From the NCBI GenBank assembly GCA_030148705.1, contig JASBSY010000014.1, forward strand, positions 62,001 to 126,000: a stretch of DNA of 64,000 nucleotides, in the 5' to 3' direction. Under the pieces are notes generated by a model. It was not told where the DNA came from, ran no database searches, and saw only the letters and a program-made list of their open reading frames with translations. The DNA comes from Pukyongia sp. (lineage in GTDB: Bacteria > Bacteroidota > Bacteroidia > Flavobacteriales > Flavobacteriaceae). Shown piece by piece: positions 1 to 64,000 of this stretch. Made by a program: the position numbers and the translations under genes. Position 1 is the first letter of the stretch. Each line of letters begins with the position of its first letter.

Positions 1-1110
1 GAATTGGACGAATCTAATATCGGCTTTAACACCCGAACCATCATCTTCGATTTCGAAGATCTGGACAACCCGCAATTTCATTTCGAATATTTCGGACCAA
101 CCCCGGCGATCGACCACAATGGTTACGTAAAAGGAAACAAGTATTACATTGCCAACTACCGCGCAGGGATGCGTGTTATCGATATTACAGATATCGAAAA
201 CGGCAATATAGTGGAAGAAGGATCATTCGACACCTATCCTACTAATAACAATACCAATTTCAGTGGTGCCTGGAATGTATACCCATATTTTGAAAGCGGT
301 AATATCGTGATCAGTGATATGAACAGAGGTTTCTTCCTGGTAAGAGCTCAGAACACCGACACTGTGAAGCCTACAGCAGTGTGCACGGATATTACCGTGG
401 CTCTAAATCCCGATGGGCAAGCGACCATAGAGGCTTCAGATCTGGATAACGGTTCCTTCGATAACAGCGGAACAGTATATTTTAATATTTGCGACGATAC
501 CTTCGACTGTAGTGACCTTGGAGCAAACAGTATACAACTGGAAGTGTACGATGCCTTTGGAAATAAGGATTATTGTACTGCCACCGTAACTGTAATAGAC
601 GATTTGGATCCTACGGTAAGTTGTCCCGCAAACAGCACAGCCGGGTACGATACCGGCGAGAATTATTACACAGTCCCGGATTATGTAGCCAACGGCGATG
701 TCACCGCCCAGGACAATTGCGCTTTAGGGCTCACTATAACCCAGGATCCTACACCCGGGACCCAGTTGACCATGGGAACCTATACCATCGAATTTGAAGC
801 TGAAGACGCCAGCGGAAACACAAATAGCTGCTCCTTCGAACTTACCGTGGTCGAGATACTTTCAACATCCGACCAGGAATTCGAGACAGGGCTTGTTTTA
901 TTCCCGAACCCGGTTTCAGAAACACTAAATATAGTTTCGCGTACGCTGCCAATAGAACGCATCGTGCTTACAGATATATTGGGGCAGACTATTTTCTCGG
1001 AAGAGTACGGCGCTACCGGAGAAGTAACGGTCAATATGGCGAACCTGGCAAAGGGAATTTACTTTGTTAATGTAAATGAAGCCGTCACAAAAAAAATAAT
1101 TAAAAACTAA
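1..1110 (+). CDS. Choice-of-anchor B (LVIVD-type) secreted protein with HYR/Ig-like insert and T9SS type A sorting domain, 5' partial
   Basis: The reading frame is open from the first base, and its first residues (ELDESNIGFNTRT) match the middle of the three full paralogues downstream, so the N-terminal half lies outside the window. Visible residues 1-115 are the end of the LVIVD-type propeller domain, with the conserved PAIDHNGYVKG and YRAGMRVIDITD segments. Residues about 120-285 form a cysteine-bearing Ig-like/HYR stretch that the other three copies lack. Residues about 290-368 are a type A sorting domain (LFPNPVSETLNI, AKGIYFVNV, terminal KKIIKN), which in this family directs export by T9SS and attachment to the cell surface. 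It is followed by a strong terminator, so it may be the last gene of an upstream unit. The binding role of the propeller is unknown. Confidence 0.85.
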   Translation, partial: ELDESNIGFNTRTIIFDFEDLDNPQFHFEYFGPTPAIDHNGYVKGNKYYIANYRAGMRVIDITDIENGNIVEEGSFDTYPTNNNTNFSGAWNVYPYFESGNIVISDMNRGFFLVRAQNTDTVKPTAVCTDITVALNPDGQATIEASDLDNGSFDNSGTVYFNICDDTFDCSDLGANSIQLEVYDAFGNKDYCTATVTVIDDLDPTVSCPANSTAGYDTGENYYTVPDYVANGDVTAQDNCALGLTITQDPTPGTQLTMGTYTIEFEAEDASGNTNSCSFELTVVEILSTSDQEFETGLVLFPNPVSETLNIVSRTLPIERIVLTDILGQTIFSEEYGATGEVTVNMANLAKGIYFVNVNEAVTKKIIKN

Positions 1111-1115
1111 TTCCG

Positions 1116-1150
1116 AAAAACGACCTCCAGGGGTCGTTTTTTGTTTGTTT
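1116..1150 (+). terminator. Rho-independent terminator after first LVIVD gene
   Basis: A perfect 10-bp stem (AAAAACGACC at 1116-1125 with GGTCGTTTTT at 1132-1141) encloses a 6-base loop and runs into a T-rich tail. It starts 5 bases after the stop codon. Confidence 0.85.
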
Positions 1151-1163
1151 TAAACACTTTACT

Positions 1164-2576
1164 ATGAAAAATTTATTACCGGTATGGTTTCTCTTGTTTT
1201 CTGTAGGCGTGTTTTCCCAAGTACCCTGCGTGAATGGAACAGCCGCCGGTTTCCCCTGCAACGGTTATGATCTTCAATCGCAGATACCACTGTCGACAAT
1301 GAGCTCCACCCGTGCAAACGACAGCTGGGGTTGGACCGATCCGCAAGACGGCAAGGAATACGCCATTGTATGCCTGATAGAAGGAACTGCCTTTATCGAT
1401 ATCTCCGATCCGGTGAACCCGATATATCTGGGTAAACTGCCTAGCCAGGGAGGTTCTAGCACCTGGAGAGATGCTAAAACCTACGATAATCACGTCTTTG
1501 TAGTAAGCGAAGATTCAGGCCATGGGATGCAGGTTTTCGATCTTACAAGACTTCGGAATGTCACCAACCCGCCGGAAACTTTTACAAACGATGCGCATTT
1601 TAGCGGTTTTGGCGGTGCCCACAACATTGTTATCAACGAAGAGACAGGCTTTGCCTACGCCGTGGGAACCTCATCTTTTAGCGGAGGCGCATATTTTGTC
1701 GATATTCAGGATCCTGTAAATCCCGTGGCAGCGGGAGGATATTCGGTCGACGGCTATACTCACGACGCCCAGGTAGTGATTTACAACGGACCCGATACCG
1801 ACTATAGCGGCAGGGAGATCATGGTGGCAAGCAATGAGAACGAATTGGTGATAGTTGACGTTACAGATAAAGGAAATCCTGTGGCCATTTCAGATGTTGC
1901 GTATCCCAACGTATCCTATACACACCAGGGATGGTTTTCGGAAGATCAGCGATACTTCCTGTTAGGTGATGAAACTGATGAGATCAATTTCGGCTTCGAC
2001 AGCAGGACCCTGATCATGGATCTTAGCGACCTTGACGATCCTCAGTACGATTTCAGTTATACCGGAATGACTCCGGCAACAGACCACAATGGCTATGTGA
2101 AGGGTGACAAATTCTATCTTTCCAACAATGCAGCGGGCTTAAGAGTGATGGATATTTCCGATCTTGAAAACGGCAATATGAGTGAGATAGGCTTTTTCGA
2201 TAGTTATGCCCCCGATGATCTTGCCGGTTTCAACGGAGCCTGGAGCGTGTATCCCTATTTCGACAGCGGAAATATCGTGATTAGTGACAGAACTTCCGGC
2301 TTTCTGCTGGTTAAAGAATCGGAAATCCTGGCCAACATCGACACCGTTAAACCTGAATTTGCCGTGTATCCGAATCCCATTTCAGATATGCTGTCTATTC
2401 AATCGGACAAGGGTAGCATAAACTCGATAAAGATTTACGACAGTCTCGGGAAACTGATTCATTCAGAAGAATTCGGGGATGAGCTAAGCGTTTCAACAGA
2501 CCTTACCTCCCTTTCCGAAGGAATCTATTTCCTTCAAATAAACGATACTGTAAACAAAAAAATTATTAAGATCTGA
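1164..2576 (+). CDS. Choice-of-anchor B (LVIVD-type) family protein, T9SS type A sorted
   Basis: This 470-residue secreted protein has a signal peptide (MKNLLPVWFLLFSVGVFSQ). The body carries the family repeats: FIDISDPVNPIYLGKLP, MQVFDLTRLRNV, FGGAHNIVINEETG, DGYTHDAQV, IVDVTDKGNP, YTHQGWF and TDHNGYVKGDKFYLSNNAAG. LVIVD repeats are expected to fold as a beta-propeller. The last 75 or so residues are a type A sorting domain (FAVYPNPISDMLSIQ, GIYFLQINDTVNKKIIKI). No HYR insert is present. It is the second of four tandem paralogues that look clearly similar throughout by eye. The ATG start is set by the signal peptide, and no Shine-Dalgarno is seen. The ligand is unknown; a metal site is possible because several histidines are invariant among the copies. 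Confidence 0.85.
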   Translation: MKNLLPVWFLLFSVGVFSQVPCVNGTAAGFPCNGYDLQSQIPLSTMSSTRANDSWGWTDPQDGKEYAIVCLIEGTAFIDISDPVNPIYLGKLPSQGGSSTWRDAKTYDNHVFVVSEDSGHGMQVFDLTRLRNVTNPPETFTNDAHFSGFGGAHNIVINEETGFAYAVGTSSFSGGAYFVDIQDPVNPVAAGGYSVDGYTHDAQVVIYNGPDTDYSGREIMVASNENELVIVDVTDKGNPVAISDVAYPNVSYTHQGWFSEDQRYFLLGDETDEINFGFDSRTLIMDLSDLDDPQYDFSYTGMTPATDHNGYVKGDKFYLSNNAAGLRVMDISDLENGNMSEIGFFDSYAPDDLAGFNGAWSVYPYFDSGNIVISDRTSGFLLVKESEILANIDTVKPEFAVYPNPISDMLSIQSDKGSINSIKIYDSLGKLIHSEEFGDELSVSTDLTSLSEGIYFLQINDTVNKKIIKI

Positions 2577-2591
2577 TATTTTGTAATTCGT

Positions 2592-2626
2592 TAGTGCCGT
2601 ATCCGACTACAAGTCCGGAGGCACTA
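2592..2626 (+). terminator. Hairpin between second and third LVIVD genes
   Basis: TAGTGCC (2592-2598) pairs with GGCACTA (2620-2626), and an inner TCCGAC / GTCCGGA pairing has one bulge. There is no T-tract after it, so it may be a weak terminator, an mRNA end-stabilising hairpin, or an operator for the promoter just downstream. Confidence 0.4.
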
Positions 2627-2648
2627 TAAATTAGACTGTTGCGTTTTA

Positions 2649-2677
2649 TTTGTTAGACATTATTATTTGTATTTTTG
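2649..2677 (+). promoter_or_regulatory. Bacteroidota-type promoter for the third and fourth LVIVD genes
   Basis: TTTG at 2649-2652 (-33 element) is separated by 17 bases from TATTTTTG at 2670-2677, a perfect TAnnTTTG -7 element. The next ATG is at 2697, giving a short leader. It probably drives the gene run from 2697 to 8845, in which gaps are 12-33 bases. Confidence 0.65.
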
Positions 2678-2696
2678 TAAAGCTTAAAAAATTTCT

Positions 2697-4109
2697 ATGA
2701 AAAAATTACTATTCTTATTCCTCGCTGCATTAGGAACAGCGGTTATGGCACAAACTCCATGTAATAACGGCCTTGCAGGTAACTATCCCTGCGAAGGTTT
2801 CGACCTGCTGTCTTCGTTCTCACTAGCCGAGCTGGGAGGCTCCTCCGGAAATGATTCATGGGGATGGACAGATCCCAACGACGGCAAAGAGTACGCTATT
2901 ACAGGGGTAGACAACGGAACCGTATTTATCGATATTACAGATCCGATTAATCCGGTAATATTGGGAAAACTTCCCGGACACAACAATTCTTCCAGTCTGT
3001 GGAGAGATGTAAAAGTTTACAACAATTACGCATTTATGGTAAGCGAGGCCGGCAGTCATGGTATACAGATCTTCGATCTTACCAGGCTGAGAAACGTCAC
3101 CAATCCACCCGAGACCTTTACCGAAGATGCCCACTACAGCGGCTTCGGCGGGGCACATAATATCGTGATCAATGAAGAATCCGGTTACGCCTATGGCGTA
3201 GGTGCAGGTAGCTATTCGGGCGGTGCACACTTTGTTAATATACAGGATCCGTTAAATCCCGTTGCAGCAGGGGGTTATGCCGGAAGCGGATACACTCACG
3301 ATGCCCAGGTGATTATTTACGACGGCCCCGATTCGGACTACACAGGAAGTGAAATCTATATTGGTTGCAATACCGATGAAATTGTGATCGTAGACGTTAC
3401 CGATAAAGGAAACCCTCAGTTGATTTCAACTATAGGATATTCGAATATAGGATATACCCACCAGGGATGGATCACGGAAGACCACACTTATTTTATCGCA
3501 GGTGATGAGTTCGATGAATCCAATGTGGGCTTTAACACCCGGTCGGTAGTATTCGACTTTACAGACCTGGACAATCCTCAGTTTCATTTTGAGTATTTTG
3601 GTCCTGAACCATCTATTGATCACAATGGCTACGTAAAAGGAGATAAGTTCTACCTGGCAAACTACTCGGCCGGAATGCGTGTTATCGATATCAGCGATAT
3701 TGCCAATGGTAATATGACCGAACTCGGCTACTTCGACACTCATCCGTCCAGTCAGTCTGTTAGTTACTCCGGGGCGTGGAATGTCTATCCGTTTTTCGAA
3801 AGTGGCAACATTATTGTGAGTAATATAGACGGTGGATTCTTTGTGCTAAGAGATTCGCAGCTGGGAGCAGGAACTGTGGATTCAACCGAATTTGCCGTAT
3901 ATCCCAATCCGGCCGATGAATATCTCAACATTCGCTCCGAAGAAACAGCTATTCACTCTATTGAAATCAGCAACACCCTTGGGCAGTTGGTGATAGCTCA
4001 GGAAGTTAATAACAGTAATAACGAACAAATAGATATTGCCGGACTAACTTCCGGGGTCTATTTTCTAAGAATCAATCACAATACCGTAAAACGGTTTGTG
4101 GTAAATTAA
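2697..4109 (+). CDS. Choice-of-anchor B (LVIVD-type) family protein, T9SS type A sorted
   Basis: This 470-residue protein has a signal peptide (MKKLLFLFLAALGTAVMAQ) and the same repeat set as its neighbours: VFIDITDPINPVILGKLPG, IQIFDLTRLRNV, DAHYSGFGGAHNIVINEE, GYTHDAQVIIYDGPDSDYTG, IVIVDVTDKGNP, YTHQGWI and SIDHNGYVKGDKFYLANYSAG. Residues about 400-470 are the type A sorting domain (FAVYPNPADEYLNI, SGVYFLRINHNTVKRFVVN). It has its own promoter at 2649-2677 and lies 19 bases before the next paralogue, so the two are likely cotranscribed. It is expected on the cell surface; its partner is unknown. Confidence 0.85.
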   Translation: MKKLLFLFLAALGTAVMAQTPCNNGLAGNYPCEGFDLLSSFSLAELGGSSGNDSWGWTDPNDGKEYAITGVDNGTVFIDITDPINPVILGKLPGHNNSSSLWRDVKVYNNYAFMVSEAGSHGIQIFDLTRLRNVTNPPETFTEDAHYSGFGGAHNIVINEESGYAYGVGAGSYSGGAHFVNIQDPLNPVAAGGYAGSGYTHDAQVIIYDGPDSDYTGSEIYIGCNTDEIVIVDVTDKGNPQLISTIGYSNIGYTHQGWITEDHTYFIAGDEFDESNVGFNTRSVVFDFTDLDNPQFHFEYFGPEPSIDHNGYVKGDKFYLANYSAGMRVIDISDIANGNMTELGYFDTHPSSQSVSYSGAWNVYPFFESGNIIVSNIDGGFFVLRDSQLGAGTVDSTEFAVYPNPADEYLNIRSEETAIHSIEISNTLGQLVIAQEVNNSNNEQIDIAGLTSGVYFLRINHNTVKRFVVN

Positions 4110-4128
4110 TCTCATAAACAATCAAAAA

Positions 4129-5535
4129 ATGAAAAAAATTTTATCTCTGGCCGCAGTCGCATTTTGCACAATGGCTGTCGCTCAAACTCCTTGTTCAGGT
4201 GGTTCTGCCGCCGGTTATCCATGTAGCGGATTCGATCTGCAATCTCACCTTTCTCTCGGGCAGCTTCAGGCCTCGGGAGGAAACGACTCCTGGGGTTGGG
4301 TAGATCCGGACGACGGAAAAGAATACGCCATGATGGGTGTAAACAACGGTACCGTGTTCATCGACATCTCAGACCCCGTGAACCCGGTTTATCTCGGTAA
4401 ATTACCCACCCATACTTCAAACAGCAGCTGGAGAGATATAAAGGTATACGACAATCACGCCTTTATCGTCAGTGAAGCGAATGGCCACGGTATGCAGGTA
4501 TTCGATCTTACCAGATTGCGAAATGTGAACAACCCGCCCGTAACGTTTAATAATGACGCACATTACAGTGGATTCGGGAGTGCGCATAACATTGCAATTA
4601 ATGAAGATACGGGTTATGCTTATGCTATTGGTACCAATAATTTCAACGGGGGACCGGAGTTCATCAATATTCAGAACCCACAGAACCCTGTTGGCGCCGG
4701 GGGATACAGCCTCGATGGATATACCCACGATGCCCAGATCGTTACTTATGATGGCCCGGACACAGACTATACGGGAAGAGAGATCTTTGTGGGTTCCAAT
4801 GAGAATGAAATCGTTATCGTAGATGTAACCGACAAAGGTTTTCCAACCCCAATTGCTGTGGTAGATTATTCAAATGTGGGCTATACGCACCAGGGATGGT
4901 TTACTGAAGACAAACGTTATTTTATCGTAGGTGATGAGCTGGATGAGTTTAGTGTTGGGTTCAACACACGTACCCTGATATTCGATTTCAGCGATCTGGA
5001 CAACCCCCAGTTCGATTTCGAATATTTTGGAGCTACACCTGCAACAGACCATAATGGCTATGTAGTGGGAGATAAATTCTATATGGCCAATTATGCGGCC
5101 GGGTTAAGAGTTTACGACCTGTCCGATCTCGCCAATGAGAATATATCTGAATACGGCTATTTCGATACCTTCCCGGGATCCAACAGCGCCGGTTTCGACG
5201 CCACCTGGAATGTATATCCTTTCTTTCCCAGCGGAAACATCGTGATAAGCGGGGATGAAGGGTTTACGGTAGTACGGGATCCTAATTTAGGCACGGGAGA
5301 CTTCGAAGGTACAGACTTCGCGATGTATCCCAACCCGGCTACAGATGTGCTTACTATTACAGCCAAGGACACTACTATTGAGGAAGTGGCTATTTATAAT
5401 GTACTCGGACAACGTGTGCTCGAGTTTCATTTTTCCAACAGCCCTTCAGAAAAAATCAATATATTTGAACTCAATTCAGGCGTTTATCTCGTTCAGATCA
5501 ATAAAAATACAAGCAAACGCCTGATCGTAAACTAA
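4129..5535 (+). CDS. Choice-of-anchor B (LVIVD-type) family protein, T9SS type A sorted
   Basis: This 468-residue protein is the fourth tandem paralogue. It has a signal peptide (MKKILSLAAVAFCTMAVAQ), LVIVD-type repeats (VFIDISDPVNPVYLGKLP, MQVFDLTRLRNV, DAHYSGFGSAHNIAINE, GYTHDAQIVTYDGPDTDY, IVIVDVTDKGFP, YTHQGWF, TDHNGYVVGDKFYMANYAAG) and a type A sorting domain (FAMYPNPATDVLTI, SGVYLVQINKNTSKRLIVN). Only 12 bases separate its stop from the next gene, a lipoprotein with a different propeller-like repeat, which ties the LVIVD genes to the MbnP/peroxidase genes downstream. The function is not established. Confidence 0.85.
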   Translation: MKKILSLAAVAFCTMAVAQTPCSGGSAAGYPCSGFDLQSHLSLGQLQASGGNDSWGWVDPDDGKEYAMMGVNNGTVFIDISDPVNPVYLGKLPTHTSNSSWRDIKVYDNHAFIVSEANGHGMQVFDLTRLRNVNNPPVTFNNDAHYSGFGSAHNIAINEDTGYAYAIGTNNFNGGPEFINIQNPQNPVGAGGYSLDGYTHDAQIVTYDGPDTDYTGREIFVGSNENEIVIVDVTDKGFPTPIAVVDYSNVGYTHQGWFTEDKRYFIVGDELDEFSVGFNTRTLIFDFSDLDNPQFDFEYFGATPATDHNGYVVGDKFYMANYAAGLRVYDLSDLANENISEYGYFDTFPGSNSAGFDATWNVYPFFPSGNIVISGDEGFTVVRDPNLGTGDFEGTDFAMYPNPATDVLTITAKDTTIEEVAIYNVLGQRVLEFHFSNSPSEKINIFELNSGVYLVQINKNTSKRLIVN

Positions 5536-5547
5536 AAGAACTTACTT

Positions 5548-6927
5548 ATGCTATCGAAAATGAAATTAGTCCCTGCAGTGGCGATGATCGCCACCCTGGC
5601 ATTCTATTCCTGTGGTAAGGACGATTCCAGTCCACCACCACAAACGGACGATTCTACCGATGATTCCCCCATGCCCATCAATTTCGAGGGAGTTATCGAC
5701 TATGTGAAAACCTACGGTGGCAGCGAGGAGGATGAAGCTGTGGGAGTGGTTCAGGCCAATGACGGGAATTACATCATTCTTGGATCAACTTCCAGTATCG
5801 ACGGCGATATCACCGATAAAACCACCACCGATTCAGATTACTGGGTATTGAAAGTCGATCCCCAGGGAGCAATCTTATGGAGCAAGACCTATGGCGGAAG
5901 TGCCACCGATAAAGCCACCGGGATAACCAAGACCACCGATGGCGGTTATATCCTTTCAGGACACAGCAGAAGTAACGATGGCGACGTTGGAGGCAACGAA
6001 GGTTTTCACGATTACTGGCTGGTAAAGATCGATAGCCAGGGTGGAATCCAGTGGGAAACAAATTTTGGTTTTTCAGGCAGTGATCAGGCGTATAAAGTAA
6101 TTCAAACAGCCGATGGCGGATATTTTGCTACAGGATTCCTGGATGTAACGGCCAGTGGCGGCCAGGGGAACGACGGCCGAAATCCCGAACACGGGGTTGG
6201 TGAGTATTGGGGAATTAAAATGAACGCCAACGGCGAAAAGATCTGGAGACGTTATTTCGGAGGAACCAATAATGACCGTAGTTACGACGTTGTTCAGACA
6301 AGCGACGGCGGATTTCTTATGATAGGTGCAAGCGAGAGTAGCGATTTCGACATAACAGACGATAAAGGAAGTTACGATTACTGGGTGGTAAAAGTCAGTG
6401 CCGGTGGCGACAAGGTATGGACAAAATCATACGGCGGATCCGAGATTGACGTGGCTTATAGTGTAACCAGGGCTTCGGATGGAAATTATATTATGGTTGG
6501 CGATAGCCGCAGTTCAGATAAGGATGTTTCGGGTGCTCTGGGCAACGCCGATATGTGGATAGTGAAATTCAATCCTGCGAACGGGAACATTATCTGGGAG
6601 AAGAACCTGGGGGGATCTCAGTTCGAATCCGGAAGAAGCATTCAGCGACTTCCCAATGGGACTTATCTTATTTCAGGATCAACGCGCAGTTCGAACGGCG
6701 ATGTTTCCAATAACCTGGGCGAAAATGATGCCTGGGTGGTTATAATAGATGAAGAAGGAGACCTGCAGTATCAGAAAACCATAGGTGGTACCAGCCTCGA
6801 TTTTTCAGAAGATGCCATTCAGACCACGGACAATAAAGTGCTTTTGGTTGGAAATACCGAAAGTGATGATATAGACATCCCAATGAACAGGGGGATCAAG
6901 GATTTGCTGTTCATCAAGATCAAATAA
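5548..6927 (+). CDS. Lipoprotein with seven propeller-like repeats
   Basis: The N-terminus is a lipoprotein signal (LATLAFYSC, then acidic and proline residues), so the protein is probably anchored in the outer membrane. A second ATG at 5560 (MKLVPAVAMIATL) gives a more usual signal length and may be the true start. The rest is about seven repeats of 55-60 residues, each built like W-x-K-T-YGGS-x-x-D-x-A-x-x-V-x-QT-x-DGGY-x-x-x-G-x-S-x-S-x-DGD ... DYWVVK. Seven blades would close a beta-propeller. The regular SxDGD loops are acidic and could bind calcium. It is in a run with LVIVD genes before it and MbnP after it. The exact family is not recognised. Confidence 0.7.
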   Translation: MLSKMKLVPAVAMIATLAFYSCGKDDSSPPPQTDDSTDDSPMPINFEGVIDYVKTYGGSEEDEAVGVVQANDGNYIILGSTSSIDGDITDKTTTDSDYWVLKVDPQGAILWSKTYGGSATDKATGITKTTDGGYILSGHSRSNDGDVGGNEGFHDYWLVKIDSQGGIQWETNFGFSGSDQAYKVIQTADGGYFATGFLDVTASGGQGNDGRNPEHGVGEYWGIKMNANGEKIWRRYFGGTNNDRSYDVVQTSDGGFLMIGASESSDFDITDDKGSYDYWVVKVSAGGDKVWTKSYGGSEIDVAYSVTRASDGNYIMVGDSRSSDKDVSGALGNADMWIVKFNPANGNIIWEKNLGGSQFESGRSIQRLPNGTYLISGSTRSSNGDVSNNLGENDAWVVIIDEEGDLQYQKTIGGTSLDFSEDAIQTTDNKVLLVGNTESDDIDIPMNRGIKDLLFIKIK

Positions 6928-6960
6928 CTGAAATAATATAACTTAATACAATAAAAAAAA

Positions 6961-7758
6961 ATGAAAAAGATTGCCCTGCTTCTTGCTGTTGCAACTGCTG
7001 TGGTTGCCTGCAAAAACGATGACAATGGGACTCCAATTCCCGCCGATACCAGTGTGGATTTTACTTTTTCACACAATTGGGACGGCGATGAGATTGAAAA
7101 TTCAGATTTCGATGTCATCCAATACACGAATGCCAACGGGGAAGAGCTCAGTATCTCAAAATTGGTTTACCTCATTTCCGATGTAACTTTCGAGAGTGTT
7201 ACTACGGGGGAAGTCTACGATGCAGGTGATTATAACCTGGTGAATGTTCGCCAGGGAACCAATCTTAACTTTACGCCCGATATCGAAATTCCGGAGGGCG
7301 AATACCTGGTTTCGTTTACTTTCGGTTTCGACGATGAAGACAATATCGACGGTGCCTACCTCGATCTGAATTCTGCCGATGGAGGCTGGAATGTACCTAT
7401 GATGCTGGGAGGAGGCTATCACTATATGCGACTGGAGGGGAAATTTATCGACAATACATCCACAGAGACCAATTATGCATATCACACCATACGGGCTGCG
7501 GACCCGAGTACGACCCCGGTAACGCTGCAGGATACTTCTTTCGAAGTCGACCTTGGACAGATTGCAATCGGCAGCGGCACGAATATTGAAGTTAAAATGA
7601 ACCTGGCACAGTGGTTCGAGGATCCAAATCTCTGGGACCTGAACGTGCTCAACCAAATGCTAATGCCCAACTTCGATGCCCAGATCCTGATGCACCAGAA
7701 TGGTTCAACCTACCAAAATTCAGAAGGTGTATTCAGTCTTGGCGCTGTAACTCAATAA
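6961..7758 (+). CDS. MbnP-family lipoprotein (putative copper-binding)
   Basis: This 265-residue protein has a lipoprotein signal (MKKIALLLAVATAVVAC, Cys17). Family marks are the early FTFSHNWDG (His38, Trp40), the VYLISDVTFES strand, VSFTFGFDDEDN, then GGW-NVPMMLGGGYHYMRLEG (Trp143, His154) and AYHTIRA (His175). In MbnP of methanotrophs and the related CorA, a histidine site binds copper, and a tryptophan is oxidised to kynurenine by a partner di-heme enzyme. Here a di-heme peroxidase gene starts 13 bases downstream, the same pairing. No methanobactin genes are in view, so the role is likely general copper handling. Metal binding and tryptophan modification are inferred. Confidence 0.75.
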   Translation: MKKIALLLAVATAVVACKNDDNGTPIPADTSVDFTFSHNWDGDEIENSDFDVIQYTNANGEELSISKLVYLISDVTFESVTTGEVYDAGDYNLVNVRQGTNLNFTPDIEIPEGEYLVSFTFGFDDEDNIDGAYLDLNSADGGWNVPMMLGGGYHYMRLEGKFIDNTSTETNYAYHTIRAADPSTTPVTLQDTSFEVDLGQIAIGSGTNIEVKMNLAQWFEDPNLWDLNVLNQMLMPNFDAQILMHQNGSTYQNSEGVFSLGAVTQ

Positions 7759-7771
7759 AACAAAATAGATA

Positions 7772-8845
7772 ATGAAAAGGTGTTTAATATATTTTAGTCT
7801 CGGCTTTGTCCTGCTGTCCTGTTCTACGGATGACGGCAAGGTAGACGGCTATACTGCAACACCTTTGGAACTGCAAATACCACAAATTTTTGAAGACAGG
7901 ATACTTCCCCCGGTAATCCCGGCAGACAATCCGCAAACCGTGGAAGGTGTTGCGCTTGGAAGAAAACTGTTTTTCGATAAAAGGTTATCGGCAGACAATA
8001 CATTGGCATGTGCCGGATGTCACAGTCCGGCAAATGCTTTTTCCGATGCCCGGCAATTTAGTGTTGGAATCGATGGCATCGAAGGAACTCGTAACTCCAT
8101 GCCGCTGTTCAACCTGGCCTGGAATTACAACGAATTGTTCTTTTGGGACGGGCGTGCAAACTCCATCGAAAATCAGGCCCTCGAACCGGTTGTCGATCCC
8201 ATAGAAATGCACAATACCTGGAGTGAAGCCGCGAACAGCCTGCAAAGCGACAGCGAATACCCTGAACTCTTTCAACAGGCATTTGGAACCTCAACCATCG
8301 ATTCGGTACTCGTTACCAAAGCCATCGCCCAATTTCTAAGAACACTTATCTCGGCCAATTCGAAATTCGACCGCTACCTGATGGGCACAGCCGAACTCAG
8401 CCCTGAAGAACAAAACGGACTAAATGTATTTATGGATGAGAATCGCGGCGATTGTTTTCACTGTCACGGCAATCCTAACAATCCATTGTGGACCGACAAT
8501 ATCTTTCACAACAACGGCCTGGATGAATCTTTTTCAGACCGCGGACGTGGTGCTGTAACAGGCGATCCTAGAGAATTTGGGCAATTTAAATCGCCCAGCC
8601 TTCGGAACCTGGAATTTACTGCACCCTATATGCACGATGGTCGGTTTGAAACCATAGAAGAAGTAATCGATCACTACAGCGAAGGCCTGGTGTATTCGGA
8701 AACCATCGATCCGTTGATGAAAAAAGTCGCTGAAGGCGGAGTAGGGCTTTCAGAACAGGACAAAGCCGATCTCAAGGCGTTTTTACTCACCCTCTCCGAC
8801 CCCTCCTTTGTCAATAACCCCGACTTTCAGGATCCAAATCAATAA
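7772..8845 (+). CDS. Di-heme cytochrome c peroxidase (MbnH/MauG/CcP superfamily)
   Basis: This 357-residue protein has a lipobox (VLLSC, Cys17) and two c-type heme sites, CAGCH at residues 80-84 and CFHCH at 228-232. Trp125 in FFWDGRA matches the inter-heme tryptophan of the family. The C-terminal domain has PYMHDGRF, where Met287 stands at the position of the distal ligand of the high-potential heme in classical peroxidases; MauG has tyrosine there. So it may be an ordinary H2O2 peroxidase or an MbnH-like enzyme that oxidises tryptophan of the MbnP protein next door; the gene pairing favours the latter. It is probably anchored facing the periplasm. Confidence 0.85.
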   Translation: MKRCLIYFSLGFVLLSCSTDDGKVDGYTATPLELQIPQIFEDRILPPVIPADNPQTVEGVALGRKLFFDKRLSADNTLACAGCHSPANAFSDARQFSVGIDGIEGTRNSMPLFNLAWNYNELFFWDGRANSIENQALEPVVDPIEMHNTWSEAANSLQSDSEYPELFQQAFGTSTIDSVLVTKAIAQFLRTLISANSKFDRYLMGTAELSPEEQNGLNVFMDENRGDCFHCHGNPNNPLWTDNIFHNNGLDESFSDRGRGAVTGDPREFGQFKSPSLRNLEFTAPYMHDGRFETIEEVIDHYSEGLVYSETIDPLMKKVAEGGVGLSEQDKADLKAFLLTLSDPSFVNNPDFQDPNQ

Positions 8846-8960
8846 TACCCTTAGGTGCAGGAAAACAGGGGATTGAGCCGGAACCGTTAATTATTACTTA
8901 AAACTATAACAGCATAGGTTTAAAATGTGCGTTATCCATGGTAAAAAATGGCATTTAACG

Positions 8961-8968
8961 TATATTTG
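8961..8968 (+). promoter_or_regulatory. -7 promoter box of the suf operon
   Basis: TATATTTG is a perfect TAnnTTTG -7 element, 30 bases before the ATG of the A-type carrier gene. A good -33 TTG at the right distance is not visible. No regulator gene or clear operator is present nearby. Confidence 0.55.
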
Positions 8969-8998
8969 CAACCTAATTTAGAATAAATCTACTTAGAG

Positions 8999-9328
8999 AT
9001 GATCAAGGTTAGTGAGAATGCAAAATCCAGAATATCCCAGCTGATGGCCGAAGAGGGCTTCGCTGTGGCAAGCGACTTTGTGCGCGTAGGTGTTAAGAGC
9101 GGAGGTTGCTCCGGTCTTTCGTATGAACTCACTTTTGATAAAGAACTGGGTGAGAACGACAAGATGTTCGAAGACAATCCGGTGAAGATCGTGGTAGATA
9201 AAAAGAGCTTTCTTTACCTGGTGGGAACCACGCTGGAATACAGTGGGGGTCTGAACGGGAAGGGCTTTGTTTTTAACAACCCCAATGCCAATCGCACCTG
9301 CGGTTGCGGAGAGAGCTTTTCATTATAA
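8999..9328 (+). CDS. sufA: A-type iron-sulfur carrier (HesB/IscA/SufA family)
   Basis: This 109-residue protein has the three family cysteines: Cys37 in KSGGCSGLSY, and Cys101 and Cys103 in the C-terminal TCGCGESF. Such proteins hold an iron-sulfur cluster in transit and pass it to target enzymes. It is the first gene of the SUF operon, 19 bases before sufB, as in many flavobacteria. The ATG start at 8999 gives the usual family length. Confidence 0.9.
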   Translation: MIKVSENAKSRISQLMAEEGFAVASDFVRVGVKSGGCSGLSYELTFDKELGENDKMFEDNPVKIVVDKKSFLYLVGTTLEYSGGLNGKGFVFNNPNANRTCGCGESFSL

Positions 9329-9347
9329 TAATTGTTGAAACTGAATC

Positions 9348-10796
9348 ATGGGAAAATTTACGGAAGATGATCTGAAGAAGGAACTGGAAACCAAAGAATA
9401 CGAATATGGTTTCTACACCGATATTGAATCGGATACGTTCCCTATTGGTCTGAATGAAGAGGTAGTGCGTGCAATCTCCATGAAAAAGGAGGAGCCGGAA
9501 TGGATGACCCAATGGCGGCTTGAAGCCTTTGAGCACTGGAAACAGATGGTGGAACCGGAATGGGCGAATGTTAACTATGTTAAACCCGATTTCCAGGCAA
9601 TATCGTATTATTCAGCACCTTCAAAAAAGCCAAAATACAACAGTATAGACGAGGTTGATCCCGAATTGCTGGATACCTTTAACAGATTGGGAATATCACT
9701 GGAGGAGCAGAAGAAACTGGCAGGAGTAGCTGTCGATATCGTAATGGACTCGGTGTCGGTTGCAACTACCTTCAAATCTACCCTGGCTGAAAAGGGTATC
9801 ATCTTTTGCTCTATTTCTGAAGCCATTAAAGAACACCCCGAATTAGTGAAGAAATACATCGGATCTGTGGTTCCGCAACGCGATAACTTCTATGCCGCAC
9901 TGAACAGTGCTGTTTTCAGCGACGGCTCCTTCTGCTATATTCCTAAAGGCGTTCGGTGCCCGATGGAATTGTCAACGTATTTCCGAATTAACCAGGCAGG
10001 TACCGGGCAGTTTGAAAGAACCCTGGTGATTGCCGATGAAGATAGTTATGTAAGTTATCTCGAAGGATGTACGGCTCCGTCCCGAGACGAGAATCAGCTG
10101 CATGCCGCAGTTGTGGAGCTCATAGCACTCGATGGAGCAGAGATAAAATACTCCACAGTCCAGAACTGGTATCCCGGTGGTAAGGACGGAAAAGGCGGGG
10201 TATACAACTTTGTTACCAAACGCGGATTGTGCGAAAAGAACGCAAAGATATCGTGGACACAGGTGGAAACCGGAAGTGCCATCACCTGGAAGTATCCAAG
10301 CTGCATCCTGAAAGGGGATAATTCTATTGGTGAATTCTATTCGATAGCGGTAACCAATAACTTCCAGCAGGCCGATACGGGAACTAAGATGATACACCTG
10401 GGGAAAAACACCCGGAGTACGATTATTTCGAAAGGTATTTCTGCGGGAAAATCACAAAACAGTTATCGCGGCCTGGTAAAAATAGGCCCGCGGGCCAAGA
10501 ACGCACGAAACTTTTCACAGTGCGATTCTCTGCTAATGGGAAATGAATGTGGCGCCCATACCTTTCCGTATATCGAGGTATCGAATAAAACGGCTCAGAT
10601 AGAACACGAGGCAACGACCAGTAAGATCGGGGAAGACCAGATCTTTTACTGCAATCAGCGCGGAATAGATACTGAAAAGGCCATTGCCCTTATCGTGAAT
10701 GGATTTAGTAAGGAAGTATTGAATAAACTCCCCATGGAATTTGCCGTTGAAGCGCAAAAACTCCTGGAAATAAGCCTGGAAGGCTCGGTTGGATAA
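9348..10796 (+). CDS. sufB: SufB, scaffold subunit of the SufBCD complex
   Basis: This 482-residue cytoplasmic protein is full length for SufB. The core beta-helix motifs are clear: [76 protein letters not shown] and [18 protein letters not shown]. Cys392 in NFSQCDSLL falls where E. coli SufB has the cluster-assembly cysteine 405, judged by distance from the C-terminus. SufB with SufC and SufD builds new Fe-S clusters from sulfur supplied by SufS/SufE. The next gene is a small lipoprotein rather than sufC, which is unusual compared with enterobacterial operons. Confidence 0.97.
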
Positions 10797-10816
10797 TTAA
10801 GTATTAAACAGTTGAT

Positions 10817-11227
10817 ATGAAAAATCTCCTTTACCTTTTATTAAGTGCCCTTTTATTGGTAGCGTGTAAGAATTCTGAAACGACCAATAAGGAGGAAACA
10901 TCTGAACTTTCGGAAGAAGAAATCGTGGAATTGCCTATCTATCGCGGCGAATTCATCTATACCGCTGAAGCCTCTGTCCTTAAGGTGGGCGAAGTGGTTT
11001 ATGCCGTAAAAATGGATTCCATGGCCCAGGTTTTGGCAGACAAGGTAGCCCCGGTTAAGAAAGATGATTTCGATATGGTACCTGTAGTAATCCAGGGCAC
11101 GGTGGGACCAAATCCGATTTTAAGCGAAGGAAAAGAAGGATGGAAAGAGATGATCGCGGTAAAACGTATAATAACAATAAGTCAGTCGCCGGCGGAACCC
11201 GACGTAAAAATTGAAGAAAAGAATTAA
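10817..11227 (+). CDS. Small lipoprotein of unknown function inside the suf operon
   Basis: This 136-residue protein begins with a lipoprotein signal (MKNLLYLLLSALLLVAC, Cys17), then an acidic linker, then a compact domain from about residue 42 (LPIYRGEFIYTAEASVLKVG, YAVKMDSMAQVLADKVAP, MVPVVIQGTVGPNP, AVKRIITI). It sits 20 bases after sufB and its stop is 1 base before the sufC ATG, so it is translated within the operon. No catalytic motif is evident and I do not recognise the family. An envelope lipoprotein between sufB and sufC is odd because Fe-S assembly is cytoplasmic. Confidence 0.8.
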   Translation: MKNLLYLLLSALLLVACKNSETTNKEETSELSEEEIVELPIYRGEFIYTAEASVLKVGEVVYAVKMDSMAQVLADKVAPVKKDDFDMVPVVIQGTVGPNPILSEGKEGWKEMIAVKRIITISQSPAEPDVKIEEKN

Positions 11228-11228
11228 T

Positions 11229-11981
11229 ATGCTGAAGATAAAAGATTTACACGCAAGTGTTGAAGATAAAGATATTTTAAACGGAGTATCATTAAACGTG
11301 AACGCCGGAGAAGTACACGCCATTATGGGACCCAACGGTTCCGGAAAGAGTACTCTTGCCGCGGTGATAGCCGGGAAGGAAGAGTTTGTAGTGGAGAAAG
11401 GGGAGATATTTCTGGACGATCAGGATATTTCGGAAATGGACCCCGAAGAGCGTGCTCATAAAGGAATTTTTCTGTCGTTTCAGTATCCCGTGGAAATTCC
11501 GGGAGTTACCGTTACCAACTTTATAAAAACAGCCATCAACGAGACCAGAAAAGCCAAGGGTCTGGAAGAGATGCCCGCCTCCGATATGCTCAAAAAGATC
11601 AAGGCCAAGGCAGATATGCTGGACATCGATCGCAAGTTTTTGTCCCGATCGCTGAATGAAGGTTTTTCAGGAGGAGAGAAGAAGCGTAACGAGATCTTCC
11701 AGATGGCAATGATGGAGCCTAAACTGGCCATCCTGGACGAAACCGATTCGGGTCTGGATATCGATGCCTTGAAGGTCGTGGCAAACGGAGTAAACAAGTT
11801 CAGAAACAAGGACAATGCCGTGATAGTGATTACCCACTACCAGCGTTTACTGGATTATATAGTCCCCGACTTTGTTCATGTCCTCATGGATGGAAAAATC
11901 GTAAAATCGGGCGACAAGGAATTAGCTTATAAGCTGGAAGAAAAAGGATACGACTGGATCAAGGAAGAAGTGAAGGCCTAA
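11229..11981 (+). CDS. sufC: SufC, ATPase subunit of the SufBCD complex
   Basis: This 250-residue ABC-type ATPase starts at ATG 11229 (MLKIKDLHASVEDKDIL), like SufC elsewhere. An upstream in-frame ATG at 11211 would add six residues (MKKRIN) and overlap the lipoprotein gene, so I reject it. Motifs are Walker A GPNGSGKST, signature FSGGEKKRNEIFQMA, Walker B LAILDETDSGLDIDAL and the switch ITHYQRLL. It powers conformational change of SufBD during cluster assembly. It has no membrane segments, as expected for this soluble relative of ABC transporters. Confidence 0.97.
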   Translation: MLKIKDLHASVEDKDILNGVSLNVNAGEVHAIMGPNGSGKSTLAAVIAGKEEFVVEKGEIFLDDQDISEMDPEERAHKGIFLSFQYPVEIPGVTVTNFIKTAINETRKAKGLEEMPASDMLKKIKAKADMLDIDRKFLSRSLNEGFSGGEKKRNEIFQMAMMEPKLAILDETDSGLDIDALKVVANGVNKFRNKDNAVIVITHYQRLLDYIVPDFVHVLMDGKIVKSGDKELAYKLEEKGYDWIKEEVKA

Positions 11982-12001
11982 ATTGAATTGAAGGAAAAGT
12001 T

Positions 12002-13315
12002 ATGAGCTTAAAAGACAAATTATTATCCTCATATATCGCATTCGAAGATCACCTCGAAGAAGACTCCCCTATTCACGACATTAGGAATGAGGCTATAAAG
12101 GTATTCGAGGCGGAAGGTTTTCCCACTAAAAAACTCGAAGCCTGGAAGTATACTTCCCTGAATTCCCTGCTAAAAGAAAATTACAGCATTTTCCCAAAAC
12201 AGGACCACAGCCTTGAATTCAAACAAGTAAAGAAGTACTTCCTGCATGATGTGGACACCTATAAGGTAGTTTTTGTAGATGGGGTTTATAGTTCTTTCCT
12301 TTCTGAAACCACCCACGACAAGATCGATGTATGCCTCTTATCGGCCGCGTTGAATAAACCAAAGTACAAACCGGTAATCGAGGCCTATTTTAACAAGGCC
12401 GCCAAGCAGGATAGCTTATCCTCTCTGAATACAGCTTTTGCGAAAGAAGGTGCCTACGTCTTTATTCCCAACCACAAGGAAGTTGAAAAACCCATAGAGA
12501 TCATCAACTTTTCCACGGGAAATGAAGCAGCGATCATGCTTCAGCCGCGAAATCTTATCGTAGTTGGTGAAAACTCGCATGTGCAGATCATCGAACGCCA
12601 TCAAAGCCTTTCAGGAAATGCGGTATTTACCAATTCGGTAACCGAGATCTTTGCCGAAAAACGGGCCTATGTGGATTACTACAAGATACAGAACGACAAT
12701 ACCAACGCTTCCCTGATCGACAATACCAATATCTGGCAGGAACAGGAAAGCAATTGCAGGGTACATACCTTCTCCTTTGGCGGGAAACTAACCCGGAACA
12801 ACTTAAACTTCTATCAAAAAGGAGAGCGCTGCGACTCTACCCTGAAAGGAATAACCATACTGGAAGACAAGCAGCATGTGGACCACAACACCCTGGTGCA
12901 TCATATCGAACCAAACTGCGAGAGTCACCAGGATTACAAAGGTATCTTCGGGGATGCTTCCACCGGCGTATTCAACGGTAAGGTAGTTGTTGAAAAAGAA
13001 GCTCAAAAAACCGATGCATTTCAGCAGAACAACAACATCCTCATCCACGATAAGGCTACGATTAATGCCAAACCCCAGCTTGAGATCTTTGCAGACGATG
13101 TAAAATGTTCGCACGGGTGTACCATAGGGCAGCTGGATGAAGAAGCTCTGTTTTATATGCGTTCCCGCGGAATTGCCAAAAAAGAAGCCAGGGCCTTGTT
13201 GATGTATGCCTTTGCAAACAATGTTTTGGAAAGCGTTAAGATCCCTGAATTGAAAGTTCGCATCAACAAGCTAATCGCCAATAAAATTGGTGTGCGCCTT
13301 GGGTTTGAACTCTAA
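12002..13315 (+). CDS. sufD: SufD, SufBCD complex subunit
   Basis: This 437-residue SufB paralogue has an alpha-helical N-terminal part with EAWKYTSLNSLL (residues about 43-54) and a C-terminal beta-helix. The signature ADDVKCSHGCTIGQLDEE (Cys369, His371) corresponds to the E. coli SufD Cys358-x-His360 pair at the SufB-SufD interface where the cluster forms. It is followed by SRGI and a helical end. It lies 20 bases after sufC and 20 before sufS, consistent with a single transcript. Confidence 0.96.
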   Translation: MSLKDKLLSSYIAFEDHLEEDSPIHDIRNEAIKVFEAEGFPTKKLEAWKYTSLNSLLKENYSIFPKQDHSLEFKQVKKYFLHDVDTYKVVFVDGVYSSFLSETTHDKIDVCLLSAALNKPKYKPVIEAYFNKAAKQDSLSSLNTAFAKEGAYVFIPNHKEVEKPIEIINFSTGNEAAIMLQPRNLIVVGENSHVQIIERHQSLSGNAVFTNSVTEIFAEKRAYVDYYKIQNDNTNASLIDNTNIWQEQESNCRVHTFSFGGKLTRNNLNFYQKGERCDSTLKGITILEDKQHVDHNTLVHHIEPNCESHQDYKGIFGDASTGVFNGKVVVEKEAQKTDAFQQNNNILIHDKATINAKPQLEIFADDVKCSHGCTIGQLDEEALFYMRSRGIAKKEARALLMYAFANNVLESVKIPELKVRINKLIANKIGVRLGFEL

Positions 13316-13335
13316 TAACCACTGAAAAAGTACAA

Positions 13336-14553
13336 ATGGCCTTCAATGTTTCGGATATTCGAAAAGATTTTCCCATACTTCAGAGGGAAGTTAATGGGAA
13401 GCCACTTGTTTATCTCGATAACGCCGCCACAACTCAGAAACCTCGGCAGGTAATCAACAGCATAGTCGACTATTATTCGGGTTACAACGCAAATATTCAC
13501 CGAGGGGTACACACGCTTTCACAGGAAGCGACAGATGCCTATGAGGCTGCTCGGGGAATAATTCAGCAGCATTTCAATGTGGAAAAACCTTCGGAAGTGA
13601 TCTTTACTTCCGGAACTACGCACAGCATCAACCTGGTGGCAAATGGTTTCGAATCCATCCTACAGACCGGAGATGAAATAGTGGTTTCCGCACTGGAACA
13701 CCATTCGAACATAGTCCCTTGGCAAATGCTTTGTGAACGTACAGGCGCCATCCTGAAAGTAATCCCGATGAATGAAGAAGGAGAGTTGGTGCTTCCGGAA
13801 TTCAAAAATATACTATCAGCCCGCACCAAACTGGTTTTTGTAAATCATATTTCCAATGCCCTGGGGACGATAAACCCCATAGAAGAGATTATTGCGATGG
13901 CGCATGAAAAAGGAGCGGCCGTGCTTATAGACGGAGCTCAGGCCTGTTGCCATCTAAAACCCGATCTGCAAAAACTGGATGTGGATTTCTATACCACTTC
14001 CGCACACAAGATGTGTGGTCCTACCGGAGTTGGGATTTTGTACGGAAAGGAAGCCTGGTTGCAGAAATTACCGCCATACCAGGGAGGAGGAGAAATGATT
14101 TCGGAAGTCACTTTCGAAAAGACAACCTATGCAGAGCTTCCCCATAAATTCGAAGCAGGAACTCCAAACATTGCAGGAGGGATCGCCTTTGGAGCTGCCA
14201 TAGACTATCTGAACGCTATAGGCTTCGAACAGATTGAAAAACATGAAAATGAGCTTCTGTTCTATGCCACCAAAGAGCTGCTGAAGATCGATGGCTTGAG
14301 GATATACGGTACGGCGGCCAGGAAGACATCGGTAATCTCCTTTAACCTTTCGGGTATCCATCCGTATGATGTGGGCACCATTCTCGACAAAATGGGTATA
14401 GCCGTAAGAACCGGCCACCATTGCGCACAGCCCATTATGGATTATTATAAAATTCCGGGTACGGTAAGGGCTTCGTTTGCCTTCTACAATACCCTGGAAG
14501 AAGTAAACCGCCTGGTAGATGGTGTAAAAAAAGCTAAACTCATGCTGAGTTAA
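13336..14553 (+). CDS. sufS: SufS, group II cysteine desulfurase
   Basis: This 405-residue PLP enzyme converts cysteine to alanine and holds the released sulfur as a persulfide. Visible motifs are VYLDNAATTQKP, EHHSNIVPWQ, the PLP lysine in TSAHKMCGPTGVG (about residue 225) and the catalytic Cys363 in RTGHHCAQP. The short active-site region fits group II enzymes, which need SufE to accept sulfur, and sufE is two genes downstream. Confidence 0.96.
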   Translation: MAFNVSDIRKDFPILQREVNGKPLVYLDNAATTQKPRQVINSIVDYYSGYNANIHRGVHTLSQEATDAYEAARGIIQQHFNVEKPSEVIFTSGTTHSINLVANGFESILQTGDEIVVSALEHHSNIVPWQMLCERTGAILKVIPMNEEGELVLPEFKNILSARTKLVFVNHISNALGTINPIEEIIAMAHEKGAAVLIDGAQACCHLKPDLQKLDVDFYTTSAHKMCGPTGVGILYGKEAWLQKLPPYQGGGEMISEVTFEKTTYAELPHKFEAGTPNIAGGIAFGAAIDYLNAIGFEQIEKHENELLFYATKELLKIDGLRIYGTAARKTSVISFNLSGIHPYDVGTILDKMGIAVRTGHHCAQPIMDYYKIPGTVRASFAFYNTLEEVNRLVDGVKKAKLMLS

Positions 14554-14627
14554 GTTAACATACCTTTAAAAAAAGAAGCAAAGTAATTATGGTATCTTCG
14601 ATTACAGAACCATTTAACTCAAAAATT

Positions 14628-15053
14628 ATGAGAACAATAATCGCATTATGTACCATGGCTATATTTTTTATAAGTTGTGATGAAACAAAAAAAGTAATCG
14701 ATGTGGCCGGCAATGTGCAGCTATCTGGAAATTATACCATTACAAGTATTGGTGATAAGAAGGTGTCTGATAATGCCCCAACTATCTCCTTTGCTGCCTT
14801 AGACAAGACTGTTCGTGGTAATACAGGTTGCAATAGTTTCTTCGGAAATTATTCTATCGATCTGTACGCTTTGACCTTCTCGGATATAGCATCAACGGAG
14901 ATGGCCTGTGATGAGCCCATAATGACAAATGAAAATATGTTCCTGGCGGCTTTGCGGAATACCGGATCTTATGGGGTACAGGAAAATGTATTAACCCTGT
15001 ATTCAAAAACCGACCGCTCGGTGCTGCTAACTGCGTATAAGCAGAAAAATTAA
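14628..15053 (+). CDS. META-domain lipoprotein
   Basis: I place the start at ATG 14628, giving 141 residues with a lipoprotein signal (MRTIIALCTMAIFFISC). An in-frame ATG at 14589 would put 13 polar residues before the signal. The domain follows the META/HslJ pattern: LSGNYTITSIGDKKV, PTISFAALDKTVRGNTGCN with FFGNYSID, and FSDIASTEMACDEPIM. META proteins are small envelope proteins linked elsewhere to heat-shock or stress tolerance. It lies between sufS and sufE; a TATCTTCG box at 14593-14600, one base off the -7 consensus, suggests it can also be transcribed alone. Confidence 0.8.
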   Translation: MRTIIALCTMAIFFISCDETKKVIDVAGNVQLSGNYTITSIGDKKVSDNAPTISFAALDKTVRGNTGCNSFFGNYSIDLYALTFSDIASTEMACDEPIMTNENMFLAALRNTGSYGVQENVLTLYSKTDRSVLLTAYKQKN

Positions 15054-15059
15054 GACCTA

Positions 15060-15485
15060 ATGACAATAAACGAGGTACAACAAGACCTTATAGATGAATT
15101 TTCACTTTTTGACGATTGGATGGACAAATATGAACATCTTATCGGGCTGGGGAAATCCCTGCCTTTAATAGATCCTTCGCTGAAAACAGACGACAGGTTG
15201 ATTAAAGGATGTCAGAGTAAAGTATGGCTGCATGCAGAATTAGAGGATGGAAAGGTTGTATTTACTGCCGATAGTGACGCGATAATCACTAAGGGGATCA
15301 TTGCTGTTCTTATTACGGCTTTTTCAAACCGGCCTCCGGAAGAAATCGTGGAAGCCGACACCTCGTTTATAGACGAAATCGGTCTAAAAGAACATTTGTC
15401 ACCTACCAGGGCCAATGGTCTTGTTTCGATGGTAAAACAAATGAAATTATATGCTTTGGCCTTCAAGGCACAACTAAAGAAATAA
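15060..15485 (+). CDS. sufE: SufE, sulfur acceptor for SufS
   Basis: This 141-residue protein starts 6 bases after the META gene. It contains DWMDKYEHLIGLGKSLP and the acceptor cysteine Cys51 in RLIKGCQSKVW, the usual SufE site that takes persulfide sulfur from SufS and passes it to SufBCD. The end motif SPTRANGLVSMVKQMK is also typical. Full length for the family. Confidence 0.95.
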   Translation: MTINEVQQDLIDEFSLFDDWMDKYEHLIGLGKSLPLIDPSLKTDDRLIKGCQSKVWLHAELEDGKVVFTADSDAIITKGIIAVLITAFSNRPPEEIVEADTSFIDEIGLKEHLSPTRANGLVSMVKQMKLYALAFKAQLKK

Positions 15486-15487
15486 CT

Positions 15488-15814
15488 ATGAGCACAACGG
15501 AAATCGATACCGCCGAATTAGGGGAAAAAATCGTAAAGGTCCTTAAAACAATATACGACCCGGAGATCCCCGTGGATATTTACGAACTAGGCCTTATTTA
15601 CGACGTTTTTGTAAACGAGGACAGGGAAGTCAAGGTGTTAATGACATTAACCACTCCTAATTGCCCTGTGGCCGAATCATTGCCCATGGAAGTCGAAGAC
15701 AAGGTAAAGTCCATTAAAATGGTCAAAGATGCCGAAGTGGAGATTACCTTCGATCCGCCATGGAGCCAGGACTTAATGAGCGAAGAGGCAAAATTGGAAT
15801 TGGGAATGTTATAA
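15488..15814 (+). CDS. sufT: SufT-like DUF59/MIP18-family protein
   Basis: This 108-residue protein has the DUF59 motifs YDPEIPVDIYELGLIYDV and TLTTPNCPVAESLP, with the family cysteine at position 59. Related SufT and MIP18 proteins help mature Fe-S proteins. Its start is 2 bases after the sufE stop, so translation is probably coupled. It lacks the N-terminal extension of larger SufT proteins, so the gene symbol is given by context. Confidence 0.85.
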   Translation: MSTTEIDTAELGEKIVKVLKTIYDPEIPVDIYELGLIYDVFVNEDREVKVLMTLTTPNCPVAESLPMEVEDKVKSIKMVKDAEVEITFDPPWSQDLMSEEAKLELGML

Positions 15815-15823
15815 AGGGGTTTT

Positions 15824-16336
15824 ATGGCCGATGAAATAATAAATAGAGTAGCAAACAGTAAGCTGGTTACCTTCGATCTCGAGGATCATTATCCCGAAGG
15901 CCTGCGGACCGAACTTGATATTTCCCCCTGGCTTTGGGAAGGATTTGTTCTGAAGGAAAAAGAGTTCCGACAGTATGTGAAGGAACACGACTGGAGCCTT
16001 TATCAGGATGGGTACCTGGCGGTTTACAATTCTTCCGAAGCTATTATCCCCGCCTGGGCACTTATGCTGATCTCGCTCCATGCTGCCCCATATACCAAAA
16101 AAGTTGTCTCCGGCCGCCTGGCCGATCTTGAAATGGTGATTTTCACCGAACTGATCGATAACCTGAACCTCAGTTCCTTAAAAGATAAACCCGTAGTAAT
16201 AAAAGGATGTACCGGTAAATTCATTCCTGAAAATGCCTACCTCCTACTCGCCCAAAAATTAAGGCCAATTGCAAAGAGCATCATGTATGGTGAGGCTTGT
16301 TCTTCGGTGCCGTTATTCAAAGCATCCAAAGGGTAG
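15824..16336 (+). CDS. DUF2480-family protein
   Basis: This 170-residue soluble protein without signal or membrane segment starts 9 bases after the sufT-like gene. Recognisable stretches are VTFDLEDHYPEG, LDISPWLWEGFVLKEKEFR, SEAIIPAWALMLIS and the cysteine-containing IKGCTGKFIPENAY and GEACSSVPLFK near the C-terminus. DUF2480 is a Bacteroidota family with no known function. Its fixed place at the end of the suf operon and two conserved-looking cysteines suggest a role in Fe-S cluster assembly or delivery; this is inference. Confidence 0.85.
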   Translation: MADEIINRVANSKLVTFDLEDHYPEGLRTELDISPWLWEGFVLKEKEFRQYVKEHDWSLYQDGYLAVYNSSEAIIPAWALMLISLHAAPYTKKVVSGRLADLEMVIFTELIDNLNLSSLKDKPVVIKGCTGKFIPENAYLLLAQKLRPIAKSIMYGEACSSVPLFKASKG

Positions 16337-16399
16337 CGATTGCAGGCTGTATAGGCCTTCTTTTCCCCTCAGTACTTTATATTCCCTAAAAAGAAATTG

Positions 16400-16407
16400 T
16401 AAATTTG
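16400..16407 (+). promoter_or_regulatory. -7 promoter box of the DUF3078 gene
   Basis: TAAATTTG matches TAnnTTTG and lies 19 bases before the ATG at 16427, in the 90-base gap after DUF2480. A clear -33 TTG is not seen. It suggests the DUF3078 gene is transcribed separately from suf. Confidence 0.5.
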
Positions 16408-16426
16408 CCTTTTAAAACCAAACACC

Positions 16427-17344
16427 ATGAAACAATTTTTACTTGCCTTTATTCTAATTATACCATTTGTTGGTTTAGCCCAGGATGAGCCCGGGGAAGA
16501 GACTCCAAAAGACGGCTGGAACAAAGCCGGGAATATCGCTTTACTCTTCAGCCAGGCTGCCTTTAACGATGAATGGACAGGAGGTGGAACTTCAAATTAC
16601 GCCGCCAACCTTACCCTTGCCTACGACGCAAATTATCGCAAGGGGAAAGTTGCATGGGACAACCGTATTATGGCCGATTACGGGATAACCAAGACCAGGG
16701 ACCAGGAGTTTACACGAAAGACAAGTGACCGACTGGAATTAAACTCGGTAATTGGACGGCAAATTGGTGATTCGAATTGGTTCTATTCGTTCTTCGGAAA
16801 CTTCCGAACTCAATTTACTTCGGGTTATGAGTACGGAGAAGATTTGAACGGGAATGAAATTCGTATGGAAACTACCAAGTTTTTCTCCCCGGCATACCTA
16901 ATGGCCGGTCCCGGATTCCTATGGAAAAAGAGTGATAACCTGAAGGTAAATATTTCTCCCGCCACGGCGAAACTCATATTTGTAGATAGTGAGTTCACTG
17001 ACGTTGGACCCGACCCTATGGCCATTGCTGCCTTCAACGAGGCCGGTGGTTATTTTGGCGTAGAAGCCAATGAGAGCAGTAGATTTGAATTTGGTGCAGC
17101 CTTAGGGGCCTACGCCAAGTTCGATGTAATGGCAAATGTGTCCATAGAGAATATTCTGAACCTTTACAGTAACTATCTGGAAGATCCTCAGAATGTAGAT
17201 ATCGATTACACCCTCAACCTCGTAATGGCTATCAATAAATGGCTCACCGCCAACGCGACATTTCAGGCCATATACGACGACAATGCGGTTGCGGCCTTTC
17301 AAATTAGAGAAACGCTGGGGATTGGGATAACCTATGGGCTATAA
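16427..17344 (+). CDS. DUF3078-family outer-membrane protein
   Basis: This 305-residue protein has a signal peptide (MKQFLLAFILIIPFVGLAQ). The first mature part is GWNKAGNIALLFSQAAFNDEWTGGGTSN in outline, the hallmark of DUF3078 proteins, followed by alternating amphipathic strands ending in an aromatic-rich C-terminus (GIGITYGL), as in an outer-membrane beta-barrel. The function is unknown. It follows the suf operon after 90 bases with its own -7 box and ends at a strong terminator shared with hflX. Confidence 0.85.
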   Translation: MKQFLLAFILIIPFVGLAQDEPGEETPKDGWNKAGNIALLFSQAAFNDEWTGGGTSNYAANLTLAYDANYRKGKVAWDNRIMADYGITKTRDQEFTRKTSDRLELNSVIGRQIGDSNWFYSFFGNFRTQFTSGYEYGEDLNGNEIRMETTKFFSPAYLMAGPGFLWKKSDNLKVNISPATAKLIFVDSEFTDVGPDPMAIAAFNEAGGYFGVEANESSRFEFGAALGAYAKFDVMANVSIENILNLYSNYLEDPQNVDIDYTLNLVMAINKWLTANATFQAIYDDNAVAAFQIRETLGIGITYGL

Positions 17345-17362
17345 CATATAACACACATTATT

Positions 17363-17391
17363 AAACCCTCAGTAAAGCTGAGGGTTTTTTT
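17363..17391. terminator. Terminator between DUF3078 and hflX
   Basis: AACCCTCAG (17364-17372) pairs perfectly with CTGAGGGTT (17378-17386) around a TAAAG loop, followed by seven T on the plus strand. The hflX stop codon (17390-17392, minus) touches it, so the hairpin probably serves both convergent genes. Confidence 0.85.
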
Positions 17392-18595
17392 ATTCAATAA
17401 CTTCAGGGTAGAGAAAGTTGTTGTACGGAAACCTGGTAACATGTATATCCCTTACTTTCTGATAGACCAGCTGCCTGAATTCCTCCATATTCTCCTTGTT
17501 CAGGGCGGAAATAAAAATCGCGTCCCCATCCATTCGGCTCATCCAGGTTCGGCGCCATTCCGCCAGGGAGAAATGTGCTTCTGTCTTTTCGGTTACCAGG
17601 TCATCTTTGTCGATGGTCTCGGGCACATAGGCATCAATTTTATTGAAGACCATAAGTGTAGGCTTATCAGCCGTATCTATTTCATCGAGGATTTTGTTTA
17701 CTGAAGCGATGTGGTCTTCGAAGGAAGGGTGGGAAATATCCACCACGTGCAGCAACAAGTCGGCTTCGCGAACCTCATCCAGGGTGCTTTTGAAGGATTC
17801 CACCAACTGGGTGGGAAGCTTTCGTATAAATCCTACCGTATCACTGAGCAAAAAGGGCAGGTTGCCAATCACTACCTTTCGTACCGTTGTATCCAGGGTA
17901 GCAAACAGTTTATTCTCGGCAAAGACATCGCTTTTGCTTATCACATTCATCAGGGTAGATTTACCCACATTGGTGTATCCTACTAAGGCCACGCGCACCA
18001 AAGAGCCCCGGTTACCGCGCTGCACTTCCATTTGCCGGTCGATCTTTTCCAATTTCTTCTTTAGTAAAGCAATACGGTCGCGAACAATACGGCGGTCGGT
18101 TTCGATCTCTGTTTCACCGGGTCCTCGCATCCCAATACCACCACGCTGCCGTTCAAGGTGAGTCCACATCCCTGCCAGCCTGGGCAGGAGGTATTCGTAT
18201 TGGGCCAGTTCCACCTGTGTTCTGGCATAACTGGTCTTGGCTCGTTGGGCAAAGATATCCAGGATCAGGTTGGTTCGGTCTATGATCTTGCATTTTAGGA
18301 TGCGCTCAATGTTCTTCTGCTGAGCCGGGCTTAATTCATCATCGAAGATGGCCGTTCCTATATCGTGTTCGTCCACAAATGCACGTACTTCCTCCATCTT
18401 CCCGCTACCAATAAATGTCTTGGGGTTGGGCATCTCCATCTTCTGAACAAAGCGCTTTATCACTTCTCCCCCGGCTGTGTATGCCAGGAATTCCAATTCA
18501 TCCAGGTATTCGGTCGCCTTATCCTCATCCTGTTGTTTGGTGATGAGACCCACAAGTATGGTTCGTTCGTAAAGTATATCCTCTTTTTCTAACAT
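17390..18595 (-). CDS. hflX: HflX-type ribosome-associated GTPase
   Basis: This 401-residue protein has the HflX N-terminal domain (FIGSGKMEEV at 61-70, FDDELSPAQQKNIE), the glycine-rich linker RGGIGMRGPGETEIETDRR (151-169) and a GTPase domain with G1 GYTNVGKS (206-213), G3 DTVGFI and G4 NKID. HflX splits stalled ribosomes under stress. The length is normal. The ATG is supported by a -7 box 17 bases upstream. Confidence 0.95.
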   Translation of the reverse strand: MLEKEDILYERTILVGLITKQQDEDKATEYLDELEFLAYTAGGEVIKRFVQKMEMPNPKTFIGSGKMEEVRAFVDEHDIGTAIFDDELSPAQQKNIERILKCKIIDRTNLILDIFAQRAKTSYARTQVELAQYEYLLPRLAGMWTHLERQRGGIGMRGPGETEIETDRRIVRDRIALLKKKLEKIDRQMEVQRGNRGSLVRVALVGYTNVGKSTLMNVISKSDVFAENKLFATLDTTVRKVVIGNLPFLLSDTVGFIRKLPTQLVESFKSTLDEVREADLLLHVVDISHPSFEDHIASVNKILDEIDTADKPTLMVFNKIDAYVPETIDKDDLVTEKTEAHFSLAEWRRTWMSRMDGDAIFISALNKENMEEFRQLVYQKVRDIHVTRFPYNNFLYPEVIE

Positions 18596-18612
18596 AGATT
18601 GATTTGAAATAT

Positions 18613-18620
18613 CAAAGATA
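18613..18620 (-). promoter_or_regulatory. -7 promoter box of hflX
   Basis: On the minus strand this reads TATCTTTG, a perfect TAnnTTTG element 17 bases before the hflX ATG. A TTA stands 17 bases upstream of it where TTG is expected. Confidence 0.55.
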
Positions 18621-19146
18621 CAAAAGCTTTGGAAGGATAATTTCTAATTTAGAAACCTTTAAGAACCTGAAAATAAGCTTCAGAAAAGATTTTTCGACGC
18701 CTTAAAATTAGCATTCGTCAACCAGAAGCATCACCAAAAGAAAAGCCACAATCTTCGTTGATCGCTCATAATAAAACTCAATGATCATTTTCTAAGCTCG
18801 AATCCGGGTGGTATGGACCGGATGAATTTGGCACATATTAGATCAAGTCCTTGGGGCTCATAATCTTATAAATAATTGCTGAGAATTCAGCTCTAAAAGG
18901 GGTCGTGTTTTTCACAGTAAAAATCATAGGCGGCCAGGCAGTTTAAAATACCGTAAGCCTTGTCCGGTAAAAGTATCAGCGGTTACTTTCCCTTTCTGAG
19001 CGATTTTTGCAATTTCAAAAAATTCAAAAAATTAACGGGTTGTTAATCGGTTTTTTCCTACTTTTTATCTAAAATTAATTTAGCTTAAGTTCACCTTGAC
19101 AAATTTGTCTATTTTAGTATAAAATAACTACCATTAAAACCTAACT
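18621..19146. other. Intergenic gap without a recognisable gene
   Basis: About 525 AT-rich bases lie between hflX and the adhesin operon. No convincing coding frame, tRNA or strong hairpin was seen. Near the adhesin gene, TATTTTAG at 19110-19117 is one base from a -7 consensus, and CTAAAATTAATTTAG (19070-19084) is a near-palindrome. The promoter of the large secretion operon should be here, but I cannot fix it. Confidence 0.5.
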
Positions 19147-21174
19147 ATGAGAATAGATTACACCTTCAATTTTTCATACTTGACAAAAAACACAAAATCG
19201 CTTCTATATAGCGCGATTTTCGTTTGTTTTATGTCGGTTGGATCATTTGCGCAAGGCCCCGGCTGTCCGAATGTGGATGCCGGACCCGATGTAGATCTCG
19301 AGTGTGGTGAAGCCTGCGTTGATCTTACGGCTTCATTTCTACAAACTGGCGAGACCACAAGTTACGAGGTAAGTTCGATTACGTACGACCCTCCATTCCC
19401 ATTTACGGGAGGAACTCCAGTATCGGTTAACACAGACGATGTATGGTCACCGATAATTCCGCTTCCTTTCGATTTTTGTTTCTTCGGAGAAACCTATTCA
19501 GAAATGATTATTGGCTCAAACGGAGTGGTTGCTTTCGAATTAACAGATCCGATGACAATGCCTAACGGGTTTTGTCAGTGGAGCTTCGAACCGGACGAAC
19601 TTATCCCCGACCCGGTAGAGTTATTCAACGCTACGATCTATGGTGCCTATATGGATGTGAATCCTGCGGTAGCCGGTTCCGGGCAGATCAATTATTCGGT
19701 CTTTGGAGATGCTCCCTGCCGAACCATGGTGATCAATTTCCCTATGATTCCATACTTCAGCTGTAATAACCTTATCATGACATCTCAGATTGTGATTTAT
19801 GAAACCACAAATGTTATTGAAGTTTATATAGAAGAACGCTCCGACCAGTGTTCGAACTGGAACGACGGACTGGCCATTATCGGAATACAGAACCAGGACG
19901 GAAGTGCTGGGTATACCCCACCGAATAGAAATACAGGAAACTGGCAGGCAAATTTGGAAGCCTGGAGGTTCACACCAAACGGAACCAGTAATGTGGATTT
20001 CGCGTGGTTGGATTCAGACGGAAATATTCTGGGAACAGACAATACAATAAATGTATGTCCTGACGATGAAGTAACCGAATACACAGCCCAGGCCATTTAT
20101 ACAAATTGCAATGGAGATGTGATCACCGAAACTGATACGGTTACAGTTACAAAAGTTGCGAACTTCACCGTGGAGGTTGGAGAAGACCAACAATTCTGTG
20201 ATGCAGATTCGTATGAGATTACTGCAATGGTTGAAGGCATCGATCCTTCTCAGGCTACATATCTGTGGAGTACGGGCGAAACAACCCAGTCGATCATCGT
20301 ATCCGATACCGATACCTACAGTGTGGAAGTGACCTATAAAGTATGTACGCTAATGGATAGCGTTTATGTTCAATTCGATGAGAACCCAATCATTGAACTG
20401 GGTGATGATTTCGAGACCTGTTTCGAAACGCCCATTATCCTTGATGCTTCACCCTCCAATTACAATCCCGGAGATGCTACCTACGAATGGAGCCTGGATG
20501 GCGTTGTAATTGCCGGAGAAAACAGCCCTACCCTTCAGGTGTTCACAGGAGGAACCTATAGCGTGCTGGTTACTGTTGGACCTTGTTCCAGTACAGACAG
20601 TATTACTATTTCCCCTAGAACCGATCTTGAAGTATCACTGGGCGACGACTTTAAGTCCTGTAAAAATGAACCGCAAACCCTTACTGCAGTTACCAGCGAA
20701 GAAGGGGTAACCTATCAGTGGATGTTAAATGGCGATATCATTACCGGCGAAACCGGCAGTAGTATCGATATCATAATCGATGAAAATGTCATGGGAACCC
20801 AGACCTATTCTGTAATGATTACCAAAGGGGATTGTACAGGTTCAGACGACCTGGATATTGAACTATACGATGTTGGAAATTGTGTGATTTCACAGGGTAT
20901 TAGCCCGGGAGGCTCTCCGGGGTTCAACGATTCACTGGATCTTGAATTCCTGGCCGACAGAGCCGGCGGAATTAATAAACTGCAAATTTTCAACAGACTG
21001 GGAACCCTGGTATACGAACGCGCTAATTATGTAAATGAGTGGACCGGACTGTCTGATGACGGAAATGAACTTCCAACGGGAACATATTTCTACGTGATCG
21101 ATCTGGCATCAGAAGATTCAGTGTACGGAATGCAAGCTTCAGGCTGGATATACCTGAACCGCGACGCAAATTAA
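19147..21174 (+). CDS. Large T9SS type B (gliding-motility-associated C-terminal) surface protein
   Basis: This 675-residue secreted protein has a long n-region then a hydrophobic signal core ending GSFAQ. The mature start, GCPNVDAGPDVDLECGEACV, is common in flavobacterial adhesin-like proteins. Residues about 60-280 form one domain (FDFCFFGETYSEMIIGSNGV), followed by several Ig-like repeats of about 80 residues each opening with LGDDFxxC. The last 90 residues are the CHU_C/type B sorting domain (LQIFNRLGTLVYE, NEWTGLSDDG, LPTGTYFYVIDL, SGWIYLNR). The normal SPNGDGxND start of that domain is altered here to SPGGSPGFND. It is first of a four-gene operon and is likely a T9SS cargo on the cell surface. 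Confidence 0.85.
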   Translation: MRIDYTFNFSYLTKNTKSLLYSAIFVCFMSVGSFAQGPGCPNVDAGPDVDLECGEACVDLTASFLQTGETTSYEVSSITYDPPFPFTGGTPVSVNTDDVWSPIIPLPFDFCFFGETYSEMIIGSNGVVAFELTDPMTMPNGFCQWSFEPDELIPDPVELFNATIYGAYMDVNPAVAGSGQINYSVFGDAPCRTMVINFPMIPYFSCNNLIMTSQIVIYETTNVIEVYIEERSDQCSNWNDGLAIIGIQNQDGSAGYTPPNRNTGNWQANLEAWRFTPNGTSNVDFAWLDSDGNILGTDNTINVCPDDEVTEYTAQAIYTNCNGDVITETDTVTVTKVANFTVEVGEDQQFCDADSYEITAMVEGIDPSQATYLWSTGETTQSIIVSDTDTYSVEVTYKVCTLMDSVYVQFDENPIIELGDDFETCFETPIILDASPSNYNPGDATYEWSLDGVVIAGENSPTLQVFTGGTYSVLVTVGPCSSTDSITISPRTDLEVSLGDDFKSCKNEPQTLTAVTSEEGVTYQWMLNGDIITGETGSSIDIIIDENVMGTQTYSVMITKGDCTGSDDLDIELYDVGNCVISQGISPGGSPGFNDSLDLEFLADRAGGINKLQIFNRLGTLVYERANYVNEWTGLSDDGNELPTGTYFYVIDLASEDSVYGMQASGWIYLNRDAN

Positions 21175-21196
21175 CCTCTCATTGAATAATTAGGAA

Positions 21197-23308
21197 ATGA
21201 AACGAATTCTAACAATTATAACCGTAATGGCCTGGGTGAGTATTAGCGCCCAGTCCATTGTGGTAAACGATCCGGCAGATCCTCAAACCAATCTTACTGC
21301 CGAAGAACTCATCAGAGAAGTACTGGTAAGCGGATCTTCCTGTGTGGATATTGAATTGATAAACCTTGCGGAAAACCCGGATGGAACCAGCAATATTAAC
21401 GAACGCAGCTGGGGCTATTTTCACAATGCGGGAGGCACCTTTCCTTTTGAAGAGGGAATTATCCTCTCATCGGGATTTGCGGTCAGTGCAGAGGGACCAA
21501 ACGACGAAACCGGAAGTTCGGACACCGGATTGAACTGGGTGGGAGATCCTGATATAAAAGCCCTGCTGGACAACCAGTACGGAACCAATGTAGACACCAA
21601 TAACGCTACAGTTTTCGAGTTTACCTTCGTATCCAGCTTAAATGAAGCAACTTTCGAGTTTATCTTTGCTTCTGAAGAATACGAAGACCAGTGGGAGTGC
21701 AGCGATACTTTCAGGGATGGTTTCGGATTCCTTATCAAAGGGCCGGGTATCCCCGACGATTCGGGTGCCCCTTTTGGCGGAACCAATGTAGCAGCCGTTC
21801 CGGGCTCGGATAACGTGCCTGTTAGTACGGCTTCTATCCACAGAGATACCTTTCTCTGTGGTTTTGAGATTCCGGGGACCAATTACTTCCCCGAATTATA
21901 TGTAACCAATTCGAATCCTCCTACCAACGAGATCGAGTTCGACGGACTTACGGTAACACTTATGACCGCCAGTGTGGCGATCATTCCCAATGAACAATAC
22001 ACTATAAAACTCGTGTTGGCCGACAGGGGAGATACCTCTTTCGACTCCGCAGTGTTCCTTAAGGCTGGTAGCTTTAATATCGGGAATGTGGATCTTGGTA
22101 ACGACATACTTCTGGGAGATCCGGAAGCTCAGTGCGAGGGCCAGATCATTACCCTTGATGCCGGTGAAAACCCCGACGGGGAATTCCAGTGGTTTAAGGA
22201 CGGGGTGGAAATTCCCGGGGCTACAAATCAGACCCTCGATATCTCTTCCACCGGCCTGTATAAGGTAGAAGTGACCTTTGCCTCTACACCGGACTGTATT
22301 ATCAGTGATGAGATCCTGGTGGAATTTTTCGCCGTGCCGGATTTCGACCTGGGCGAAGACCAGATAATCTGTGAAAACGAATTTATCACCCTGGACGCAA
22401 CTCCGGTGAATTCAGCCGACCTGATGGATATATCCTATATATGGTTTAAGGATGGAGTGGAAATTCCCGGAGAAGTGAATGCTACCTTAGACGTGTTCGA
22501 CACCGGGCAATATGCCGCCGAAGTTACCGGAAACGGCTGTGCAATGATGGATGAGGTATTTGTCCAGTTGGTCGAATTTACGGTGGATATCGGTGATGTT
22601 GTTGAGCCTTGCGGGGATTCTGAATACGAAATCGTCCCGGTTATCGAAGGCGCCGACCCTACAAATGCCAGTTATTTGTGGAGTACGGGTGAGACCACGC
22701 CTACCATAATCGTAACCGAAGACGGTGTTTACAGCGTGGCGGTAACGATCGACGGCTGTACCGAGGAAGACGACGTGACTGTTAATTTCAGAACGTTGCC
22801 GGAAGTGGAATTGGGAGACCCCATTATAAAATGTGCCTCGGAGATAAAAATCCTTACGGCTACTCCTGCAAACGGAAACGCCGGTGATTTCACATACACC
22901 TGGTACCGGGACGGTGGAGTCATCGACGGTGAAACCTCCGAAACTCTTGAGGTAACCGAAGAAGGAATTTATACCGTTGAGGTTAATGATGACGGATGTA
23001 TAGGAAGTGATACCATAGAAGTAAGCTTCTACGATAACGAAAATTGTGTCATCAGTCAGGGAATATCCCCAAATGGAGACGGGCAGAATGATTTTCTCGA
23101 CCTGGAGTTCCTGAACGACAGGGATGGAATCGTGAAGCTCTCGATCTTTAACCGTCTGGGCTCCCTGGTGTATGAAAAGACCCAGTATGTAAACGAATGG
23201 GGAGGTCAGACCACTGACGGAACCGAACTGCCTGTAGGCACCTATTATTACACTATTGAATTACAAACCGAAGAACCGCTTAGCGGTTGGATTTATTTAA
23301 ACAGATAA
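21197..23308 (+). CDS. Choice-of-anchor L, Ig-repeat T9SS type B surface protein
   Basis: This 703-residue protein has a signal peptide (MKRILTIITVMAWVSISAQ). Residues about 30-295 match the choice-of-anchor L domain (GGTFPFEEGIILSSG, FEFIFASEEYEDQW, DGFGFLIKGPG). Then come about four Ig-like repeats (FQWFKDGVEIPGATNQTL; YIWFKDGVEIPGEVNATL; YLWSTGETTPTIIV; YTWYRDGGVIDGETSETL). The end is a canonical type B sorting domain with ISPNGDGQNDFLDLEF and GTYYYTIEL to SGWIYLNR. Repeats and the tail closely resemble those of the gene before, so the pair arose from a shared module. It is a likely adhesin or matrix protein exported through T9SS with the SprF-like partner next door. Confidence 0.88.
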   Translation: MKRILTIITVMAWVSISAQSIVVNDPADPQTNLTAEELIREVLVSGSSCVDIELINLAENPDGTSNINERSWGYFHNAGGTFPFEEGIILSSGFAVSAEGPNDETGSSDTGLNWVGDPDIKALLDNQYGTNVDTNNATVFEFTFVSSLNEATFEFIFASEEYEDQWECSDTFRDGFGFLIKGPGIPDDSGAPFGGTNVAAVPGSDNVPVSTASIHRDTFLCGFEIPGTNYFPELYVTNSNPPTNEIEFDGLTVTLMTASVAIIPNEQYTIKLVLADRGDTSFDSAVFLKAGSFNIGNVDLGNDILLGDPEAQCEGQIITLDAGENPDGEFQWFKDGVEIPGATNQTLDISSTGLYKVEVTFASTPDCIISDEILVEFFAVPDFDLGEDQIICENEFITLDATPVNSADLMDISYIWFKDGVEIPGEVNATLDVFDTGQYAAEVTGNGCAMMDEVFVQLVEFTVDIGDVVEPCGDSEYEIVPVIEGADPTNASYLWSTGETTPTIIVTEDGVYSVAVTIDGCTEEDDVTVNFRTLPEVELGDPIIKCASEIKILTATPANGNAGDFTYTWYRDGGVIDGETSETLEVTEEGIYTVEVNDDGCIGSDTIEVSFYDNENCVISQGISPNGDGQNDFLDLEFLNDRDGIVKLSIFNRLGSLVYEKTQYVNEWGGQTTDGTELPVGTYYYTIELQTEEPLSGWIYLNR

Positions 23309-23338
23309 CAACCTTTATTAAACAATAAACTAACTATA

Positions 23339-24253
23339 ATGAAAAAACTGTCGCTATTAGTACTCTTAGTTGGTATACTCGGCACCGAGATCGCATCGGC
23401 GCAACAGGATCCGCAGTATACACAGTACATGTACAATATGAATGTGGTAAACCCCGCCTACGCAGGGTCTAAAGAAGGACTATCCCTCACTGCTCTGTAT
23501 CGCAAGCAATGGTCCGGCCTGGACGGCGCACCCGAAACTTTTACATTTTCGGCCCATGCACCATTTGGAGATAAAGTTGGATTAGGGCTGTCGGCCATTA
23601 AGGACGAACTAGGGCCCATAAGCGAGACGAATGTTTACGCCGATTTCTCGTATACACTCGACCTTGGAGCCACCACAAAGATCGCACTGGGTATTAAGGC
23701 CGGTGCAACCTTCCACGATGTTGGTCTTACCGACCTGGAGTTACAGGATCCGAACGATCCATTCTTCTCACAGGATATCAATAATACCTATCCCAATGTA
23801 GGTGCCGGTGCCTTTCTATATGGCGACAATTTTTATATAGGCTTGTCGGTTCCTAACCTGTTAAGCTCCGTTCATCTCGATGAAAACGGCTTAAAATACG
23901 GTTCGGAGACCAATCACTATTTTGCAACAGCCGGATATGTGTTCCAAGTGTCTGAGAACGTTAAGCTAAAGCCATCGGTTATGGTGAAATCTGCTTTCGA
24001 TGCGCCGGTATCTTACGATGGAAACCTCAATGCCCTGTTCTTTGAAAAATTCGAAATTGGTGCTTCCTACAGGGTGGACGATTCGTTCAGCGGACTTGTT
24101 GGCTTCCAGGTTACCGAAAATATCCGGATAGGATATGCTTACGACCATATCACCTCTGATCTTGATGCAGTGGCGAATGCTTCACACGAAGTAATTGTAA
24201 CGTTCGATCTGTTTTTTAACAAGCGAACAATGCGCTCACCGAGATACTTCTAA
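23339..24253 (+). CDS. PorP/SprF-family type IX secretion membrane protein
   Basis: This 304-residue protein has a signal peptide (ending IASAQ) followed by the family signature QDPQYTQYMYNMNVVNPAYAG in outline, then beta-barrel-like strands (LTALYRKQWSGLDGAPET, GLGLSAIKDELGPISE, FYIGLSVPNLL). SprF proteins sit in the outer membrane and help anchor or export a dedicated type B cargo, usually encoded just upstream, as here. The terminal strand ends in aromatic RYF. Confidence 0.92.
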   Translation: MKKLSLLVLLVGILGTEIASAQQDPQYTQYMYNMNVVNPAYAGSKEGLSLTALYRKQWSGLDGAPETFTFSAHAPFGDKVGLGLSAIKDELGPISETNVYADFSYTLDLGATTKIALGIKAGATFHDVGLTDLELQDPNDPFFSQDINNTYPNVGAGAFLYGDNFYIGLSVPNLLSSVHLDENGLKYGSETNHYFATAGYVFQVSENVKLKPSVMVKSAFDAPVSYDGNLNALFFEKFEIGASYRVDDSFSGLVGFQVTENIRIGYAYDHITSDLDAVANASHEVIVTFDLFFNKRTMRSPRYF

Positions 24254-24279
24254 TCACCAAAAATTTAAGTTCAGAAAAA

Positions 24280-26175
24280 ATGAAAAAATTATATACATTC
24301 TTACTACTTATCGCGGTTAGCACAGCAGTGACCACCGCTCAAAATAAAGATACCAAGAAGGCCGATCAGTTATATGAGCGACTTCAATATACCGATGCCG
24401 CCGAAGCATACCAGAAGTTGCTGAAAAAAGGTAAAGGAAGCAGTTATGTATTTCAGCAACTGGGAAACAGCTACTACTATATAAACGATACCAAAAAAGC
24501 TGAGACCTATTACAAACGGGTTGCCCGGGGACGCAAAGTGGATGCGGAAATAGTTTACAACTATGCACAAACCCTGAAGGCCAACGGGAAATTCTCCGAG
24601 TATAACACCTGGATGAAGACTTTTGCCGAAATGAAACCGGAGGACTCTAGGGCCAAGAAATTCATGGAAAACCCAAACTACATCCCGCTTATCATGGATG
24701 AAGTTCAACGCTATTCAGCGACCAACCTGGAGGAGATCAATTCGGAATATTCAGACTTTGGCGCATTTATGATGGGGAAGGATTTCTATTTTTCATCTGC
24801 ACGTAACACCAAGAGAAAAAAGTACGGCTGGAACGAACAGCCCTACCTCGATATCTACAAGGCTACAGATGTAGGCGGAACTATTAAAAATGCAACGCTT
24901 TTAGGAAGTACAGATGTAAATACAAAATACCACGAAAGTACGGTAGCAATTTCTCCCGACGGGAAAAGAATGTACTTCGACAGGAACGATTATTTTGAAG
25001 GTGATTACGACAAGAGCTCGGAAGGGGTAAACCAGATCAACCTGTATTACGCCGAACTTATAGACGGACAATGGAAAGGGATACAGTCTGTTCCGTGGAA
25101 CAGCGATGAATATTCTGTAGGCCACCCCGCTTTAAGCCCGGATGGAAATACGCTTTATTTCGCCAGCGATATGCCCGGCGGCGAGGGAATGAGCGACCTG
25201 TACAAGGTAAGTGTGAACAGTGACGGAACTTTTGGAACACCGCAATCCTTAGGATCGACTATTAATACTGAAGGCAAGGAAGTATTTCCTTCTGTAGACA
25301 GCAACGGAACCCTCTATTTTTCCAGCGACGGACATTTAGGCATCGGACTGTTAGACGTGTTTATGGCTGAAGCCAGCGGAAGCGGTTTTGGAAAAGTAAA
25401 GAATATGGGTACGGGCGTGAACAGTGCCGATGACGATTTTGCCTTTGTATTTGACCCTTCAACCATGACCGGGTTCGTTTCCTCCAACCGAAGCGGTGGA
25501 AAAGGAAGCGACGATATCTATGCCATTAAAGAGCTTGAAATCGCCTGCGAAGTAACTATCAATGTAACGGTTTTAAATGAATACACCGATGGGCCTATCG
25601 CGGGAGCACGGGTTGATATGTACGACGAATTCGAGAACAGTCTGAGTTCGAGGACAACCGGGGAAGACGGAAGTGCAAGCTTCCTGGCCGAATGCGATAA
25701 AGGCCATGTACTACAGGGCATTATGAATGACTTTGAAAGTAATGCGGTAGTAGTTGATGCTGCCAATGATTCGGAAGTCGATGTGGTAATTAGATTACGT
25801 CCTATCGAAGCCATCATAGTTGATGACCGGGTAGTACTTAATCCGATATTCTTCGACCTGGACAAACACAACATTAAACCTCAGGCGGCCTTTGAACTTG
25901 ACAAGCTCGTGGCCATCATGAAGAAGTATCCTCGAATGAAAATCAAGGTTGAAAGTCATACAGACAACCGCGGGTCCGATGCATATAACCTGGACCTCAG
26001 TGAGCGAAGAGCTCAGTCTACGGTACAATATGTTATTTCACAGGGCATCGATAAAAGCCGAATAAGCGGCGAAGGAAAAGGTGAAAATGATCCTGAATTC
26101 GCCTGCGGCACCAATTGTACGCAGGAACAACATGCCAAGAACCGAAGATCTGAATTTATTATCGTGGAGCGATAG
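24280..26175 (+). CDS. OmpA-family protein with TPR, PD40 propeller and CNA/regulatory-like domain (PorE-like)
   Basis: This 631-residue protein has a signal peptide (MKKLYTFLLLIAVSTAVTTA). Residues about 25-130 are TPR-like (LYERLQYTDAAEAYQKLL); 150-410 hold PD40/WD40-like blades (VAISPDGKRMYFDRN, HPALSPDGNTLYFASD, DDIYAIKE); 420-500 is a carboxypeptidase regulatory-like fold; 515-631 is OmpA (FFDLDKHNIKP, ESHTDNRGSDAYNLDLSERRA), which binds peptidoglycan. This order equals that of PorE, a T9SS component that links the ring to the cell wall, and of relatives found beside sprF genes. It likely anchors the export site for the two cargo proteins of this operon. Confidence 0.88.
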   Translation: MKKLYTFLLLIAVSTAVTTAQNKDTKKADQLYERLQYTDAAEAYQKLLKKGKGSSYVFQQLGNSYYYINDTKKAETYYKRVARGRKVDAEIVYNYAQTLKANGKFSEYNTWMKTFAEMKPEDSRAKKFMENPNYIPLIMDEVQRYSATNLEEINSEYSDFGAFMMGKDFYFSSARNTKRKKYGWNEQPYLDIYKATDVGGTIKNATLLGSTDVNTKYHESTVAISPDGKRMYFDRNDYFEGDYDKSSEGVNQINLYYAELIDGQWKGIQSVPWNSDEYSVGHPALSPDGNTLYFASDMPGGEGMSDLYKVSVNSDGTFGTPQSLGSTINTEGKEVFPSVDSNGTLYFSSDGHLGIGLLDVFMAEASGSGFGKVKNMGTGVNSADDDFAFVFDPSTMTGFVSSNRSGGKGSDDIYAIKELEIACEVTINVTVLNEYTDGPIAGARVDMYDEFENSLSSRTTGEDGSASFLAECDKGHVLQGIMNDFESNAVVVDAANDSEVDVVIRLRPIEAIIVDDRVVLNPIFFDLDKHNIKPQAAFELDKLVAIMKKYPRMKIKVESHTDNRGSDAYNLDLSERRAQSTVQYVISQGIDKSRISGEGKGENDPEFACGTNCTQEQHAKNRRSEFIIVER

Positions 26176-26201
26176 GTCGTTTTCGACTAACTATTAGCCA
26201 T

Positions 26202-26233
26202 AAAAAACCCTTTCTCATCGGAAAGGGTTTTTT
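26202..26233. terminator. Bidirectional terminator
   Basis: AAAAAACCCTTTC (26202-26214) and GAAAGGGTTTTTT (26221-26233) form a perfect 13-bp stem with loop TCATCG. It stands between two convergent genes, and the A- and T-runs in the stem let it work in both directions. Confidence 0.92.
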
Positions 26234-26235
26234 AT

Positions 26236-27048
26236 TTAATCCTTTAGATATTCCAATATATCCACATAAATAACATCATCCCGGTTTTTATAAAAGTCTT
26301 TGAGAATTGACGTGTGGCCCTGACCGAATAAGACAAAAACCCTGTCCCCAGGCTGTGTTATCGCATCTATATTAGCCATAATTTTAAAATTGCGTTCCCA
26401 CCATTTTGCAACGATCTCACTGCCAAGGTAAATCTCGCTTCCCATTTGGTTGAAATATTGTAGATAGGCATTTCTATTCATTAGGTCGTATTTTTCCCGG
26501 TTCATAAACAAGAATACGTCCGTAATAGTTCCCGAATCCAGTTCTGCCTGTAATACGTCTATTGCTTCGCGCTTCATTTTGTTCAACAGCTCCTGAAACA
26601 CATGCATCTTTCCATTCGCTTCCAGGTATTCCATCAAGCTGTTAAAAGGCAGGTCTAATTTATAATCGGCTGTATAGATATGTTCGTGCCCAAGTTTTTT
26701 AGCTAATCTGAAACCTAGCTGCTGCCTCTCATTGATCGTCAATTGGTGATTTCCGCTACGGTACTGCCGGTATAATGAATCCAGCCTGTTATTTCCGTAG
26801 GGATATTCTAGAATTATTTTTGTAGGCTTATAAGAAGCTAGCGATTCAACTAAGGCTTCAATCTCCTGCTGCCGTTTAGGGGAAGAGAGATCCTCGGTAT
26901 TCAGTGACAACAAGTCTGAACTACCGGCAAAATGAAAAGTACCCAAAAGAGCTATTTCCGGTTTCTCATCGGCTATCTGAGTTGACTGTCCTATTGATAA
27001 GACACAGCTAAGAAAAAAGCAAAGGAGGCTAACGTATATTTTGTTCAT
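26236..27048 (-). CDS. DUF5694-family secreted protein (TraB/TIKI-like motifs)
   Basis: This 270-residue protein has a signal peptide (MNKIYVSLLCFFLSCVLSIG). It contains IALLGTFHFAGSSDL, KIILEYPYGNN and a C-terminal VFVLFGQGHTSILKDF. The GTFHF, E and GxGH positions resemble the TraB/GumN/TIKI metal-dependent protease-like fold, so an enzymatic role is possible but unproven. It starts 7 bases after the stop of the cupin gene, so the two form one operon that ends at the terminator. Confidence 0.8.
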   Translation of the reverse strand: MNKIYVSLLCFFLSCVLSIGQSTQIADEKPEIALLGTFHFAGSSDLLSLNTEDLSSPKRQQEIEALVESLASYKPTKIILEYPYGNNRLDSLYRQYRSGNHQLTINERQQLGFRLAKKLGHEHIYTADYKLDLPFNSLMEYLEANGKMHVFQELLNKMKREAIDVLQAELDSGTITDVFLFMNREKYDLMNRNAYLQYFNQMGSEIYLGSEIVAKWWERNFKIMANIDAITQPGDRVFVLFGQGHTSILKDFYKNRDDVIYVDILEYLKD

Positions 27049-27055
27049 ATTTTTA

Positions 27056-27457
27056 TTATTTAGGTTCTATAATCAGGAATACGGCCGTACTGTCACCAAT
27101 GTTGAGAACTTGGTGCCATTCAATTCCGTCATTAGAAAAATGGCTGCCGCTTGGCACTATGACTTCGCGAATTCCTGTGGTATCTTCAATCCTGAATGTA
27201 CTGCCGGCCAGAGTGTATCCAAAATGCCGTAGGTGATAATGACGCTCATGACCCACTCCAGGGGGAAATATACATTTCAAAACCCGTAATTTTGAATTCT
27301 CTTCTATTACCTCACAGACTGTACGGCCCTTCCACCCTGCCTCGGCAGGATCGGGTAGCGAATTCTTATTGGTAAGTTCCCGGACTATTAATGTCGCTAA
27401 CAGTACTGTTAATACAGCTATCAATATCGGGACTAATTTTATGGAATTTACATTCAT
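27056..27457 (-). CDS. Membrane-anchored cupin protein
   Basis: This 133-residue protein has one N-terminal membrane helix (residues about 7-26, KLVPILIAVLTVLLATLIV) and a single cupin domain: HERHYHLRHFGYTLAGSTFR (the metal-binding His-rich strand) and IEWHQVLNIG. The cupin faces the periplasm. The substrate is unknown. It is transcribed ahead of the DUF5694 gene. Confidence 0.82.
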   Translation of the reverse strand: MNVNSIKLVPILIAVLTVLLATLIVRELTNKNSLPDPAEAGWKGRTVCEVIEENSKLRVLKCIFPPGVGHERHYHLRHFGYTLAGSTFRIEDTTGIREVIVPSGSHFSNDGIEWHQVLNIGDSTAVFLIIEPK

Positions 27458-27547
27458 ACACCCATTCTTCGAAGGAATTATTTTGCTTCGAATTTAATAA
27501 ATTATCAGGGCCGAATCCCCTTCATTTAGAAATTCGGATCAGAATTC

Positions 27548-28975
27548 TTATTCCGATCGTATTTCGATCTCATCCAGTTCGTAGGTTCCGTCGAAATCGG
27601 CCTCCCCGCTGCCCACGTATTTCCAGGCTATGTATCCCACCCCTTCTATACAGCTTAGGTCCACGTATCCGGAGAAAATCCAGTCGCCGAAGAAATCGTC
27701 GTCGGCCACAATTATTGCGGAGGGGAGCAGATTCCAGGTAGCCTGGAGAATGTTTAAAGGATTGCCATCCCAATCCTGACTGAACCAAAGTTCAAGGGCA
27801 CTGCCATCGGCAAAACTGTTGGAAGTCTTAAAGTTTAGCGTTTCACCCTCATGCGAATCGAAATCGATCTGCGGCGAAATAAGCCAGCCGATATTACTGT
27901 CGTCCCCGCTCATATATGAGCCCATGCGTGCGGAAATTCCCAAAGAGGCATTGCTCCCGTCGTCGAAGTAGGCCTCCCAGGACTCACTCCCTGCTTCGGT
28001 AAAGTTAGTCCAACCATTCCCGCTTATAGGGTCTCCAACCGTTTGGGTTTCAAAAAATTCGGAGAAAAGGATGTTTTTTCCCCCATCGCCAGCTACGCCA
28101 CAATCCACTTCCAGCGGATCACAACGTTCCGTTTGTGTAAACATCACATCCTCCGGGCCATTCACCACTATATTGAATTCATCCCCGAAGAAATTATAGG
28201 TGAAAACCCCCTGTACATTTCCTCTTCCCACAGGCAGGCTCACATTCTTAAAATCTGCGAAAGTAGAAGTGCTGAAAATTATGCTGGTATTCTCCACACA
28301 ACTTTCCAGCAGGCGTTCCCCATCGAACTCGTCCTCGGGTTCACCGGCATAGGTCAATGGCCGATCACCCAGCACTTCAAAACGATTGAACTGTACATCC
28401 TGTAGTTGTATAAAGGTATTGATCATTTCCTGAGTGAGTTCGGAAATGGCTACAGGCTCAGGGTGAATAGCCGCGACTATTGAATCCCGAAGGAGGTGAT
28501 GGAATAAACGGGATTCGGCTATTGCGCCCAGGCTGTTTCCGTCCCGGTATCCCAGAGTAGGCTGTTCACTATGCAGGCCTACGGTAAGCCCCTCCAGCTG
28601 AACATAGACTTTTCTACCAACCTCAAAATACTGAAAGAGGGGATTCACATCGATGAGTATCTTTAAGCCCTCCGTTTCCCCAATTGTATCGCTTTGAATA
28701 ATCAGTTCCTCGAAAAAGTTTCCGTGTTCATCATTGGAAATGACATACCCGCTAAGGAAAATTTCATTCTCGATACGCAATAAAGAATTCCCGTTGTTTG
28801 CGATCTCCTGCATCAAGGCCGCTTTTAGGGCATCAATACTAATTTCCTGTCCCAGGGGTGAGATTTGTACAGGTTCAGGTTCAGGTAATTCGAATTTATC
28901 ATCGGCCACACAGGCTGAAAGCACGATAACTGCGAGCACTATAATCGAAAGGGTGGAAGGCGAATAGATTTTCAT
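27548..28975 (-). CDS. DUF5689-family lipoprotein with choice-of-anchor J-like C-terminal domain
   Basis: This 475-residue protein has a lipoprotein signal (VLAVIVLSAC, Cys22). Residues about 40-270 fit DUF5689, an OB-like domain of Bacteroidota surface proteins (SGYVISNDEHGNFFEELIIQ, LKILIDVNPLFQYFEVGRKV, VYVQLEGL). Residues about 300-475 resemble the choice-of-anchor J/cleaved-adhesin jelly roll (ILFSEFFETQ, WLISPQIDFDSHEGETL, GYIAWKYVGSG, YELDEIEI). It starts 11 bases after the TonB receptor stop. It is probably the surface lipoprotein partner of that receptor, in the position SusD holds in sugar systems. Confidence 0.85.
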   Translation of the reverse strand: MKIYSPSTLSIIVLAVIVLSACVADDKFELPEPEPVQISPLGQEISIDALKAALMQEIANNGNSLLRIENEIFLSGYVISNDEHGNFFEELIIQSDTIGETEGLKILIDVNPLFQYFEVGRKVYVQLEGLTVGLHSEQPTLGYRDGNSLGAIAESRLFHHLLRDSIVAAIHPEPVAISELTQEMINTFIQLQDVQFNRFEVLGDRPLTYAGEPEDEFDGERLLESCVENTSIIFSTSTFADFKNVSLPVGRGNVQGVFTYNFFGDEFNIVVNGPEDVMFTQTERCDPLEVDCGVAGDGGKNILFSEFFETQTVGDPISGNGWTNFTEAGSESWEAYFDDGSNASLGISARMGSYMSGDDSNIGWLISPQIDFDSHEGETLNFKTSNSFADGSALELWFSQDWDGNPLNILQATWNLLPSAIIVADDDFFGDWIFSGYVDLSCIEGVGYIAWKYVGSGEADFDGTYELDEIEIRSE

Positions 28976-28986
28976 AATGGTTGTAT

Positions 28987-31815
28987 TTAAAATCGGAGGT
29001 AAAGATTGAAGAAATAGGTTGTTCCGGTTCCGAAGAAATACCGATTGCCGAAGAGTGGCCCGTAAGGCCGTTGGTATTCTTCCAGTTGTTGGCGATAACT
29101 CGCCCTCCTGCTATCCTCGAAGCCACCTGTTTTGTATTTGGTGTTCAAAAGGTTATTAACAGATACAAAGCACCCCAGGAAATAATCCTTTAATCGCCAG
29201 GATTTACCTCCTACGGCATTCAGCAGGTAATAAGCCTGCAGTTGTTCTTGCCTGAGAAGTGTGCGGGCGATAGCAGGATCGTAGTCGTTAAAGACATGCC
29301 CGTCTCTGTCTGTAAAGAAATCGGAGGTTCTTCTAAGTTTACTTACATCGATAAAAGAATGCGAAAAATAGTTCGCAGTGACTCCTAGCCACCAATAAGC
29401 CGGATCCCGGTATTCCAGCCCAACCTGACCTACCTGCTCCGGTCCTGAAGCCACATGCAGATTCTTTAGGGCTACCTGTCTGCTCCCGAGGCTGAAGAGA
29501 TCATTTCCTTCACGAATATCTGGAGTTAAAGGATCGTCGAAATCATCTCCCGACAGGTAAAGCTCTGGTGCATTCGTATAGAGATATTGAGATACCGAAG
29601 CGGCCATCTTCAATTTAAGTTCAGGAAGTATATATGCTTCCAGGCCCAGTTCTATCCCACTGTTCCGCTGATCGATCCCTGTGACGATCTCCTGTACGAA
29701 TGCACTGTTTTCTTCATTTCCCAATGCGTTTTGCGTAAAGAAGAACCCAATATCAGTCTGGTTCTTTAGCTCGATCAGATAAGCAGTAATCCGTGACCGC
29801 AGCACCGGCGACCTGAAAATATAACTGAGATCGGCCATTTGAATCTTCAGAGGAGAGATCCCTAGAACCAAATCGTTGTTTTGCCTTACATTGGCAAAAA
29901 CCTGGTTGAGATTCGGGGCTTTGGTGAGATAAGCTGCCTGCAATCGTACTAAATGTTTACCCGTGACCTTATATAATCCTCCAATTTTCCCGCCGTAGGT
30001 AAAAAAGGAGGCTTTTTTGCTTGTCCCCAGGGAACGATCGCCTTGGGGGAAATATCCGTTCCGGTATAACCCTTCTCGCTGAAAACCGGTTTGTTCAACA
30101 GTCACAGCCGAGAACAGATCCAGCCTGCCGTGCTGATACTGCGACTGCAGGAAGCCGGAAATCTTGGAACTGAGAAGAAGGTAGTTATATTTATACCGAT
30201 CGCCCTGCAGAACCACCCGGTTTGGGGTGTCCAGGTTGTTTTGTGATTGTAGCGGATCATTCCCGAAATAATCGATATCAAGGTAGCCCTCCCCGCCTAA
30301 CAAGTCCTGTACCTCAGCATAATTATCGCTGTTGTAACGCTGGAATTGCAGTTTTCCCTGTACGTTAAAAGTTTCGGACAAACTACTGTTTAGAATGGTG
30401 TTGGCGATAATATTTGTGCTCTCCGTCACGTCCTCTTGCATGATATAGGTGGAATAGCCCGAAGCGGTATTCGAATTGGCCCGATAGAATAAATTCCAGT
30501 CCAGTTGTCCGTTTTCGATAAAGGACTGCTCGGCATTATAAGCCAGTTCATAGTCGTAAGCCGAGGGATGTGGATTCCTCAGGAAATAGCTGGGAAGCCG
30601 CTGGTAGTAATTGGCGGCAGGATTTCGATTACTGCTGTAATCCAGTCGGCTATTCCCTATCCTCCCAAACTGATAAAGAAGATTTGTGTTTAAAGACGTC
30701 TTTTCCGAAAGGGCCAGGTAATGGTTTAACAGCAGCACAGGTTCTTCGATCCTGCGAACCCGGCTGCTTCGAATCTGATTGTCCTGCCATCCCCAATTTG
30801 GATTATAGCGGGTTCCTTTCAGGTGTGCCACTTCTTCAGTAAGCGCTGTGCCTCGTCCCCTTCGGTTTGGTGTATAAAATAAGGTTAGGTTAAGACTTTG
30901 TGAGCGGGAAAATGATTTTTCGACCGCTGCAAAGACCGAGTACGCCTCATAGGGAGTCCCTTCTACATACCCTCGATCTCCGTATCTCAGGGAAACAAGT
31001 GCTGCAAACGACCAACCCCTAAAGCCCGGACCACTGCTGTAGGACCCCATGACCCTACTGCGATATGAGCGATTGGCCAGGGCATATGAAACACTTCCAC
31101 CTTCGCGAATGGATGATGCTCTCATGGCTATATTTGTCGTTCCGGCAATTCCGCCAAAATCGAATTCGGAGGGAGATATACCCATGGCGAACTGTCGATC
31201 CCGCTGAACGGCATTCAAACCACCCCAATTACTCCATTGGGGGCGCCCGTTATCGGGTTTATTCATAGGGACACCGTTTAGCAAAACCTTACCGAACGCC
31301 CCATCCAGGCCTCTTGGCCGGAAAAAGGATGCACTAAAATCGTAGGCTGCAGCAGTGGTAAACACATCCCGTGATGCCTCTAAAAGCCCGGAAATATTAT
31401 AAATACCCTCCTGTTCCCCGTCGAGTTCGGCCTCGGTCAAATTAACCACCCCTATTTGAGCTTGTAATGCAGCAAGGTCTAATTTCAGGATGATGGGGTC
31501 GATCATAAGCGATTTACCCCTTTCTATTGTTATTTGTATTCTTTGAAAGTGATAATCGGGATGTTCCAGAGTAATTGTCTGTATTCCCGGTTGAAGGCTT
31601 TCCCCGGAAATTTTAAACATTCCGGTGGCATCTGTGGACGTAGTGATTCCACTTCCTTCTATGGAAACCGACACCGCTGAAATCGGGAGGTTGGAGTGCG
31701 CATCGACTATTCGTCCTTCTATTAAAGTGTGCTGGGCGTACGAACCGGTTACTACACATCCTGTTAGACACAAAAGAAAAAAGATATTCGCAAAAAGTGA
31801 ACCCCTCATGATCAT
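28987..31815 (-). CDS. TonB-dependent outer-membrane receptor
   Basis: The length is 942 residues. After the signal (ending GSYAQ) comes a carboxypeptidase-like regulatory domain (residues 30-115, IEGRIVDAHSNLPISAVSVS), then a plug with VLLNGVPMNKPDNGRPQWSN and AGTTNIAMRA, then a large barrel ending in FFNLYLRF. ATG 31815 and ATG 31809 are both possible starts. It leads an operon with the DUF5689 lipoprotein and is divergent from a secreted endonuclease/phosphatase, suggesting uptake of a nucleic-acid or phosphodiester product. A large inverted repeat ends 8 bases before the start. The signal has an LTGC lipobox-like run, but a receptor should not be lipidated. Confidence 0.9.
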   Translation of the reverse strand: MIMRGSLFANIFFLLCLTGCVVTGSYAQHTLIEGRIVDAHSNLPISAVSVSIEGSGITTSTDATGMFKISGESLQPGIQTITLEHPDYHFQRIQITIERGKSLMIDPIILKLDLAALQAQIGVVNLTEAELDGEQEGIYNISGLLEASRDVFTTAAAYDFSASFFRPRGLDGAFGKVLLNGVPMNKPDNGRPQWSNWGGLNAVQRDRQFAMGISPSEFDFGGIAGTTNIAMRASSIREGGSVSYALANRSYRSRVMGSYSSGPGFRGWSFAALVSLRYGDRGYVEGTPYEAYSVFAAVEKSFSRSQSLNLTLFYTPNRRGRGTALTEEVAHLKGTRYNPNWGWQDNQIRSSRVRRIEEPVLLLNHYLALSEKTSLNTNLLYQFGRIGNSRLDYSSNRNPAANYYQRLPSYFLRNPHPSAYDYELAYNAEQSFIENGQLDWNLFYRANSNTASGYSTYIMQEDVTESTNIIANTILNSSLSETFNVQGKLQFQRYNSDNYAEVQDLLGGEGYLDIDYFGNDPLQSQNNLDTPNRVVLQGDRYKYNYLLLSSKISGFLQSQYQHGRLDLFSAVTVEQTGFQREGLYRNGYFPQGDRSLGTSKKASFFTYGGKIGGLYKVTGKHLVRLQAAYLTKAPNLNQVFANVRQNNDLVLGISPLKIQMADLSYIFRSPVLRSRITAYLIELKNQTDIGFFFTQNALGNEENSAFVQEIVTGIDQRNSGIELGLEAYILPELKLKMAASVSQYLYTNAPELYLSGDDFDDPLTPDIREGNDLFSLGSRQVALKNLHVASGPEQVGQVGLEYRDPAYWWLGVTANYFSHSFIDVSKLRRTSDFFTDRDGHVFNDYDPAIARTLLRQEQLQAYYLLNAVGGKSWRLKDYFLGCFVSVNNLLNTKYKTGGFEDSRRASYRQQLEEYQRPYGPLFGNRYFFGTGTTYFFNLYLRF

Positions 31816-31823
31816 TTCCGGGT

Positions 31824-31869
31824 GGTCACAACAGATAGCCCGGGTAGTTGCTATCTGATGGCAGTGACC
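31824..31869 (-). promoter_or_regulatory. Nested inverted repeat in the leader of the TonB receptor operon
   Basis: An inner perfect 8-bp pair (CAGATAGC 31832-31839 with GCTATCTG 31850-31857, 10-base loop) is flanked by an outer perfect 6-bp pair (GGTCAC 31824-31829 with GTGACC 31864-31869). It ends 8 bases from the start codon of the receptor, so as RNA it would block ribosome entry, and as DNA it could be a dimeric repressor site. Confidence 0.6.
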
Positions 31870-32163
31870 TAATTAGAAAATGGGGAGTTAGATTAACATC
31901 CGAAGAAGTGTGGTCTAAGGAAAAACAGAACCTCACAAGTACTATAAAATCCAGTCACAGAAATCGTCGGACTGTACTGCATTTTAAAACCGTGTTCGAA
32001 AATTAATTAAAAATACCCGGGAGCAACATATAGAGGTCAAGAAAAATAGAAAAAGGTTCCCCGGATTCATGAATTACGGGTCACTCAAGAAAATTATAAC
32101 CCAGAGTGCAACGTTTCTTGATTATATTTAATCCCTCTCCGGTTGCATTTAAAAGTCCTTGAT
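31870..32163. other. Divergent intergenic region
   Basis: Nearly 300 bases separate the receptor leader from the endonuclease gene. Next to the endonuclease, TATATTTA at 32123-32130 is one base from the -7 consensus. No coding frame or terminator is seen. Confidence 0.45.
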
Positions 32164-33216
32164 ATGAATATCCGGAGCATACTAATTATTCTATCCTTTT
32201 GTCTGATACAACATTCAGAGGCCCAGGAAGCCACCTCTTTCAAGATTATCACCATCGCATTTTACAACCTGGAAAACCTATTCGATTACGAGGATGATCC
32301 TATTACTTTCGACGACGACAGGACCCCGGAAGGCAAAGATCATTGGACAGAGACAATTTATCGCGCAAAATTAAAGAACATGGCCGGGGTACTCGCCCAA
32401 ATAGGTGCAGAACGGGCAACTGCACCGCCGGTTATTATAGGTGTTTGTGAAATAGAGAACAGACGAGTACTGGAAGACCTGCTGAATGAGGAGAGCCTGA
32501 AAGAATACCAATACGGGATTGTGCATGAGGATTCTCCCGATCGCAGAGGCATAGATGTTGCTTTGTTATATCGAAAACGCTTGTTTACGCCAACGAACAG
32601 TGTTGCAGCCGAACTTGTAATGCACGACCGAAAAAATCCGTCCAAAAGAATCTATACCCGCGATCAGCTGGTTGTGAGCGGCATGCTCGACGGCGAGCGC
32701 ATTCATTTTATCGTATGTCACTGGCCATCCCGATCGGGCGGTAAAGCCGGCAGTAATTACAAACGAATTAAAGCTGCAAAACTCACCCGCCGACTTGCAG
32801 ATTCCATCTTCAGTCTGGAACCATACGCCCGCATTATTACCATGGGTGATTTTAACGACGACCCTACAGACAATAGTATAAAAAAGGAGTTAAACGCCAG
32901 GAACATTTCAGAAGAGATTGTCCCTAAATCCCTGTACAACCCCATGTATGGGATCTTTAAACGTGGTATTGGTTCTCTTGCATGGAGAGATGGATGGAAT
33001 TTATTCGATCAACTTATCGTATCATCAGAGCTTCTAAAGACCAATTATGAAAGCTATCGGTTCTACCGGGCAGGAATTTACAACAGTGCTTTTCTTCAGA
33101 CCCCCACCGGGCGGTATAAAGGGTATCCCTTCAGAAGCTTTAGCAACGGCACTTTTACCGGGGGTTACAGTGATCATTTCCCGGTTTATATTTACCTGAT
33201 AAAACGAAGTAATTAA
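32164..33216 (+). CDS. Secreted endonuclease/exonuclease/phosphatase-family protein
   Basis: I set the start at ATG 32164, which gives a signal peptide (MNIRSILIILSFCLIQHSEA); the frame also has a TTG at 32143. The mature protein of about 330 residues has the complete EEP catalytic set: FYNLENLFD, VCEIENRRVLEDLL, DRRGIDVALLY, CHWPSRSGG, MGDFNDDP and YSDHFPVY. This metal-dependent family cleaves phosphodiester or phosphomonoester bonds in DNA, RNA or lipids. A secreted form next to a TonB receptor suggests scavenging. The stop overlaps by 3 bases the stop of the convergent response-regulator gene. Confidence 0.88.
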   Translation: MNIRSILIILSFCLIQHSEAQEATSFKIITIAFYNLENLFDYEDDPITFDDDRTPEGKDHWTETIYRAKLKNMAGVLAQIGAERATAPPVIIGVCEIENRRVLEDLLNEESLKEYQYGIVHEDSPDRRGIDVALLYRKRLFTPTNSVAAELVMHDRKNPSKRIYTRDQLVVSGMLDGERIHFIVCHWPSRSGGKAGSNYKRIKAAKLTRRLADSIFSLEPYARIITMGDFNDDPTDNSIKKELNARNISEEIVPKSLYNPMYGIFKRGIGSLAWRDGWNLFDQLIVSSELLKTNYESYRFYRAGIYNSAFLQTPTGRYKGYPFRSFSNGTFTGGYSDHFPVYIYLIKRSN

Positions 33217-33632
33217 GGGTTAAACCTGTCAGGGAAGTGTTTCTCAAGGATATCGTACAACCTGTCCTTGGTTAGCGGTTTGTTCTCAAATCGATTTATC
33301 AAGGCATTTTGGGACGCCTTCTGCCGGTCTTCCTCGCTGCTTGAAGTGGTGAGCATGGTGATGACGATTCCGCCTTTCTTCTCTATTCCTAGTTCGCGGT
33401 AATGATCGAGAAATTCCCAGCCGTTCATCCCCGGCATATTGATGTCCAGAAAGATAAGATCGGGCTTGGGATAGACCGAATCTACGAGGGTCGACAGGTA
33501 TTCGAGCGCATCTTCACCCGAATATTTCACTACGATCTCCTCTGCTATATTTTCCTTTTTCAGCAGTCTTTTATGTACAAAATTATCCGACTCAGAATCG
33601 TCTATCAAAAGTATTTTGTTGAGTTTATTCAT
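33213..33632 (-). CDS. Single-domain response regulator (Rcp-like)
   Basis: This 139-residue receiver has acidic pair Asp11-Asp12, phospho-acceptor Asp63 in LIFLDINMPGMNGWEF, and lysine in NKPLTKD. The extended loop before Asp63 resembles Rcp1-type regulators that serve phytochrome-like kinases. There is no output domain. Its start overlaps the kinase stop by 8 bases, so the two are translationally coupled and likely partners. Confidence 0.9.
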   Translation of the reverse strand: MNKLNKILLIDDSESDNFVHKRLLKKENIAEEIVVKYSGEDALEYLSTLVDSVYPKPDLIFLDINMPGMNGWEFLDHYRELGIEKKGGIVITMLTTSSSEEDRQKASQNALINRFENKPLTKDRLYDILEKHFPDRFNP

Positions 33633-35061
33633 GTTGTTCTTCCAGGTTTTTGTTAAGTATTACGATAAAAGAAGTTCCTACTCCTTCTTCTGAATCTACT
33701 GAAATAATCCCGTCGTGCAGTTCGGTGATCTTCTTACAGAAAGCCAATCCGATTCCCTGTCCGCTGTAACTGGTTTCGCTGTGTAGGCGGGTGAACATTT
33801 CAAATATCTTCGACAGATATTTTTCGGGGATCCCTATTCCATTATCACTTATGGTGAATTGGTAATTGTTCTCCGATTCGTAAACTTCTATGGAAATTTT
33901 CGGAGCAACTCCTTCCTTCACAAATTTAAGACTATTTCCTATTAAATTGAAAAATAGCTGCTTGAGTTCCAGGCGGTAACCATTTAATGTAGGCAATTCA
34001 TCTGAAGTGATTTCCGCATCTGTTTCTTCGATCCGTTGTACAAAATCGCGCCTGATCTCCTCTATAATCTCATTGAGATCCACAGGTTCAAGGGCGCCCG
34101 ACTTTCCAATGCGGCTGTATTGTAGCAAACCGTTGATTAAAGCCCGCATACGGCTGGTAGCCCCTTTGATAAAATTAAAGTAGTCGTGGGCATCGTCGTC
34201 TAATTTATCACTGTAATCCTCTTCAAAAATGGTCACAAAATTATCGACGGTTCGCAGGGGTTCCTGCAGGTCGTGAGAAGCTATATATGCAAATTGATTG
34301 AGCTCTTTATTCTTTTCCCTAAGCTGATGGATGAGCTTTTCGTTTATGCTCATCTGCTCCTCCTTAAGCTTTATTTCCAAGGTCCTTTTTTCAATTTCCT
34401 TATTTAGAATTTCGTTAGAATTTTCCAGGTTGTAAAAAACCGGAATCAGCTGATTCTTAACCCTGGACAGTCCATAGATCATATAACCAACACCTATCAG
34501 GAGCAAGAAAATCGTGGTATAATAAAGTAATTTAAACTCCGAATCCCGTTGTTTAAACAAAAATTCGTTCTGATTGAGCATACGACGAACAATAGTTTCT
34601 ATATCGTGTTTTAGCGCCAGCCTTGTGGTAGAGGTAACCAGATCTACCGTTTCCTGTTCGTCCCCCTGAATACGCAACGCGAGCATTTCGTTCATTTCTG
34701 CCTTTTTAAGTGCATACAGGGAATCCAGGATTTTAAAATTGGCCGTTTGCTCTTCATTCACGGCAATGGCGCTGTTCTGAAGTTTTTCCATTTTGAGGTC
34801 CGCCAGGATAACAGCCGCCCGGTAGCGATCGCGATTAACCTTCTGTTTTGTTATCAGGTAGGTTTTATTCTTACTCTCAGCATCCAGGATGGCAGCCTCG
34901 ACTTCCAGCAATTGATTGCGAACATCGGAGGTTTCTAAAAGGATTTCCTGCGAATTAAAGCTTACCATTACCAGAATTCCGCCAAGGAGAATAATACCCA
35001 ACAGGGTAATTAAATTAAGGTAAATGGATTTGAGTATTTTTCTATAGGACGTATCGGGCAT
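33625..35061 (-). CDS. Membrane sensor histidine kinase with CHASE3-like domain
   Basis: This 478-residue protein has membrane helices at about 12-34 and 178-197 flanking a helical extracytoplasmic sensor of CHASE3 type (RNQLLEVEAAILDAESKNKT, YLITKQ). A coiled coil follows (residues 215-255), then HisKA with His263 in YIASHDLQEPLRTV, and HATPase with N (FFNLIGNSLKF), G1 (DNGIGIPE) and G2 (GQGIGLAFCK). It is encoded between two receiver genes, 12 bases after one and overlapping the other. The signal is unknown. Confidence 0.92.
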   Translation of the reverse strand: MPDTSYRKILKSIYLNLITLLGIILLGGILVMVSFNSQEILLETSDVRNQLLEVEAAILDAESKNKTYLITKQKVNRDRYRAAVILADLKMEKLQNSAIAVNEEQTANFKILDSLYALKKAEMNEMLALRIQGDEQETVDLVTSTTRLALKHDIETIVRRMLNQNEFLFKQRDSEFKLLYYTTIFLLLIGVGYMIYGLSRVKNQLIPVFYNLENSNEILNKEIEKRTLEIKLKEEQMSINEKLIHQLREKNKELNQFAYIASHDLQEPLRTVDNFVTIFEEDYSDKLDDDAHDYFNFIKGATSRMRALINGLLQYSRIGKSGALEPVDLNEIIEEIRRDFVQRIEETDAEITSDELPTLNGYRLELKQLFFNLIGNSLKFVKEGVAPKISIEVYESENNYQFTISDNGIGIPEKYLSKIFEMFTRLHSETSYSGQGIGLAFCKKITELHDGIISVDSEEGVGTSFIVILNKNLEEQHE

Positions 35062-35073
35062 GGCAGCACACGC

Positions 35074-35613
35074 TTATTTCAGGAATAATCTTTTAAAGTA
35101 ATTGACTATTCCGGGCAACTTTTTCCCTTTCTTGCCATATGCTCTGAAGTAATCTGATTTCTTCCGGTACGAATCGATCTCTCTTCTCTTGGCATCGATC
35201 TTATCCATTTGATCTTCCCGTTCTACCAATAGCTTTCGGAATAATGGCATCATCCTTTGGTGCAGTTCATCCATGGGATCCTTCAGGAAAAACCCTGAAG
35301 CGCCTTCGTCCAATAGCCTTTGCTGGTCCTTTTCATTCTTAAGATGACCGGTAATAACGATAACCGGAATGATGGAGTTGTAGTCGTTTACGATATCAAT
35401 TACTTCGAATGCGTCGAAGCCGTTCAGGTTAAAATCACAGATAATAAAATCCGGGACATACGATTTTAGCGCATTTATCAGAGACAATTTTCCGTCGACA
35501 AAACGGATTTCCGGTTCCTCGCAAAGCTTTTTAATCTGTCTTTGCAACAAAAACGAATCGGACACCATGTCTTCCACAACCAGGAAGATCAGATTTTTAT
35601 TTTTAAGACTCAT
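35074..35613 (-). CDS. Response regulator receiver protein with C-terminal extension
   Basis: This 179-residue protein has a receiver with Asp60 in FIICDFNLNGFDAFEV and the ITGHLK and FFLKDPMDEL elements. Residues 130-179 are a highly basic helical tail (REIDSYRKKSDYFRAYGKKG) rather than a known output domain. It heads the three-gene signalling operon. Confidence 0.85.
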   Translation of the reverse strand: MSLKNKNLIFLVVEDMVSDSFLLQRQIKKLCEEPEIRFVDGKLSLINALKSYVPDFIICDFNLNGFDAFEVIDIVNDYNSIIPVIVITGHLKNEKDQQRLLDEGASGFFLKDPMDELHQRMMPLFRKLLVEREDQMDKIDAKRREIDSYRKKSDYFRAYGKKGKKLPGIVNYFKRLFLK

Positions 35614-35693
35614 AGCATCAATTACTTACAGAAATACTGCAACTATTAAGGTTGAAAAGATACAGAATCTAATGTTAAAAAAGAGTTATATTT

Positions 35694-36137
35694 TTAGTCG
35701 AACCACTGCGCCCAAGGGATTCTGCTCAGCATTAATATCAAAGCAATACTATAGAAAATAGTGAGTGCCCTGAACTTGGGACCGGATACCAGTTTCTTTT
35801 TATGTTTGGAATAACCAATTGTAATTAGAACTACCGTGAGCAGCATAACAATGGGGTGTTCAACAGCAAATAAACGGTAGTCTGAATTCTTCATGACTTC
35901 ACCCATTCCCGAATTAACTATATTCTTCAGCCCGAGAGGTGAAATAAAATACAGTATCATTCCAATTACAAACTGTAAGTGGGTAACAATAAGTGCGAAC
36001 AGGGCCAGCCTGAAATCCTTAGGCCCGTATTCCTTTTTACCTACAAGACCGGCCAGGGAATTGATTGCAGCAATAAGTACGACAAAAACGACCAAATAGG
36101 CCCAATACGAATGGATGAATTGAATAGTTGTATACAT
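35694..36137 (-). CDS. Four-helix membrane protein with in-membrane histidines
   Basis: This 147-residue protein has hydrophobic helices at about 13-33, 42-64, 92-110 and 122-140. Histidines His9, His53 (VTHLQFVIGMILYFISP) and His94 (AVEHPIVML) lie near or in helices and could ligate heme or a metal. Homologues in Bacteroidota are, from memory, variously labelled hypothetical or cytochrome b-like; I cannot confirm a function. It is separated from the regulator gene by 80 bases and probably transcribed on its own. Confidence 0.75.
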   Translation of the reverse strand: MYTTIQFIHSYWAYLVVFVVLIAAINSLAGLVGKKEYGPKDFRLALFALIVTHLQFVIGMILYFISPLGLKNIVNSGMGEVMKNSDYRLFAVEHPIVMLLTVVLITIGYSKHKKKLVSGPKFRALTIFYSIALILMLSRIPWAQWFD

Positions 36138-36183
36138 GGCAGCTTAGAATTTATTCGGTTAAAGGTAGGTTTTTTGTATGAAA

Positions 36184-36221
36184 AAACCGCCTCATCCATA
36201 GCATTAGGATGAAGCGGTTTC
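36184..36221 (-). terminator. Terminator of the TonB receptor gene
   Basis: On the minus strand, AAACCGC and TCATCC arms (36184-36197 with 36207-36220) pair over 13 of 14 positions and are followed by six T. It lies just after the receptor stop at 36245. Confidence 0.8.
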
Positions 36222-36244
36222 ACTTCATTGGTAGAAAGTGTTAT

Positions 36245-38830
36245 TTAGAACTCTAACTTGATTGAGCCGTTATATGTTCTTCCGTTAGTTGGGAAAAATC
36301 CGAATGCATCACTAGCGGCAATTGTTACATTGTCGAATACATTATAAACGTTTCCTCTAAGTACAAGTCTCTGGTTCCCCAGGTCGAACTGGTAAGTAAG
36401 ACCTGCGTCGAATAGCGTGTAAGGATCGATCTTTGATAGATCTTCCAGGCTAGAACTTGTATCGGTAAACTCGTACAGGTTTGCATAGTGATTAAATCCA
36501 CCATCAACACTTAAACCATCTACGATTCTTGCAAGGAATCCTGCACCGGCAGTCGTCTGCGGAGCAGTCGCCACTTTAATTCCTGAACGATCGATACCTT
36601 CTCCTTCACTGATCAACTCATTGGTGTCATCGTTATAGGTCTGGAAGTTGGTTGTTCCTTTGAATACCCAGCTACCACCGGAAGCATATCCGTTAAGTGT
36701 CAACCAATCTGCCGGTCTCCATCGAACATCAATTTCGGCACCTGTATGGTACTGACGCACGCCTCTTTCGAATGTACTGGCCACAAACTCGTCACCGGTA
36801 CCAGGTACCCCGTCAGGATCGATATCTCCGGTACTTAAGATAGTACGGTTGTCCCAATCGGTGATGTAGGCGTTGAAGTTAGCTGTGAAGGTAGATCCGC
36901 ACTTTACGTGATATCCGGCTTCAAACCCGGTGATCTCTTCGTTCTCTACTTCAGGCTCTATAAAGGCATTGGATCCTCTGATGTTTTGGAAAACGTTATC
37001 GAGGAACGGCTGTCTTGAATAATACCCTGCATTAAAGAAGAGTTTATGGTTTTCATTAATGGTAAATGAGAAACCACCTTTTACGTTATATCCTGTTTTA
37101 TTCAGTTTATCTGAAGTTCCCGGATCGTCAAATCTTCCTTCTCTTTGGTAAGACTGGTTTGAGAATGCTCCCTGAGCAAAAATACTGAATATGTCTGTGG
37201 CGTACTCCACCTGACCGAAAACACCCTGATAATTGATGTCTTCAGAATAGTCGTAATCGATACGCTGACTTTCGTCTGCGAAGTTCGAAAGGGCAGCCCA
37301 TGGGTTAGGATCGAATGATTCGGTAACCACTCCTCCGTCAGGCCGGTCGTTAGACCAACCATCAAGGCCGTAGAAATCTGCTACCTGGCGGAAGTGATCT
37401 CCGGTATACATTCTTACATCTACCCCTACGTTTGCAGAGAAATTGTCACTGAATTCGTGCCCGAGGTTTGAGATTAATCCGTACCACTGGTGGTTGTTAA
37501 CCGATGATCGTCTGATGTATCCCGGTCCTAGTGGGTTGTCAAAATCTCCACCAATTCCTATAGGCGCGTTTAGTGCTTCAATTGCCATATAATCTACCTG
37601 TCCGTAAAGTGGTCCACCACCGTCAGGATCTTCAGTTCTTGGCGTTCTGGCTCCTCTTGGTCCGGTTCCTCCACCACGACCCCAGGAAGCGTAAAGTACG
37701 GTAGAAAGGTCTGTAACATCACTCATGGTCCAGTCCCAGTTAAGGTTCATAACCGGTTTGTGGTAGTAATTCTGACGTTCAGATTCTATTCCGTCATCGG
37801 TATATCCCCAATGCTGGTTGAATTTTGGGTCTGCTTCAATGATTTCTCTCGATTGCGACCATTTCTGTCCGTGTAATTGAGGTGCTCCTGTTACAAGGAA
37901 ATTGAAGGCGTGGGTTTCATTTGGCTTATACCCTACGGCAAAGTAGTAATTTTGTCCTTGTCCGTATGTTCCTTTAGCCCACTTTCTGTGTGCCTGCCAG
38001 TAGTCAAGTAAGACAGAGAATGCCCATCCGCTTTCGTTCATTCCGGTATCGTAAGAGGCAGTTCCTTTAAAGTAGCTGTCGTTACCGCCCATGAATCTAA
38101 CATATCCGCCCTGAGTTCTGTCGGCGGCCTTCATGATAATGTTGGTTGTACCACCCACAGATGAAATTGCAAGTTTTGAAGAACCAAGACCCCTTTGTAC
38201 CTGAATTGCTGTTGCAATATCGGCGATTCCGGCCCAGTTCGACCAGAAAATTCGTCCGTCTTCCATAGCATTCACCGGCTGTCCGTTTAACAGTACAGCG
38301 ATATTCGAGTTGTCGAATCCTCTAAGAAACAGTTGCCCGTCTCCAAAACCGGTCTGTCCGGAAATAAACACCGACGGGGTGCTCTTTAAAGCCTCGGTAA
38401 CCTCAACGTTACCAATAGCTTTTCTCTGAATCTCGGCAGCCGTGATCGTAGACACTGCTACAGGTGTTTCACGGTCTTCCGCTAAGTCGATTACCCCCGA
38501 CCCTACAATTACAACTTCCCCTAGAGATGCTGCATCGGCTTCCATATTGATGGTCCCCAGATTGGCGGTTCCGTTGGTAAGTGTAAATGAAATAGTCCTG
38601 GAAGAATATCCCAGGAATGTAATAGAAATTTGCCCGGTGTTAGAACTAACGGTCAAAGTAAAGTTCCCGTCAAAATCGGAGATAGCACCGTTATTGGTTC
38701 CAACTTCAACAATATTTGCTCCAGACAACGGCCCGCCAAGATCTGCGTCTTGTAAAGTTCCGCTTACCGTTCCCTGTGAAAATGCAGTTAAACTGCCAAA
38801 AATGAAAACTAATAGTAAAAGTTTTTTCAT
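36245..38830 (-). CDS. TonB-dependent outer-membrane receptor
   Basis: I start at ATG 38830 (MKKLLLLVFIFGSLTAFSQ), giving 861 residues; the frame runs 15 codons further but without a signal. The regulatory domain spans residues 20-105 (VSGTLQDADLGGPLSGANIV), the plug has AEIQRKAIGNVEVTEAL, VLLNGQPVNAMEDGRIFWSN and GGTTNIIMKA, and the barrel ends RTYNGSIKLEF. No SusD or DUF5689 partner is adjacent. The plug motif resembles that of the receptor at 28987-31815, so both belong to one subfamily. The ligand is unknown. Confidence 0.9.
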   Translation of the reverse strand: MKKLLLLVFIFGSLTAFSQGTVSGTLQDADLGGPLSGANIVEVGTNNGAISDFDGNFTLTVSSNTGQISITFLGYSSRTISFTLTNGTANLGTINMEADAASLGEVVIVGSGVIDLAEDRETPVAVSTITAAEIQRKAIGNVEVTEALKSTPSVFISGQTGFGDGQLFLRGFDNSNIAVLLNGQPVNAMEDGRIFWSNWAGIADIATAIQVQRGLGSSKLAISSVGGTTNIIMKAADRTQGGYVRFMGGNDSYFKGTASYDTGMNESGWAFSVLLDYWQAHRKWAKGTYGQGQNYYFAVGYKPNETHAFNFLVTGAPQLHGQKWSQSREIIEADPKFNQHWGYTDDGIESERQNYYHKPVMNLNWDWTMSDVTDLSTVLYASWGRGGGTGPRGARTPRTEDPDGGGPLYGQVDYMAIEALNAPIGIGGDFDNPLGPGYIRRSSVNNHQWYGLISNLGHEFSDNFSANVGVDVRMYTGDHFRQVADFYGLDGWSNDRPDGGVVTESFDPNPWAALSNFADESQRIDYDYSEDINYQGVFGQVEYATDIFSIFAQGAFSNQSYQREGRFDDPGTSDKLNKTGYNVKGGFSFTINENHKLFFNAGYYSRQPFLDNVFQNIRGSNAFIEPEVENEEITGFEAGYHVKCGSTFTANFNAYITDWDNRTILSTGDIDPDGVPGTGDEFVASTFERGVRQYHTGAEIDVRWRPADWLTLNGYASGGSWVFKGTTNFQTYNDDTNELISEGEGIDRSGIKVATAPQTTAGAGFLARIVDGLSVDGGFNHYANLYEFTDTSSSLEDLSKIDPYTLFDAGLTYQFDLGNQRLVLRGNVYNVFDNVTIAASDAFGFFPTNGRTYNGSIKLEF

Positions 38831-38860
38831 AGTTTGATGTTTAGTTAATATAATTTGCTG

Positions 38861-38868
38861 CAAAATTA
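38861..38868 (-). promoter_or_regulatory. -7 promoter box of the TonB receptor gene
   Basis: On the minus strand this reads TAATTTTG, a perfect TAnnTTTG, 30 bases before the chosen ATG. This supports the start at 38830, because the longer frame would begin upstream of the box. Confidence 0.6.
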
Positions 38869-38969
38869 AGGTCATTAAACTTGAAAAACTAATTTTAAGT
38901 TTAAGAAAATCTTAAGAATTAATTACGTCAATAAATGTAACATATATTGTATAATCATCTGAAAATGCG

Positions 38970-38988
38970 CCTGTTAGTTAATAACAGG
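38970..38988 (-). terminator. Hairpin after the M23 peptidase gene
   Basis: CCTGTTA and TAACAGG form a perfect 7-bp stem with loop GTTAA, 27 bases past the M23 stop. The following T-rich stretch is weak, so it may be a terminator for the M23 operon or a regulatory site. Confidence 0.4.
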
Positions 38989-39015
38989 TTTATTAACAAA
39001 AAAATCGCTTCAGAA

Positions 39016-40233
39016 TTAAAAGGTAATACAGTCTAATTTCTCCCGGAGTGGAGCAATAAAGTTGAAGTATTTGGGTTGCAATTCGGGCGCCAGAGGTTTA
39101 GACAACGGAAGATCCTCCTTAAAAGGGTCAACCTGCTTGCCATTTTTCCAGAAACGGTAGCAAACATGAGGGCCACCGGTATTTCCGGTCATCCCCACCC
39201 ATCCTATCACATCTCCCTGCCGGACGTACTGTCCAACTCTCACATTCCTGCTTTTCATATGAAGGTATTGTGTTTCGTAAGTACTGTTATGACGAATTTT
39301 TACGTAGTTCCCGTTTCCTCCGCGACGTTCCGATTTGGAAACGGTTCCATCGGCGGTGGCGAGGATTGGTGTTCCTATGGGAGCCGCAAAATCGGTTCCT
39401 TTATGGGGTCTCAGTTTATAGCCGTAGTATTTAATCCGTCGCTTTAAATTATAGCGGGAGGAAATACGGCTGAATTTCACCGGAGCCTTTAAGAAGGCAC
39501 GCCTCAGGTTGTCGGCTTTTTCATCGTAAAAGTCGGTCACCCGATTAATGGTATCCGATTCGAAATTAAATGCATATAGAGGCTTACCCCTATGTTCGAA
39601 GTAGGCGGCTTTTATTTCCTGAAGCCCTCCCGGAATGGTATCATTGATAAATTTTTCGGTATACACTACCTTAAACCGATCTCCGGCCTGCAGATGAAAG
39701 AAATTCACAGTCCAGGCGTAAATATTGGCAAGACGATCGGTCATATACGGACTTAGGTTATTCTCCTCCATGGTTGCGGAAAGTGAGCTGGTAATGATGC
39801 CGGAAGCTGTTTTTTCAACCAGGCTAACGGGTTTGCTGCTGTTATATGATATAACCGTGTCCCGGAAATCGACAACTGCATAATCCACCTTGTTCTTTTC
39901 GTAAATGAACACCTGGGTTTTATTCAATGAATCCTTTGAGTTGAGCAGCACATATGGTTTCCCAACAACAATCCTACGCACGTCGAAACTGTCTTTAAAT
40001 TTGTTGGCTACCTCGAATATCTTATCCTGGGTTACCCCATTTGCGTCCAGAATCGCACCGAATGTATCGCCCGGCCTGATAGTATCGCGGATTACGTTGA
40101 AGTCATTAAGCACATAGCCGTATTCTTCTATAAGCGGCGGGGCTTCCTCAATGATTTCGTTATCATCTTTTATGTCTGAGCTGCAGCTGAACAACAGCAG
40201 TAATAAGGGGAGTAAAAAAATAAGTTTCTTCAA
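39016..40233 (-). CDS. M23-family (LytM-like) peptidoglycan endopeptidase lipoprotein
   Basis: This 405-residue lipoprotein (LLLLLFSC, Cys17) has an N-terminal LysM/OapA-like part (residues 40-130, VIRDTIRPGDTFGAIL) and a C-terminal M23 domain. The zinc motif HKGTDFAAP is intact and YLHMKSR follows. The usual HxH is GPHVCY here, so the last ligand histidine is a cysteine. This form is common in Bacteroidota as I recall, and cysteine may still bind zinc. It cuts cross-links of peptidoglycan or regulates such enzymes. It lies 18 bases after the dioxygenase gene. Confidence 0.88.
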   Translation of the reverse strand: MKKLIFLLPLLLLLFSCSSDIKDDNEIIEEAPPLIEEYGYVLNDFNVIRDTIRPGDTFGAILDANGVTQDKIFEVANKFKDSFDVRRIVVGKPYVLLNSKDSLNKTQVFIYEKNKVDYAVVDFRDTVISYNSSKPVSLVEKTASGIITSSLSATMEENNLSPYMTDRLANIYAWTVNFFHLQAGDRFKVVYTEKFINDTIPGGLQEIKAAYFEHRGKPLYAFNFESDTINRVTDFYDEKADNLRRAFLKAPVKFSRISSRYNLKRRIKYYGYKLRPHKGTDFAAPIGTPILATADGTVSKSERRGGNGNYVKIRHNSTYETQYLHMKSRNVRVGQYVRQGDVIGWVGMTGNTGGPHVCYRFWKNGKQVDPFKEDLPLSKPLAPELQPKYFNFIAPLREKLDCITF

Positions 40234-40251
40234 ATCGTAGGTTATTTCATG

Positions 40252-41184
40252 CTAAACATTCTTGCCCCAATCGGCTAATTCCTGCTCGGTCCATACATCT
40301 GGGAAGAAAATTCTTCGCTGGTATTTAGGGAGCATATATTTGGCCCAGTCGCTTCCCCCGGTTGCTACTTCTGGTTCGGCACCGTGGTTCAAATATTTCA
40401 CGGCGGTATTGTAATGCGCCATCACCCAGGTAACGTTTATGGTATGATCCAGGTGGCGCATGGCCTCCAGTAGTTTCGGGTCCTTTCGAACCGACTCGGG
40501 CAGACTCTTATACTTGGCGTACAAATTTATAGTATTATATTCTTCTGCAAAATCTATGAACTCGGTTTTATACTTTTTTTCAAAAGCACTCAGCAAATAA
40601 CTTTTCTTTCCGGTTTTAAAATTTTTCCCTGCTGCCTGCCAGTATAAATGCTCAAAGGCATGCTCGAAGGGAGTATTACGGTCTATAGTGTCTCTGAACC
40701 GTGCATCGATTAGATTGATAAGGTCTGTAGTGGCAAATTCGATCTTTCTGTACTGTGCGCTTTGAAAGCCGCTGGCAGGTGTAAGTGTAGCCCGGAACAT
40801 AAGATACTGTTCAACCTCCATACCTTCTGTCATGATCTGAAAAGAGGATGTAAGCATATCGAAGTACCTGCTTATTCGCATCAGTCTTTCTGAAAAGAAT
40901 TCGGCCGTAAGCTCCTGGTGATAGGACACCTGCCGGATTTCCCACAGTATCATCTTGAACAGCAACTCGTTGATCTGGTGATACATTATGAACACCAGTT
41001 CGTCGGGCAAGGTTGTACGCTGCACCTGAAGATTCAGCAGGGCATCGGTTTGAATATAATCCCAGTACGTAATTGGTTTACCATATAACAGGCCTTCCAG
41101 ATGTGTATCCAGATCCTGCCCCATGGCATCGTACTTTTGTTTGAGTTTTTCTAATAATTCCTTGGTTTCCGGTTGTATAGTCAT
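40252..41184 (-). CDS. Tryptophan 2,3-dioxygenase-family protein
   Basis: This 310-residue heme enzyme family member has IMYHQINELLFKMILWEIRQ, LTPASGFQSAQYRKIEF and the C-terminal heme-side VMAHYNTAVKYL and ATGGSDWAKYMLPKYQRR. TDO opens the tryptophan indole ring to N-formylkynurenine with O2. It is longer in the middle than the short bacterial forms, so a related indole substrate is possible. It is in a minus-strand run with HPPD and HGD, consistent with aromatic amino acid catabolism. Confidence 0.85.
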   Translation of the reverse strand: MTIQPETKELLEKLKQKYDAMGQDLDTHLEGLLYGKPITYWDYIQTDALLNLQVQRTTLPDELVFIMYHQINELLFKMILWEIRQVSYHQELTAEFFSERLMRISRYFDMLTSSFQIMTEGMEVEQYLMFRATLTPASGFQSAQYRKIEFATTDLINLIDARFRDTIDRNTPFEHAFEHLYWQAAGKNFKTGKKSYLLSAFEKKYKTEFIDFAEEYNTINLYAKYKSLPESVRKDPKLLEAMRHLDHTINVTWVMAHYNTAVKYLNHGAEPEVATGGSDWAKYMLPKYQRRIFFPDVWTEQELADWGKNV

Positions 41185-41190
41185 GTTGGT

Positions 41191-41961
41191 TTAATCAACG
41201 ATAATTTTAAAAGAATGTTGTAAGCCTTTAAACTCGGTTAGCGTGGCTTTCAACGAGCCCACTGCCAGGTCTGCCTTGATCAGCAAAGGTATTTTATTGT
41301 CGTCATCACTTACCCAGACGGTGAGACTTTCCTTTTCCTTAAATACCCGTCCCGCCTGAACAAAAGGCCTGAATACCAGGCAGGGTACCTTTCCGAACTC
41401 GGTTTTTAAGGTCTCTCTGCCGAGGAACTTTAATTTGAATTTATAGTTCTCATTATCGAAGAACATATTCATATCCACGGTATCTCCTTCCGAGATATCA
41501 TTTACGTCCAGCCGATTCCTAAGGTAATAAAAGGCAGAAACCATGTCCTGGGCATCCCTGGGAAAGGAAACTTCCTCTTTGGTATTGTGCTTCTTATTAA
41601 AAACCAGTGCTTTCCCGGTCTTATGATTGAAATCGATCTGGATGTCCTTGGTGTGACCACCTTCATCGATTTTCCTGATAAACCTGTACGGGCGATCGTT
41701 GTACTTATCGATATACGACTCATAATAGTCTTCTACCCTAAAGAACAATTTCGATACCCCGGTAGTCTGTCCCTCTCCTTTTACATGGTAAACACTGCGT
41801 CCGTCCAGAAAAGCGTTATTTACTTCCAGGGTTGCATATCCGGCTGTAACAAAGCCGTAATGCACCCTGAATTTAAACCACTCGCCGTCGCCATATGCAT
41901 TCTCCTGAGCGGTAAGCTGACTCATAACAAGCACAGCTAAAAGCGCAAAAAGCTTTTTCAT
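41191..41961 (-). CDS. DUF3108-family periplasmic protein
   Basis: This 256-residue protein has a signal peptide (MKKLFALLAVLVMSQLTA). The DUF3108 pattern is clear: EWFKFRVHYGFVTAGYATLEV, VYHVKGEGQTTGVSKLFFRV, DQFDxE-like DGNxK region and LTVWVSDDDNKIPLLIKADL. The family is predicted to form a beta-structured envelope protein; the role is unknown. It lies 6 bases before the TDO-family gene, so the two are cotranscribed. Confidence 0.85.
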   Translation of the reverse strand: MKKLFALLAVLVMSQLTAQENAYGDGEWFKFRVHYGFVTAGYATLEVNNAFLDGRSVYHVKGEGQTTGVSKLFFRVEDYYESYIDKYNDRPYRFIRKIDEGGHTKDIQIDFNHKTGKALVFNKKHNTKEEVSFPRDAQDMVSAFYYLRNRLDVNDISEGDTVDMNMFFDNENYKFKLKFLGRETLKTEFGKVPCLVFRPFVQAGRVFKEKESLTVWVSDDDNKIPLLIKADLAVGSLKATLTEFKGLQHSFKIIVD

Positions 41962-42054
41962 AGTTGTAGGTTTAAGGTGTTCTTAAAAGGTGGTTGCAAC
42001 TACTGTTCCAAACTGAATTGCCATCCTTATTTAGACGACAAACCATTCTGGCTG

Positions 42055-43215
42055 TTACAAGGTACCTCTCGCAGCCTGTTCACGTTCTATCGATTCAAAA
42101 AGGGCTTTAAAATTACCGGCTCCAAATCCTTTTGCTCCCATTCTCTGGATAATCTCAAAGAAGAGGGTAGGCCGGTCTTCCAGGGGTTTGGTAAAAATCT
42201 GAAGCAGATATCCTTCTTCATCGGCATCGACAAGGATGGACAGCTTCTGTAATTCTTTGATATCCTCTTTCATCACATCCATATGAGATCCCAGACGTCT
42301 TGGGATATCGTCGTAGTATGATTGAGGAGGAGGAGGTAAAAACTCCACACCCCTGGCTTTTAGTTGTGAGACGGTTTTTATAATGTCGTCCGTTGCAACG
42401 GCCAGGTGCTGAACCCCTGCGCCCTCGTAAAAATCGAGATACTCTTCTATCTGAGAACGCTTTATTCCCTTGGCGGGCTCATTTATGGGAAATTTTATTC
42501 GGCCGTTCCCATTGCTCATCACTTTACTCATAAGTGCCGAATACTCTGTATGAATCTGTTTATCGTCGAAGGAGAGGAAATTCACAAACCCCATCACATC
42601 TTCGTACCACTTCACCCATGTATTCATTTGGCCCCAGCCTACATTCCCTACCATGTGGTCTATGTATTTTAATCCTGTGGGTTCGGGGTTGTAATCCGAT
42701 TCCCATTTTCTAAAGCCGGGAAGGAATACTCCCTTGTAGTTCTTTCGCTCCACAAACATATGGACGGTCTCGCCATAGGTGTAAATTCCGGCACGAACTA
42801 CTTCCCCGTGCTCATCCTTCTCTACCTTTGGTTCCATGTAGGAACGGGCTCCGCGTTTGGTCGTTTCTTCGTAAGCCGACCTTGCGTCGTCCACCCAAAG
42901 AGCGATCACTTTCACGCCATCACCGTGTTTTACGATATGGTCGTTGATTGGCGATTTACTATTTAAAGGCGTGGTTAATACGAGGCGTATTTTATCCTGC
43001 TTTAACACATAACTAACCTCATCCTTGGATCCGGTTTCCAGTCCTTTATAGGCATACGACTGGAAGCCAAAGGCCGTTTTATAAAAATGGGCCGATTGTT
43101 TGGCATTACCCACATAGAATTCTACGTAATCGGTTCCTAGCAAGGGAAGAAAATCTTCTGCTCCTTCGAATATCTTTTCTAATCCGTAATCTACTGATTT
43201 TACATCTTTACTCAT
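42055..43215 (-). CDS. hpd: 4-hydroxyphenylpyruvate dioxygenase
   Basis: I start at ATG 43215 (MSKDVKSVDYGLEKIF), giving 386 residues; the open frame extends upstream into a structured repeat. It has two VOC domains. The three Fe ligands are visible as the His in DHMVGNVGWG, the His in VQHLAVATDD and the Glu in LFFEIIQRMG; the C-terminal helix has GFGAGNFKALFESIERE. It converts 4-hydroxyphenylpyruvate to homogentisate, the substrate of the enzyme encoded upstream. Confidence 0.95.
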   Translation of the reverse strand: MSKDVKSVDYGLEKIFEGAEDFLPLLGTDYVEFYVGNAKQSAHFYKTAFGFQSYAYKGLETGSKDEVSYVLKQDKIRLVLTTPLNSKSPINDHIVKHGDGVKVIALWVDDARSAYEETTKRGARSYMEPKVEKDEHGEVVRAGIYTYGETVHMFVERKNYKGVFLPGFRKWESDYNPEPTGLKYIDHMVGNVGWGQMNTWVKWYEDVMGFVNFLSFDDKQIHTEYSALMSKVMSNGNGRIKFPINEPAKGIKRSQIEEYLDFYEGAGVQHLAVATDDIIKTVSQLKARGVEFLPPPPQSYYDDIPRRLGSHMDVMKEDIKELQKLSILVDADEEGYLLQIFTKPLEDRPTLFFEIIQRMGAKGFGAGNFKALFESIEREQAARGTL

Positions 43216-43230
43216 ATCTAGTTTATTTTT

Positions 43231-43331
43231 TAGCCCTGATGGCAGCGGCATCCTCTGTAGTGCCGATAAAGCAGAGCGAAGCTCGCTTTACGACTACTAC
43301 AGAGATACAGCGGACAGCAGGAAATAGCTCC
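43231..43331 (-). ncRNA. Structured, repeat-like intergenic element between hmgA and hpd
   Basis: The whole gap holds a long nested hairpin: CTCTGTAGT (43253-43261) with ACTACAGAG (43296-43304), TAAAGC (43267-43272) with GCTTTA (43285-43290), and GAGC/GCTC around a GAA loop. The flanks (GGAGCTATTTCC and GGATGCCGCTGCCATCAGGG on the minus strand) resemble, from memory, an element seen in many Flavobacteriia intergenic regions with conserved ends and a variable core stem. It could be a repetitive palindromic element or a structured RNA. Strand is taken from the surrounding genes. Confidence 0.6.
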
Positions 43332-43334
43332 AAA

Positions 43335-44498
43335 TTATTCATCTTCCAGCCATGACCGGAAGTAGGTTTCATCTGCAATCTTTAAGGCATCTTCGGTGAC
43401 CTTCAGGGGTTTAAAGGTATCGACCATTACTGCCAATTCATCGGTTTTTACTTTTCCTATACTGCGTTCGGTGGCTCCGGGATGCGGCCCGTGAGGAATT
43501 CCTGCCGGATGCAGTGAAATGTGGCCGGCATCTACATCGTTCCTGCTCATAAAATCGCCGTCTACGTAGTACAGCACTTCATCACTATCGATGTTACTGT
43601 GGTTGTAGGGTGCCGGGATGCTATCCGGGTGATAGTCGTATATCCTGGGCACAAAACTGCAAACCACAAAGGCATCGGTCTCGAATGTCTGATGCACCGG
43701 CGGAGGTTGGTGTATACGGCCGGTAATTGGTTCGAAATCGTGAATAGAAAATGCATAGGGGTAGTTATACCCGTCGTATCCAACCACATCGAAAGGATGT
43801 GCTGCGTACACCATCTCGATAATGTCGTCCTGTTTTTTTACTTTGATTAAAAATTCGCCTGTATCCTTATGGGTCTCGAGTTTCTCCGGCTTTCTGATAT
43901 CGCGTTCGCAAAACGGCGAATGTTCCAGCAATTGCCCGAACCAATTCCTGTAGCGCTTGGGGGTGTAGATGGGCCGGCGTGATTCAACGATAAACAGTCG
44001 GTTGTCCTCATTATCGAATTCTATCTTATAAATTACGCCCCTTGGAACCAACAGGTAGTCACCGTATTTAAAGTCGAGGTTGCCGAGGATGGTACGAAGC
44101 GTGCCACTGCCTTTATGCACGAATATCAATTCGTCTGCATCTGTGTTCTTGTAGAAATAATCGGTTTGCGACTGTTGCGGGGCGGCGAGTATAATGCTGC
44201 AGTCGCTATTGGTGAGGATGATCTTTCTACTCTGCAGATAGTCTTTTTCGGGTTTCACCTGAAATCCCCTGAATCGGAAGGACTGAATATTATTTGCCCG
44301 TGCAATTTTTGGGGCCACGCTGTATTGCTTTTTTATTTCCTTAACCTGGGTGGGGCGTTGTTCGTGGTACATATTCGAATACATACCGTCGAAACCGATG
44401 GTTCCGAACAACTGCTCATAGTATAAACTGCCATCCGGCTTCCGAAACTGGGTATGCCGTTTGGGCGGTATTTTTCCTAAGGTGTGATAAAAAGGCAT
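43335..44498 (-). CDS. hmgA: Homogentisate 1,2-dioxygenase
   Basis: This 387-residue protein is shorter than the eukaryotic enzymes but complete for the bacterial type. Motifs are FVHKGSGTLRTILGNLDF, YLLVPRGVIYKIEF, VVGYDGYNYPYAFSIHDFEP, GRIHQPPPVHQTFE, PYNHSNIDSDEVLYYVDGDF and HPAGIPHGPHPGATE, which supply the histidine and glutamate iron ligands. It cleaves homogentisate to maleylacetoacetate. The isomerase and hydrolase that complete the route are not in this window. Confidence 0.93.
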   Translation of the reverse strand: MPFYHTLGKIPPKRHTQFRKPDGSLYYEQLFGTIGFDGMYSNMYHEQRPTQVKEIKKQYSVAPKIARANNIQSFRFRGFQVKPEKDYLQSRKIILTNSDCSIILAAPQQSQTDYFYKNTDADELIFVHKGSGTLRTILGNLDFKYGDYLLVPRGVIYKIEFDNEDNRLFIVESRRPIYTPKRYRNWFGQLLEHSPFCERDIRKPEKLETHKDTGEFLIKVKKQDDIIEMVYAAHPFDVVGYDGYNYPYAFSIHDFEPITGRIHQPPPVHQTFETDAFVVCSFVPRIYDYHPDSIPAPYNHSNIDSDEVLYYVDGDFMSRNDVDAGHISLHPAGIPHGPHPGATERSIGKVKTDELAVMVDTFKPLKVTEDALKIADETYFRSWLEDE

Positions 44499-44559
44499 AA
44501 AAGCGTGATTTTCTTATACAAATATCGGAAAAAATTAGTGTTTCTGCAGGAATAACAGG

Positions 44560-46794
44560 CTAAAAACCAAAGCCGGCACTAACATGCCATTCTCCCTGGT
44601 CGAACTCCGGTGAATAGGCGTATTTCAGCTGAAGCGGCCCCAGAAAGGTCTCCATCCCATAGCCAATGGCAAAGCCCGAATAATCTATGGAATCTATCCA
44701 TTCACGATTTTCGAAAAGCGCATCGCCCACATTCGCAATATTTGCGCTTATATTGATGTGATTGTTCTTAATTAGCTCGTAGTCCAGGGTAAGCGTTGCC
44801 TTCAGGTAGGTATCGCCTCTAAGGCTAAGCGCTTCATATCCCATAAAGGGGATAATATTGTTCAATTCCTGAAAGCCGTAACCTCCCAGGAAAAAATCGA
44901 GAGACCGGGTATTCTTACCTCCGATTTTGAACCCGCCTTCGGTTGAAATATTGGCGGTAACATTTTTCAGCAGGGTTGTAGCATAGCCAAGTTTTGCTTT
45001 AGCGATGGAAAACTCCTCAAAGTCCCTGTTTGTACCATGGGCAAATAGGTAGAAGTGAAAATCGCCATCGAAGAACAAGCCATGTGAGGGAAAGAAACTG
45101 TCGTCGTACGTATCGTACCTGAGATATCCGTAAGTACTCATATAGTTGGTATCTTCGAAAATAGTTCCGGGCTTGTTGTCGTCGTCAATCCCTATTGTCC
45201 TCGACAGGTATCGAAGCCATTTATGTTCTATTCCGGCTCCCAGAAGGAATGACCTCCTAAAAAGTGTTTCGAGGTAGATCTGGTTCGTAAGGTCGCCGTA
45301 CTTCAGCTGAAGTTCGTTTAGAGGAACACTGGGTTCCGAGATCGTTTCGGGAATTAGAAAATCGATCTGTACATTCTTCTCGAAGAAATTATACCGGGAA
45401 TTCAGGCCGATACTCCAATAATATCCTTTGTCGATATAATAATTGAAATTATACCTGATATTATCTCCCACGATGAAGTCGAAAGAAGCTATATCGTTAT
45501 TGGTGAACAAGCGCTTTCGCGTTACATTGATCAATGCTGCCGTGCGATACAGATCGTCGTAATGTGCCCCTAGTCTCAACAGGGTACGGACATCGCTTTC
45601 AATAAGGTCGAACTTAATTACATAGTTCCCGTCATCCCCTTCGATGAACCTGTAATTAATGTCGAGAAAATTTCCTGTGGCGCTGAGGTTATTAATACCC
45701 TCATTGAGTAATTTATACGAGATACTGTCGGGGATCTTGAGCTTTAATTTTCCCAGCACATAAGAGCGGGTGTAATTTTCATTTCCGACAATTTCAACAT
45801 TTTCCACGAAAATGGTTTCCTGCGAACTGATGCTCGCAGGGGGGCGAGCTTTTTCAATTTGACGAGCGGCTACCGCTTTCAGCTCGTCCATTACCTTCAG
45901 GGTTTCCTTTTCCCCTGCATCTATGATCTTTCGACCAAGGTCGAATGAAACCACGCTAAAGCCGCTTATATCGGGGTTGATATAGATATCTGTCTTCTTT
46001 CGCTTTTCGATCATATCGTTAATGGTCCTGAAATTATTGATCTGTACGATCACGGCAAGTGCCGATTGCAGATCCTGCTTGGATTTCAGGGAATCCTGCA
46101 CATCCACCCCTATAATTATATCCATTCCAAGACGTTTCAGCCTGTCGACGGGATAGTTGTTGGTAACGCCTCCGTCCACCAGTACCTTGTCGTCGATGAT
46201 CACCGGACTGAAAATGGATGGCAGGGCCCCGCTGGCCGAAATAGCCTGAGGTAAGTAGCCTTTATCCAGAACTACTTCTTTACCGGTTTCTACATTTGTT
46301 GCCATGCAAAAGAATGGGATGGGTAGTTCTGCAAAATCGTCCACATCGTTTACATGGGAGGTAAGTTTGGAGAAGAGATTATATACATTCTGTCCTTTCG
46401 AAAGCCCGGAGGGGAAGCCAACCTTCAGCCCGTCGAATGGGAGAGTCACCGCATATTTATCCGATTCGTTCTTTTCATAAAAGGTTTTGGCACTTCGCGG
46501 GATATCATCCTGGATAAGCACATCGAAATCGAGCTGATCGAAAATGGAATCCAGTTGTTTTGGGGTATAGCCGCTGGCATAGAGTCCGCCAATGATGGCC
46601 CCCATGCTGGTTCCTCCTATATAATCGATCCGTACCCCGGCCTCTTCAATGATCTTCAGGGCCCCAATATGGGCAAGCCCCTTAGCCCCACCGCCACTTA
46701 AAACCAGGCCCACTTTAAGATCCTCGGTTTGCTGTTCCTGGGAAAGAACCGAAACCGTGCAACTTATACAGATTAGAAATATTAGTTTTCTCAT
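44560..46794 (-). CDS. Patatin-like phospholipase with POTRA/BamA-type outer-membrane barrel
   Basis: This 744-residue protein has a signal (MRKLIFLICISCTVSVLS). Residues 28-310 are the patatin domain: oxyanion loop LSGGGAKGLAHIGAL, nucleophile Ser63 in GGTSMGAI and catalytic Asp in VDGGVTNNYP (about 210). Residues about 325-400 are POTRA-like (VENVEIVGNENYTRSYVLGK), and 400-744 form a BamA-like barrel ending WHVSAGFGF. It is thus a two-part (PlpD-like, type Vd) lipolytic outer-membrane protein. Its ATG overlaps the uvrC stop by 4 bases (ATGA), so the two are coupled. Confidence 0.92.
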   Translation of the reverse strand: MRKLIFLICISCTVSVLSQEQQTEDLKVGLVLSGGGAKGLAHIGALKIIEEAGVRIDYIGGTSMGAIIGGLYASGYTPKQLDSIFDQLDFDVLIQDDIPRSAKTFYEKNESDKYAVTLPFDGLKVGFPSGLSKGQNVYNLFSKLTSHVNDVDDFAELPIPFFCMATNVETGKEVVLDKGYLPQAISASGALPSIFSPVIIDDKVLVDGGVTNNYPVDRLKRLGMDIIIGVDVQDSLKSKQDLQSALAVIVQINNFRTINDMIEKRKKTDIYINPDISGFSVVSFDLGRKIIDAGEKETLKVMDELKAVAARQIEKARPPASISSQETIFVENVEIVGNENYTRSYVLGKLKLKIPDSISYKLLNEGINNLSATGNFLDINYRFIEGDDGNYVIKFDLIESDVRTLLRLGAHYDDLYRTAALINVTRKRLFTNNDIASFDFIVGDNIRYNFNYYIDKGYYWSIGLNSRYNFFEKNVQIDFLIPETISEPSVPLNELQLKYGDLTNQIYLETLFRRSFLLGAGIEHKWLRYLSRTIGIDDDNKPGTIFEDTNYMSTYGYLRYDTYDDSFFPSHGLFFDGDFHFYLFAHGTNRDFEEFSIAKAKLGYATTLLKNVTANISTEGGFKIGGKNTRSLDFFLGGYGFQELNNIIPFMGYEALSLRGDTYLKATLTLDYELIKNNHINISANIANVGDALFENREWIDSIDYSGFAIGYGMETFLGPLQLKYAYSPEFDQGEWHVSAGFGF

Positions 46795-48587
46795 TGAGAA
46801 TGCCGGTAATGTGTAATTATCTTTTTTGCACGGTTTGCTCCAACCACCTGTTCCAGCTGATCGAAGCTTGCGGCTGCTATTCGCTTTGTACTCTTAAAAT
46901 GCTTTAGCAATTGGATTACTGTTTTCTCTCCAATTCCGGGGATTGACTCTAGTTCTGTATTGAGAGCCTCCTTGCTGCGCTTATCCCGGTGAAAGGATAT
47001 TCCGAAGCGGTGGGCTTCATTTCTCAATTGCTGAATTACCTTCAGAGTTTCCGATTTCTTGTCCAGATACAACGGGATGGGATCGTCGGGATAGAACAAT
47101 TCTTCCAGTCTTTTGGCGATCCCCACTATTGCGATCTTGCCGCGAAGGTCTAATTTTTCCAGGCTTTTCAACGCTGAAGACAATTGCCCCTTCCCCCCAT
47201 CTATGATGATGAGTTGGGGCAAAGGTTGCTCCTCATCCAGCATTCTTTTGTAACGCCTGTATACCACTTCGGCCATGGAAGCGTAATCATCCGGGCCTTC
47301 AACTGTTTTAATATTGAATTTACGATATTCTTTTTTACTGGGTTTTCCGTTTCTGAAGACCACGCAGGCCGCAACCGGGTTAGACCCCTGTATATTACTA
47401 TTGTCGAAACACTCTATATGCCTGGGTTCGGACGTTAACCGAAGATCCTTCTTCATTTGTGCCATAATTCTCTTTTCATGCCTGTCCGGGTCGACGATCT
47501 TCGCCTGTTTGAACTTTTCCATCCGAAAGTATTTGGCATTGCGTTCGGACAGGTCGAGAATTTTCTTTTTATCGCCCAGTTTCGGAACGGTAACTTTTAC
47601 TCCCTCTTCCGTTTTTATGGGAAACGGCACATAGATCTCCCTGGAGTTCGAGTTAAAGCGTTTCCTGAGTTCCAGCGCAGCCAGTTCCAGCAATTCCTCA
47701 TCGGGTTCTTCCAGTTTTTTCTTCAGTTCAAGGGTGTGGGAGCGGATAATACTTCCGAAGGAAATCTGCAGAAAATTAATATAGGCATAGCTTTCATCCG
47801 AAACGATGGTAAAAACGTCTACATTGTTGATCTTTGGATTCACTACGGTGGATTTGGCCTGGTAATTCTCCAACACATCTATCTTTTCTTTTACTCGCTG
47901 CGCATCTTCGAACTGAAGGTTCTCTGCCATTTCTTTCATCTGTTTTCTGAATCGCAGCAGTGAATCTTTAAAGTTTCCCTTTAGTATGTTCCGAATAGCA
48001 TTTATGTTCTCATGATACTCGGCTTCCGTTTGTAAGCCTTCACAGGGTCCCTGGCAATTTTCAAGGTGGTATTCCAGGCAGACCTTGTATTTTCCGGCAC
48101 GTATTTTTTCTTCTGAAAGGTCATAGTTACAGGTCCTCAACTGGTACAACCCCCTGATAAGGTCCAGCAGGGTATGTACGGTTCGCATATTTGTGTATGG
48201 TCCGAAGTATTCGCTCCCATCCCTGATCATTTTTCTGGTTGAAAACACCCTGGGGAATCGTTCGTTCTTAATGCATATCCACGGATAGGTCTTATCGTCC
48301 TTTAGCATTACGTTATAACGGGGCTGATACTTCTTAATGAGATTGTTCTCCAGAAGCAGGGCGTCTGTTTCGGTGGCCACAACGATGTGCCTTATCTCCT
48401 CAATCTTTTTAACCAGCAGGCGGGTACGGGCATTATCGTGCTGTTTTGTAAAATAGGATGCTACGCGCTTTTTGAGATTGATCGCCTTTCCCACATAGAG
48501 TAATTTACCTTCTTTCCCGTAGTACTGGTAAACTCCGGGAGCCTCGGGCAGGGTTGAGATTTGAAGTTTTACTGGAGCATCGGCCAT
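46791..48587 (-). CDS. uvrC: UvrC, excinuclease ABC subunit C
   Basis: This 598-residue protein has an N-terminal GIY-YIG nuclease domain (PGVYQYYGKEGKLLYVGKA), a UVR motif (LQFEDAQRVKEKIDVL) that meets UvrB, a C-terminal RNase H-like endonuclease region (IECFDNSNIQGSNPVAACVV, IIDGGKGQLSSAL) and a helix-hairpin-helix end (IPGIGEKTVIQLLKHF). It makes both cuts in nucleotide excision repair. All catalytic regions are present. The -7 box upstream is so close that the mRNA may be nearly leaderless. Confidence 0.97.
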   Translation of the reverse strand: MADAPVKLQISTLPEAPGVYQYYGKEGKLLYVGKAINLKKRVASYFTKQHDNARTRLLVKKIEEIRHIVVATETDALLLENNLIKKYQPRYNVMLKDDKTYPWICIKNERFPRVFSTRKMIRDGSEYFGPYTNMRTVHTLLDLIRGLYQLRTCNYDLSEEKIRAGKYKVCLEYHLENCQGPCEGLQTEAEYHENINAIRNILKGNFKDSLLRFRKQMKEMAENLQFEDAQRVKEKIDVLENYQAKSTVVNPKINNVDVFTIVSDESYAYINFLQISFGSIIRSHTLELKKKLEEPDEELLELAALELRKRFNSNSREIYVPFPIKTEEGVKVTVPKLGDKKKILDLSERNAKYFRMEKFKQAKIVDPDRHEKRIMAQMKKDLRLTSEPRHIECFDNSNIQGSNPVAACVVFRNGKPSKKEYRKFNIKTVEGPDDYASMAEVVYRRYKRMLDEEQPLPQLIIIDGGKGQLSSALKSLEKLDLRGKIAIVGIAKRLEELFYPDDPIPLYLDKKSETLKVIQQLRNEAHRFGISFHRDKRSKEALNTELESIPGIGEKTVIQLLKHFKSTKRIAAASFDQLEQVVGANRAKKIITHYRHSQ

Positions 48588-48592
48588 AGACT

Positions 48593-48600
48593 CAAAGATA
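48593..48600 (-). promoter_or_regulatory. -7 promoter box of uvrC
   Basis: On the minus strand this reads TATCTTTG, a perfect TAnnTTTG, only 5 bases before the uvrC ATG, implying transcription starts at or next to the start codon. No -33 TTG is visible, so the match may be chance. Confidence 0.35.
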
Positions 48601-48718
48601 CTTTATGTTTTAAAAATTTCATCGCTATCCACCCCTGAATTTGGCAGGATTGATAAACGAAGGCCTGGAATTGGCTGCTACGTCTTTTTTACTAAATTGC
48701 AGTAACTAATTATCTCTG

Positions 48719-49594
48719 ATGAATATTGCTATTTTATCTCGTGGGGAGAATCTCTATTCTACTCAAAGTTTGCTGAAGGCAGGAAGGGCGAGAAATCATT
48801 CGATAGAGGTTATAGATCCCACAAGATGTGTGCAATCCATTGAAGACGGAAAATCTGTACTTTACTACGATGATGAAGTTTTGGAAGAATTCGATGCGGT
48901 AATCCCGCGAATCGGCGCATCGAACACCTATTTTGGTACTTCTCTGGTGCGTCATTTTCAGGGGATGGGTGTTTTTTGCGTGGTAAAAGCCGAATCCATT
49001 CTTAAATCACGCAACAAATGGACCTGTTTCCAGGTTTTGTCGCATGCCAAGGTTCCGGTTCCCAAAACCGTTTTAGGAAACATAACTGATGTGGAGGCAT
49101 TACTGGACCTTTTCGGAGATCCGCCCTATATTATTAAAATTCTTCAGGGCACCCACGGGCATGGAGTGATTCTGGCTGAAACTTATCAGTCTGCCTTTTC
49201 CACCATTGAAACCCTTCTTACAGCTGGGGTTCGTTTTGTGGTGCAGGAATATATTTCGGAAAGCCGTGGCTCTGATCTTAGGATAATTGTGGTCGACGGC
49301 CAGGTGGTAGCAGCTATGAAACGACAAAGCAAGGCGGACGACTTTCGGTCGAATCTTCACCGAGGCGGGTCGTCCGATCTGGTAAAGCTTACTTATCAGG
49401 AAGAGAATGCTGCGTTGAGGGCTGCAAAAGCCTTACGAATGGGGGTTTGCGGGGTTGATATTCTTCAGTCGGACAACGGCCCATTAGTGCTTGAAGTGAA
49501 TTCAACCCCCGGCCTGGAGGGTATTGAAACCACTACCGGCTTGTCTATATCTTCCAAGATAATCAGTTATATTGAGCGAAACAACAGGCGATGA
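48719..49594 (+). CDS. rimK: RimK-family ATP-grasp alpha-L-glutamate ligase
   Basis: This 291-residue protein shows the RimK outline: MNIAILSRGENLYSTQSLLK, RIGASNTYFGTSLVRHFQ, the ATP-binding KILQGTHGHGVILAE, VQEYISESRGSDLRIIVVDG, and metal-binding GVDILQSDNGPLVLEVNSTPG. RimK adds glutamates to the C-terminus of ribosomal protein S6 in E. coli; related enzymes make other peptide bonds. Here its stop overlaps the next gene (ATGA), a deacylase-type hydrolase, so the two likely act on the same substrate. Confidence 0.92.
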   Translation: MNIAILSRGENLYSTQSLLKAGRARNHSIEVIDPTRCVQSIEDGKSVLYYDDEVLEEFDAVIPRIGASNTYFGTSLVRHFQGMGVFCVVKAESILKSRNKWTCFQVLSHAKVPVPKTVLGNITDVEALLDLFGDPPYIIKILQGTHGHGVILAETYQSAFSTIETLLTAGVRFVVQEYISESRGSDLRIIVVDGQVVAAMKRQSKADDFRSNLHRGGSSDLVKLTYQEENAALRAAKALRMGVCGVDILQSDNGPLVLEVNSTPGLEGIETTTGLSISSKIISYIERNNRR

Positions 49595-50562
49595 AAAAAC
49601 AGAAAGCAAAGAACCTTAAAATATTCGGAGAAATTATACCTCCCGGGGCCTCCAGGGAGCTTAACTTCAGCTTTGCCAAGTTACATACCAACACCCCTAT
49701 AGATGTTCCCATGATCGTGGAACGTTCCATGTACGAGGGCCCTACCATACTCTTTACTGCCGGCATACACGGAGATGAGGTGAACGGGGTGGAGATCGTT
49801 CGTCAACTTATTTCCAAGGGCATCAATAAGCCAAAGATCGGTACTATAATTTGTATCCCCATCATCAATATTTTCGGATTTATTCAAAAAGTACGGGAGT
49901 TTCCCGACGGGCGGGACCTCAACAGGGCCTTTCCGGGAAGTAAAACCGGTTCCCTGGCTGCCAGGGTGGCTTATAAGATCATGAACCATATTATTCCACA
50001 TGTGGATTATTGTCTGGATTTTCACACCGGCGGTTCCAGCAGGTTTAATGCACCTCACATCCGGATAGAAAAGGGGAACAAAGAACTTACCAGATTGGCA
50101 GAAATCTTTAACGCCCCTTTTATCCTTCAGGCGAAGAACTTAAAGAAGTCCTTTCGCAGTTCCTGTAAAGCCAAAGGAGTGCCGATGTTGTTGTTTGAAG
50201 GGGGCAAGTCTAACTCAATAGATACCGTGATAAGTAACACCGGGGTAAATGGCTCTAAACGGGTGTTGGCACATTTTGGTATGCTTCGATCAACTTTTAA
50301 AGTGTCCCAGCCTAAAAAGAACTCGGTTACCATTACCAAGAGCAGTTGGGTTCGCGCCCAGGCGTCGGGTATGTTCAAATCTGCCGTTAAAGTGGGCAGT
50401 TTTGTTAACCAAAGGGACGTAATAGGCCATATAACAGACCCATATGGCAAGGTTCACTATTGGATAAAGGCAAAACACGACGGTTATGTCTTTAATGTAA
50501 ATGAATCTCCACTGGTTTATCAGGGAGATGCGCTCTTCCATATCTCAACAATAGTGGTTTAA
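49591..50562 (+). CDS. Succinylglutamate desuccinylase/aspartoacylase-family zinc hydrolase
   Basis: This 323-residue protein has the AstE/AspA zinc motif GIHGDEVNGVEIV (His60, Glu63), a third ligand in YCLDFHTGG, the arginine-asparagine pair DGRDLNRAFPG, and a C-terminal lipoyl-like beta domain (SGMFKSAVKVGSFVNQRDVIG). Members hydrolyse N-acyl amino acids. The overlap with the RimK-type ligase suggests a make-and-break pair acting on glutamyl bonds, which is inference. It overlaps by 1 base the next gene. Confidence 0.88.
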   Translation: MKKQKAKNLKIFGEIIPPGASRELNFSFAKLHTNTPIDVPMIVERSMYEGPTILFTAGIHGDEVNGVEIVRQLISKGINKPKIGTIICIPIINIFGFIQKVREFPDGRDLNRAFPGSKTGSLAARVAYKIMNHIIPHVDYCLDFHTGGSSRFNAPHIRIEKGNKELTRLAEIFNAPFILQAKNLKKSFRSSCKAKGVPMLLFEGGKSNSIDTVISNTGVNGSKRVLAHFGMLRSTFKVSQPKKNSVTITKSSWVRAQASGMFKSAVKVGSFVNQRDVIGHITDPYGKVHYWIKAKHDGYVFNVNESPLVYQGDALFHISTIVV

Positions 50563-51143
50563 TGGAGAAATCGGCTCTGAGAAAAAAATACAAACAGCTT
50601 CGCAGCGCACTATCGGCGGAAGAGGTGGAGGATCTCAGTCTTCAAATAGCCAACAGATGCCTGGATTTGGCAATTTGGGACAAGGACTACTATCATATAT
50701 TTCTGCCGATAAAAGATAAAACGGAAGTTAACACCGAATATCTTCTTCACATACTTCAGGGAAAAGACAAGAGTATAGTGATTTCGCGGGCGGATTTCAG
50801 TAATCTGGGAATGACTCATGTGTTATTGCAGGAAAACACCAGCATCACTGTATCCACCTATGGAATTCCCGAACCCCAAGCCGGCCTTGAAGTGCCTTCC
50901 AATACTCTGGATGTAATCTTTATCCCCTTGCTGGCATTCGATCTAAAAGGAAATAGAATTGGCTACGGAAAGGGGTTCTACGATCGCTTCCTGGAACAAT
51001 GTCGCGATGATTCCATAAAAATAGGCCTGTCCTTCTTCCAAGCCGAGCAGAGCATCTTGAATGAAACCACTGATATTCCACTCGATTTCTGTATAACCCC
51101 CAAAAAGATTTATCGTTTTAAAAATTCTGACTTATATTTATAG
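50562..51143 (+). CDS. 5-formyltetrahydrofolate cyclo-ligase
   Basis: This 193-residue protein has the family features ALRKKYKQLRSALS, FLPIKDKTEVNTEYLL, VIFIPLLAFDLKGNRIGYGK and GFYDRFL. It converts 5-formyl-THF to 5,10-methenyl-THF using ATP. The start shares one base with the stop of the hydrolase gene (TAATG), so it is translated in the same operon even though its metabolic link with RimK is not obvious. Confidence 0.93.
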   Translation: MEKSALRKKYKQLRSALSAEEVEDLSLQIANRCLDLAIWDKDYYHIFLPIKDKTEVNTEYLLHILQGKDKSIVISRADFSNLGMTHVLLQENTSITVSTYGIPEPQAGLEVPSNTLDVIFIPLLAFDLKGNRIGYGKGFYDRFLEQCRDDSIKIGLSFFQAEQSILNETTDIPLDFCITPKKIYRFKNSDLYL

Positions 51144-51170
51144 ATAATTAACAACCAATTAATTGAAATT

Positions 51171-51446
51171 ATGGAAACATCAAACATGCCGGCCGGGAGT
51201 CCTCCGGACAACAATCTAGTATGGGCCATTATAACTACCGTTATATGCTGTTTACCCCTGGGGATCGTGGCAATTATCAAATCGACCAAAGTAAAAGAAC
51301 TATGGATGTCCGGCGATCAGGCCGGAGCTCAAAAGGCTGCCGATGACGCTAAGAAATACGCCATTTGGGGTATGGTAATAGGTGGCGTTTTCTGGATACT
51401 ATATATAATTCTTATGGTTGCAGGAGTATTGGGAAGTGCGTTCTAA
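51171..51446 (+). CDS. CD225/dispanin-family small membrane protein
   Basis: This 91-residue protein has a proline-rich start (PAGSPPDNN) and two hydrophobic segments: NLVWAIITTVICCLPLGIVAII with the paired cysteines typical of CD225, and YAIWGMVIGGVFWILYIIL. The polar loop between them (STKVKELWMSGDQAGAQKAA) matches the family. Eukaryotic relatives (IFITM) alter membrane fusion; bacterial ones have no proven role. Its end overlaps the start of the DUF2752 gene. Confidence 0.88.
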   Translation: METSNMPAGSPPDNNLVWAIITTVICCLPLGIVAIIKSTKVKELWMSGDQAGAQKAADDAKKYAIWGMVIGGVFWILYIILMVAGVLGSAF

Positions 51447-51831
51447 AAAATTACTGATAATCACCCTCGCTGCAGCGGTGCTCGGGGGTGTTCTTACCAT
51501 ATATTATTTCTACAATCCGGCCGGAAACTCCTTGTTTCTGCCCTGCCCCTTTCGATATACCACGGGATATAATTGCCCCGGCTGTGGTTCTCAACGGGCT
51601 ATGCATCAGTTATTACATGGCAATCTGCCGTTGGCATTCAGTTTAAACCCTTTATTAATAGTCTCCCTGCCCTTGATTATTTACGGTATTGGAATTAAAG
51701 TTTATAACTATATTTACGACAGTGCTCAACGCGTTAAACTATTTTACAGCAAAACGTTCATTTATGGTTACTTTGCTATAGCCCTGCTCTACTGGCTTGT
51801 GCGCAACCTTAGCTTTTACCCCTTTGATTAG
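51436..51831 (+). CDS. DUF2752-family membrane protein
   Basis: I choose GTG 51436 (VRSKKLLIITLAAAVLGG), which places an AGGAG 9 bases upstream, inside the CD225 gene; a TTG at 51418 is the alternative. The 131-residue product has three hydrophobic segments and the DUF2752 core CPFRYTTGYNCPGCGSQRAM, where the CPxCG cysteines could bind metal, then HGNLPLAFSLNPLL. The function is unknown. It often accompanies CD225-type genes in Bacteroidota, to my memory. Confidence 0.82.
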   Translation: MRSKKLLIITLAAAVLGGVLTIYYFYNPAGNSLFLPCPFRYTTGYNCPGCGSQRAMHQLLHGNLPLAFSLNPLLIVSLPLIIYGIGIKVYNYIYDSAQRVKLFYSKTFIYGYFAIALLYWLVRNLSFYPFD

Positions 51832-51913
51832 ATTTTAAAATCTTCTGTGATTTTGACCGAATTATCCTACAATTAAGAATTTTTTGGTATATTTCGGCCC
51901 TAAATCCTATTGA

Positions 51914-53059
51914 ATGAACTTTTTGGCGCAAAAGAGAAGTAATATTTTCTTGCGAAACGATAATACTCCTTCAGCCCCCGCAGACAAGGACTTAATAAAT
52001 TTTCACTATAGAGAAATTGCGCGGTTATCGGGAATTGGCGGCTGGAGTGTGAATTTTCAAAAGAAGAAGAGTTATATAGATTCCGAAGCAAGGCGCCTAC
52101 TAGAAACGCCGGCTGAATACCGGCTTAGCCTGCGCAATGCCATCAATTTTTTTGCCGATGAACATCAGGAAAAGTTAACTGATGTTTTTATTGAATGTTC
52201 AGAAGGAAATCCATTTTCAACCATCGTTAAGATGCGTAACTACAAACGCAAGGAATTCTGGGCGAAGATCGTGGGAAAACCTGTATTCAACCAAAATCGT
52301 GAGGTAATTGGCGTAAAAGGGGTATTTCAGGATATTACAGAAGAAAAAAGAAAGGAACTTGAGCTTACGCGTTCACTCAAAATGCTTGAATCACAAAGTT
52401 CCAAGCTCAATAATTTCGCAAATATCATCACCCATAGTTTACGATCGCATGCGAGTAACCTGAGAATGACTCTGGATCTTTACAAGAGCAGTGAAAATGA
52501 GGTGGAAAAACAAGAGTTATGCCAGGGGCTTTCCGAAATCTCCGAAAGCATTTGTTCCACAATAGAACATCTTACGGAGTTCGACGCTATTCACAGGAGC
52601 CGACTTCACGAAAAACAGGAGACGGTGAAGTTTGAAAAGGTGTTCGATCATGTAAAATCCTTCTTACACCAACAAAGTTCAGAGGTACAGGCAGAGATAT
52701 TCTCCGATTTTTCTGAAGTCTCTAAAATAAAATACATTCCTTCCTACATGGAAGACATCTTGTATCACCTTCTTTCAAATGCACTTAAATACAGCCATCC
52801 CGAACGGAAGCCGGTTATCGAAATCTATACCTACAGTGAAGGCGGACAGGTCTGTTTAATGGTAAAGGACAACGGGCTTGGGATCGACCTGGAGAAAAAC
52901 GGCAATAGAATCTTTAATATATACCAGACATTCCACACAAACAAAGATGCCGAAGGGGTTGGTCTCTTCCTGATCAAAAATAAGATAGAGTCGCTTCAGG
53001 GAAGCATTACAGTTAAAAGTGAAGTGGACAAGGGTTCTACATTCACCATTCGATTTTAA
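51914..53059 (+). CDS. Soluble PAS-domain sensor histidine kinase
   Basis: This 381-residue protein has no membrane segment. Residues about 30-145 are a PAS fold (IGGWSVNFQKKKSYIDSEAR, VIGVKGVFQDITEEKRKE). The HisKA box is unusual: FANIITHSLRSHASNL, with His174 followed by Ser where Asp or Glu is normal. The HATPase domain has YHLLSNALKYSHPE, VKDNGLGIDLEKN and GVGLFLIKNKIE. No partner regulator is adjacent. A TATATTTC box 18 bases upstream is one base off the -7 consensus. Confidence 0.88.
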   Translation: MNFLAQKRSNIFLRNDNTPSAPADKDLINFHYREIARLSGIGGWSVNFQKKKSYIDSEARRLLETPAEYRLSLRNAINFFADEHQEKLTDVFIECSEGNPFSTIVKMRNYKRKEFWAKIVGKPVFNQNREVIGVKGVFQDITEEKRKELELTRSLKMLESQSSKLNNFANIITHSLRSHASNLRMTLDLYKSSENEVEKQELCQGLSEISESICSTIEHLTEFDAIHRSRLHEKQETVKFEKVFDHVKSFLHQQSSEVQAEIFSDFSEVSKIKYIPSYMEDILYHLLSNALKYSHPERKPVIEIYTYSEGGQVCLMVKDNGLGIDLEKNGNRIFNIYQTFHTNKDAEGVGLFLIKNKIESLQGSITVKSEVDKGSTFTIRF

Positions 53060-53079
53060 AAAAAAATCTACTCAATTAG

Positions 53080-53106
53080 AAAGCCCCATGTGAATGGGGC
53101 TTTTTT
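53080..53106 (+). terminator. Terminator between histidine kinase and TraR/DksA genes
   Basis: AAAGCCCCAT (53080-53089) pairs perfectly with ATGGGGCTTT (53094-53103) around loop GTGA, followed by T-rich DNA. It is between convergent genes and may serve both. Confidence 0.88.
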
Positions 53107-53129
53107 AATATCTCATATCGCCAAAGTCC

Positions 53130-53513
53130 CTATTTCTGCATATTCTTTGCTTCTATACTAAGAGTTGCATGAGGTACGAGTTTCAAGCGTTCGGGGTTAA
53201 TGAGTTTACCCGTTACGCGACAAACTCCATAGGTCTTGTTCTCGATCCTGATAAGGGCATTTTTCAAGTCTCTGATGAATTTTTCCTGTCGGATTGCCAA
53301 TTGTGAGGAAGTTTCCTTACTCATCACTTCGCTGCCTTCATCGAAAGCTTTAAAAGTAGGCGATGTATCATCAGTGCCATTGTTGCTGTCGTTCTTATAG
53401 GCGCTCTCTATCAACTCGAGTTGCTCTTTCGCTTTTACGATCTTTTCCTGTATAAGGGCCTTGAATTCCTCAAGTTCCTTATCGCTATACCGCGTTCTGT
53501 TATCTTCGGCCAT
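53130..53513 (-). CDS. TraR/DksA-family protein without zinc-finger cysteines
   Basis: This 127-residue protein has a long coiled-coil N-terminal half (KELEEFKALIQEKIVKAKEQ) and the DksA-like C-terminal GVCRVTGKLINPERLKLVPH. Classical DksA has four zinc cysteines; here only Cys98 remains, and the later pair is replaced (ATLSIEAKNM). This form is usual in flavobacteria. DksA proteins bind RNA polymerase in the secondary channel and alter promoter choice. It lies 5 bases after ileS, a conserved flavobacterial order, but the lspA that often follows is absent here. Confidence 0.88.
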   Translation of the reverse strand: MAEDNRTRYSDKELEEFKALIQEKIVKAKEQLELIESAYKNDSNNGTDDTSPTFKAFDEGSEVMSKETSSQLAIRQEKFIRDLKNALIRIENKTYGVCRVTGKLINPERLKLVPHATLSIEAKNMQK

Positions 53514-53518
53514 ATCTT

Positions 53519-56500
53519 TTAATGTTTTTCTATTTTAAGTCTGGTTGTTACCTCATCGAAAGCAATTTCCATACCGCTCGCTAGTTCGGTTTCAAACTGT
53601 AATTCTTCCGTTAAGGTTTCTTCTTTTATATAATCTAAATTCTCGTCCACCGCCCGTTGCAGTTGCGCATCGAACTGAAGCGTTACATCAACCCGGTCTG
53701 TGACTTCGAAACCTGAATCTTTTCGCAAGTTTTGAATGCGGTTAACCAATTCTCTGGCGATCCCTTCATTCTTGAGTTTTGGGGTGATGGTAATATCGAG
53801 TGCAACCGTGATTCCATCATCGCTTGCTACCAGCCAGCCCTCGATATCCTGGGAGCTGATTATTACATCATCAAGGGTTAATTTAGTGTTTTTTTCATTA
53901 ATTAACACCGATATTTCACCCTCTTTTTCCAATTTCCCTATTTCCTCCTGACCAAACTTCATAATGGCCTGAGTAACAGCTTTCATATCCTTCCCGAATC
54001 GAGGCCCTAATTTAGCAAAATCGGGTTTGATCTGTTTTACCAGTATGCCTGATCCCTCATCTATTAACTCCACTTCCTTTACATTCACTTCCGACTTAAT
54101 AAGATCGGATACCGCCGATATCGCCGCTTTTTCAGAAGCACCCAGCACCGGGATCATTATTTTTTGCAAGGGCTGTCTAACCTTGATCTTTTCGCGTTGA
54201 CGTAACGATAAAACCAGGGAACTTATTGTCTGTGCACGCTGCATTTTTCGTTCCAGTTCTTTGTCGATATAGGTGGGCAAGGAAAGGGGGAAATCGCTTA
54301 AATGAACAGAGTTAACGGTTTCTTTATCAACACCTTTCGTAAGATCCCTGTAAAGACGGTCCATAAAGAATGGTGCAATGGGAGCTCCAAGCTTGGCAAC
54401 GGTAAGTAAACAACTGTAAAGTGTCTGGTAGGCCGAAATCTTGTCGTCGCCGTAGGATCCCTTCCAGAAACGTCTGCGGCTGAGGCGTACAAACCAGTTA
54501 CTCAGGTTTTCCTGCACGAATTCAGAAATCGCTCGGGCTGCTCGTGTTGGCTCGTATACCGAATAGGCCAGATCCACCCTGGCAATCAGGGTGTGAAGTT
54601 CTGAAAGTATCCATCGGTCTATCTCGGGACGCTGCTCCAGTGGGATTTCCGCCTCGGAATAGTTAAACTGATCCAAATTGGCGTACAGGCTGAAAAAACT
54701 ATAGGTATTGTACAGGGTTCCGAAGAACTTATTACGAACCTCTGCAATTCCATCACTGTCGAATTTCAGGTTATCCCAGGGATTGGCATTGCTTATCATA
54801 TACCACCTGGTAGCATCCGGGCCGTATTGCTCAAGAGTTTCAAACGGATCGACTGCATTTCCAAGACGTTTCGACATTTTCTGCCCGTTCTTGTCGAGTA
54901 CCAGTCCGTTGCTCACCACATTCTTATAGGCCACATCGTCGAAAAGCATGGTAGCGATGGCGTGTAAGGTATAGAACCACCCACGGGTTTGATCCACGCC
55001 TTCGGCTATAAAATCGGCTTTGCGCCAGGTTTCCTCTACTTTTTCCTTGTTCTCGAAGGGATAATGCCATTGCGCATAAGGCATACTCCCGCTGTCGAAC
55101 CATACGTCGATAAGATCGGCCTCTCTTTTCATAGGTGCCCCTGAATTAGACACAAGAATGATCTCGTCAACAATGTTTTTGTGAAGGTCTACTTTGTCGT
55201 AATTCGTTTCGGAAAAATCGCCAATTTCGAAGTCTTTAAAGATATCCTCCTTCATTAAGCCGGCTTCCACAGCTTTTTGCATCTCCTGTTTTAATTCGGC
55301 AATACTGCCTATACATTTGGCTTCTCTGCCATCGTCGGTTCGCCAGATCGGCAAGGGTATTCCCCAGTATCGCGATCGAGAAAGATTCCAGTCGTTTGCA
55401 TTGGCAAGCCAGTTTCCAAATCGTCCTTCCCCGGTTGCCTTTGGTTTCCAGTTAATAGTTTCATTGAGTTGAAACATACGATCCTTAAAATCGGTTACCT
55501 TGATAAACCATGAATCCAGAGGATAATAGAGAATTGGCTTATCGGTTCGCCAGCAATTTGGATAGCTGTGAACATATTTTTCGACCTTAAAGGCCTTGTT
55601 CTCGGTTTTTAATTTAATGGCCAATTCCACATCAACGCTCTTCTCGGGAATCTCCGCCTCGTCATAATATTCGTTCTTCACATATTTTCCGGCAAATTCA
55701 CCCATTTCAGGACGGAAGCGTCCCTGGAGATCGACCAGTGGCACCAGGTTACCATTGTCATCTTTCACCAGTAATGGCGGTACTTCAGGCACGGCTTCTC
55801 TCGCTACTTTAGCATCATCGGCTCCAAAAGTAGGCGCAGTATGAACGATCCCTGTACCGTCTTCCGTAGTTACGAAATCGCCTGTGATTACCCTGAATGC
55901 ATTCTCCGGATTATCGTTTGGAAGCGCATAAGGCAATAATTGTTCGTATTTAATTTCTTCCAGCTGAGCGCCTTTGAAGGACTTTTCTACATAGTACGGT
56001 ATCTTCTTGTCTCCTTGCTGATAACTGCTCAGCTCTTCCGTAGATTCGACCGCTTCGTATTTGGTTGCGAATTGTGTGGCTACCAGATTTTTCGCAAGCA
56101 CCACATTTATAGGTTTGAAAGTATATTGATTAAAGGTTCTTACCAATACATAGTCGATCTTCGGACCAACGGTAAGGGCGGTGTTGCTTGGGAGAGTCCA
56201 GGGAGTGGTGGTCCAGGCCAGGAAATGAATATCGCCGTAACCTCTTAAGATTCCGGGCAGGGAGTTGGCAACGGCTTTAAACTGCGCTACCACGGTAGTA
56301 TCTGTAACGTCCTGGTAGGTGCCCGGCTGATTGAGTTCATGCGAACTCAAGCCCGTTCCGGCCTTGGGCGAATAAGGTTGTATTGTATATCCCTTATAGA
56401 GCAGGTCTTTATTGTAAATCTCTTTCAGTATCCACCACACCGTCTCCATGTACTTCGGCTTATAGGTGATATAGGGGTCGCTCATATCCACCCAATACCC

Positions 56501-56920
56501 GTAACGTTCGGTTACCTTGTTCCAAACATCGGTATAGCGCATAACGGCCTTTTTACAAGCCGCGTTATAGTCTTCCACGGAAATCTTAGTGCCGATATCT
56601 TCCTTGGTTATTCCAAGTTCCTTTTCAACACCCAGTTCAATAGGCAAACCATGAGTATCCCAGCCCGCTTTGCGGTCTACTTTAAATCCTTTCTGAGTTT
56701 TATACCGACAAAAGATATCCTTGATAGCGCGGGCCATCACATGATGTATACCCGGCAGTCCGTTCGCAGATGGCGGACCTTCAAAGAATACAAATGGTTC
56801 TGCCCCTTCACGAATGGCGATACTCTCTTCGAATATCTTTTCAGATTTCCAATAATCGAGTATTTCTTCACCTAGTTTAGGAAGGTCGAGGCCTTTATAT
56901 TCCTTAAAATTCTTGCTCAT
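53519..56920 (-). CDS. ileS: Isoleucyl-tRNA synthetase
   Basis: This 1133-residue enzyme starts at ATG 56920 (MSKNFKEYKGLDLPKLG); the open frame extends upstream without family similarity. It has the class I ATP motif region GPPSANGLPGIHHVMAR, editing domain WTTTPWTLPSNTAL, DWNLSRSRYWGIP, DVWFDSGSMPYAQWHYP and KMSKRLGN. The length and the GPPSANGLPG form suggest the long, eukaryote-like type rather than the E. coli type; this type is often less sensitive to mupirocin, which is only a family-level remark. Confidence 0.96.
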   Translation of the reverse strand: MSKNFKEYKGLDLPKLGEEILDYWKSEKIFEESIAIREGAEPFVFFEGPPSANGLPGIHHVMARAIKDIFCRYKTQKGFKVDRKAGWDTHGLPIELGVEKELGITKEDIGTKISVEDYNAACKKAVMRYTDVWNKVTERYGYWVDMSDPYITYKPKYMETVWWILKEIYNKDLLYKGYTIQPYSPKAGTGLSSHELNQPGTYQDVTDTTVVAQFKAVANSLPGILRGYGDIHFLAWTTTPWTLPSNTALTVGPKIDYVLVRTFNQYTFKPINVVLAKNLVATQFATKYEAVESTEELSSYQQGDKKIPYYVEKSFKGAQLEEIKYEQLLPYALPNDNPENAFRVITGDFVTTEDGTGIVHTAPTFGADDAKVAREAVPEVPPLLVKDDNGNLVPLVDLQGRFRPEMGEFAGKYVKNEYYDEAEIPEKSVDVELAIKLKTENKAFKVEKYVHSYPNCWRTDKPILYYPLDSWFIKVTDFKDRMFQLNETINWKPKATGEGRFGNWLANANDWNLSRSRYWGIPLPIWRTDDGREAKCIGSIAELKQEMQKAVEAGLMKEDIFKDFEIGDFSETNYDKVDLHKNIVDEIILVSNSGAPMKREADLIDVWFDSGSMPYAQWHYPFENKEKVEETWRKADFIAEGVDQTRGWFYTLHAIATMLFDDVAYKNVVSNGLVLDKNGQKMSKRLGNAVDPFETLEQYGPDATRWYMISNANPWDNLKFDSDGIAEVRNKFFGTLYNTYSFFSLYANLDQFNYSEAEIPLEQRPEIDRWILSELHTLIARVDLAYSVYEPTRAARAISEFVQENLSNWFVRLSRRRFWKGSYGDDKISAYQTLYSCLLTVAKLGAPIAPFFMDRLYRDLTKGVDKETVNSVHLSDFPLSLPTYIDKELERKMQRAQTISSLVLSLRQREKIKVRQPLQKIMIPVLGASEKAAISAVSDLIKSEVNVKEVELIDEGSGILVKQIKPDFAKLGPRFGKDMKAVTQAIMKFGQEEIGKLEKEGEISVLINEKNTKLTLDDVIISSQDIEGWLVASDDGITVALDITITPKLKNEGIARELVNRIQNLRKDSGFEVTDRVDVTLQFDAQLQRAVDENLDYIKEETLTEELQFETELASGMEIAFDEVTTRLKIEKH

Positions 56921-57044
56921 TAACGTATGCCTTTCATTAAGGCTGCGAAAATACGGAATTTTGGATAAAAATTCTACTGTAAGCAACTACAGTTCAATCT
57001 ATCTCCAAAAAGTTCTATCTTTAACTCAAACAAGCACCAATCGA

Positions 57045-57968
57045 TTGAAGAACTTATTCTTTTTACTGCTGTTTATTCCATTATTTGCGCAGGCTCAGGA
57101 ATACGTAGACCTGTTGAGAATAGGATACGGGCAAACGTTTAATAACGAATTCGAAGGCACCGACAGCAGCACCTATGTAAAATCGTTCGAAGCAGACCTA
57201 ACCATTCCACTTGTACTAAACGAAAATCACGCCATTATAACCGGTTTGTCGTTTAGTCGTAATAACCTGCAGCTGTTTCCCAATGATGAATTTACCAGCT
57301 TATACAGCACCGCCTTTAAGATTGGCCTGGCATCTACACTGGATGAACGATGGAGTACCACTGTCGTACTGCTGCCCAAGATAGCTTCAGATTACGAAAA
57401 TATTTCTGCGGACGACTTTTACTTTGGTGGATTTGCCCTGCTGAAATTACAGAAGAAAGAAAACCTTACTTATCGGTTCGGAGCCTATGCATCCCAGGAA
57501 GCTTTTGGAATATTTGCCACCCCTATTGTTGGCTGGTATTATTTAAGTGAGAACCATCGTTTCGAGATGGATATGTCCCTTCCTATCGTTGCCGATATTA
57601 ATTATTGCCTGGGAATTACAACCGTCGGCCTTGACTATGTGGGAATAGGACGTAGTTTTAATATCACGAAGGAGTCTGCCTCTCCGCTATACGCAGACCT
57701 GAGTTCCCTGGAATTTTCCGGCTATCTTCAATTCAATGTGCTTCGGAAAAGTGTATTGTTGAGAGCCAAGTTGGGCTATTCGAGTAATAACTTCGAGATG
57801 TACCGCCAGGGGGAAGAAATCGATCTCGGACTGTCGGCTTTTAGTTTCGGCGATGACCGCACCCAATTAAACCCTTCGTTAAACGGCGGAATATTTCTTA
57901 AATTTGAAGCTATATACAGGTTCCATCTCACAAAAGAGAAGGAGGCAGTCGATACTCCCGCCAAATAA
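57045..57968 (+). CDS. DUF6268-family outer-membrane beta-barrel protein
   Basis: The likely start is TTG 57045, giving MKNLFFLLLFIPLFAQAQ as signal peptide and 307 residues. The open frame continues upstream for 44 codons into the start of ileS on the other strand, but that part has no signal-like features. The mature protein alternates strands and turns (IGYGQTFNNEFEGTDSS, LTIPLVLNENHAIITGLSFS, FGGFALLKLQKKENLTYRFG), ending in aromatic-rich YRFHL. It is an outer-membrane barrel of unknown role, 9 bases before a zinc-ribbon gene. Confidence 0.75.
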   Translation: MKNLFFLLLFIPLFAQAQEYVDLLRIGYGQTFNNEFEGTDSSTYVKSFEADLTIPLVLNENHAIITGLSFSRNNLQLFPNDEFTSLYSTAFKIGLASTLDERWSTTVVLLPKIASDYENISADDFYFGGFALLKLQKKENLTYRFGAYASQEAFGIFATPIVGWYYLSENHRFEMDMSLPIVADINYCLGITTVGLDYVGIGRSFNITKESASPLYADLSSLEFSGYLQFNVLRKSVLLRAKLGYSSNNFEMYRQGEEIDLGLSAFSFGDDRTQLNPSLNGGIFLKFEAIYRFHLTKEKEAVDTPAK

Positions 57969-57977
57969 TATTGTATT

Positions 57978-58331
57978 ATGGAACGCAGTTGTCCGGTATG
58001 CGGCGACCGAATAATTGGTCGCGCCGATAAGAAATTTTGTGGCGATGGATGTCGCAATGCTTACAACAACGCCCTCAACAAGGATAGTAAGAAGCTGGTA
58101 AGGAACATCAATAACCGACTCAGGAAAAACTACAGGATCCTTGAAAAACTAAATGTTAAGGATAAGACCAAAACCAGGAGAGACGAACTACTGCAACATG
58201 GGTTCAACTTCGAGCTTATTACCAGTCAGTACACTACCCAGACAGATTCTGTTTACAACTATGTATACGACCAAGGGTACCTTCAATTGGATAATGAATG
58301 GATCTTATTAGTAAAAAGAGGCTCCGATTGA
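57978..58331 (+). CDS. Zinc-ribbon protein of unknown function
   Basis: This 117-residue protein starts CPVCGDRIIGRADKKFCGDGC, a four-cysteine zinc ribbon like DUF2116. A basic helical region (YNNALNKDSKKLVRNINNRL) and a short beta-rich end (YDQGYLQLDNEWILLVKR) follow. It may bind nucleic acid or act as a small regulator; this is inference. The stop is 5 bases from the convergent CBS gene, with no terminator between. Confidence 0.75.
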   Translation: MERSCPVCGDRIIGRADKKFCGDGCRNAYNNALNKDSKKLVRNINNRLRKNYRILEKLNVKDKTKTRRDELLQHGFNFELITSQYTTQTDSVYNYVYDQGYLQLDNEWILLVKRGSD

Positions 58332-58336
58332 GGGAC

Positions 58337-58801
58337 TTATTTCCAATTTCGTCCTTTTAACTGTAGTGCGGCCTTGAGCACGTCCCTTTGACTGATCTGC
58401 CCAACCAGTTTTCCGTCCTGAATGATTGGAAAACGGCGATGCCGGGATTCAAGGAATTTGTTTGCAGCATCGAACACATTCATGTCGCCGTCGATGGTGT
58501 CGACATTTCGGATCATGTGTTGCTCCACTTTGATATCTTCCATGGGATGGTTATAATACCTGCTTTCGCTAATCTGCTTCATACAATCGCCTTCAGAGAT
58601 AATTCCAATTAATTCGTATTTCTCGTTTACCACCGGTCCTCCCGAGATCTTTTTCTTTATAAGGGTATCCATAACCTCCAACACTGTCTGTTCAGGTCTG
58701 AAAGTAATCAGGTTTCTCGTCATATAATCCGATACCTTAATATTTTGGGCTGTGCCTTTAGTGGGTTTGGCTCTTTTCCCTATATAACTTTTAATCCCCA
58801 T
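58337..58801 (-). CDS. CBS-domain protein
   Basis: This 154-residue protein consists of two CBS domains: VSDYMTRNLITFRPEQTVLEV with ISGGPVVNEKYELIGIISEGD, and VEQHMIRNVDTIDGDMNVFD with RRFPIIQDGKLVGQISQRDV. Paired CBS domains bind adenosine nucleotides and act as energy sensors. There is no enzyme domain attached, so it probably acts in trans. A -7-like TATATTTA lies upstream. Confidence 0.9.
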   Translation of the reverse strand: MGIKSYIGKRAKPTKGTAQNIKVSDYMTRNLITFRPEQTVLEVMDTLIKKKISGGPVVNEKYELIGIISEGDCMKQISESRYYNHPMEDIKVEQHMIRNVDTIDGDMNVFDAANKFLESRHRRFPIIQDGKLVGQISQRDVLKAALQLKGRNWK

Positions 58802-58907
58802 GCTGTTAGGTTTTGTTTGTTTAACTAAATATAATAAAATTCACCGAACTTGAGGCGTTCCCGGCCCTTTGACTAAAAATCGTACATTTATCTGAAAATC
58901 ATTCTGA

Positions 58908-61319
58908 ATGAAACATCTCTCCGCTTTTATAGCCTTTTTATTGATTTGCGGGCTTACTTACTACAGTTTTTTTAGCCTGATGCCGCGAAAAGGCAGTCCG
59001 GCAACTACTCCCCAGACAGAGTTCTCAACCGAACGCGCCCTCGTACCCTTAAGGGAAATAAGCAAAGCCCCGCATTACCATGCCAATGCAGAACACACCA
59101 GAGTACGGGAATACCTGGTATCGGAACTTGAAAAATCCGGACTTGAAGTTGAAACTCAGAAGGGATATGTTTCTTCCCTGAACTGGGCTAAGGTTGAAGA
59201 AGGGGATTCTTCGGTGTATTATCCGGCAGGATATAACCTCGATCAACCCATTAACATTATGGCTCGCCTGAAAGGTACCGGAAGCGGAAAAGCCTTGCTG
59301 CTCCTATCACATTACGACAGTGCCAAAGTACCATCTCCGGGCGCCAGCGATGCCGGAAGCGGGATCGTTACCATTTTAGAAAGTCTCAGGGCATACAGGG
59401 CATCGGGCAAAACCCCGCTAAATGATATCATAGTGTTGTTCACAGATGCAGAAGAAATTGGGCTGGATGGCGCGGCTTTGTTTGTTAAAGAACATCCATG
59501 GGCCAGGGATGTAGGCCTGGTCCTTAATTTCGAAGCCAGGGGCAGTGGCGGCCCCAGTAATATGATCCTCGAGACCAATGGTGGCAATAAGAACCTCATA
59601 AAAGCATTTATCGAAGCCGACCCGGAATACCCGGTAGCCTCCTCGCTTATGTACAGCATTTACAAAATGCTCCCAAACGATACCGATTCCACGGTCTTTA
59701 GGGAAGAAGGAGATATAGATAGCTTTTTCTTTGCCTTTATCGATGATCACTTCGATTACCACACGGCTAACGACACCGTTGAAAACCTCGACATAGAAAC
59801 CTTGGAACACCAGGGCAGTTACCTGCTGCCGCTCCTTCACTACTTTGCCGATGCCGATCTCACCAGCTTAAAATCGGGTGAAGACTATGTGTATGTGAAT
59901 ACTCCGCTGATAAAAATGATAAGCTATCCCTTTTCCTGGATACTGCCTATGCTACTCATAGCGCTTTTACTTTTTGTCGGATTCACTTTTTATGGAATTG
60001 CAAAACACAGAATCTCCCTACGCTCGGTTGGAAAAGGATTTCTGGCTTTCCTGATTGCCCTTCTAAGCTGTGGTGTACTGGGATTTTTTGGATGGAAGCT
60101 CATTATGGCCGTCTATCCGGAATACCACGAGATCCAACACGGGTTTAAGTACAACGGCCACAGTTATATAGCCTTCTTTGTATTTCTCAGTCTCGCCATC
60201 ACCTTTCTCGTATACCGTAAGTTTGGCAGGAAGCAGGCGGTGGCCGGTATGTATGTAGCGCCTCTTACCATATGGATGCTTATCAATGTCCTTGTCTTTG
60301 TTGTGATCAAGGGAGCGGGTTATTTTATAATTCCCGTGTTTTTCGGACTTATAAGCTTATGGTTGCTAATTTTCCGGGAACGTCCTAACTTGATAATTCT
60401 GGCCCTGCTCGCCGCACCCGCCCTTTTCCTTTTTGCTCCTTTGATACAGTTTTTCCCCGTGGGATTGGGGTCGGATCACGTGTTTATAAGTTGTGTGTTT
60501 ACAGTGTTACTTTTCGGTTTGCTGTATCCAGTTATCGGATTTTTTCGTTTGAAGCGATTAGTCGCCTCCGCCTGTTTTATTGTGGCCATCGGATTTTTGA
60601 TCGAAACCATTGCTACAAGCGATTTTACCGAAGAACGTCAAAAGCCGAACAGTCTTGTCTATTACCTGGACACCGACACCGGCAACTCGTATTGGGTAAC
60701 CTACGATCACATCCTGGATAGCTGGACGAAGGGATATCTGGGGGAGGATCCGGAGGATGCCTCCCGCTACATCAGCTCAGCGACCGGCAGTAAATACAAT
60801 ACCTCCTATCGCTATGCCGCTAAAGCTCCACTAAAAAATATTCCCGCTTCAAAAGTAGTATTAAACGAAGATAGCCTGACGACTACCGGGCAACGAATTT
60901 CATTTACCATAATTCCTCAACGGCCTTTGGCCGAGTTGTTTATTTATGCGGATACTACCTATACGTACAAGGACTTGTCGTTTAACGGGGTGGCCGCAGA
61001 GCAGGATAGTGACGGAAACGCCTTAGCCAATGTATATAACAAGCGGTTGCTGAGGTACTATATGTCGAATGGTGACTCACTAAATGTATCTTTTACCACT
61101 ACTATGATGGAACCCATGGAGTTCATGGTGGTTGAATATTCATTCGACCTTATGGACCATCCGCAATTTACCGTGACCAAACGCCCGGTAAACACTATGC
61201 CTAAGCCCTTTATAAATACCGATGCTATCGTACTCAAACAGACTTTTTCAACCGATGAGCTAGTTCCACTGATACAAGAGACAACCACTATTGATGAATC
61301 ATTAATACCAAATGAGTAA
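58908..61319 (+). CDS. M28-family metallopeptidase with polytopic membrane C-terminus
   Basis: This 803-residue protein has an N-terminal membrane anchor (LSAFIAFLLICGLTYYSFF). The M28 zinc peptidase domain spans about 45-310: LLSHYDSAKVPSPGASDAGS (His, Asp ligands), FTDAEEIGLDGAALF (catalytic and metal Glu) and DYHTANDTVENLD (last His). Residues about 330-570 have eight or so hydrophobic helices, then a periplasmic beta-rich tail. This is the architecture of eukaryotic Fxna/ERMP1-like peptidases. Its end overlaps by 8 bases the start of the next gene. Confidence 0.9.
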   Translation: MKHLSAFIAFLLICGLTYYSFFSLMPRKGSPATTPQTEFSTERALVPLREISKAPHYHANAEHTRVREYLVSELEKSGLEVETQKGYVSSLNWAKVEEGDSSVYYPAGYNLDQPINIMARLKGTGSGKALLLLSHYDSAKVPSPGASDAGSGIVTILESLRAYRASGKTPLNDIIVLFTDAEEIGLDGAALFVKEHPWARDVGLVLNFEARGSGGPSNMILETNGGNKNLIKAFIEADPEYPVASSLMYSIYKMLPNDTDSTVFREEGDIDSFFFAFIDDHFDYHTANDTVENLDIETLEHQGSYLLPLLHYFADADLTSLKSGEDYVYVNTPLIKMISYPFSWILPMLLIALLLFVGFTFYGIAKHRISLRSVGKGFLAFLIALLSCGVLGFFGWKLIMAVYPEYHEIQHGFKYNGHSYIAFFVFLSLAITFLVYRKFGRKQAVAGMYVAPLTIWMLINVLVFVVIKGAGYFIIPVFFGLISLWLLIFRERPNLIILALLAAPALFLFAPLIQFFPVGLGSDHVFISCVFTVLLFGLLYPVIGFFRLKRLVASACFIVAIGFLIETIATSDFTEERQKPNSLVYYLDTDTGNSYWVTYDHILDSWTKGYLGEDPEDASRYISSATGSKYNTSYRYAAKAPLKNIPASKVVLNEDSLTTTGQRISFTIIPQRPLAELFIYADTTYTYKDLSFNGVAAEQDSDGNALANVYNKRLLRYYMSNGDSLNVSFTTTMMEPMEFMVVEYSFDLMDHPQFTVTKRPVNTMPKPFINTDAIVLKQTFSTDELVPLIQETTTIDESLIPNE

Positions 61320-62118
61320 AACAGTTGCCATAGCGGGTATGGGTTGGTTGGGGTTACCTCTGGCCAGGCATTTGGAAGTGCTGGGGTACCAGGTGAAAGG
61401 CTCGGTTACTTCAGAAGAAAAAGCAGCGAAGTTGAGGGCGGGTGGTTATCAGGCCTTCAATATAGAAATCTCCGAGGGTGGAATTTCCGGAAGTCTGAAT
61501 CAATTTCTTGAGAATACAGATTTTCTGGTGATAATGATTCCGCCTGGTCTCAGGAAACATACCGGGGCCGATTACGTCTTGAAAATGACCTATTTTCTTT
61601 CAGCAATTGAAAAATCCAATGTTGAGAATGTCATTCTGGTAAGCAGTACTTCCGTTTACGGGGATGCCCAGGGAATCGTTAATGAAATGCAATCGCCAAA
61701 ACCTGAAACTCAGGCCGGGAAACAACTGCGGCAGGTAGAGCAGTTGTTTTTTACTTCAGAAAAAATAAAGACCACCATCGTTCGCTTTGGAGGTCTGTAT
61801 GGGGGTAGCAGACAGCCTGTGCGATATTTGGCAGGCAGAAAAGAATTGAATAACGGAGATGCTCCTGTGAATTTGATTCACCGGGTAGACTGCATAGGCA
61901 TCCTTTCGGAAATCATCAAGCAAGGGGCATTTGGATATGTTTTTAATGCAGTTATGCCCGCTCATCCGAAAAAGCGTGACTACTATAGTAAAACAGCAGT
62001 CATGTTAAACCTCGATCCGCCTAAATACTCCGGGTCGGCAAAAGACGAAAATTTTAAACAGGTGGATTCGGTTAATATTTCGAAGATTCTGAATTATACA
62101 TTCAAGAAGTCGTTATAA
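61312..62118 (+). CDS. NAD(P)-binding SDR-like protein (YeeZ-like)
   Basis: This 268-residue protein has an N-terminal Rossmann motif VAIAGMGWLGLPLARHLEVL, then SVTSEEKAAKLRAGGYQ, LVIMIPPGLRKHTGADYV, the extended-SDR VILVSSTSVYGDAQGIVNE, and IVRFGGLYGGSRQPVRYLAGR. It resembles E. coli YeeZ, whose substrate is not known. The ATG overlaps the M28 gene end, so they are cotranscribed. Confidence 0.85.
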   Translation: MSKTVAIAGMGWLGLPLARHLEVLGYQVKGSVTSEEKAAKLRAGGYQAFNIEISEGGISGSLNQFLENTDFLVIMIPPGLRKHTGADYVLKMTYFLSAIEKSNVENVILVSSTSVYGDAQGIVNEMQSPKPETQAGKQLRQVEQLFFTSEKIKTTIVRFGGLYGGSRQPVRYLAGRKELNNGDAPVNLIHRVDCIGILSEIIKQGAFGYVFNAVMPAHPKKRDYYSKTAVMLNLDPPKYSGSAKDENFKQVDSVNISKILNYTFKKSL

Positions 62119-62121
62119 TAA

Positions 62122-62143
62122 AAAAGAGCCCGAAGGCTCTTTT
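62122..62143. terminator. Bidirectional terminator
   Basis: AAAAGAGCC (62122-62130) pairs with GGCTCTTTT (62135-62143) around a CGAA tetraloop, with A- and T-runs on both sides. It separates convergent genes, the YeeZ-like gene and the M13 peptidase. Confidence 0.85.
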
Positions 62144-62161
62144 AAATTTTCGATCAAGGTA

Positions 62162-64000
62162 TTACCAGATCCTTACTCGCTCTTCCGGTGCCAGCCACAT
62201 TGGGTCACCTTCTTGAATACCGAAGGCCTCATAGAATGCATCGACATTCAGCAACGGCTGAGTAGCGCGGTAACGTCCCGGAGAATGCGGGTCGGTTTTT
62301 ACCTGTTCCCTGGTATATTTTTCAGTTTGTTTGGTTCTCCAAACGGTGGCCCAGCTCATAAAGAATCGCTGCTCGGGAGTTAATCCATCGATCTTCCCGG
62401 GTCTGCCGTTTTCCTTATAGAATCGCTGTAAACCGTCGTAAGCGCCCAGAATTCCACCCAGGTCGCCAATATTCTCTCCAAGGGTAAACTTCCCATTGAT
62501 ATATACACTATCCAGTACCTCGATGTTGCTGTACTGTTCGGCCAGTTTATCCCCTCGTTTGGTGAATTCCTCAAGGTCTTTCTCTGTCCACCAGTTAACC
62601 AGATTTCCATCGCCGTCGAATCGCGATCCGCTATCATCGAAGGCGTGCGAGATCTCATGTCCGATAACGGCACCTATTCCACCGTAATTAACAGCTTCAT
62701 CCGCTTTATAATCGTAAAACGGAGGTTGAAGGATTGCTGCTGGGAATACGATCTCGTTGTTAAACGGCTGGAAATAAGCGTTTACGGTTTGTGGCGACAT
62801 CCCCCATTCGGTTCTGTCTACGGGCTCATTGATACGATCCAGGTTGTCTTTTATCTGCCATTCGGCTACGGCTACCATATTGTCGTAATAAGTGTTCCCC
62901 GGTTTCACCTGCATAGAAGAGTAGTCCTTCCATTTATCGGGATAGCCGATCTTCACGGTGAATTTATCCAGCTTTTGGATGGCCTTAATTTTTGTGCTGT
63001 CGCTCATCCAGTCGAGTGCCTGGATACGATCTTTATAGGCGGCAATGATGTTTTCAATCATCAATTCGGCCTTGGCCTTGGCTTCCGGAGGGAATTTAGC
63101 GTCTACATACAGTTTTCCAAGGGCTTCTCCCACGGTGTTGTTTACTACTGAAAGTGCCCGCTCGTTTGCCGGTTTTTGTTTTTTGGCTCCTTTCAAAGTC
63201 TTCTGATAGAAGTCCCAGTTGGCCTGGTCTATCTCCGTCGATAGCTGTGAAGCCGATTCGTTCAAGGTAGCCCAGCGGGTAAGAGTTTTCCATTTTTCAA
63301 CTTCCCCTTTTGCCAATAATCTTTGAAGTTCCTTCATGTAGGCAGGTTCCAGGACTATTATAGTATCCAATTTCTTGTTTACTCCAAGGTCTGTCATTGC
63401 CTGTTTCCAGTTAAATGCAGGCACCATTTCTTGTAACTGCTCCATGGATCTTGGATTATTAAAGTTTCTGAAGTCGCGTCGTGCTACTTTGTCCAGTTGC
63501 GGAGTTGCCAGCTTGGTTTCGAAGGCGAGAATTGTTTCTGCCTGTTGCCTGGCTTCTTCTTCCGAATCTCCGAGGAACTGAAGCATCCGAGTAATGTGCG
63601 CTACGTAATCCTTACGTATGTCTTTGGAAGCCTGGTCCTGATTCAGATAGTAGTCACGATCCGGCAACCCTAAGTTCCCGGGTACCACATAGGCCGAATT
63701 CATGGCGCTGTTATTGGGATTTGAAAAAGCGGCTACCCCAATAAAAGGTTGAGAAATTGTAGCAGGGTTCTGCGTGATCACTTTTTGAAGGTCTTCCATG
63801 TTTTTAATTGCCTCGATCTTCTCCAGTGCAGGCATTAATGGTTTAATCCCCGCCTGGTCACGAGCGGCCGAATCCAGGGCCGTTTGAAATATCATCAGAG
63901 CCTTAGCCTGATCGGTGTCGTCTGCATATCTGTCACTTTCAATAGCTTCATCGACGATCTCCAGTACGTCCAGATCTGTGCTTTTGCGCAATACCATAAA
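62162..64000 (-). CDS. M13-family (neprilysin-like) zinc metallopeptidase, 5' partial
   Basis: The frame is open to the window edge (a Met at 63997 is internal), so the N-terminus with signal peptide is missing. The 612 visible codons include NAYFQPFNNEIVFPAAIL, the zinc motif IGHEISHAFDDSG with the downstream Glu in GENIGDLGG, FFMSWATVWR, and the terminal motif DAFYEAFGIQEGDPMWL. M13 enzymes are large periplasmic or secreted oligopeptidases. The catalytic set is complete. Confidence 0.95.
   Translation of the reverse strand, partial: FMVLRKSTDLDVLEIVDEAIESDRYADDTDQAKALMIFQTALDSAARDQAGIKPLMPALEKIEAIKNMEDLQKVITQNPATISQPFIGVAAFSNPNNSAMNSAYVVPGNLGLPDRDYYLNQDQASKDIRKDYVAHITRMLQFLGDSEEEARQQAETILAFETKLATPQLDKVARRDFRNFNNPRSMEQLQEMVPAFNWKQAMTDLGVNKKLDTIIVLEPAYMKELQRLLAKGEVEKWKTLTRWATLNESASQLSTEIDQANWDFYQKTLKGAKKQKPANERALSVVNNTVGEALGKLYVDAKFPPEAKAKAELMIENIIAAYKDRIQALDWMSDSTKIKAIQKLDKFTVKIGYPDKWKDYSSMQVKPGNTYYDNMVAVAEWQIKDNLDRINEPVDRTEWGMSPQTVNAYFQPFNNEIVFPAAILQPPFYDYKADEAVNYGGIGAVIGHEISHAFDDSGSRFDGDGNLVNWWTEKDLEEFTKRGDKLAEQYSNIEVLDSVYINGKFTLGENIGDLGGILGAYDGLQRFYKENGRPGKIDGLTPEQRFFMSWATVWRTKQTEKYTREQVKTDPHSPGRYRATQPLLNVDAFYEAFGIQEGDPMWLAPEERVRIW

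Follow-up and report, generated by a model that had tools for sequence, protein, structure and literature searches.

A putative cell-surface gene string of Flavobacteriaceae joining LVIVD propellers to a variant MbnP and a di-heme enzyme of the MbnH type

We know of no established purpose of the protein pair MbnP and MbnH beyond methanobactin producers. Likewise, we know of no MbnP or MbnH partner of the Sphingobium TCM1 phosphotriesterase (Sb-PTE), which to our knowledge is not a copper enzyme. The methanethiol oxidase SBP56 is a propeller. The first Trp of the WxW motif of MbnP is reportedly converted to kynurenine, a result ascribed to Manesis and co-workers, PNAS 2021. MbnP–MbnH pairs are described as conserved well beyond methanobactin producers in PMC3621798, the one paper among those listed in the searches that treats the pair. 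The operon of SBP56 is composed of mtoX, SCO1/senC and mauG, and four conserved histidines are proposed as copper ligands (PMC5739008). LVIVD repeat proteins of the cell surface are known (PMC2447325), and BtuG is described as a surface-exposed Bacteroidota lipoprotein capturing vitamin B12 with a transport locus (PMC6143338).

The locus presented here resembles the known MbnP–MbnH pair (GenProp0940, TIGR04052/TIGR04039; structures 7l6g and 6e1c; PMC3621798) in its adjacent genes and in folds and families; two CxxCH motifs, a Tyr aligned with that of 6e1c and an invariant His aligned with 7l6g are in common. In contrast, its match to TIGR04039 is below cut-off, none to TIGR04052 is listed, a WxVPxxLGGGYH pattern replaces WxW..GY, the proteins are lipoproteins with acidic N-termini, and the partners are LVIVD and SBBP proteins rather than methanobactin genes. 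With the SBP56 operon it shares a gene for a protein with four conserved histidines near copper-chaperone and MauG-type genes, whereas the protein family is another, MbnP stands in place of SCO1 and the predicted location is the cell surface. In Sb-PTE (5hrm/5ioj), His 258 and 389 (5ioj count) stand opposite the AHN His of the LVIVD profile; it differs by an identity of 15–18% and by being a binuclear-metal enzyme acting on phosphotriesters. LVIVD repeat and cell-surface location are common to the proteins of PMC2447325, the abstract of which opens without naming a role, metal site or gene partner. The BtuG structure 8ptf was among the fold matches listed for the LVIVD model, but no transporter like that of its locus was seen here. 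The literature searched, with subscription titles mostly outside, gave no record of a link between LVIVD proteins and MbnP/MbnH; the term “choice-of-anchor B” did not occur in it, and the papers on LVIVD, those also mentioning copper among them, did not concern this subject by title or the start of the abstract.

Within the window, by which we mean the whole stretch of 64,000 nucleotides analysed, four LVIVD propellers of family TIGR04312 (choice-of-anchor B) with T9SS tails are followed by an SBBP lipoprotein, a lipoprotein of the MbnP family and a di-heme enzyme of the MbnH type:

1..1110, + strand: 3′ part of LVIVD/TIGR04312 paralogue 1, with HYR domain and T9SS tail (ORF list, family profiles)
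1114..1143, + strand: terminator-like hairpin of 13 pairs, 3′ of paralogue 1 (8 such sites in the region against 7.9 expected, weak alone)
1164..2576, + strand: LVIVD/TIGR04312 paralogue 2, T9SS tail (ORF list, family profiles)
2649..2677, + strand: match to the Bacteroidota-type promoter, TTTG-N17-TATTTTTG, just 5′ of the paralogue 3 ATG at 2697 (motif match)
2697..4109, + strand: LVIVD/TIGR04312 paralogue 3, T9SS tail (ORF list, family profiles)
4129..5535, + strand: LVIVD/TIGR04312 paralogue 4, T9SS tail; structure model with pLDDT 90.7 (ORF list, profiles, model)
4585..5052, + strand: stretch holding the codons of all four invariant His in paralogue 4, predicted metal site (alignments)
4585-4587, 4726-4728, 4888-4890 and 5050-5052, + strand: codons of H153, H200, H254 and H308 of paralogue 4, one per blade in blades 3-6
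5548..6927, + strand: seven-repeat (SBBP/delta-60-like) lipoprotein (ORF list, profiles, N-terminus CGKDDS)
6961..7758, + strand: MbnP-family lipoprotein (PF20243), GGGYH subtype (Pfam, alignment, fold)
7387..7428, + strand: MbnP residues 143-156 (WNVPMMLGGGYHYM), a remodelled loop in the place of the WxWxxGY seen in most other MbnPs (alignments)
7483..7485, + strand: codon of the invariant MbnP His175, which aligns with the VHVGS histidine of 7l6g, the M. trichosporium MbnP (alignment)
7772..8845, + strand: MbnH-type di-heme enzyme lipoprotein with two CxxCH (ORF list, profiles, alignment, tree)
8675..8677, + strand: codon of MbnH Tyr302, Tyr also in MbnH 6e1c and Met in two cytochrome c peroxidases (alignment)

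Paralogue 1 is cut by the window edge; the complete protein has 638 aa and starts 807 bases upstream (L001:11194-13110). The gene content of an earlier note (four choice-of-anchor B paralogues, seven-repeat lipoprotein, MbnP, di-heme enzyme) and its closely spaced gaps agreed with open reading frames and profiles, the gaps from 4109 onward being 19, 12, 33 and 13 bases. An operon may extend from 2697 to 8845, starting one gene before that given in the earlier reading. The promoter motif has 5 matches per 64 kb against 2.1 expected, a number reached in 5 of 100 shuffles and weak alone. The suf operon lies downstream of this gene string. The seven upstream proteins scanned included no TonB-dependent receptor and no copper transporter; their sole transporter is of the branched-chain amino acid type and on the opposite strand. 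A copper sensor was not found among the scanned neighbours of the locus.

In 149 Flavobacteriaceae genera, LVIVD genes lay within 10 kb of 52 of the 87 MbnP hits. Chance co-location was ruled out by the uniform placement of MbnP, 3′ of LVIVD on the same strand in 52 of 52 linked cases, with the nearest LVIVD copy 1.4–2.5 kb off. In 52 of 149 genera, LVIVD, SBBP, the MbnP variant and the MbnH-type enzyme are encoded in a single gene string, which also occurs in named strains, among them Ulvibacter litoralis, Aequorivita aquimaris, Dokdonia pacifica, Mesonia mobilis, Winogradskyella echinorum and Aquimarina sediminis. The slot is fixed (thiL / LVIVD - SBBP - MbnP - MbnH / iscA-sufB): 50 of 51 loci showed this order as called, the remaining one being short only of a called MbnP frame, which was later located, and the genes around the pair are closely packed in most loci. 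One operon split over two contigs (G108) was included in the linkage count and stood outside the locus-level set, and at locus L113 the LVIVD frame was absent from the ORF picks. Fixed order and slot bear out the earlier view of one conserved surface unit. Of 135 TIGR04312 rows, seven below cut-off were dropped; 49 of the 128 kept were distant from any MbnP. LVIVD and SBBP genes without MbnP/MbnH were found at 22 loci, and two genomes (G075 and G147) had retained LVIVD with SBBP, MbnP and MbnH jointly missing.

Outside Flavobacteriaceae, LVIVD was near MbnP at 0 of 19 loci, in 17 genomes of the 22 with both families. This set omits G191, G272, G280, G346 and G358 as well as one of two MbnP hits each for G180 and G318, and two of its stretches (L203, L212) end less than 7 kb out, at a contig end. 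The linkage is real and confined to one family in the sample taken; the conserved co-occurrence expected earlier holds for Flavobacteriaceae, but a linkage throughout Bacteroidota was not found at the 19 non-family loci.

In the SBBP tree, presence of the pair is a single split, with the pair at all 51 loci on one side. With this single split, we rejected a reading as 52 independent conservation events and counted one event plus one pair exchange; the LVIVD tree was less tidy, with 7 changes. Two separately rooted MbnP–MbnH pairs (47 and 4 rows) occupy the one slot, in the MbnP tree as in the MbnH tree, and well-supported branches force two changes in each. The MbnP tree was a quick tree of 118 sequences out of 130 hits with five duplicate loci dropped. 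The MbnH tree held 51 operon rows including the window and 70 others, with six duplicate loci dropped; a smaller one with 38 operon rows (frames <250 aa and the window's own left out) gave the same result. As two pair origins share the same slot, function rather than inheritance alone is suggested.

The di-heme enzyme scored 194.5 bits with PF03150 and 262.5 bits with TIGR04039, under the TIGR04039 cut-off of 362.85, above which there was no hit in 149 Flavobacteriaceae genomes. Because TIGR04039 at E up to 1e-40 also matches the E. coli control, the assignment to MbnH is based on position and tree. The enzyme matched MbnH 6e1c with E 2.5e-56, and both CxxCH motifs are invariant in 51 of 51 operon enzymes. 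Tyr302, likewise present in 51 of 51, aligned with the Tyr of 6e1c and the Met of 1iqc and 3o5c, at a site which we take to be the distal heme ligand position, with Tyr instead of Met in the MbnH/MauG type.

For MbnP, PF20243 gave 93.6 bits against a cut-off of 27, and the structure model (pLDDT 92.1) matched 7l6g with E 6.7e-07 and Z 16.4 over 220 residues, the only fold match with Z >= 8. A phmmer search of the PDB with the single protein recovered no MbnP, whereas profile and fold comparison did; for TIGR04052, no match was listed at E up to 0.1. The family assignments of the earlier note stand, on PF20243 and the 7l6g fold for MbnP and on PF03150 and the 6e1c match for MbnH. His175 is invariant. 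The loop, WNVPMMLGGGYH, has no WxW just before GY; the subtype pattern is WxVPxxLGGGYH where WxW..GY usually stands. WxW before G[YFT] was present in 74 of 80 non-GGGYH hits (some genomes counted twice), and WxWxxGY in 0 of 47 operon GGGYH proteins, which carry WxVP (34), WxWP four residues earlier (8) or FxVP (5), the Trp near the loop thus being Phe in 5 of 47. Since this subtype is without WxW..GY at the usual place, a kynurenine–copper site is not to be assumed, and the remodelled protein raises the question whether copper binding requires kynurenine in the first place.

These results bear on the earlier proposal of copper capture or sensing, in which MbnH would create the kynurenine copper site of MbnP, with LVIVD proteins as the outermost capture layer. 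Confirmed families and folds of MbnP and MbnH agree with it, and precedents exist in the kynurenine-containing copper site of MopE, in the copper-repressible CorA on the cell surface and in the nutrient-capturing surface propeller BtuG (PMC6143338; 8ptf). Its kynurenine chemistry is not supported as stated, given the WxW missing from its usual place and, in 5 of 47 operon members, Phe instead of the nearby Trp; the capture layer is not upheld either, as the LVIVD–SBBP loci devoid of the pair have the same invariant residues and the scanned neighbours include no TonB-dependent receptor, copper transporter or sensor. We regard this proposal as improbable.

All four LVIVD paralogues pass the TIGR04312 cut-off of 100, with 184.6 (partial paralogue 1), 544, 556.8 and 553.5 bits. 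TIGR04312, which also gives sub-cut-off matches in two control genomes, was chosen as probe because PF08309 found nothing in genome G000, though three single proteins exceed the PF08309 cut-off. The family is present in 113 of 345 Bacteroidota genomes sampled. H153, H200, H254 and H308 are invariant in 70 of 70 LVIVD proteins, and in a wider set occur in 29, 28, 29 and 29 of 29. Each of four successive blades has one of them, at an equivalent place in its repeat, and a blind repeat alignment put all four in one column. As that alignment shifted W55 by one column and set blades 2 and 7 wrongly, the claim is limited to the four His of blades 3-6. Asp/Glu residues are also invariant. Residues distinguishing loci with and without the pair were sought and rejected, the invariant set being identical in 70 and 25 proteins. 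His95 and His145 are commoner in LVIVD proteins beside the pair, kinship not controlled.

The modelled LVIVD protein is a seven-bladed propeller, and its nearest solved relative, by sequence and predicted fold, is the propeller phosphotriesterase Sb-PTE. Sb-PTE was the best Foldseek match (E 7.5e-11) with a TM-score of only 0.54, and VIA gave Z 30.6 over 331 residues at 18% identity, equalled in Z by WD40 propellers. It was the sole PDB propeller below E 0.01 with the LVIVD profile (E 2.9e-07 for the whole sequence, single stretches weak). The SBP56 structure 2ECE was absent among the 50 matches listed each by Foldseek and VIA.

Our leading reading, to which we give tentatively somewhat less than even chance, sees in this locus a conserved Flavobacteriaceae operon for metalloproteins of the cell surface, in which the propellers are metal-dependent and served by MbnP and MbnH. 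The LVIVD propeller would bind metal at its hub and act as enzyme or metal carrier; MbnH, being MauG-like, would oxidise an aromatic residue of MbnP to give the MbnP metal site, and MbnP would then supply or guard copper for the surface propellers. Copper as the metal and the direction of the relationship between LVIVD and the pair are what we infer. The scheme would parallel that of methanethiol oxidase, a copper enzyme encoded alongside a copper chaperone and MauG. Counting against it are the 22 loci with LVIVD and SBBP only, the lack of linkage at all 19 outside-family loci, and the modest TM-score and tied Z of Sb-PTE. Since the invariant His persist unchanged in LVIVD proteins of pair-less loci, the propeller would not always need the pair. 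If the propellers are metal enzymes, this would be the first function for the family. The pair has here a constant partner, open to experiment because the marine bacteria that carry it are in culture.

Possible, with a probability well under one half, is instead a self-standing LVIVD–SBBP surface unit, either an Sb-PTE-kind hydrolase dependent on Mn, Zn or Ca or else a propeller with a binding role, with MbnP–MbnH as a neighbour that has its own copper role and settled beside the suf operon. The pair-free loci, the unchanged invariant residues, the missing linkage outside the family, the 49 LVIVD hits away from MbnP and the hydrolase as nearest solved relative all fit this. Against it, every locus on one side of the SBBP tree has the pair, a separately rooted pair has taken its place in this slot, and in most loci the pair is tightly packed between genes. 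Returning to the metalloprotein operon, a bolder form seems rather unlikely to us: TIGR04312 LVIVD proteins would form a new class of metalloenzyme, secreted and built around a hub of four His, and would be finished or loaded extracellularly by a surface MbnP–MbnH with a rebuilt metal site (GGGYH for WxW), and a MauG-like heme enzyme would act on the cell surface.

W55 and W57 of the WGW motif are invariant in 95 of 95 LVIVD proteins. MbnH might thus act on LVIVD itself, oxidising a Trp of WGW so that a protein-derived cofactor arises, in the manner of MauG with methylamine dehydrogenase; MbnH is retained where the MbnP Trp is Phe, and for methanethiol oxidase a TTQ has been suggested (PMC5739008). 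As WGW is equally invariant in LVIVD proteins of pair-less loci, the motif is more likely structural, and we judge this action very unlikely.

The surface-export signal of Bacteroidota lipoproteins is given as C-X-K-(D/E)2-X (PMC5080379). The SBBP lipoprotein, with seven repeats counted by eye in the translation, fits it with the N-terminus CGKDDS; MbnP starts with CKNDDN and MbnH with CSTDDG. At linked loci, raw counts of proteins with an acidic pair at +1 to +5 of the lipobox Cys, uncorrected for background, were 36 of 51 for SBBP, 36 of 50 for MbnP and only 20 of 51 for MbnH. The three window lipoproteins, acidic after the lipid Cys, may be outside the cell. T9SS export of LVIVD, claimed earlier, holds in the window, where 4 of 4 paralogues have type A tails, but not as a general rule: of 74 LVIVD frames from linked loci, a crude test gave a T9SS-like tail for 25 and a lipobox for 35. 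With kinship uncorrected, tandem LVIVD genes occurred in 17 of 52 linked and 0 of 26 unlinked genomes (Fisher p 0.0004).

The left edge of the window lies inside the first of four LVIVD (choice-of-anchor B propeller) genes, and profile searches revealed that all four products exceed the TIGR04312 cut-off and close with a type A T9SS tail. The array is followed 3' by genes for a seven-repeat lipoprotein (5548-6927; SBBP), which as a window protein scored under the cut-offs of its nearest models, an MbnP-family lipoprotein (PF20243; 6961-7758) and a di-heme enzyme (7772-8845; MbnH). A Bacteroidota-type promoter match right before 2697 and gaps of 12-33 bases suggest that 2697-8845 could be read as one transcript; neither the promoter scan nor the terminator scan was strong against chance expectation. 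Upstream of the array lies thiL on the opposite strand, and downstream an iscA-type gene, sufB and more suf genes:

8999-15814: suf genes (iscA-type, sufB, sufC, sufD, sufS, SufE/CsdE-like, SUF-associated), ordinary except for two small genes that match no family
10817-11227: small lipoprotein-like gene between sufB and sufC, matching no Pfam family at E up to 1e-5
14589-15053: small gene without a family match, within the suf stretch

Genes that may be related to the one at 10817-11227 were called elsewhere, mostly after sufB: a member of one sequence cluster in 33 of 77 fetched stretches, and a member of another in 10. Some 1.1 kb outside the left edge of the window, the interval from thiL to the array has a degenerate piece of LVIVD sequence broken by four TAA codons (G000:C2:60855-60971, in the window's own genome), which suggests that the array was possibly longer in the past.

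With one genome per genus, 149 Flavobacteriaceae genomes were searched; PF20243 was present in 77 and TIGR04312 above cut-off in 78. An LVIVD match lay within 10 kb of 52 of the 87 MbnP matches, in 52 genomes, and in all 52 it was upstream on the same strand, with the closest copy 1.4-2.5 kb away; this linkage takes in 79/128 LVIVD matches and 52/78 LVIVD genomes. We studied 51 linked loci, the window and 50 of the 51 others, which were fetched. The direct order LVIVD - SBBP - MbnP - MbnH occurred in 50 of them, and genomes of named strains show it too; in the last, L070, the MbnP frame was uncalled at first and was located in place by a separate look. sufB followed the operon in all 50 fetched loci, and an iscA-type frame was called in 45 of them. 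In 45 the array was preceded by thiL, the remaining five stretches beginning inside the array. The gene arrangement seen in an earlier note from the window alone was confirmed, and is much strengthened inside one family. Tandem LVIVD copies were found only at pair-linked loci (17/52 versus 0/26 unlinked, kinship not being controlled). A fifth LVIVD gene of the window's genome lies at a contig end (L145, G000:C6:116841-125652), preceded by three tandem paralogues of 268-285 aa, and genome G133 has a large LVIVD expansion of ten TIGR04312 matches over five contigs, one of them within an 873-aa open frame.

Across 345 genomes of the phylum, TIGR04312 (counted at E up to 1e-30) occurred in 113 and PF20243 in 89, and 22 genomes beyond Flavobacteriaceae carried both. 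An MbnH-type match stood beside MbnP in 19/19 loci from 17 of these 22 genomes, and LVIVD was near MbnP in none of the 19 (up to 7 kb each side). In the sample studied, the LVIVD-MbnP link is restricted to Flavobacteriaceae. Two loci of another family, L206 and L207 (genomes G161 and G180), have a GGGYH-type MbnP and MbnH with LVIVD absent nearby; in a quick MbnP tree their MbnPs came out closest to the operon type, in a part that the tree flags for long branches.

The main rival reading is that LVIVD and SBBP form a separate unit neighbouring the MbnP-MbnH pair. In the pair-less LVIVD stretches, 27 in all (from 26 genomes, plus the second LVIVD place of the window's genome), SBBP was present in 22, thiL in 23 and sufB in 22. 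Trees were built by quick and FastTree methods. In the SBBP tree, a single 98% branch parts all 22 pair-less from all 51 pair-bearing loci: the pair was gained or lost once. Genomes G075 and G147 keep LVIVD and miss SBBP, MbnP and MbnH. In the LVIVD tree, where paralogues blur the picture (the with-pair label needs 7 changes), G075 joins a relative with the full operon (98%) and G147 lies among operon-bearing rows, so SBBP, MbnP and MbnH may go as a set. In both the MbnP and the MbnH tree the operon pairs divide into a group of 47 rows and a separate one of 4, with two changes each forced by well-supported branches. The smaller group (G081, G074, G102, G087) has an MbnP of WxW..GY form, kin to MbnPs located elsewhere in the family, and a separately rooted pair was therefore exchanged in the same slot. 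An exchange of this kind is expected under selection for function.

The nearest solved match of the di-heme enzyme was 6e1c (E 2.5e-56; entry name 'Di-heme enzyme'), which we take to be MbnH; TIGR04039 was unspecific at E up to 1e-40, as an E. coli control also matched. All 51 operon enzymes share the two CxxCH motifs and Tyr302. Tyr302, presumably at the distal heme ligand position, aligned with Tyr in 6e1c and with Met in two cytochrome c peroxidases, which would favour a MauG/MbnH-like oxidation over simple removal of peroxide.

Structure prediction and fold comparison gave the operon MbnP model an MbnP fold, and its invariant His175 stands opposite a His of the MbnP structure 7l6g. WxW precedes G[YFT] in 74/80 non-GGGYH MbnP matches of the sample (some genomes counted twice), and 47 of 50 called operon MbnPs carry GGGYH instead, the other three and L070 having the WxW form. 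In these 47, the residue aligned as the first Trp sits four places further up (Trp 42, Phe 5), and 39 have Val-Pro at the next-but-one position, the other 8 Trp-Pro. The motif gives no support to the kynurenine copper site that had been supposed. The DNA pattern GGGYH[YF]M occurred in 7/345 phylum genomes: four Flavobacteriaceae, all at MbnP matches, of which G000, G109 and G233 were seen to have it in the operon, and three of one other family, where two of the occurrences lie in L206 and L207.

The LVIVD model (pLDDT 90.7) was interpreted as a propeller of seven blades with four strands each. Invariant residues, numbered in paralogue 4 (4129-5535) and near-invariant among wider members, include W55-G-W57, W101-R-D, H153-N, H200-D, H254-Q, D269-E, D272-E, D307-H-N and W360. 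A blind blade alignment placed four invariant His in one column of consecutive blades 3-6, in the model at the start (DSSP) of one strand per blade, taken as the innermost, which suggests a metal or catalytic site at the hub. A profile of wide TIGR04312 members retrieved the Sphingobium TCM1 phosphotriesterase (Sb-PTE) at E 2.9e-07, with the AHN His opposite two Sb-PTE His, presumably metal ligands. Foldseek also ranked Sb-PTE first, but with a TM of 0.54, and WD40 folds equalled it on Z. By its title, the Sb-PTE structure paper describes a binuclear metal centre within a seven-bladed propeller.

The earlier note's reading as a surface copper system is partly supported, the kynurenine site excepted. 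The pair itself is already known, and no description of LVIVD as its partner was found in the literature searched. Most likely, MbnH would oxidise MbnP or prepare its site, as its family suggests, MbnP would hold copper at the surface, and the LVIVD propellers would be the metal-dependent working parts. A precedent for a metal protein beside a chaperone and MauG, as proposed here for LVIVD with the pair, is the methanethiol oxidase operon, where a His-rich copper protein, a copper chaperone and MauG occur together (PMC5739008).
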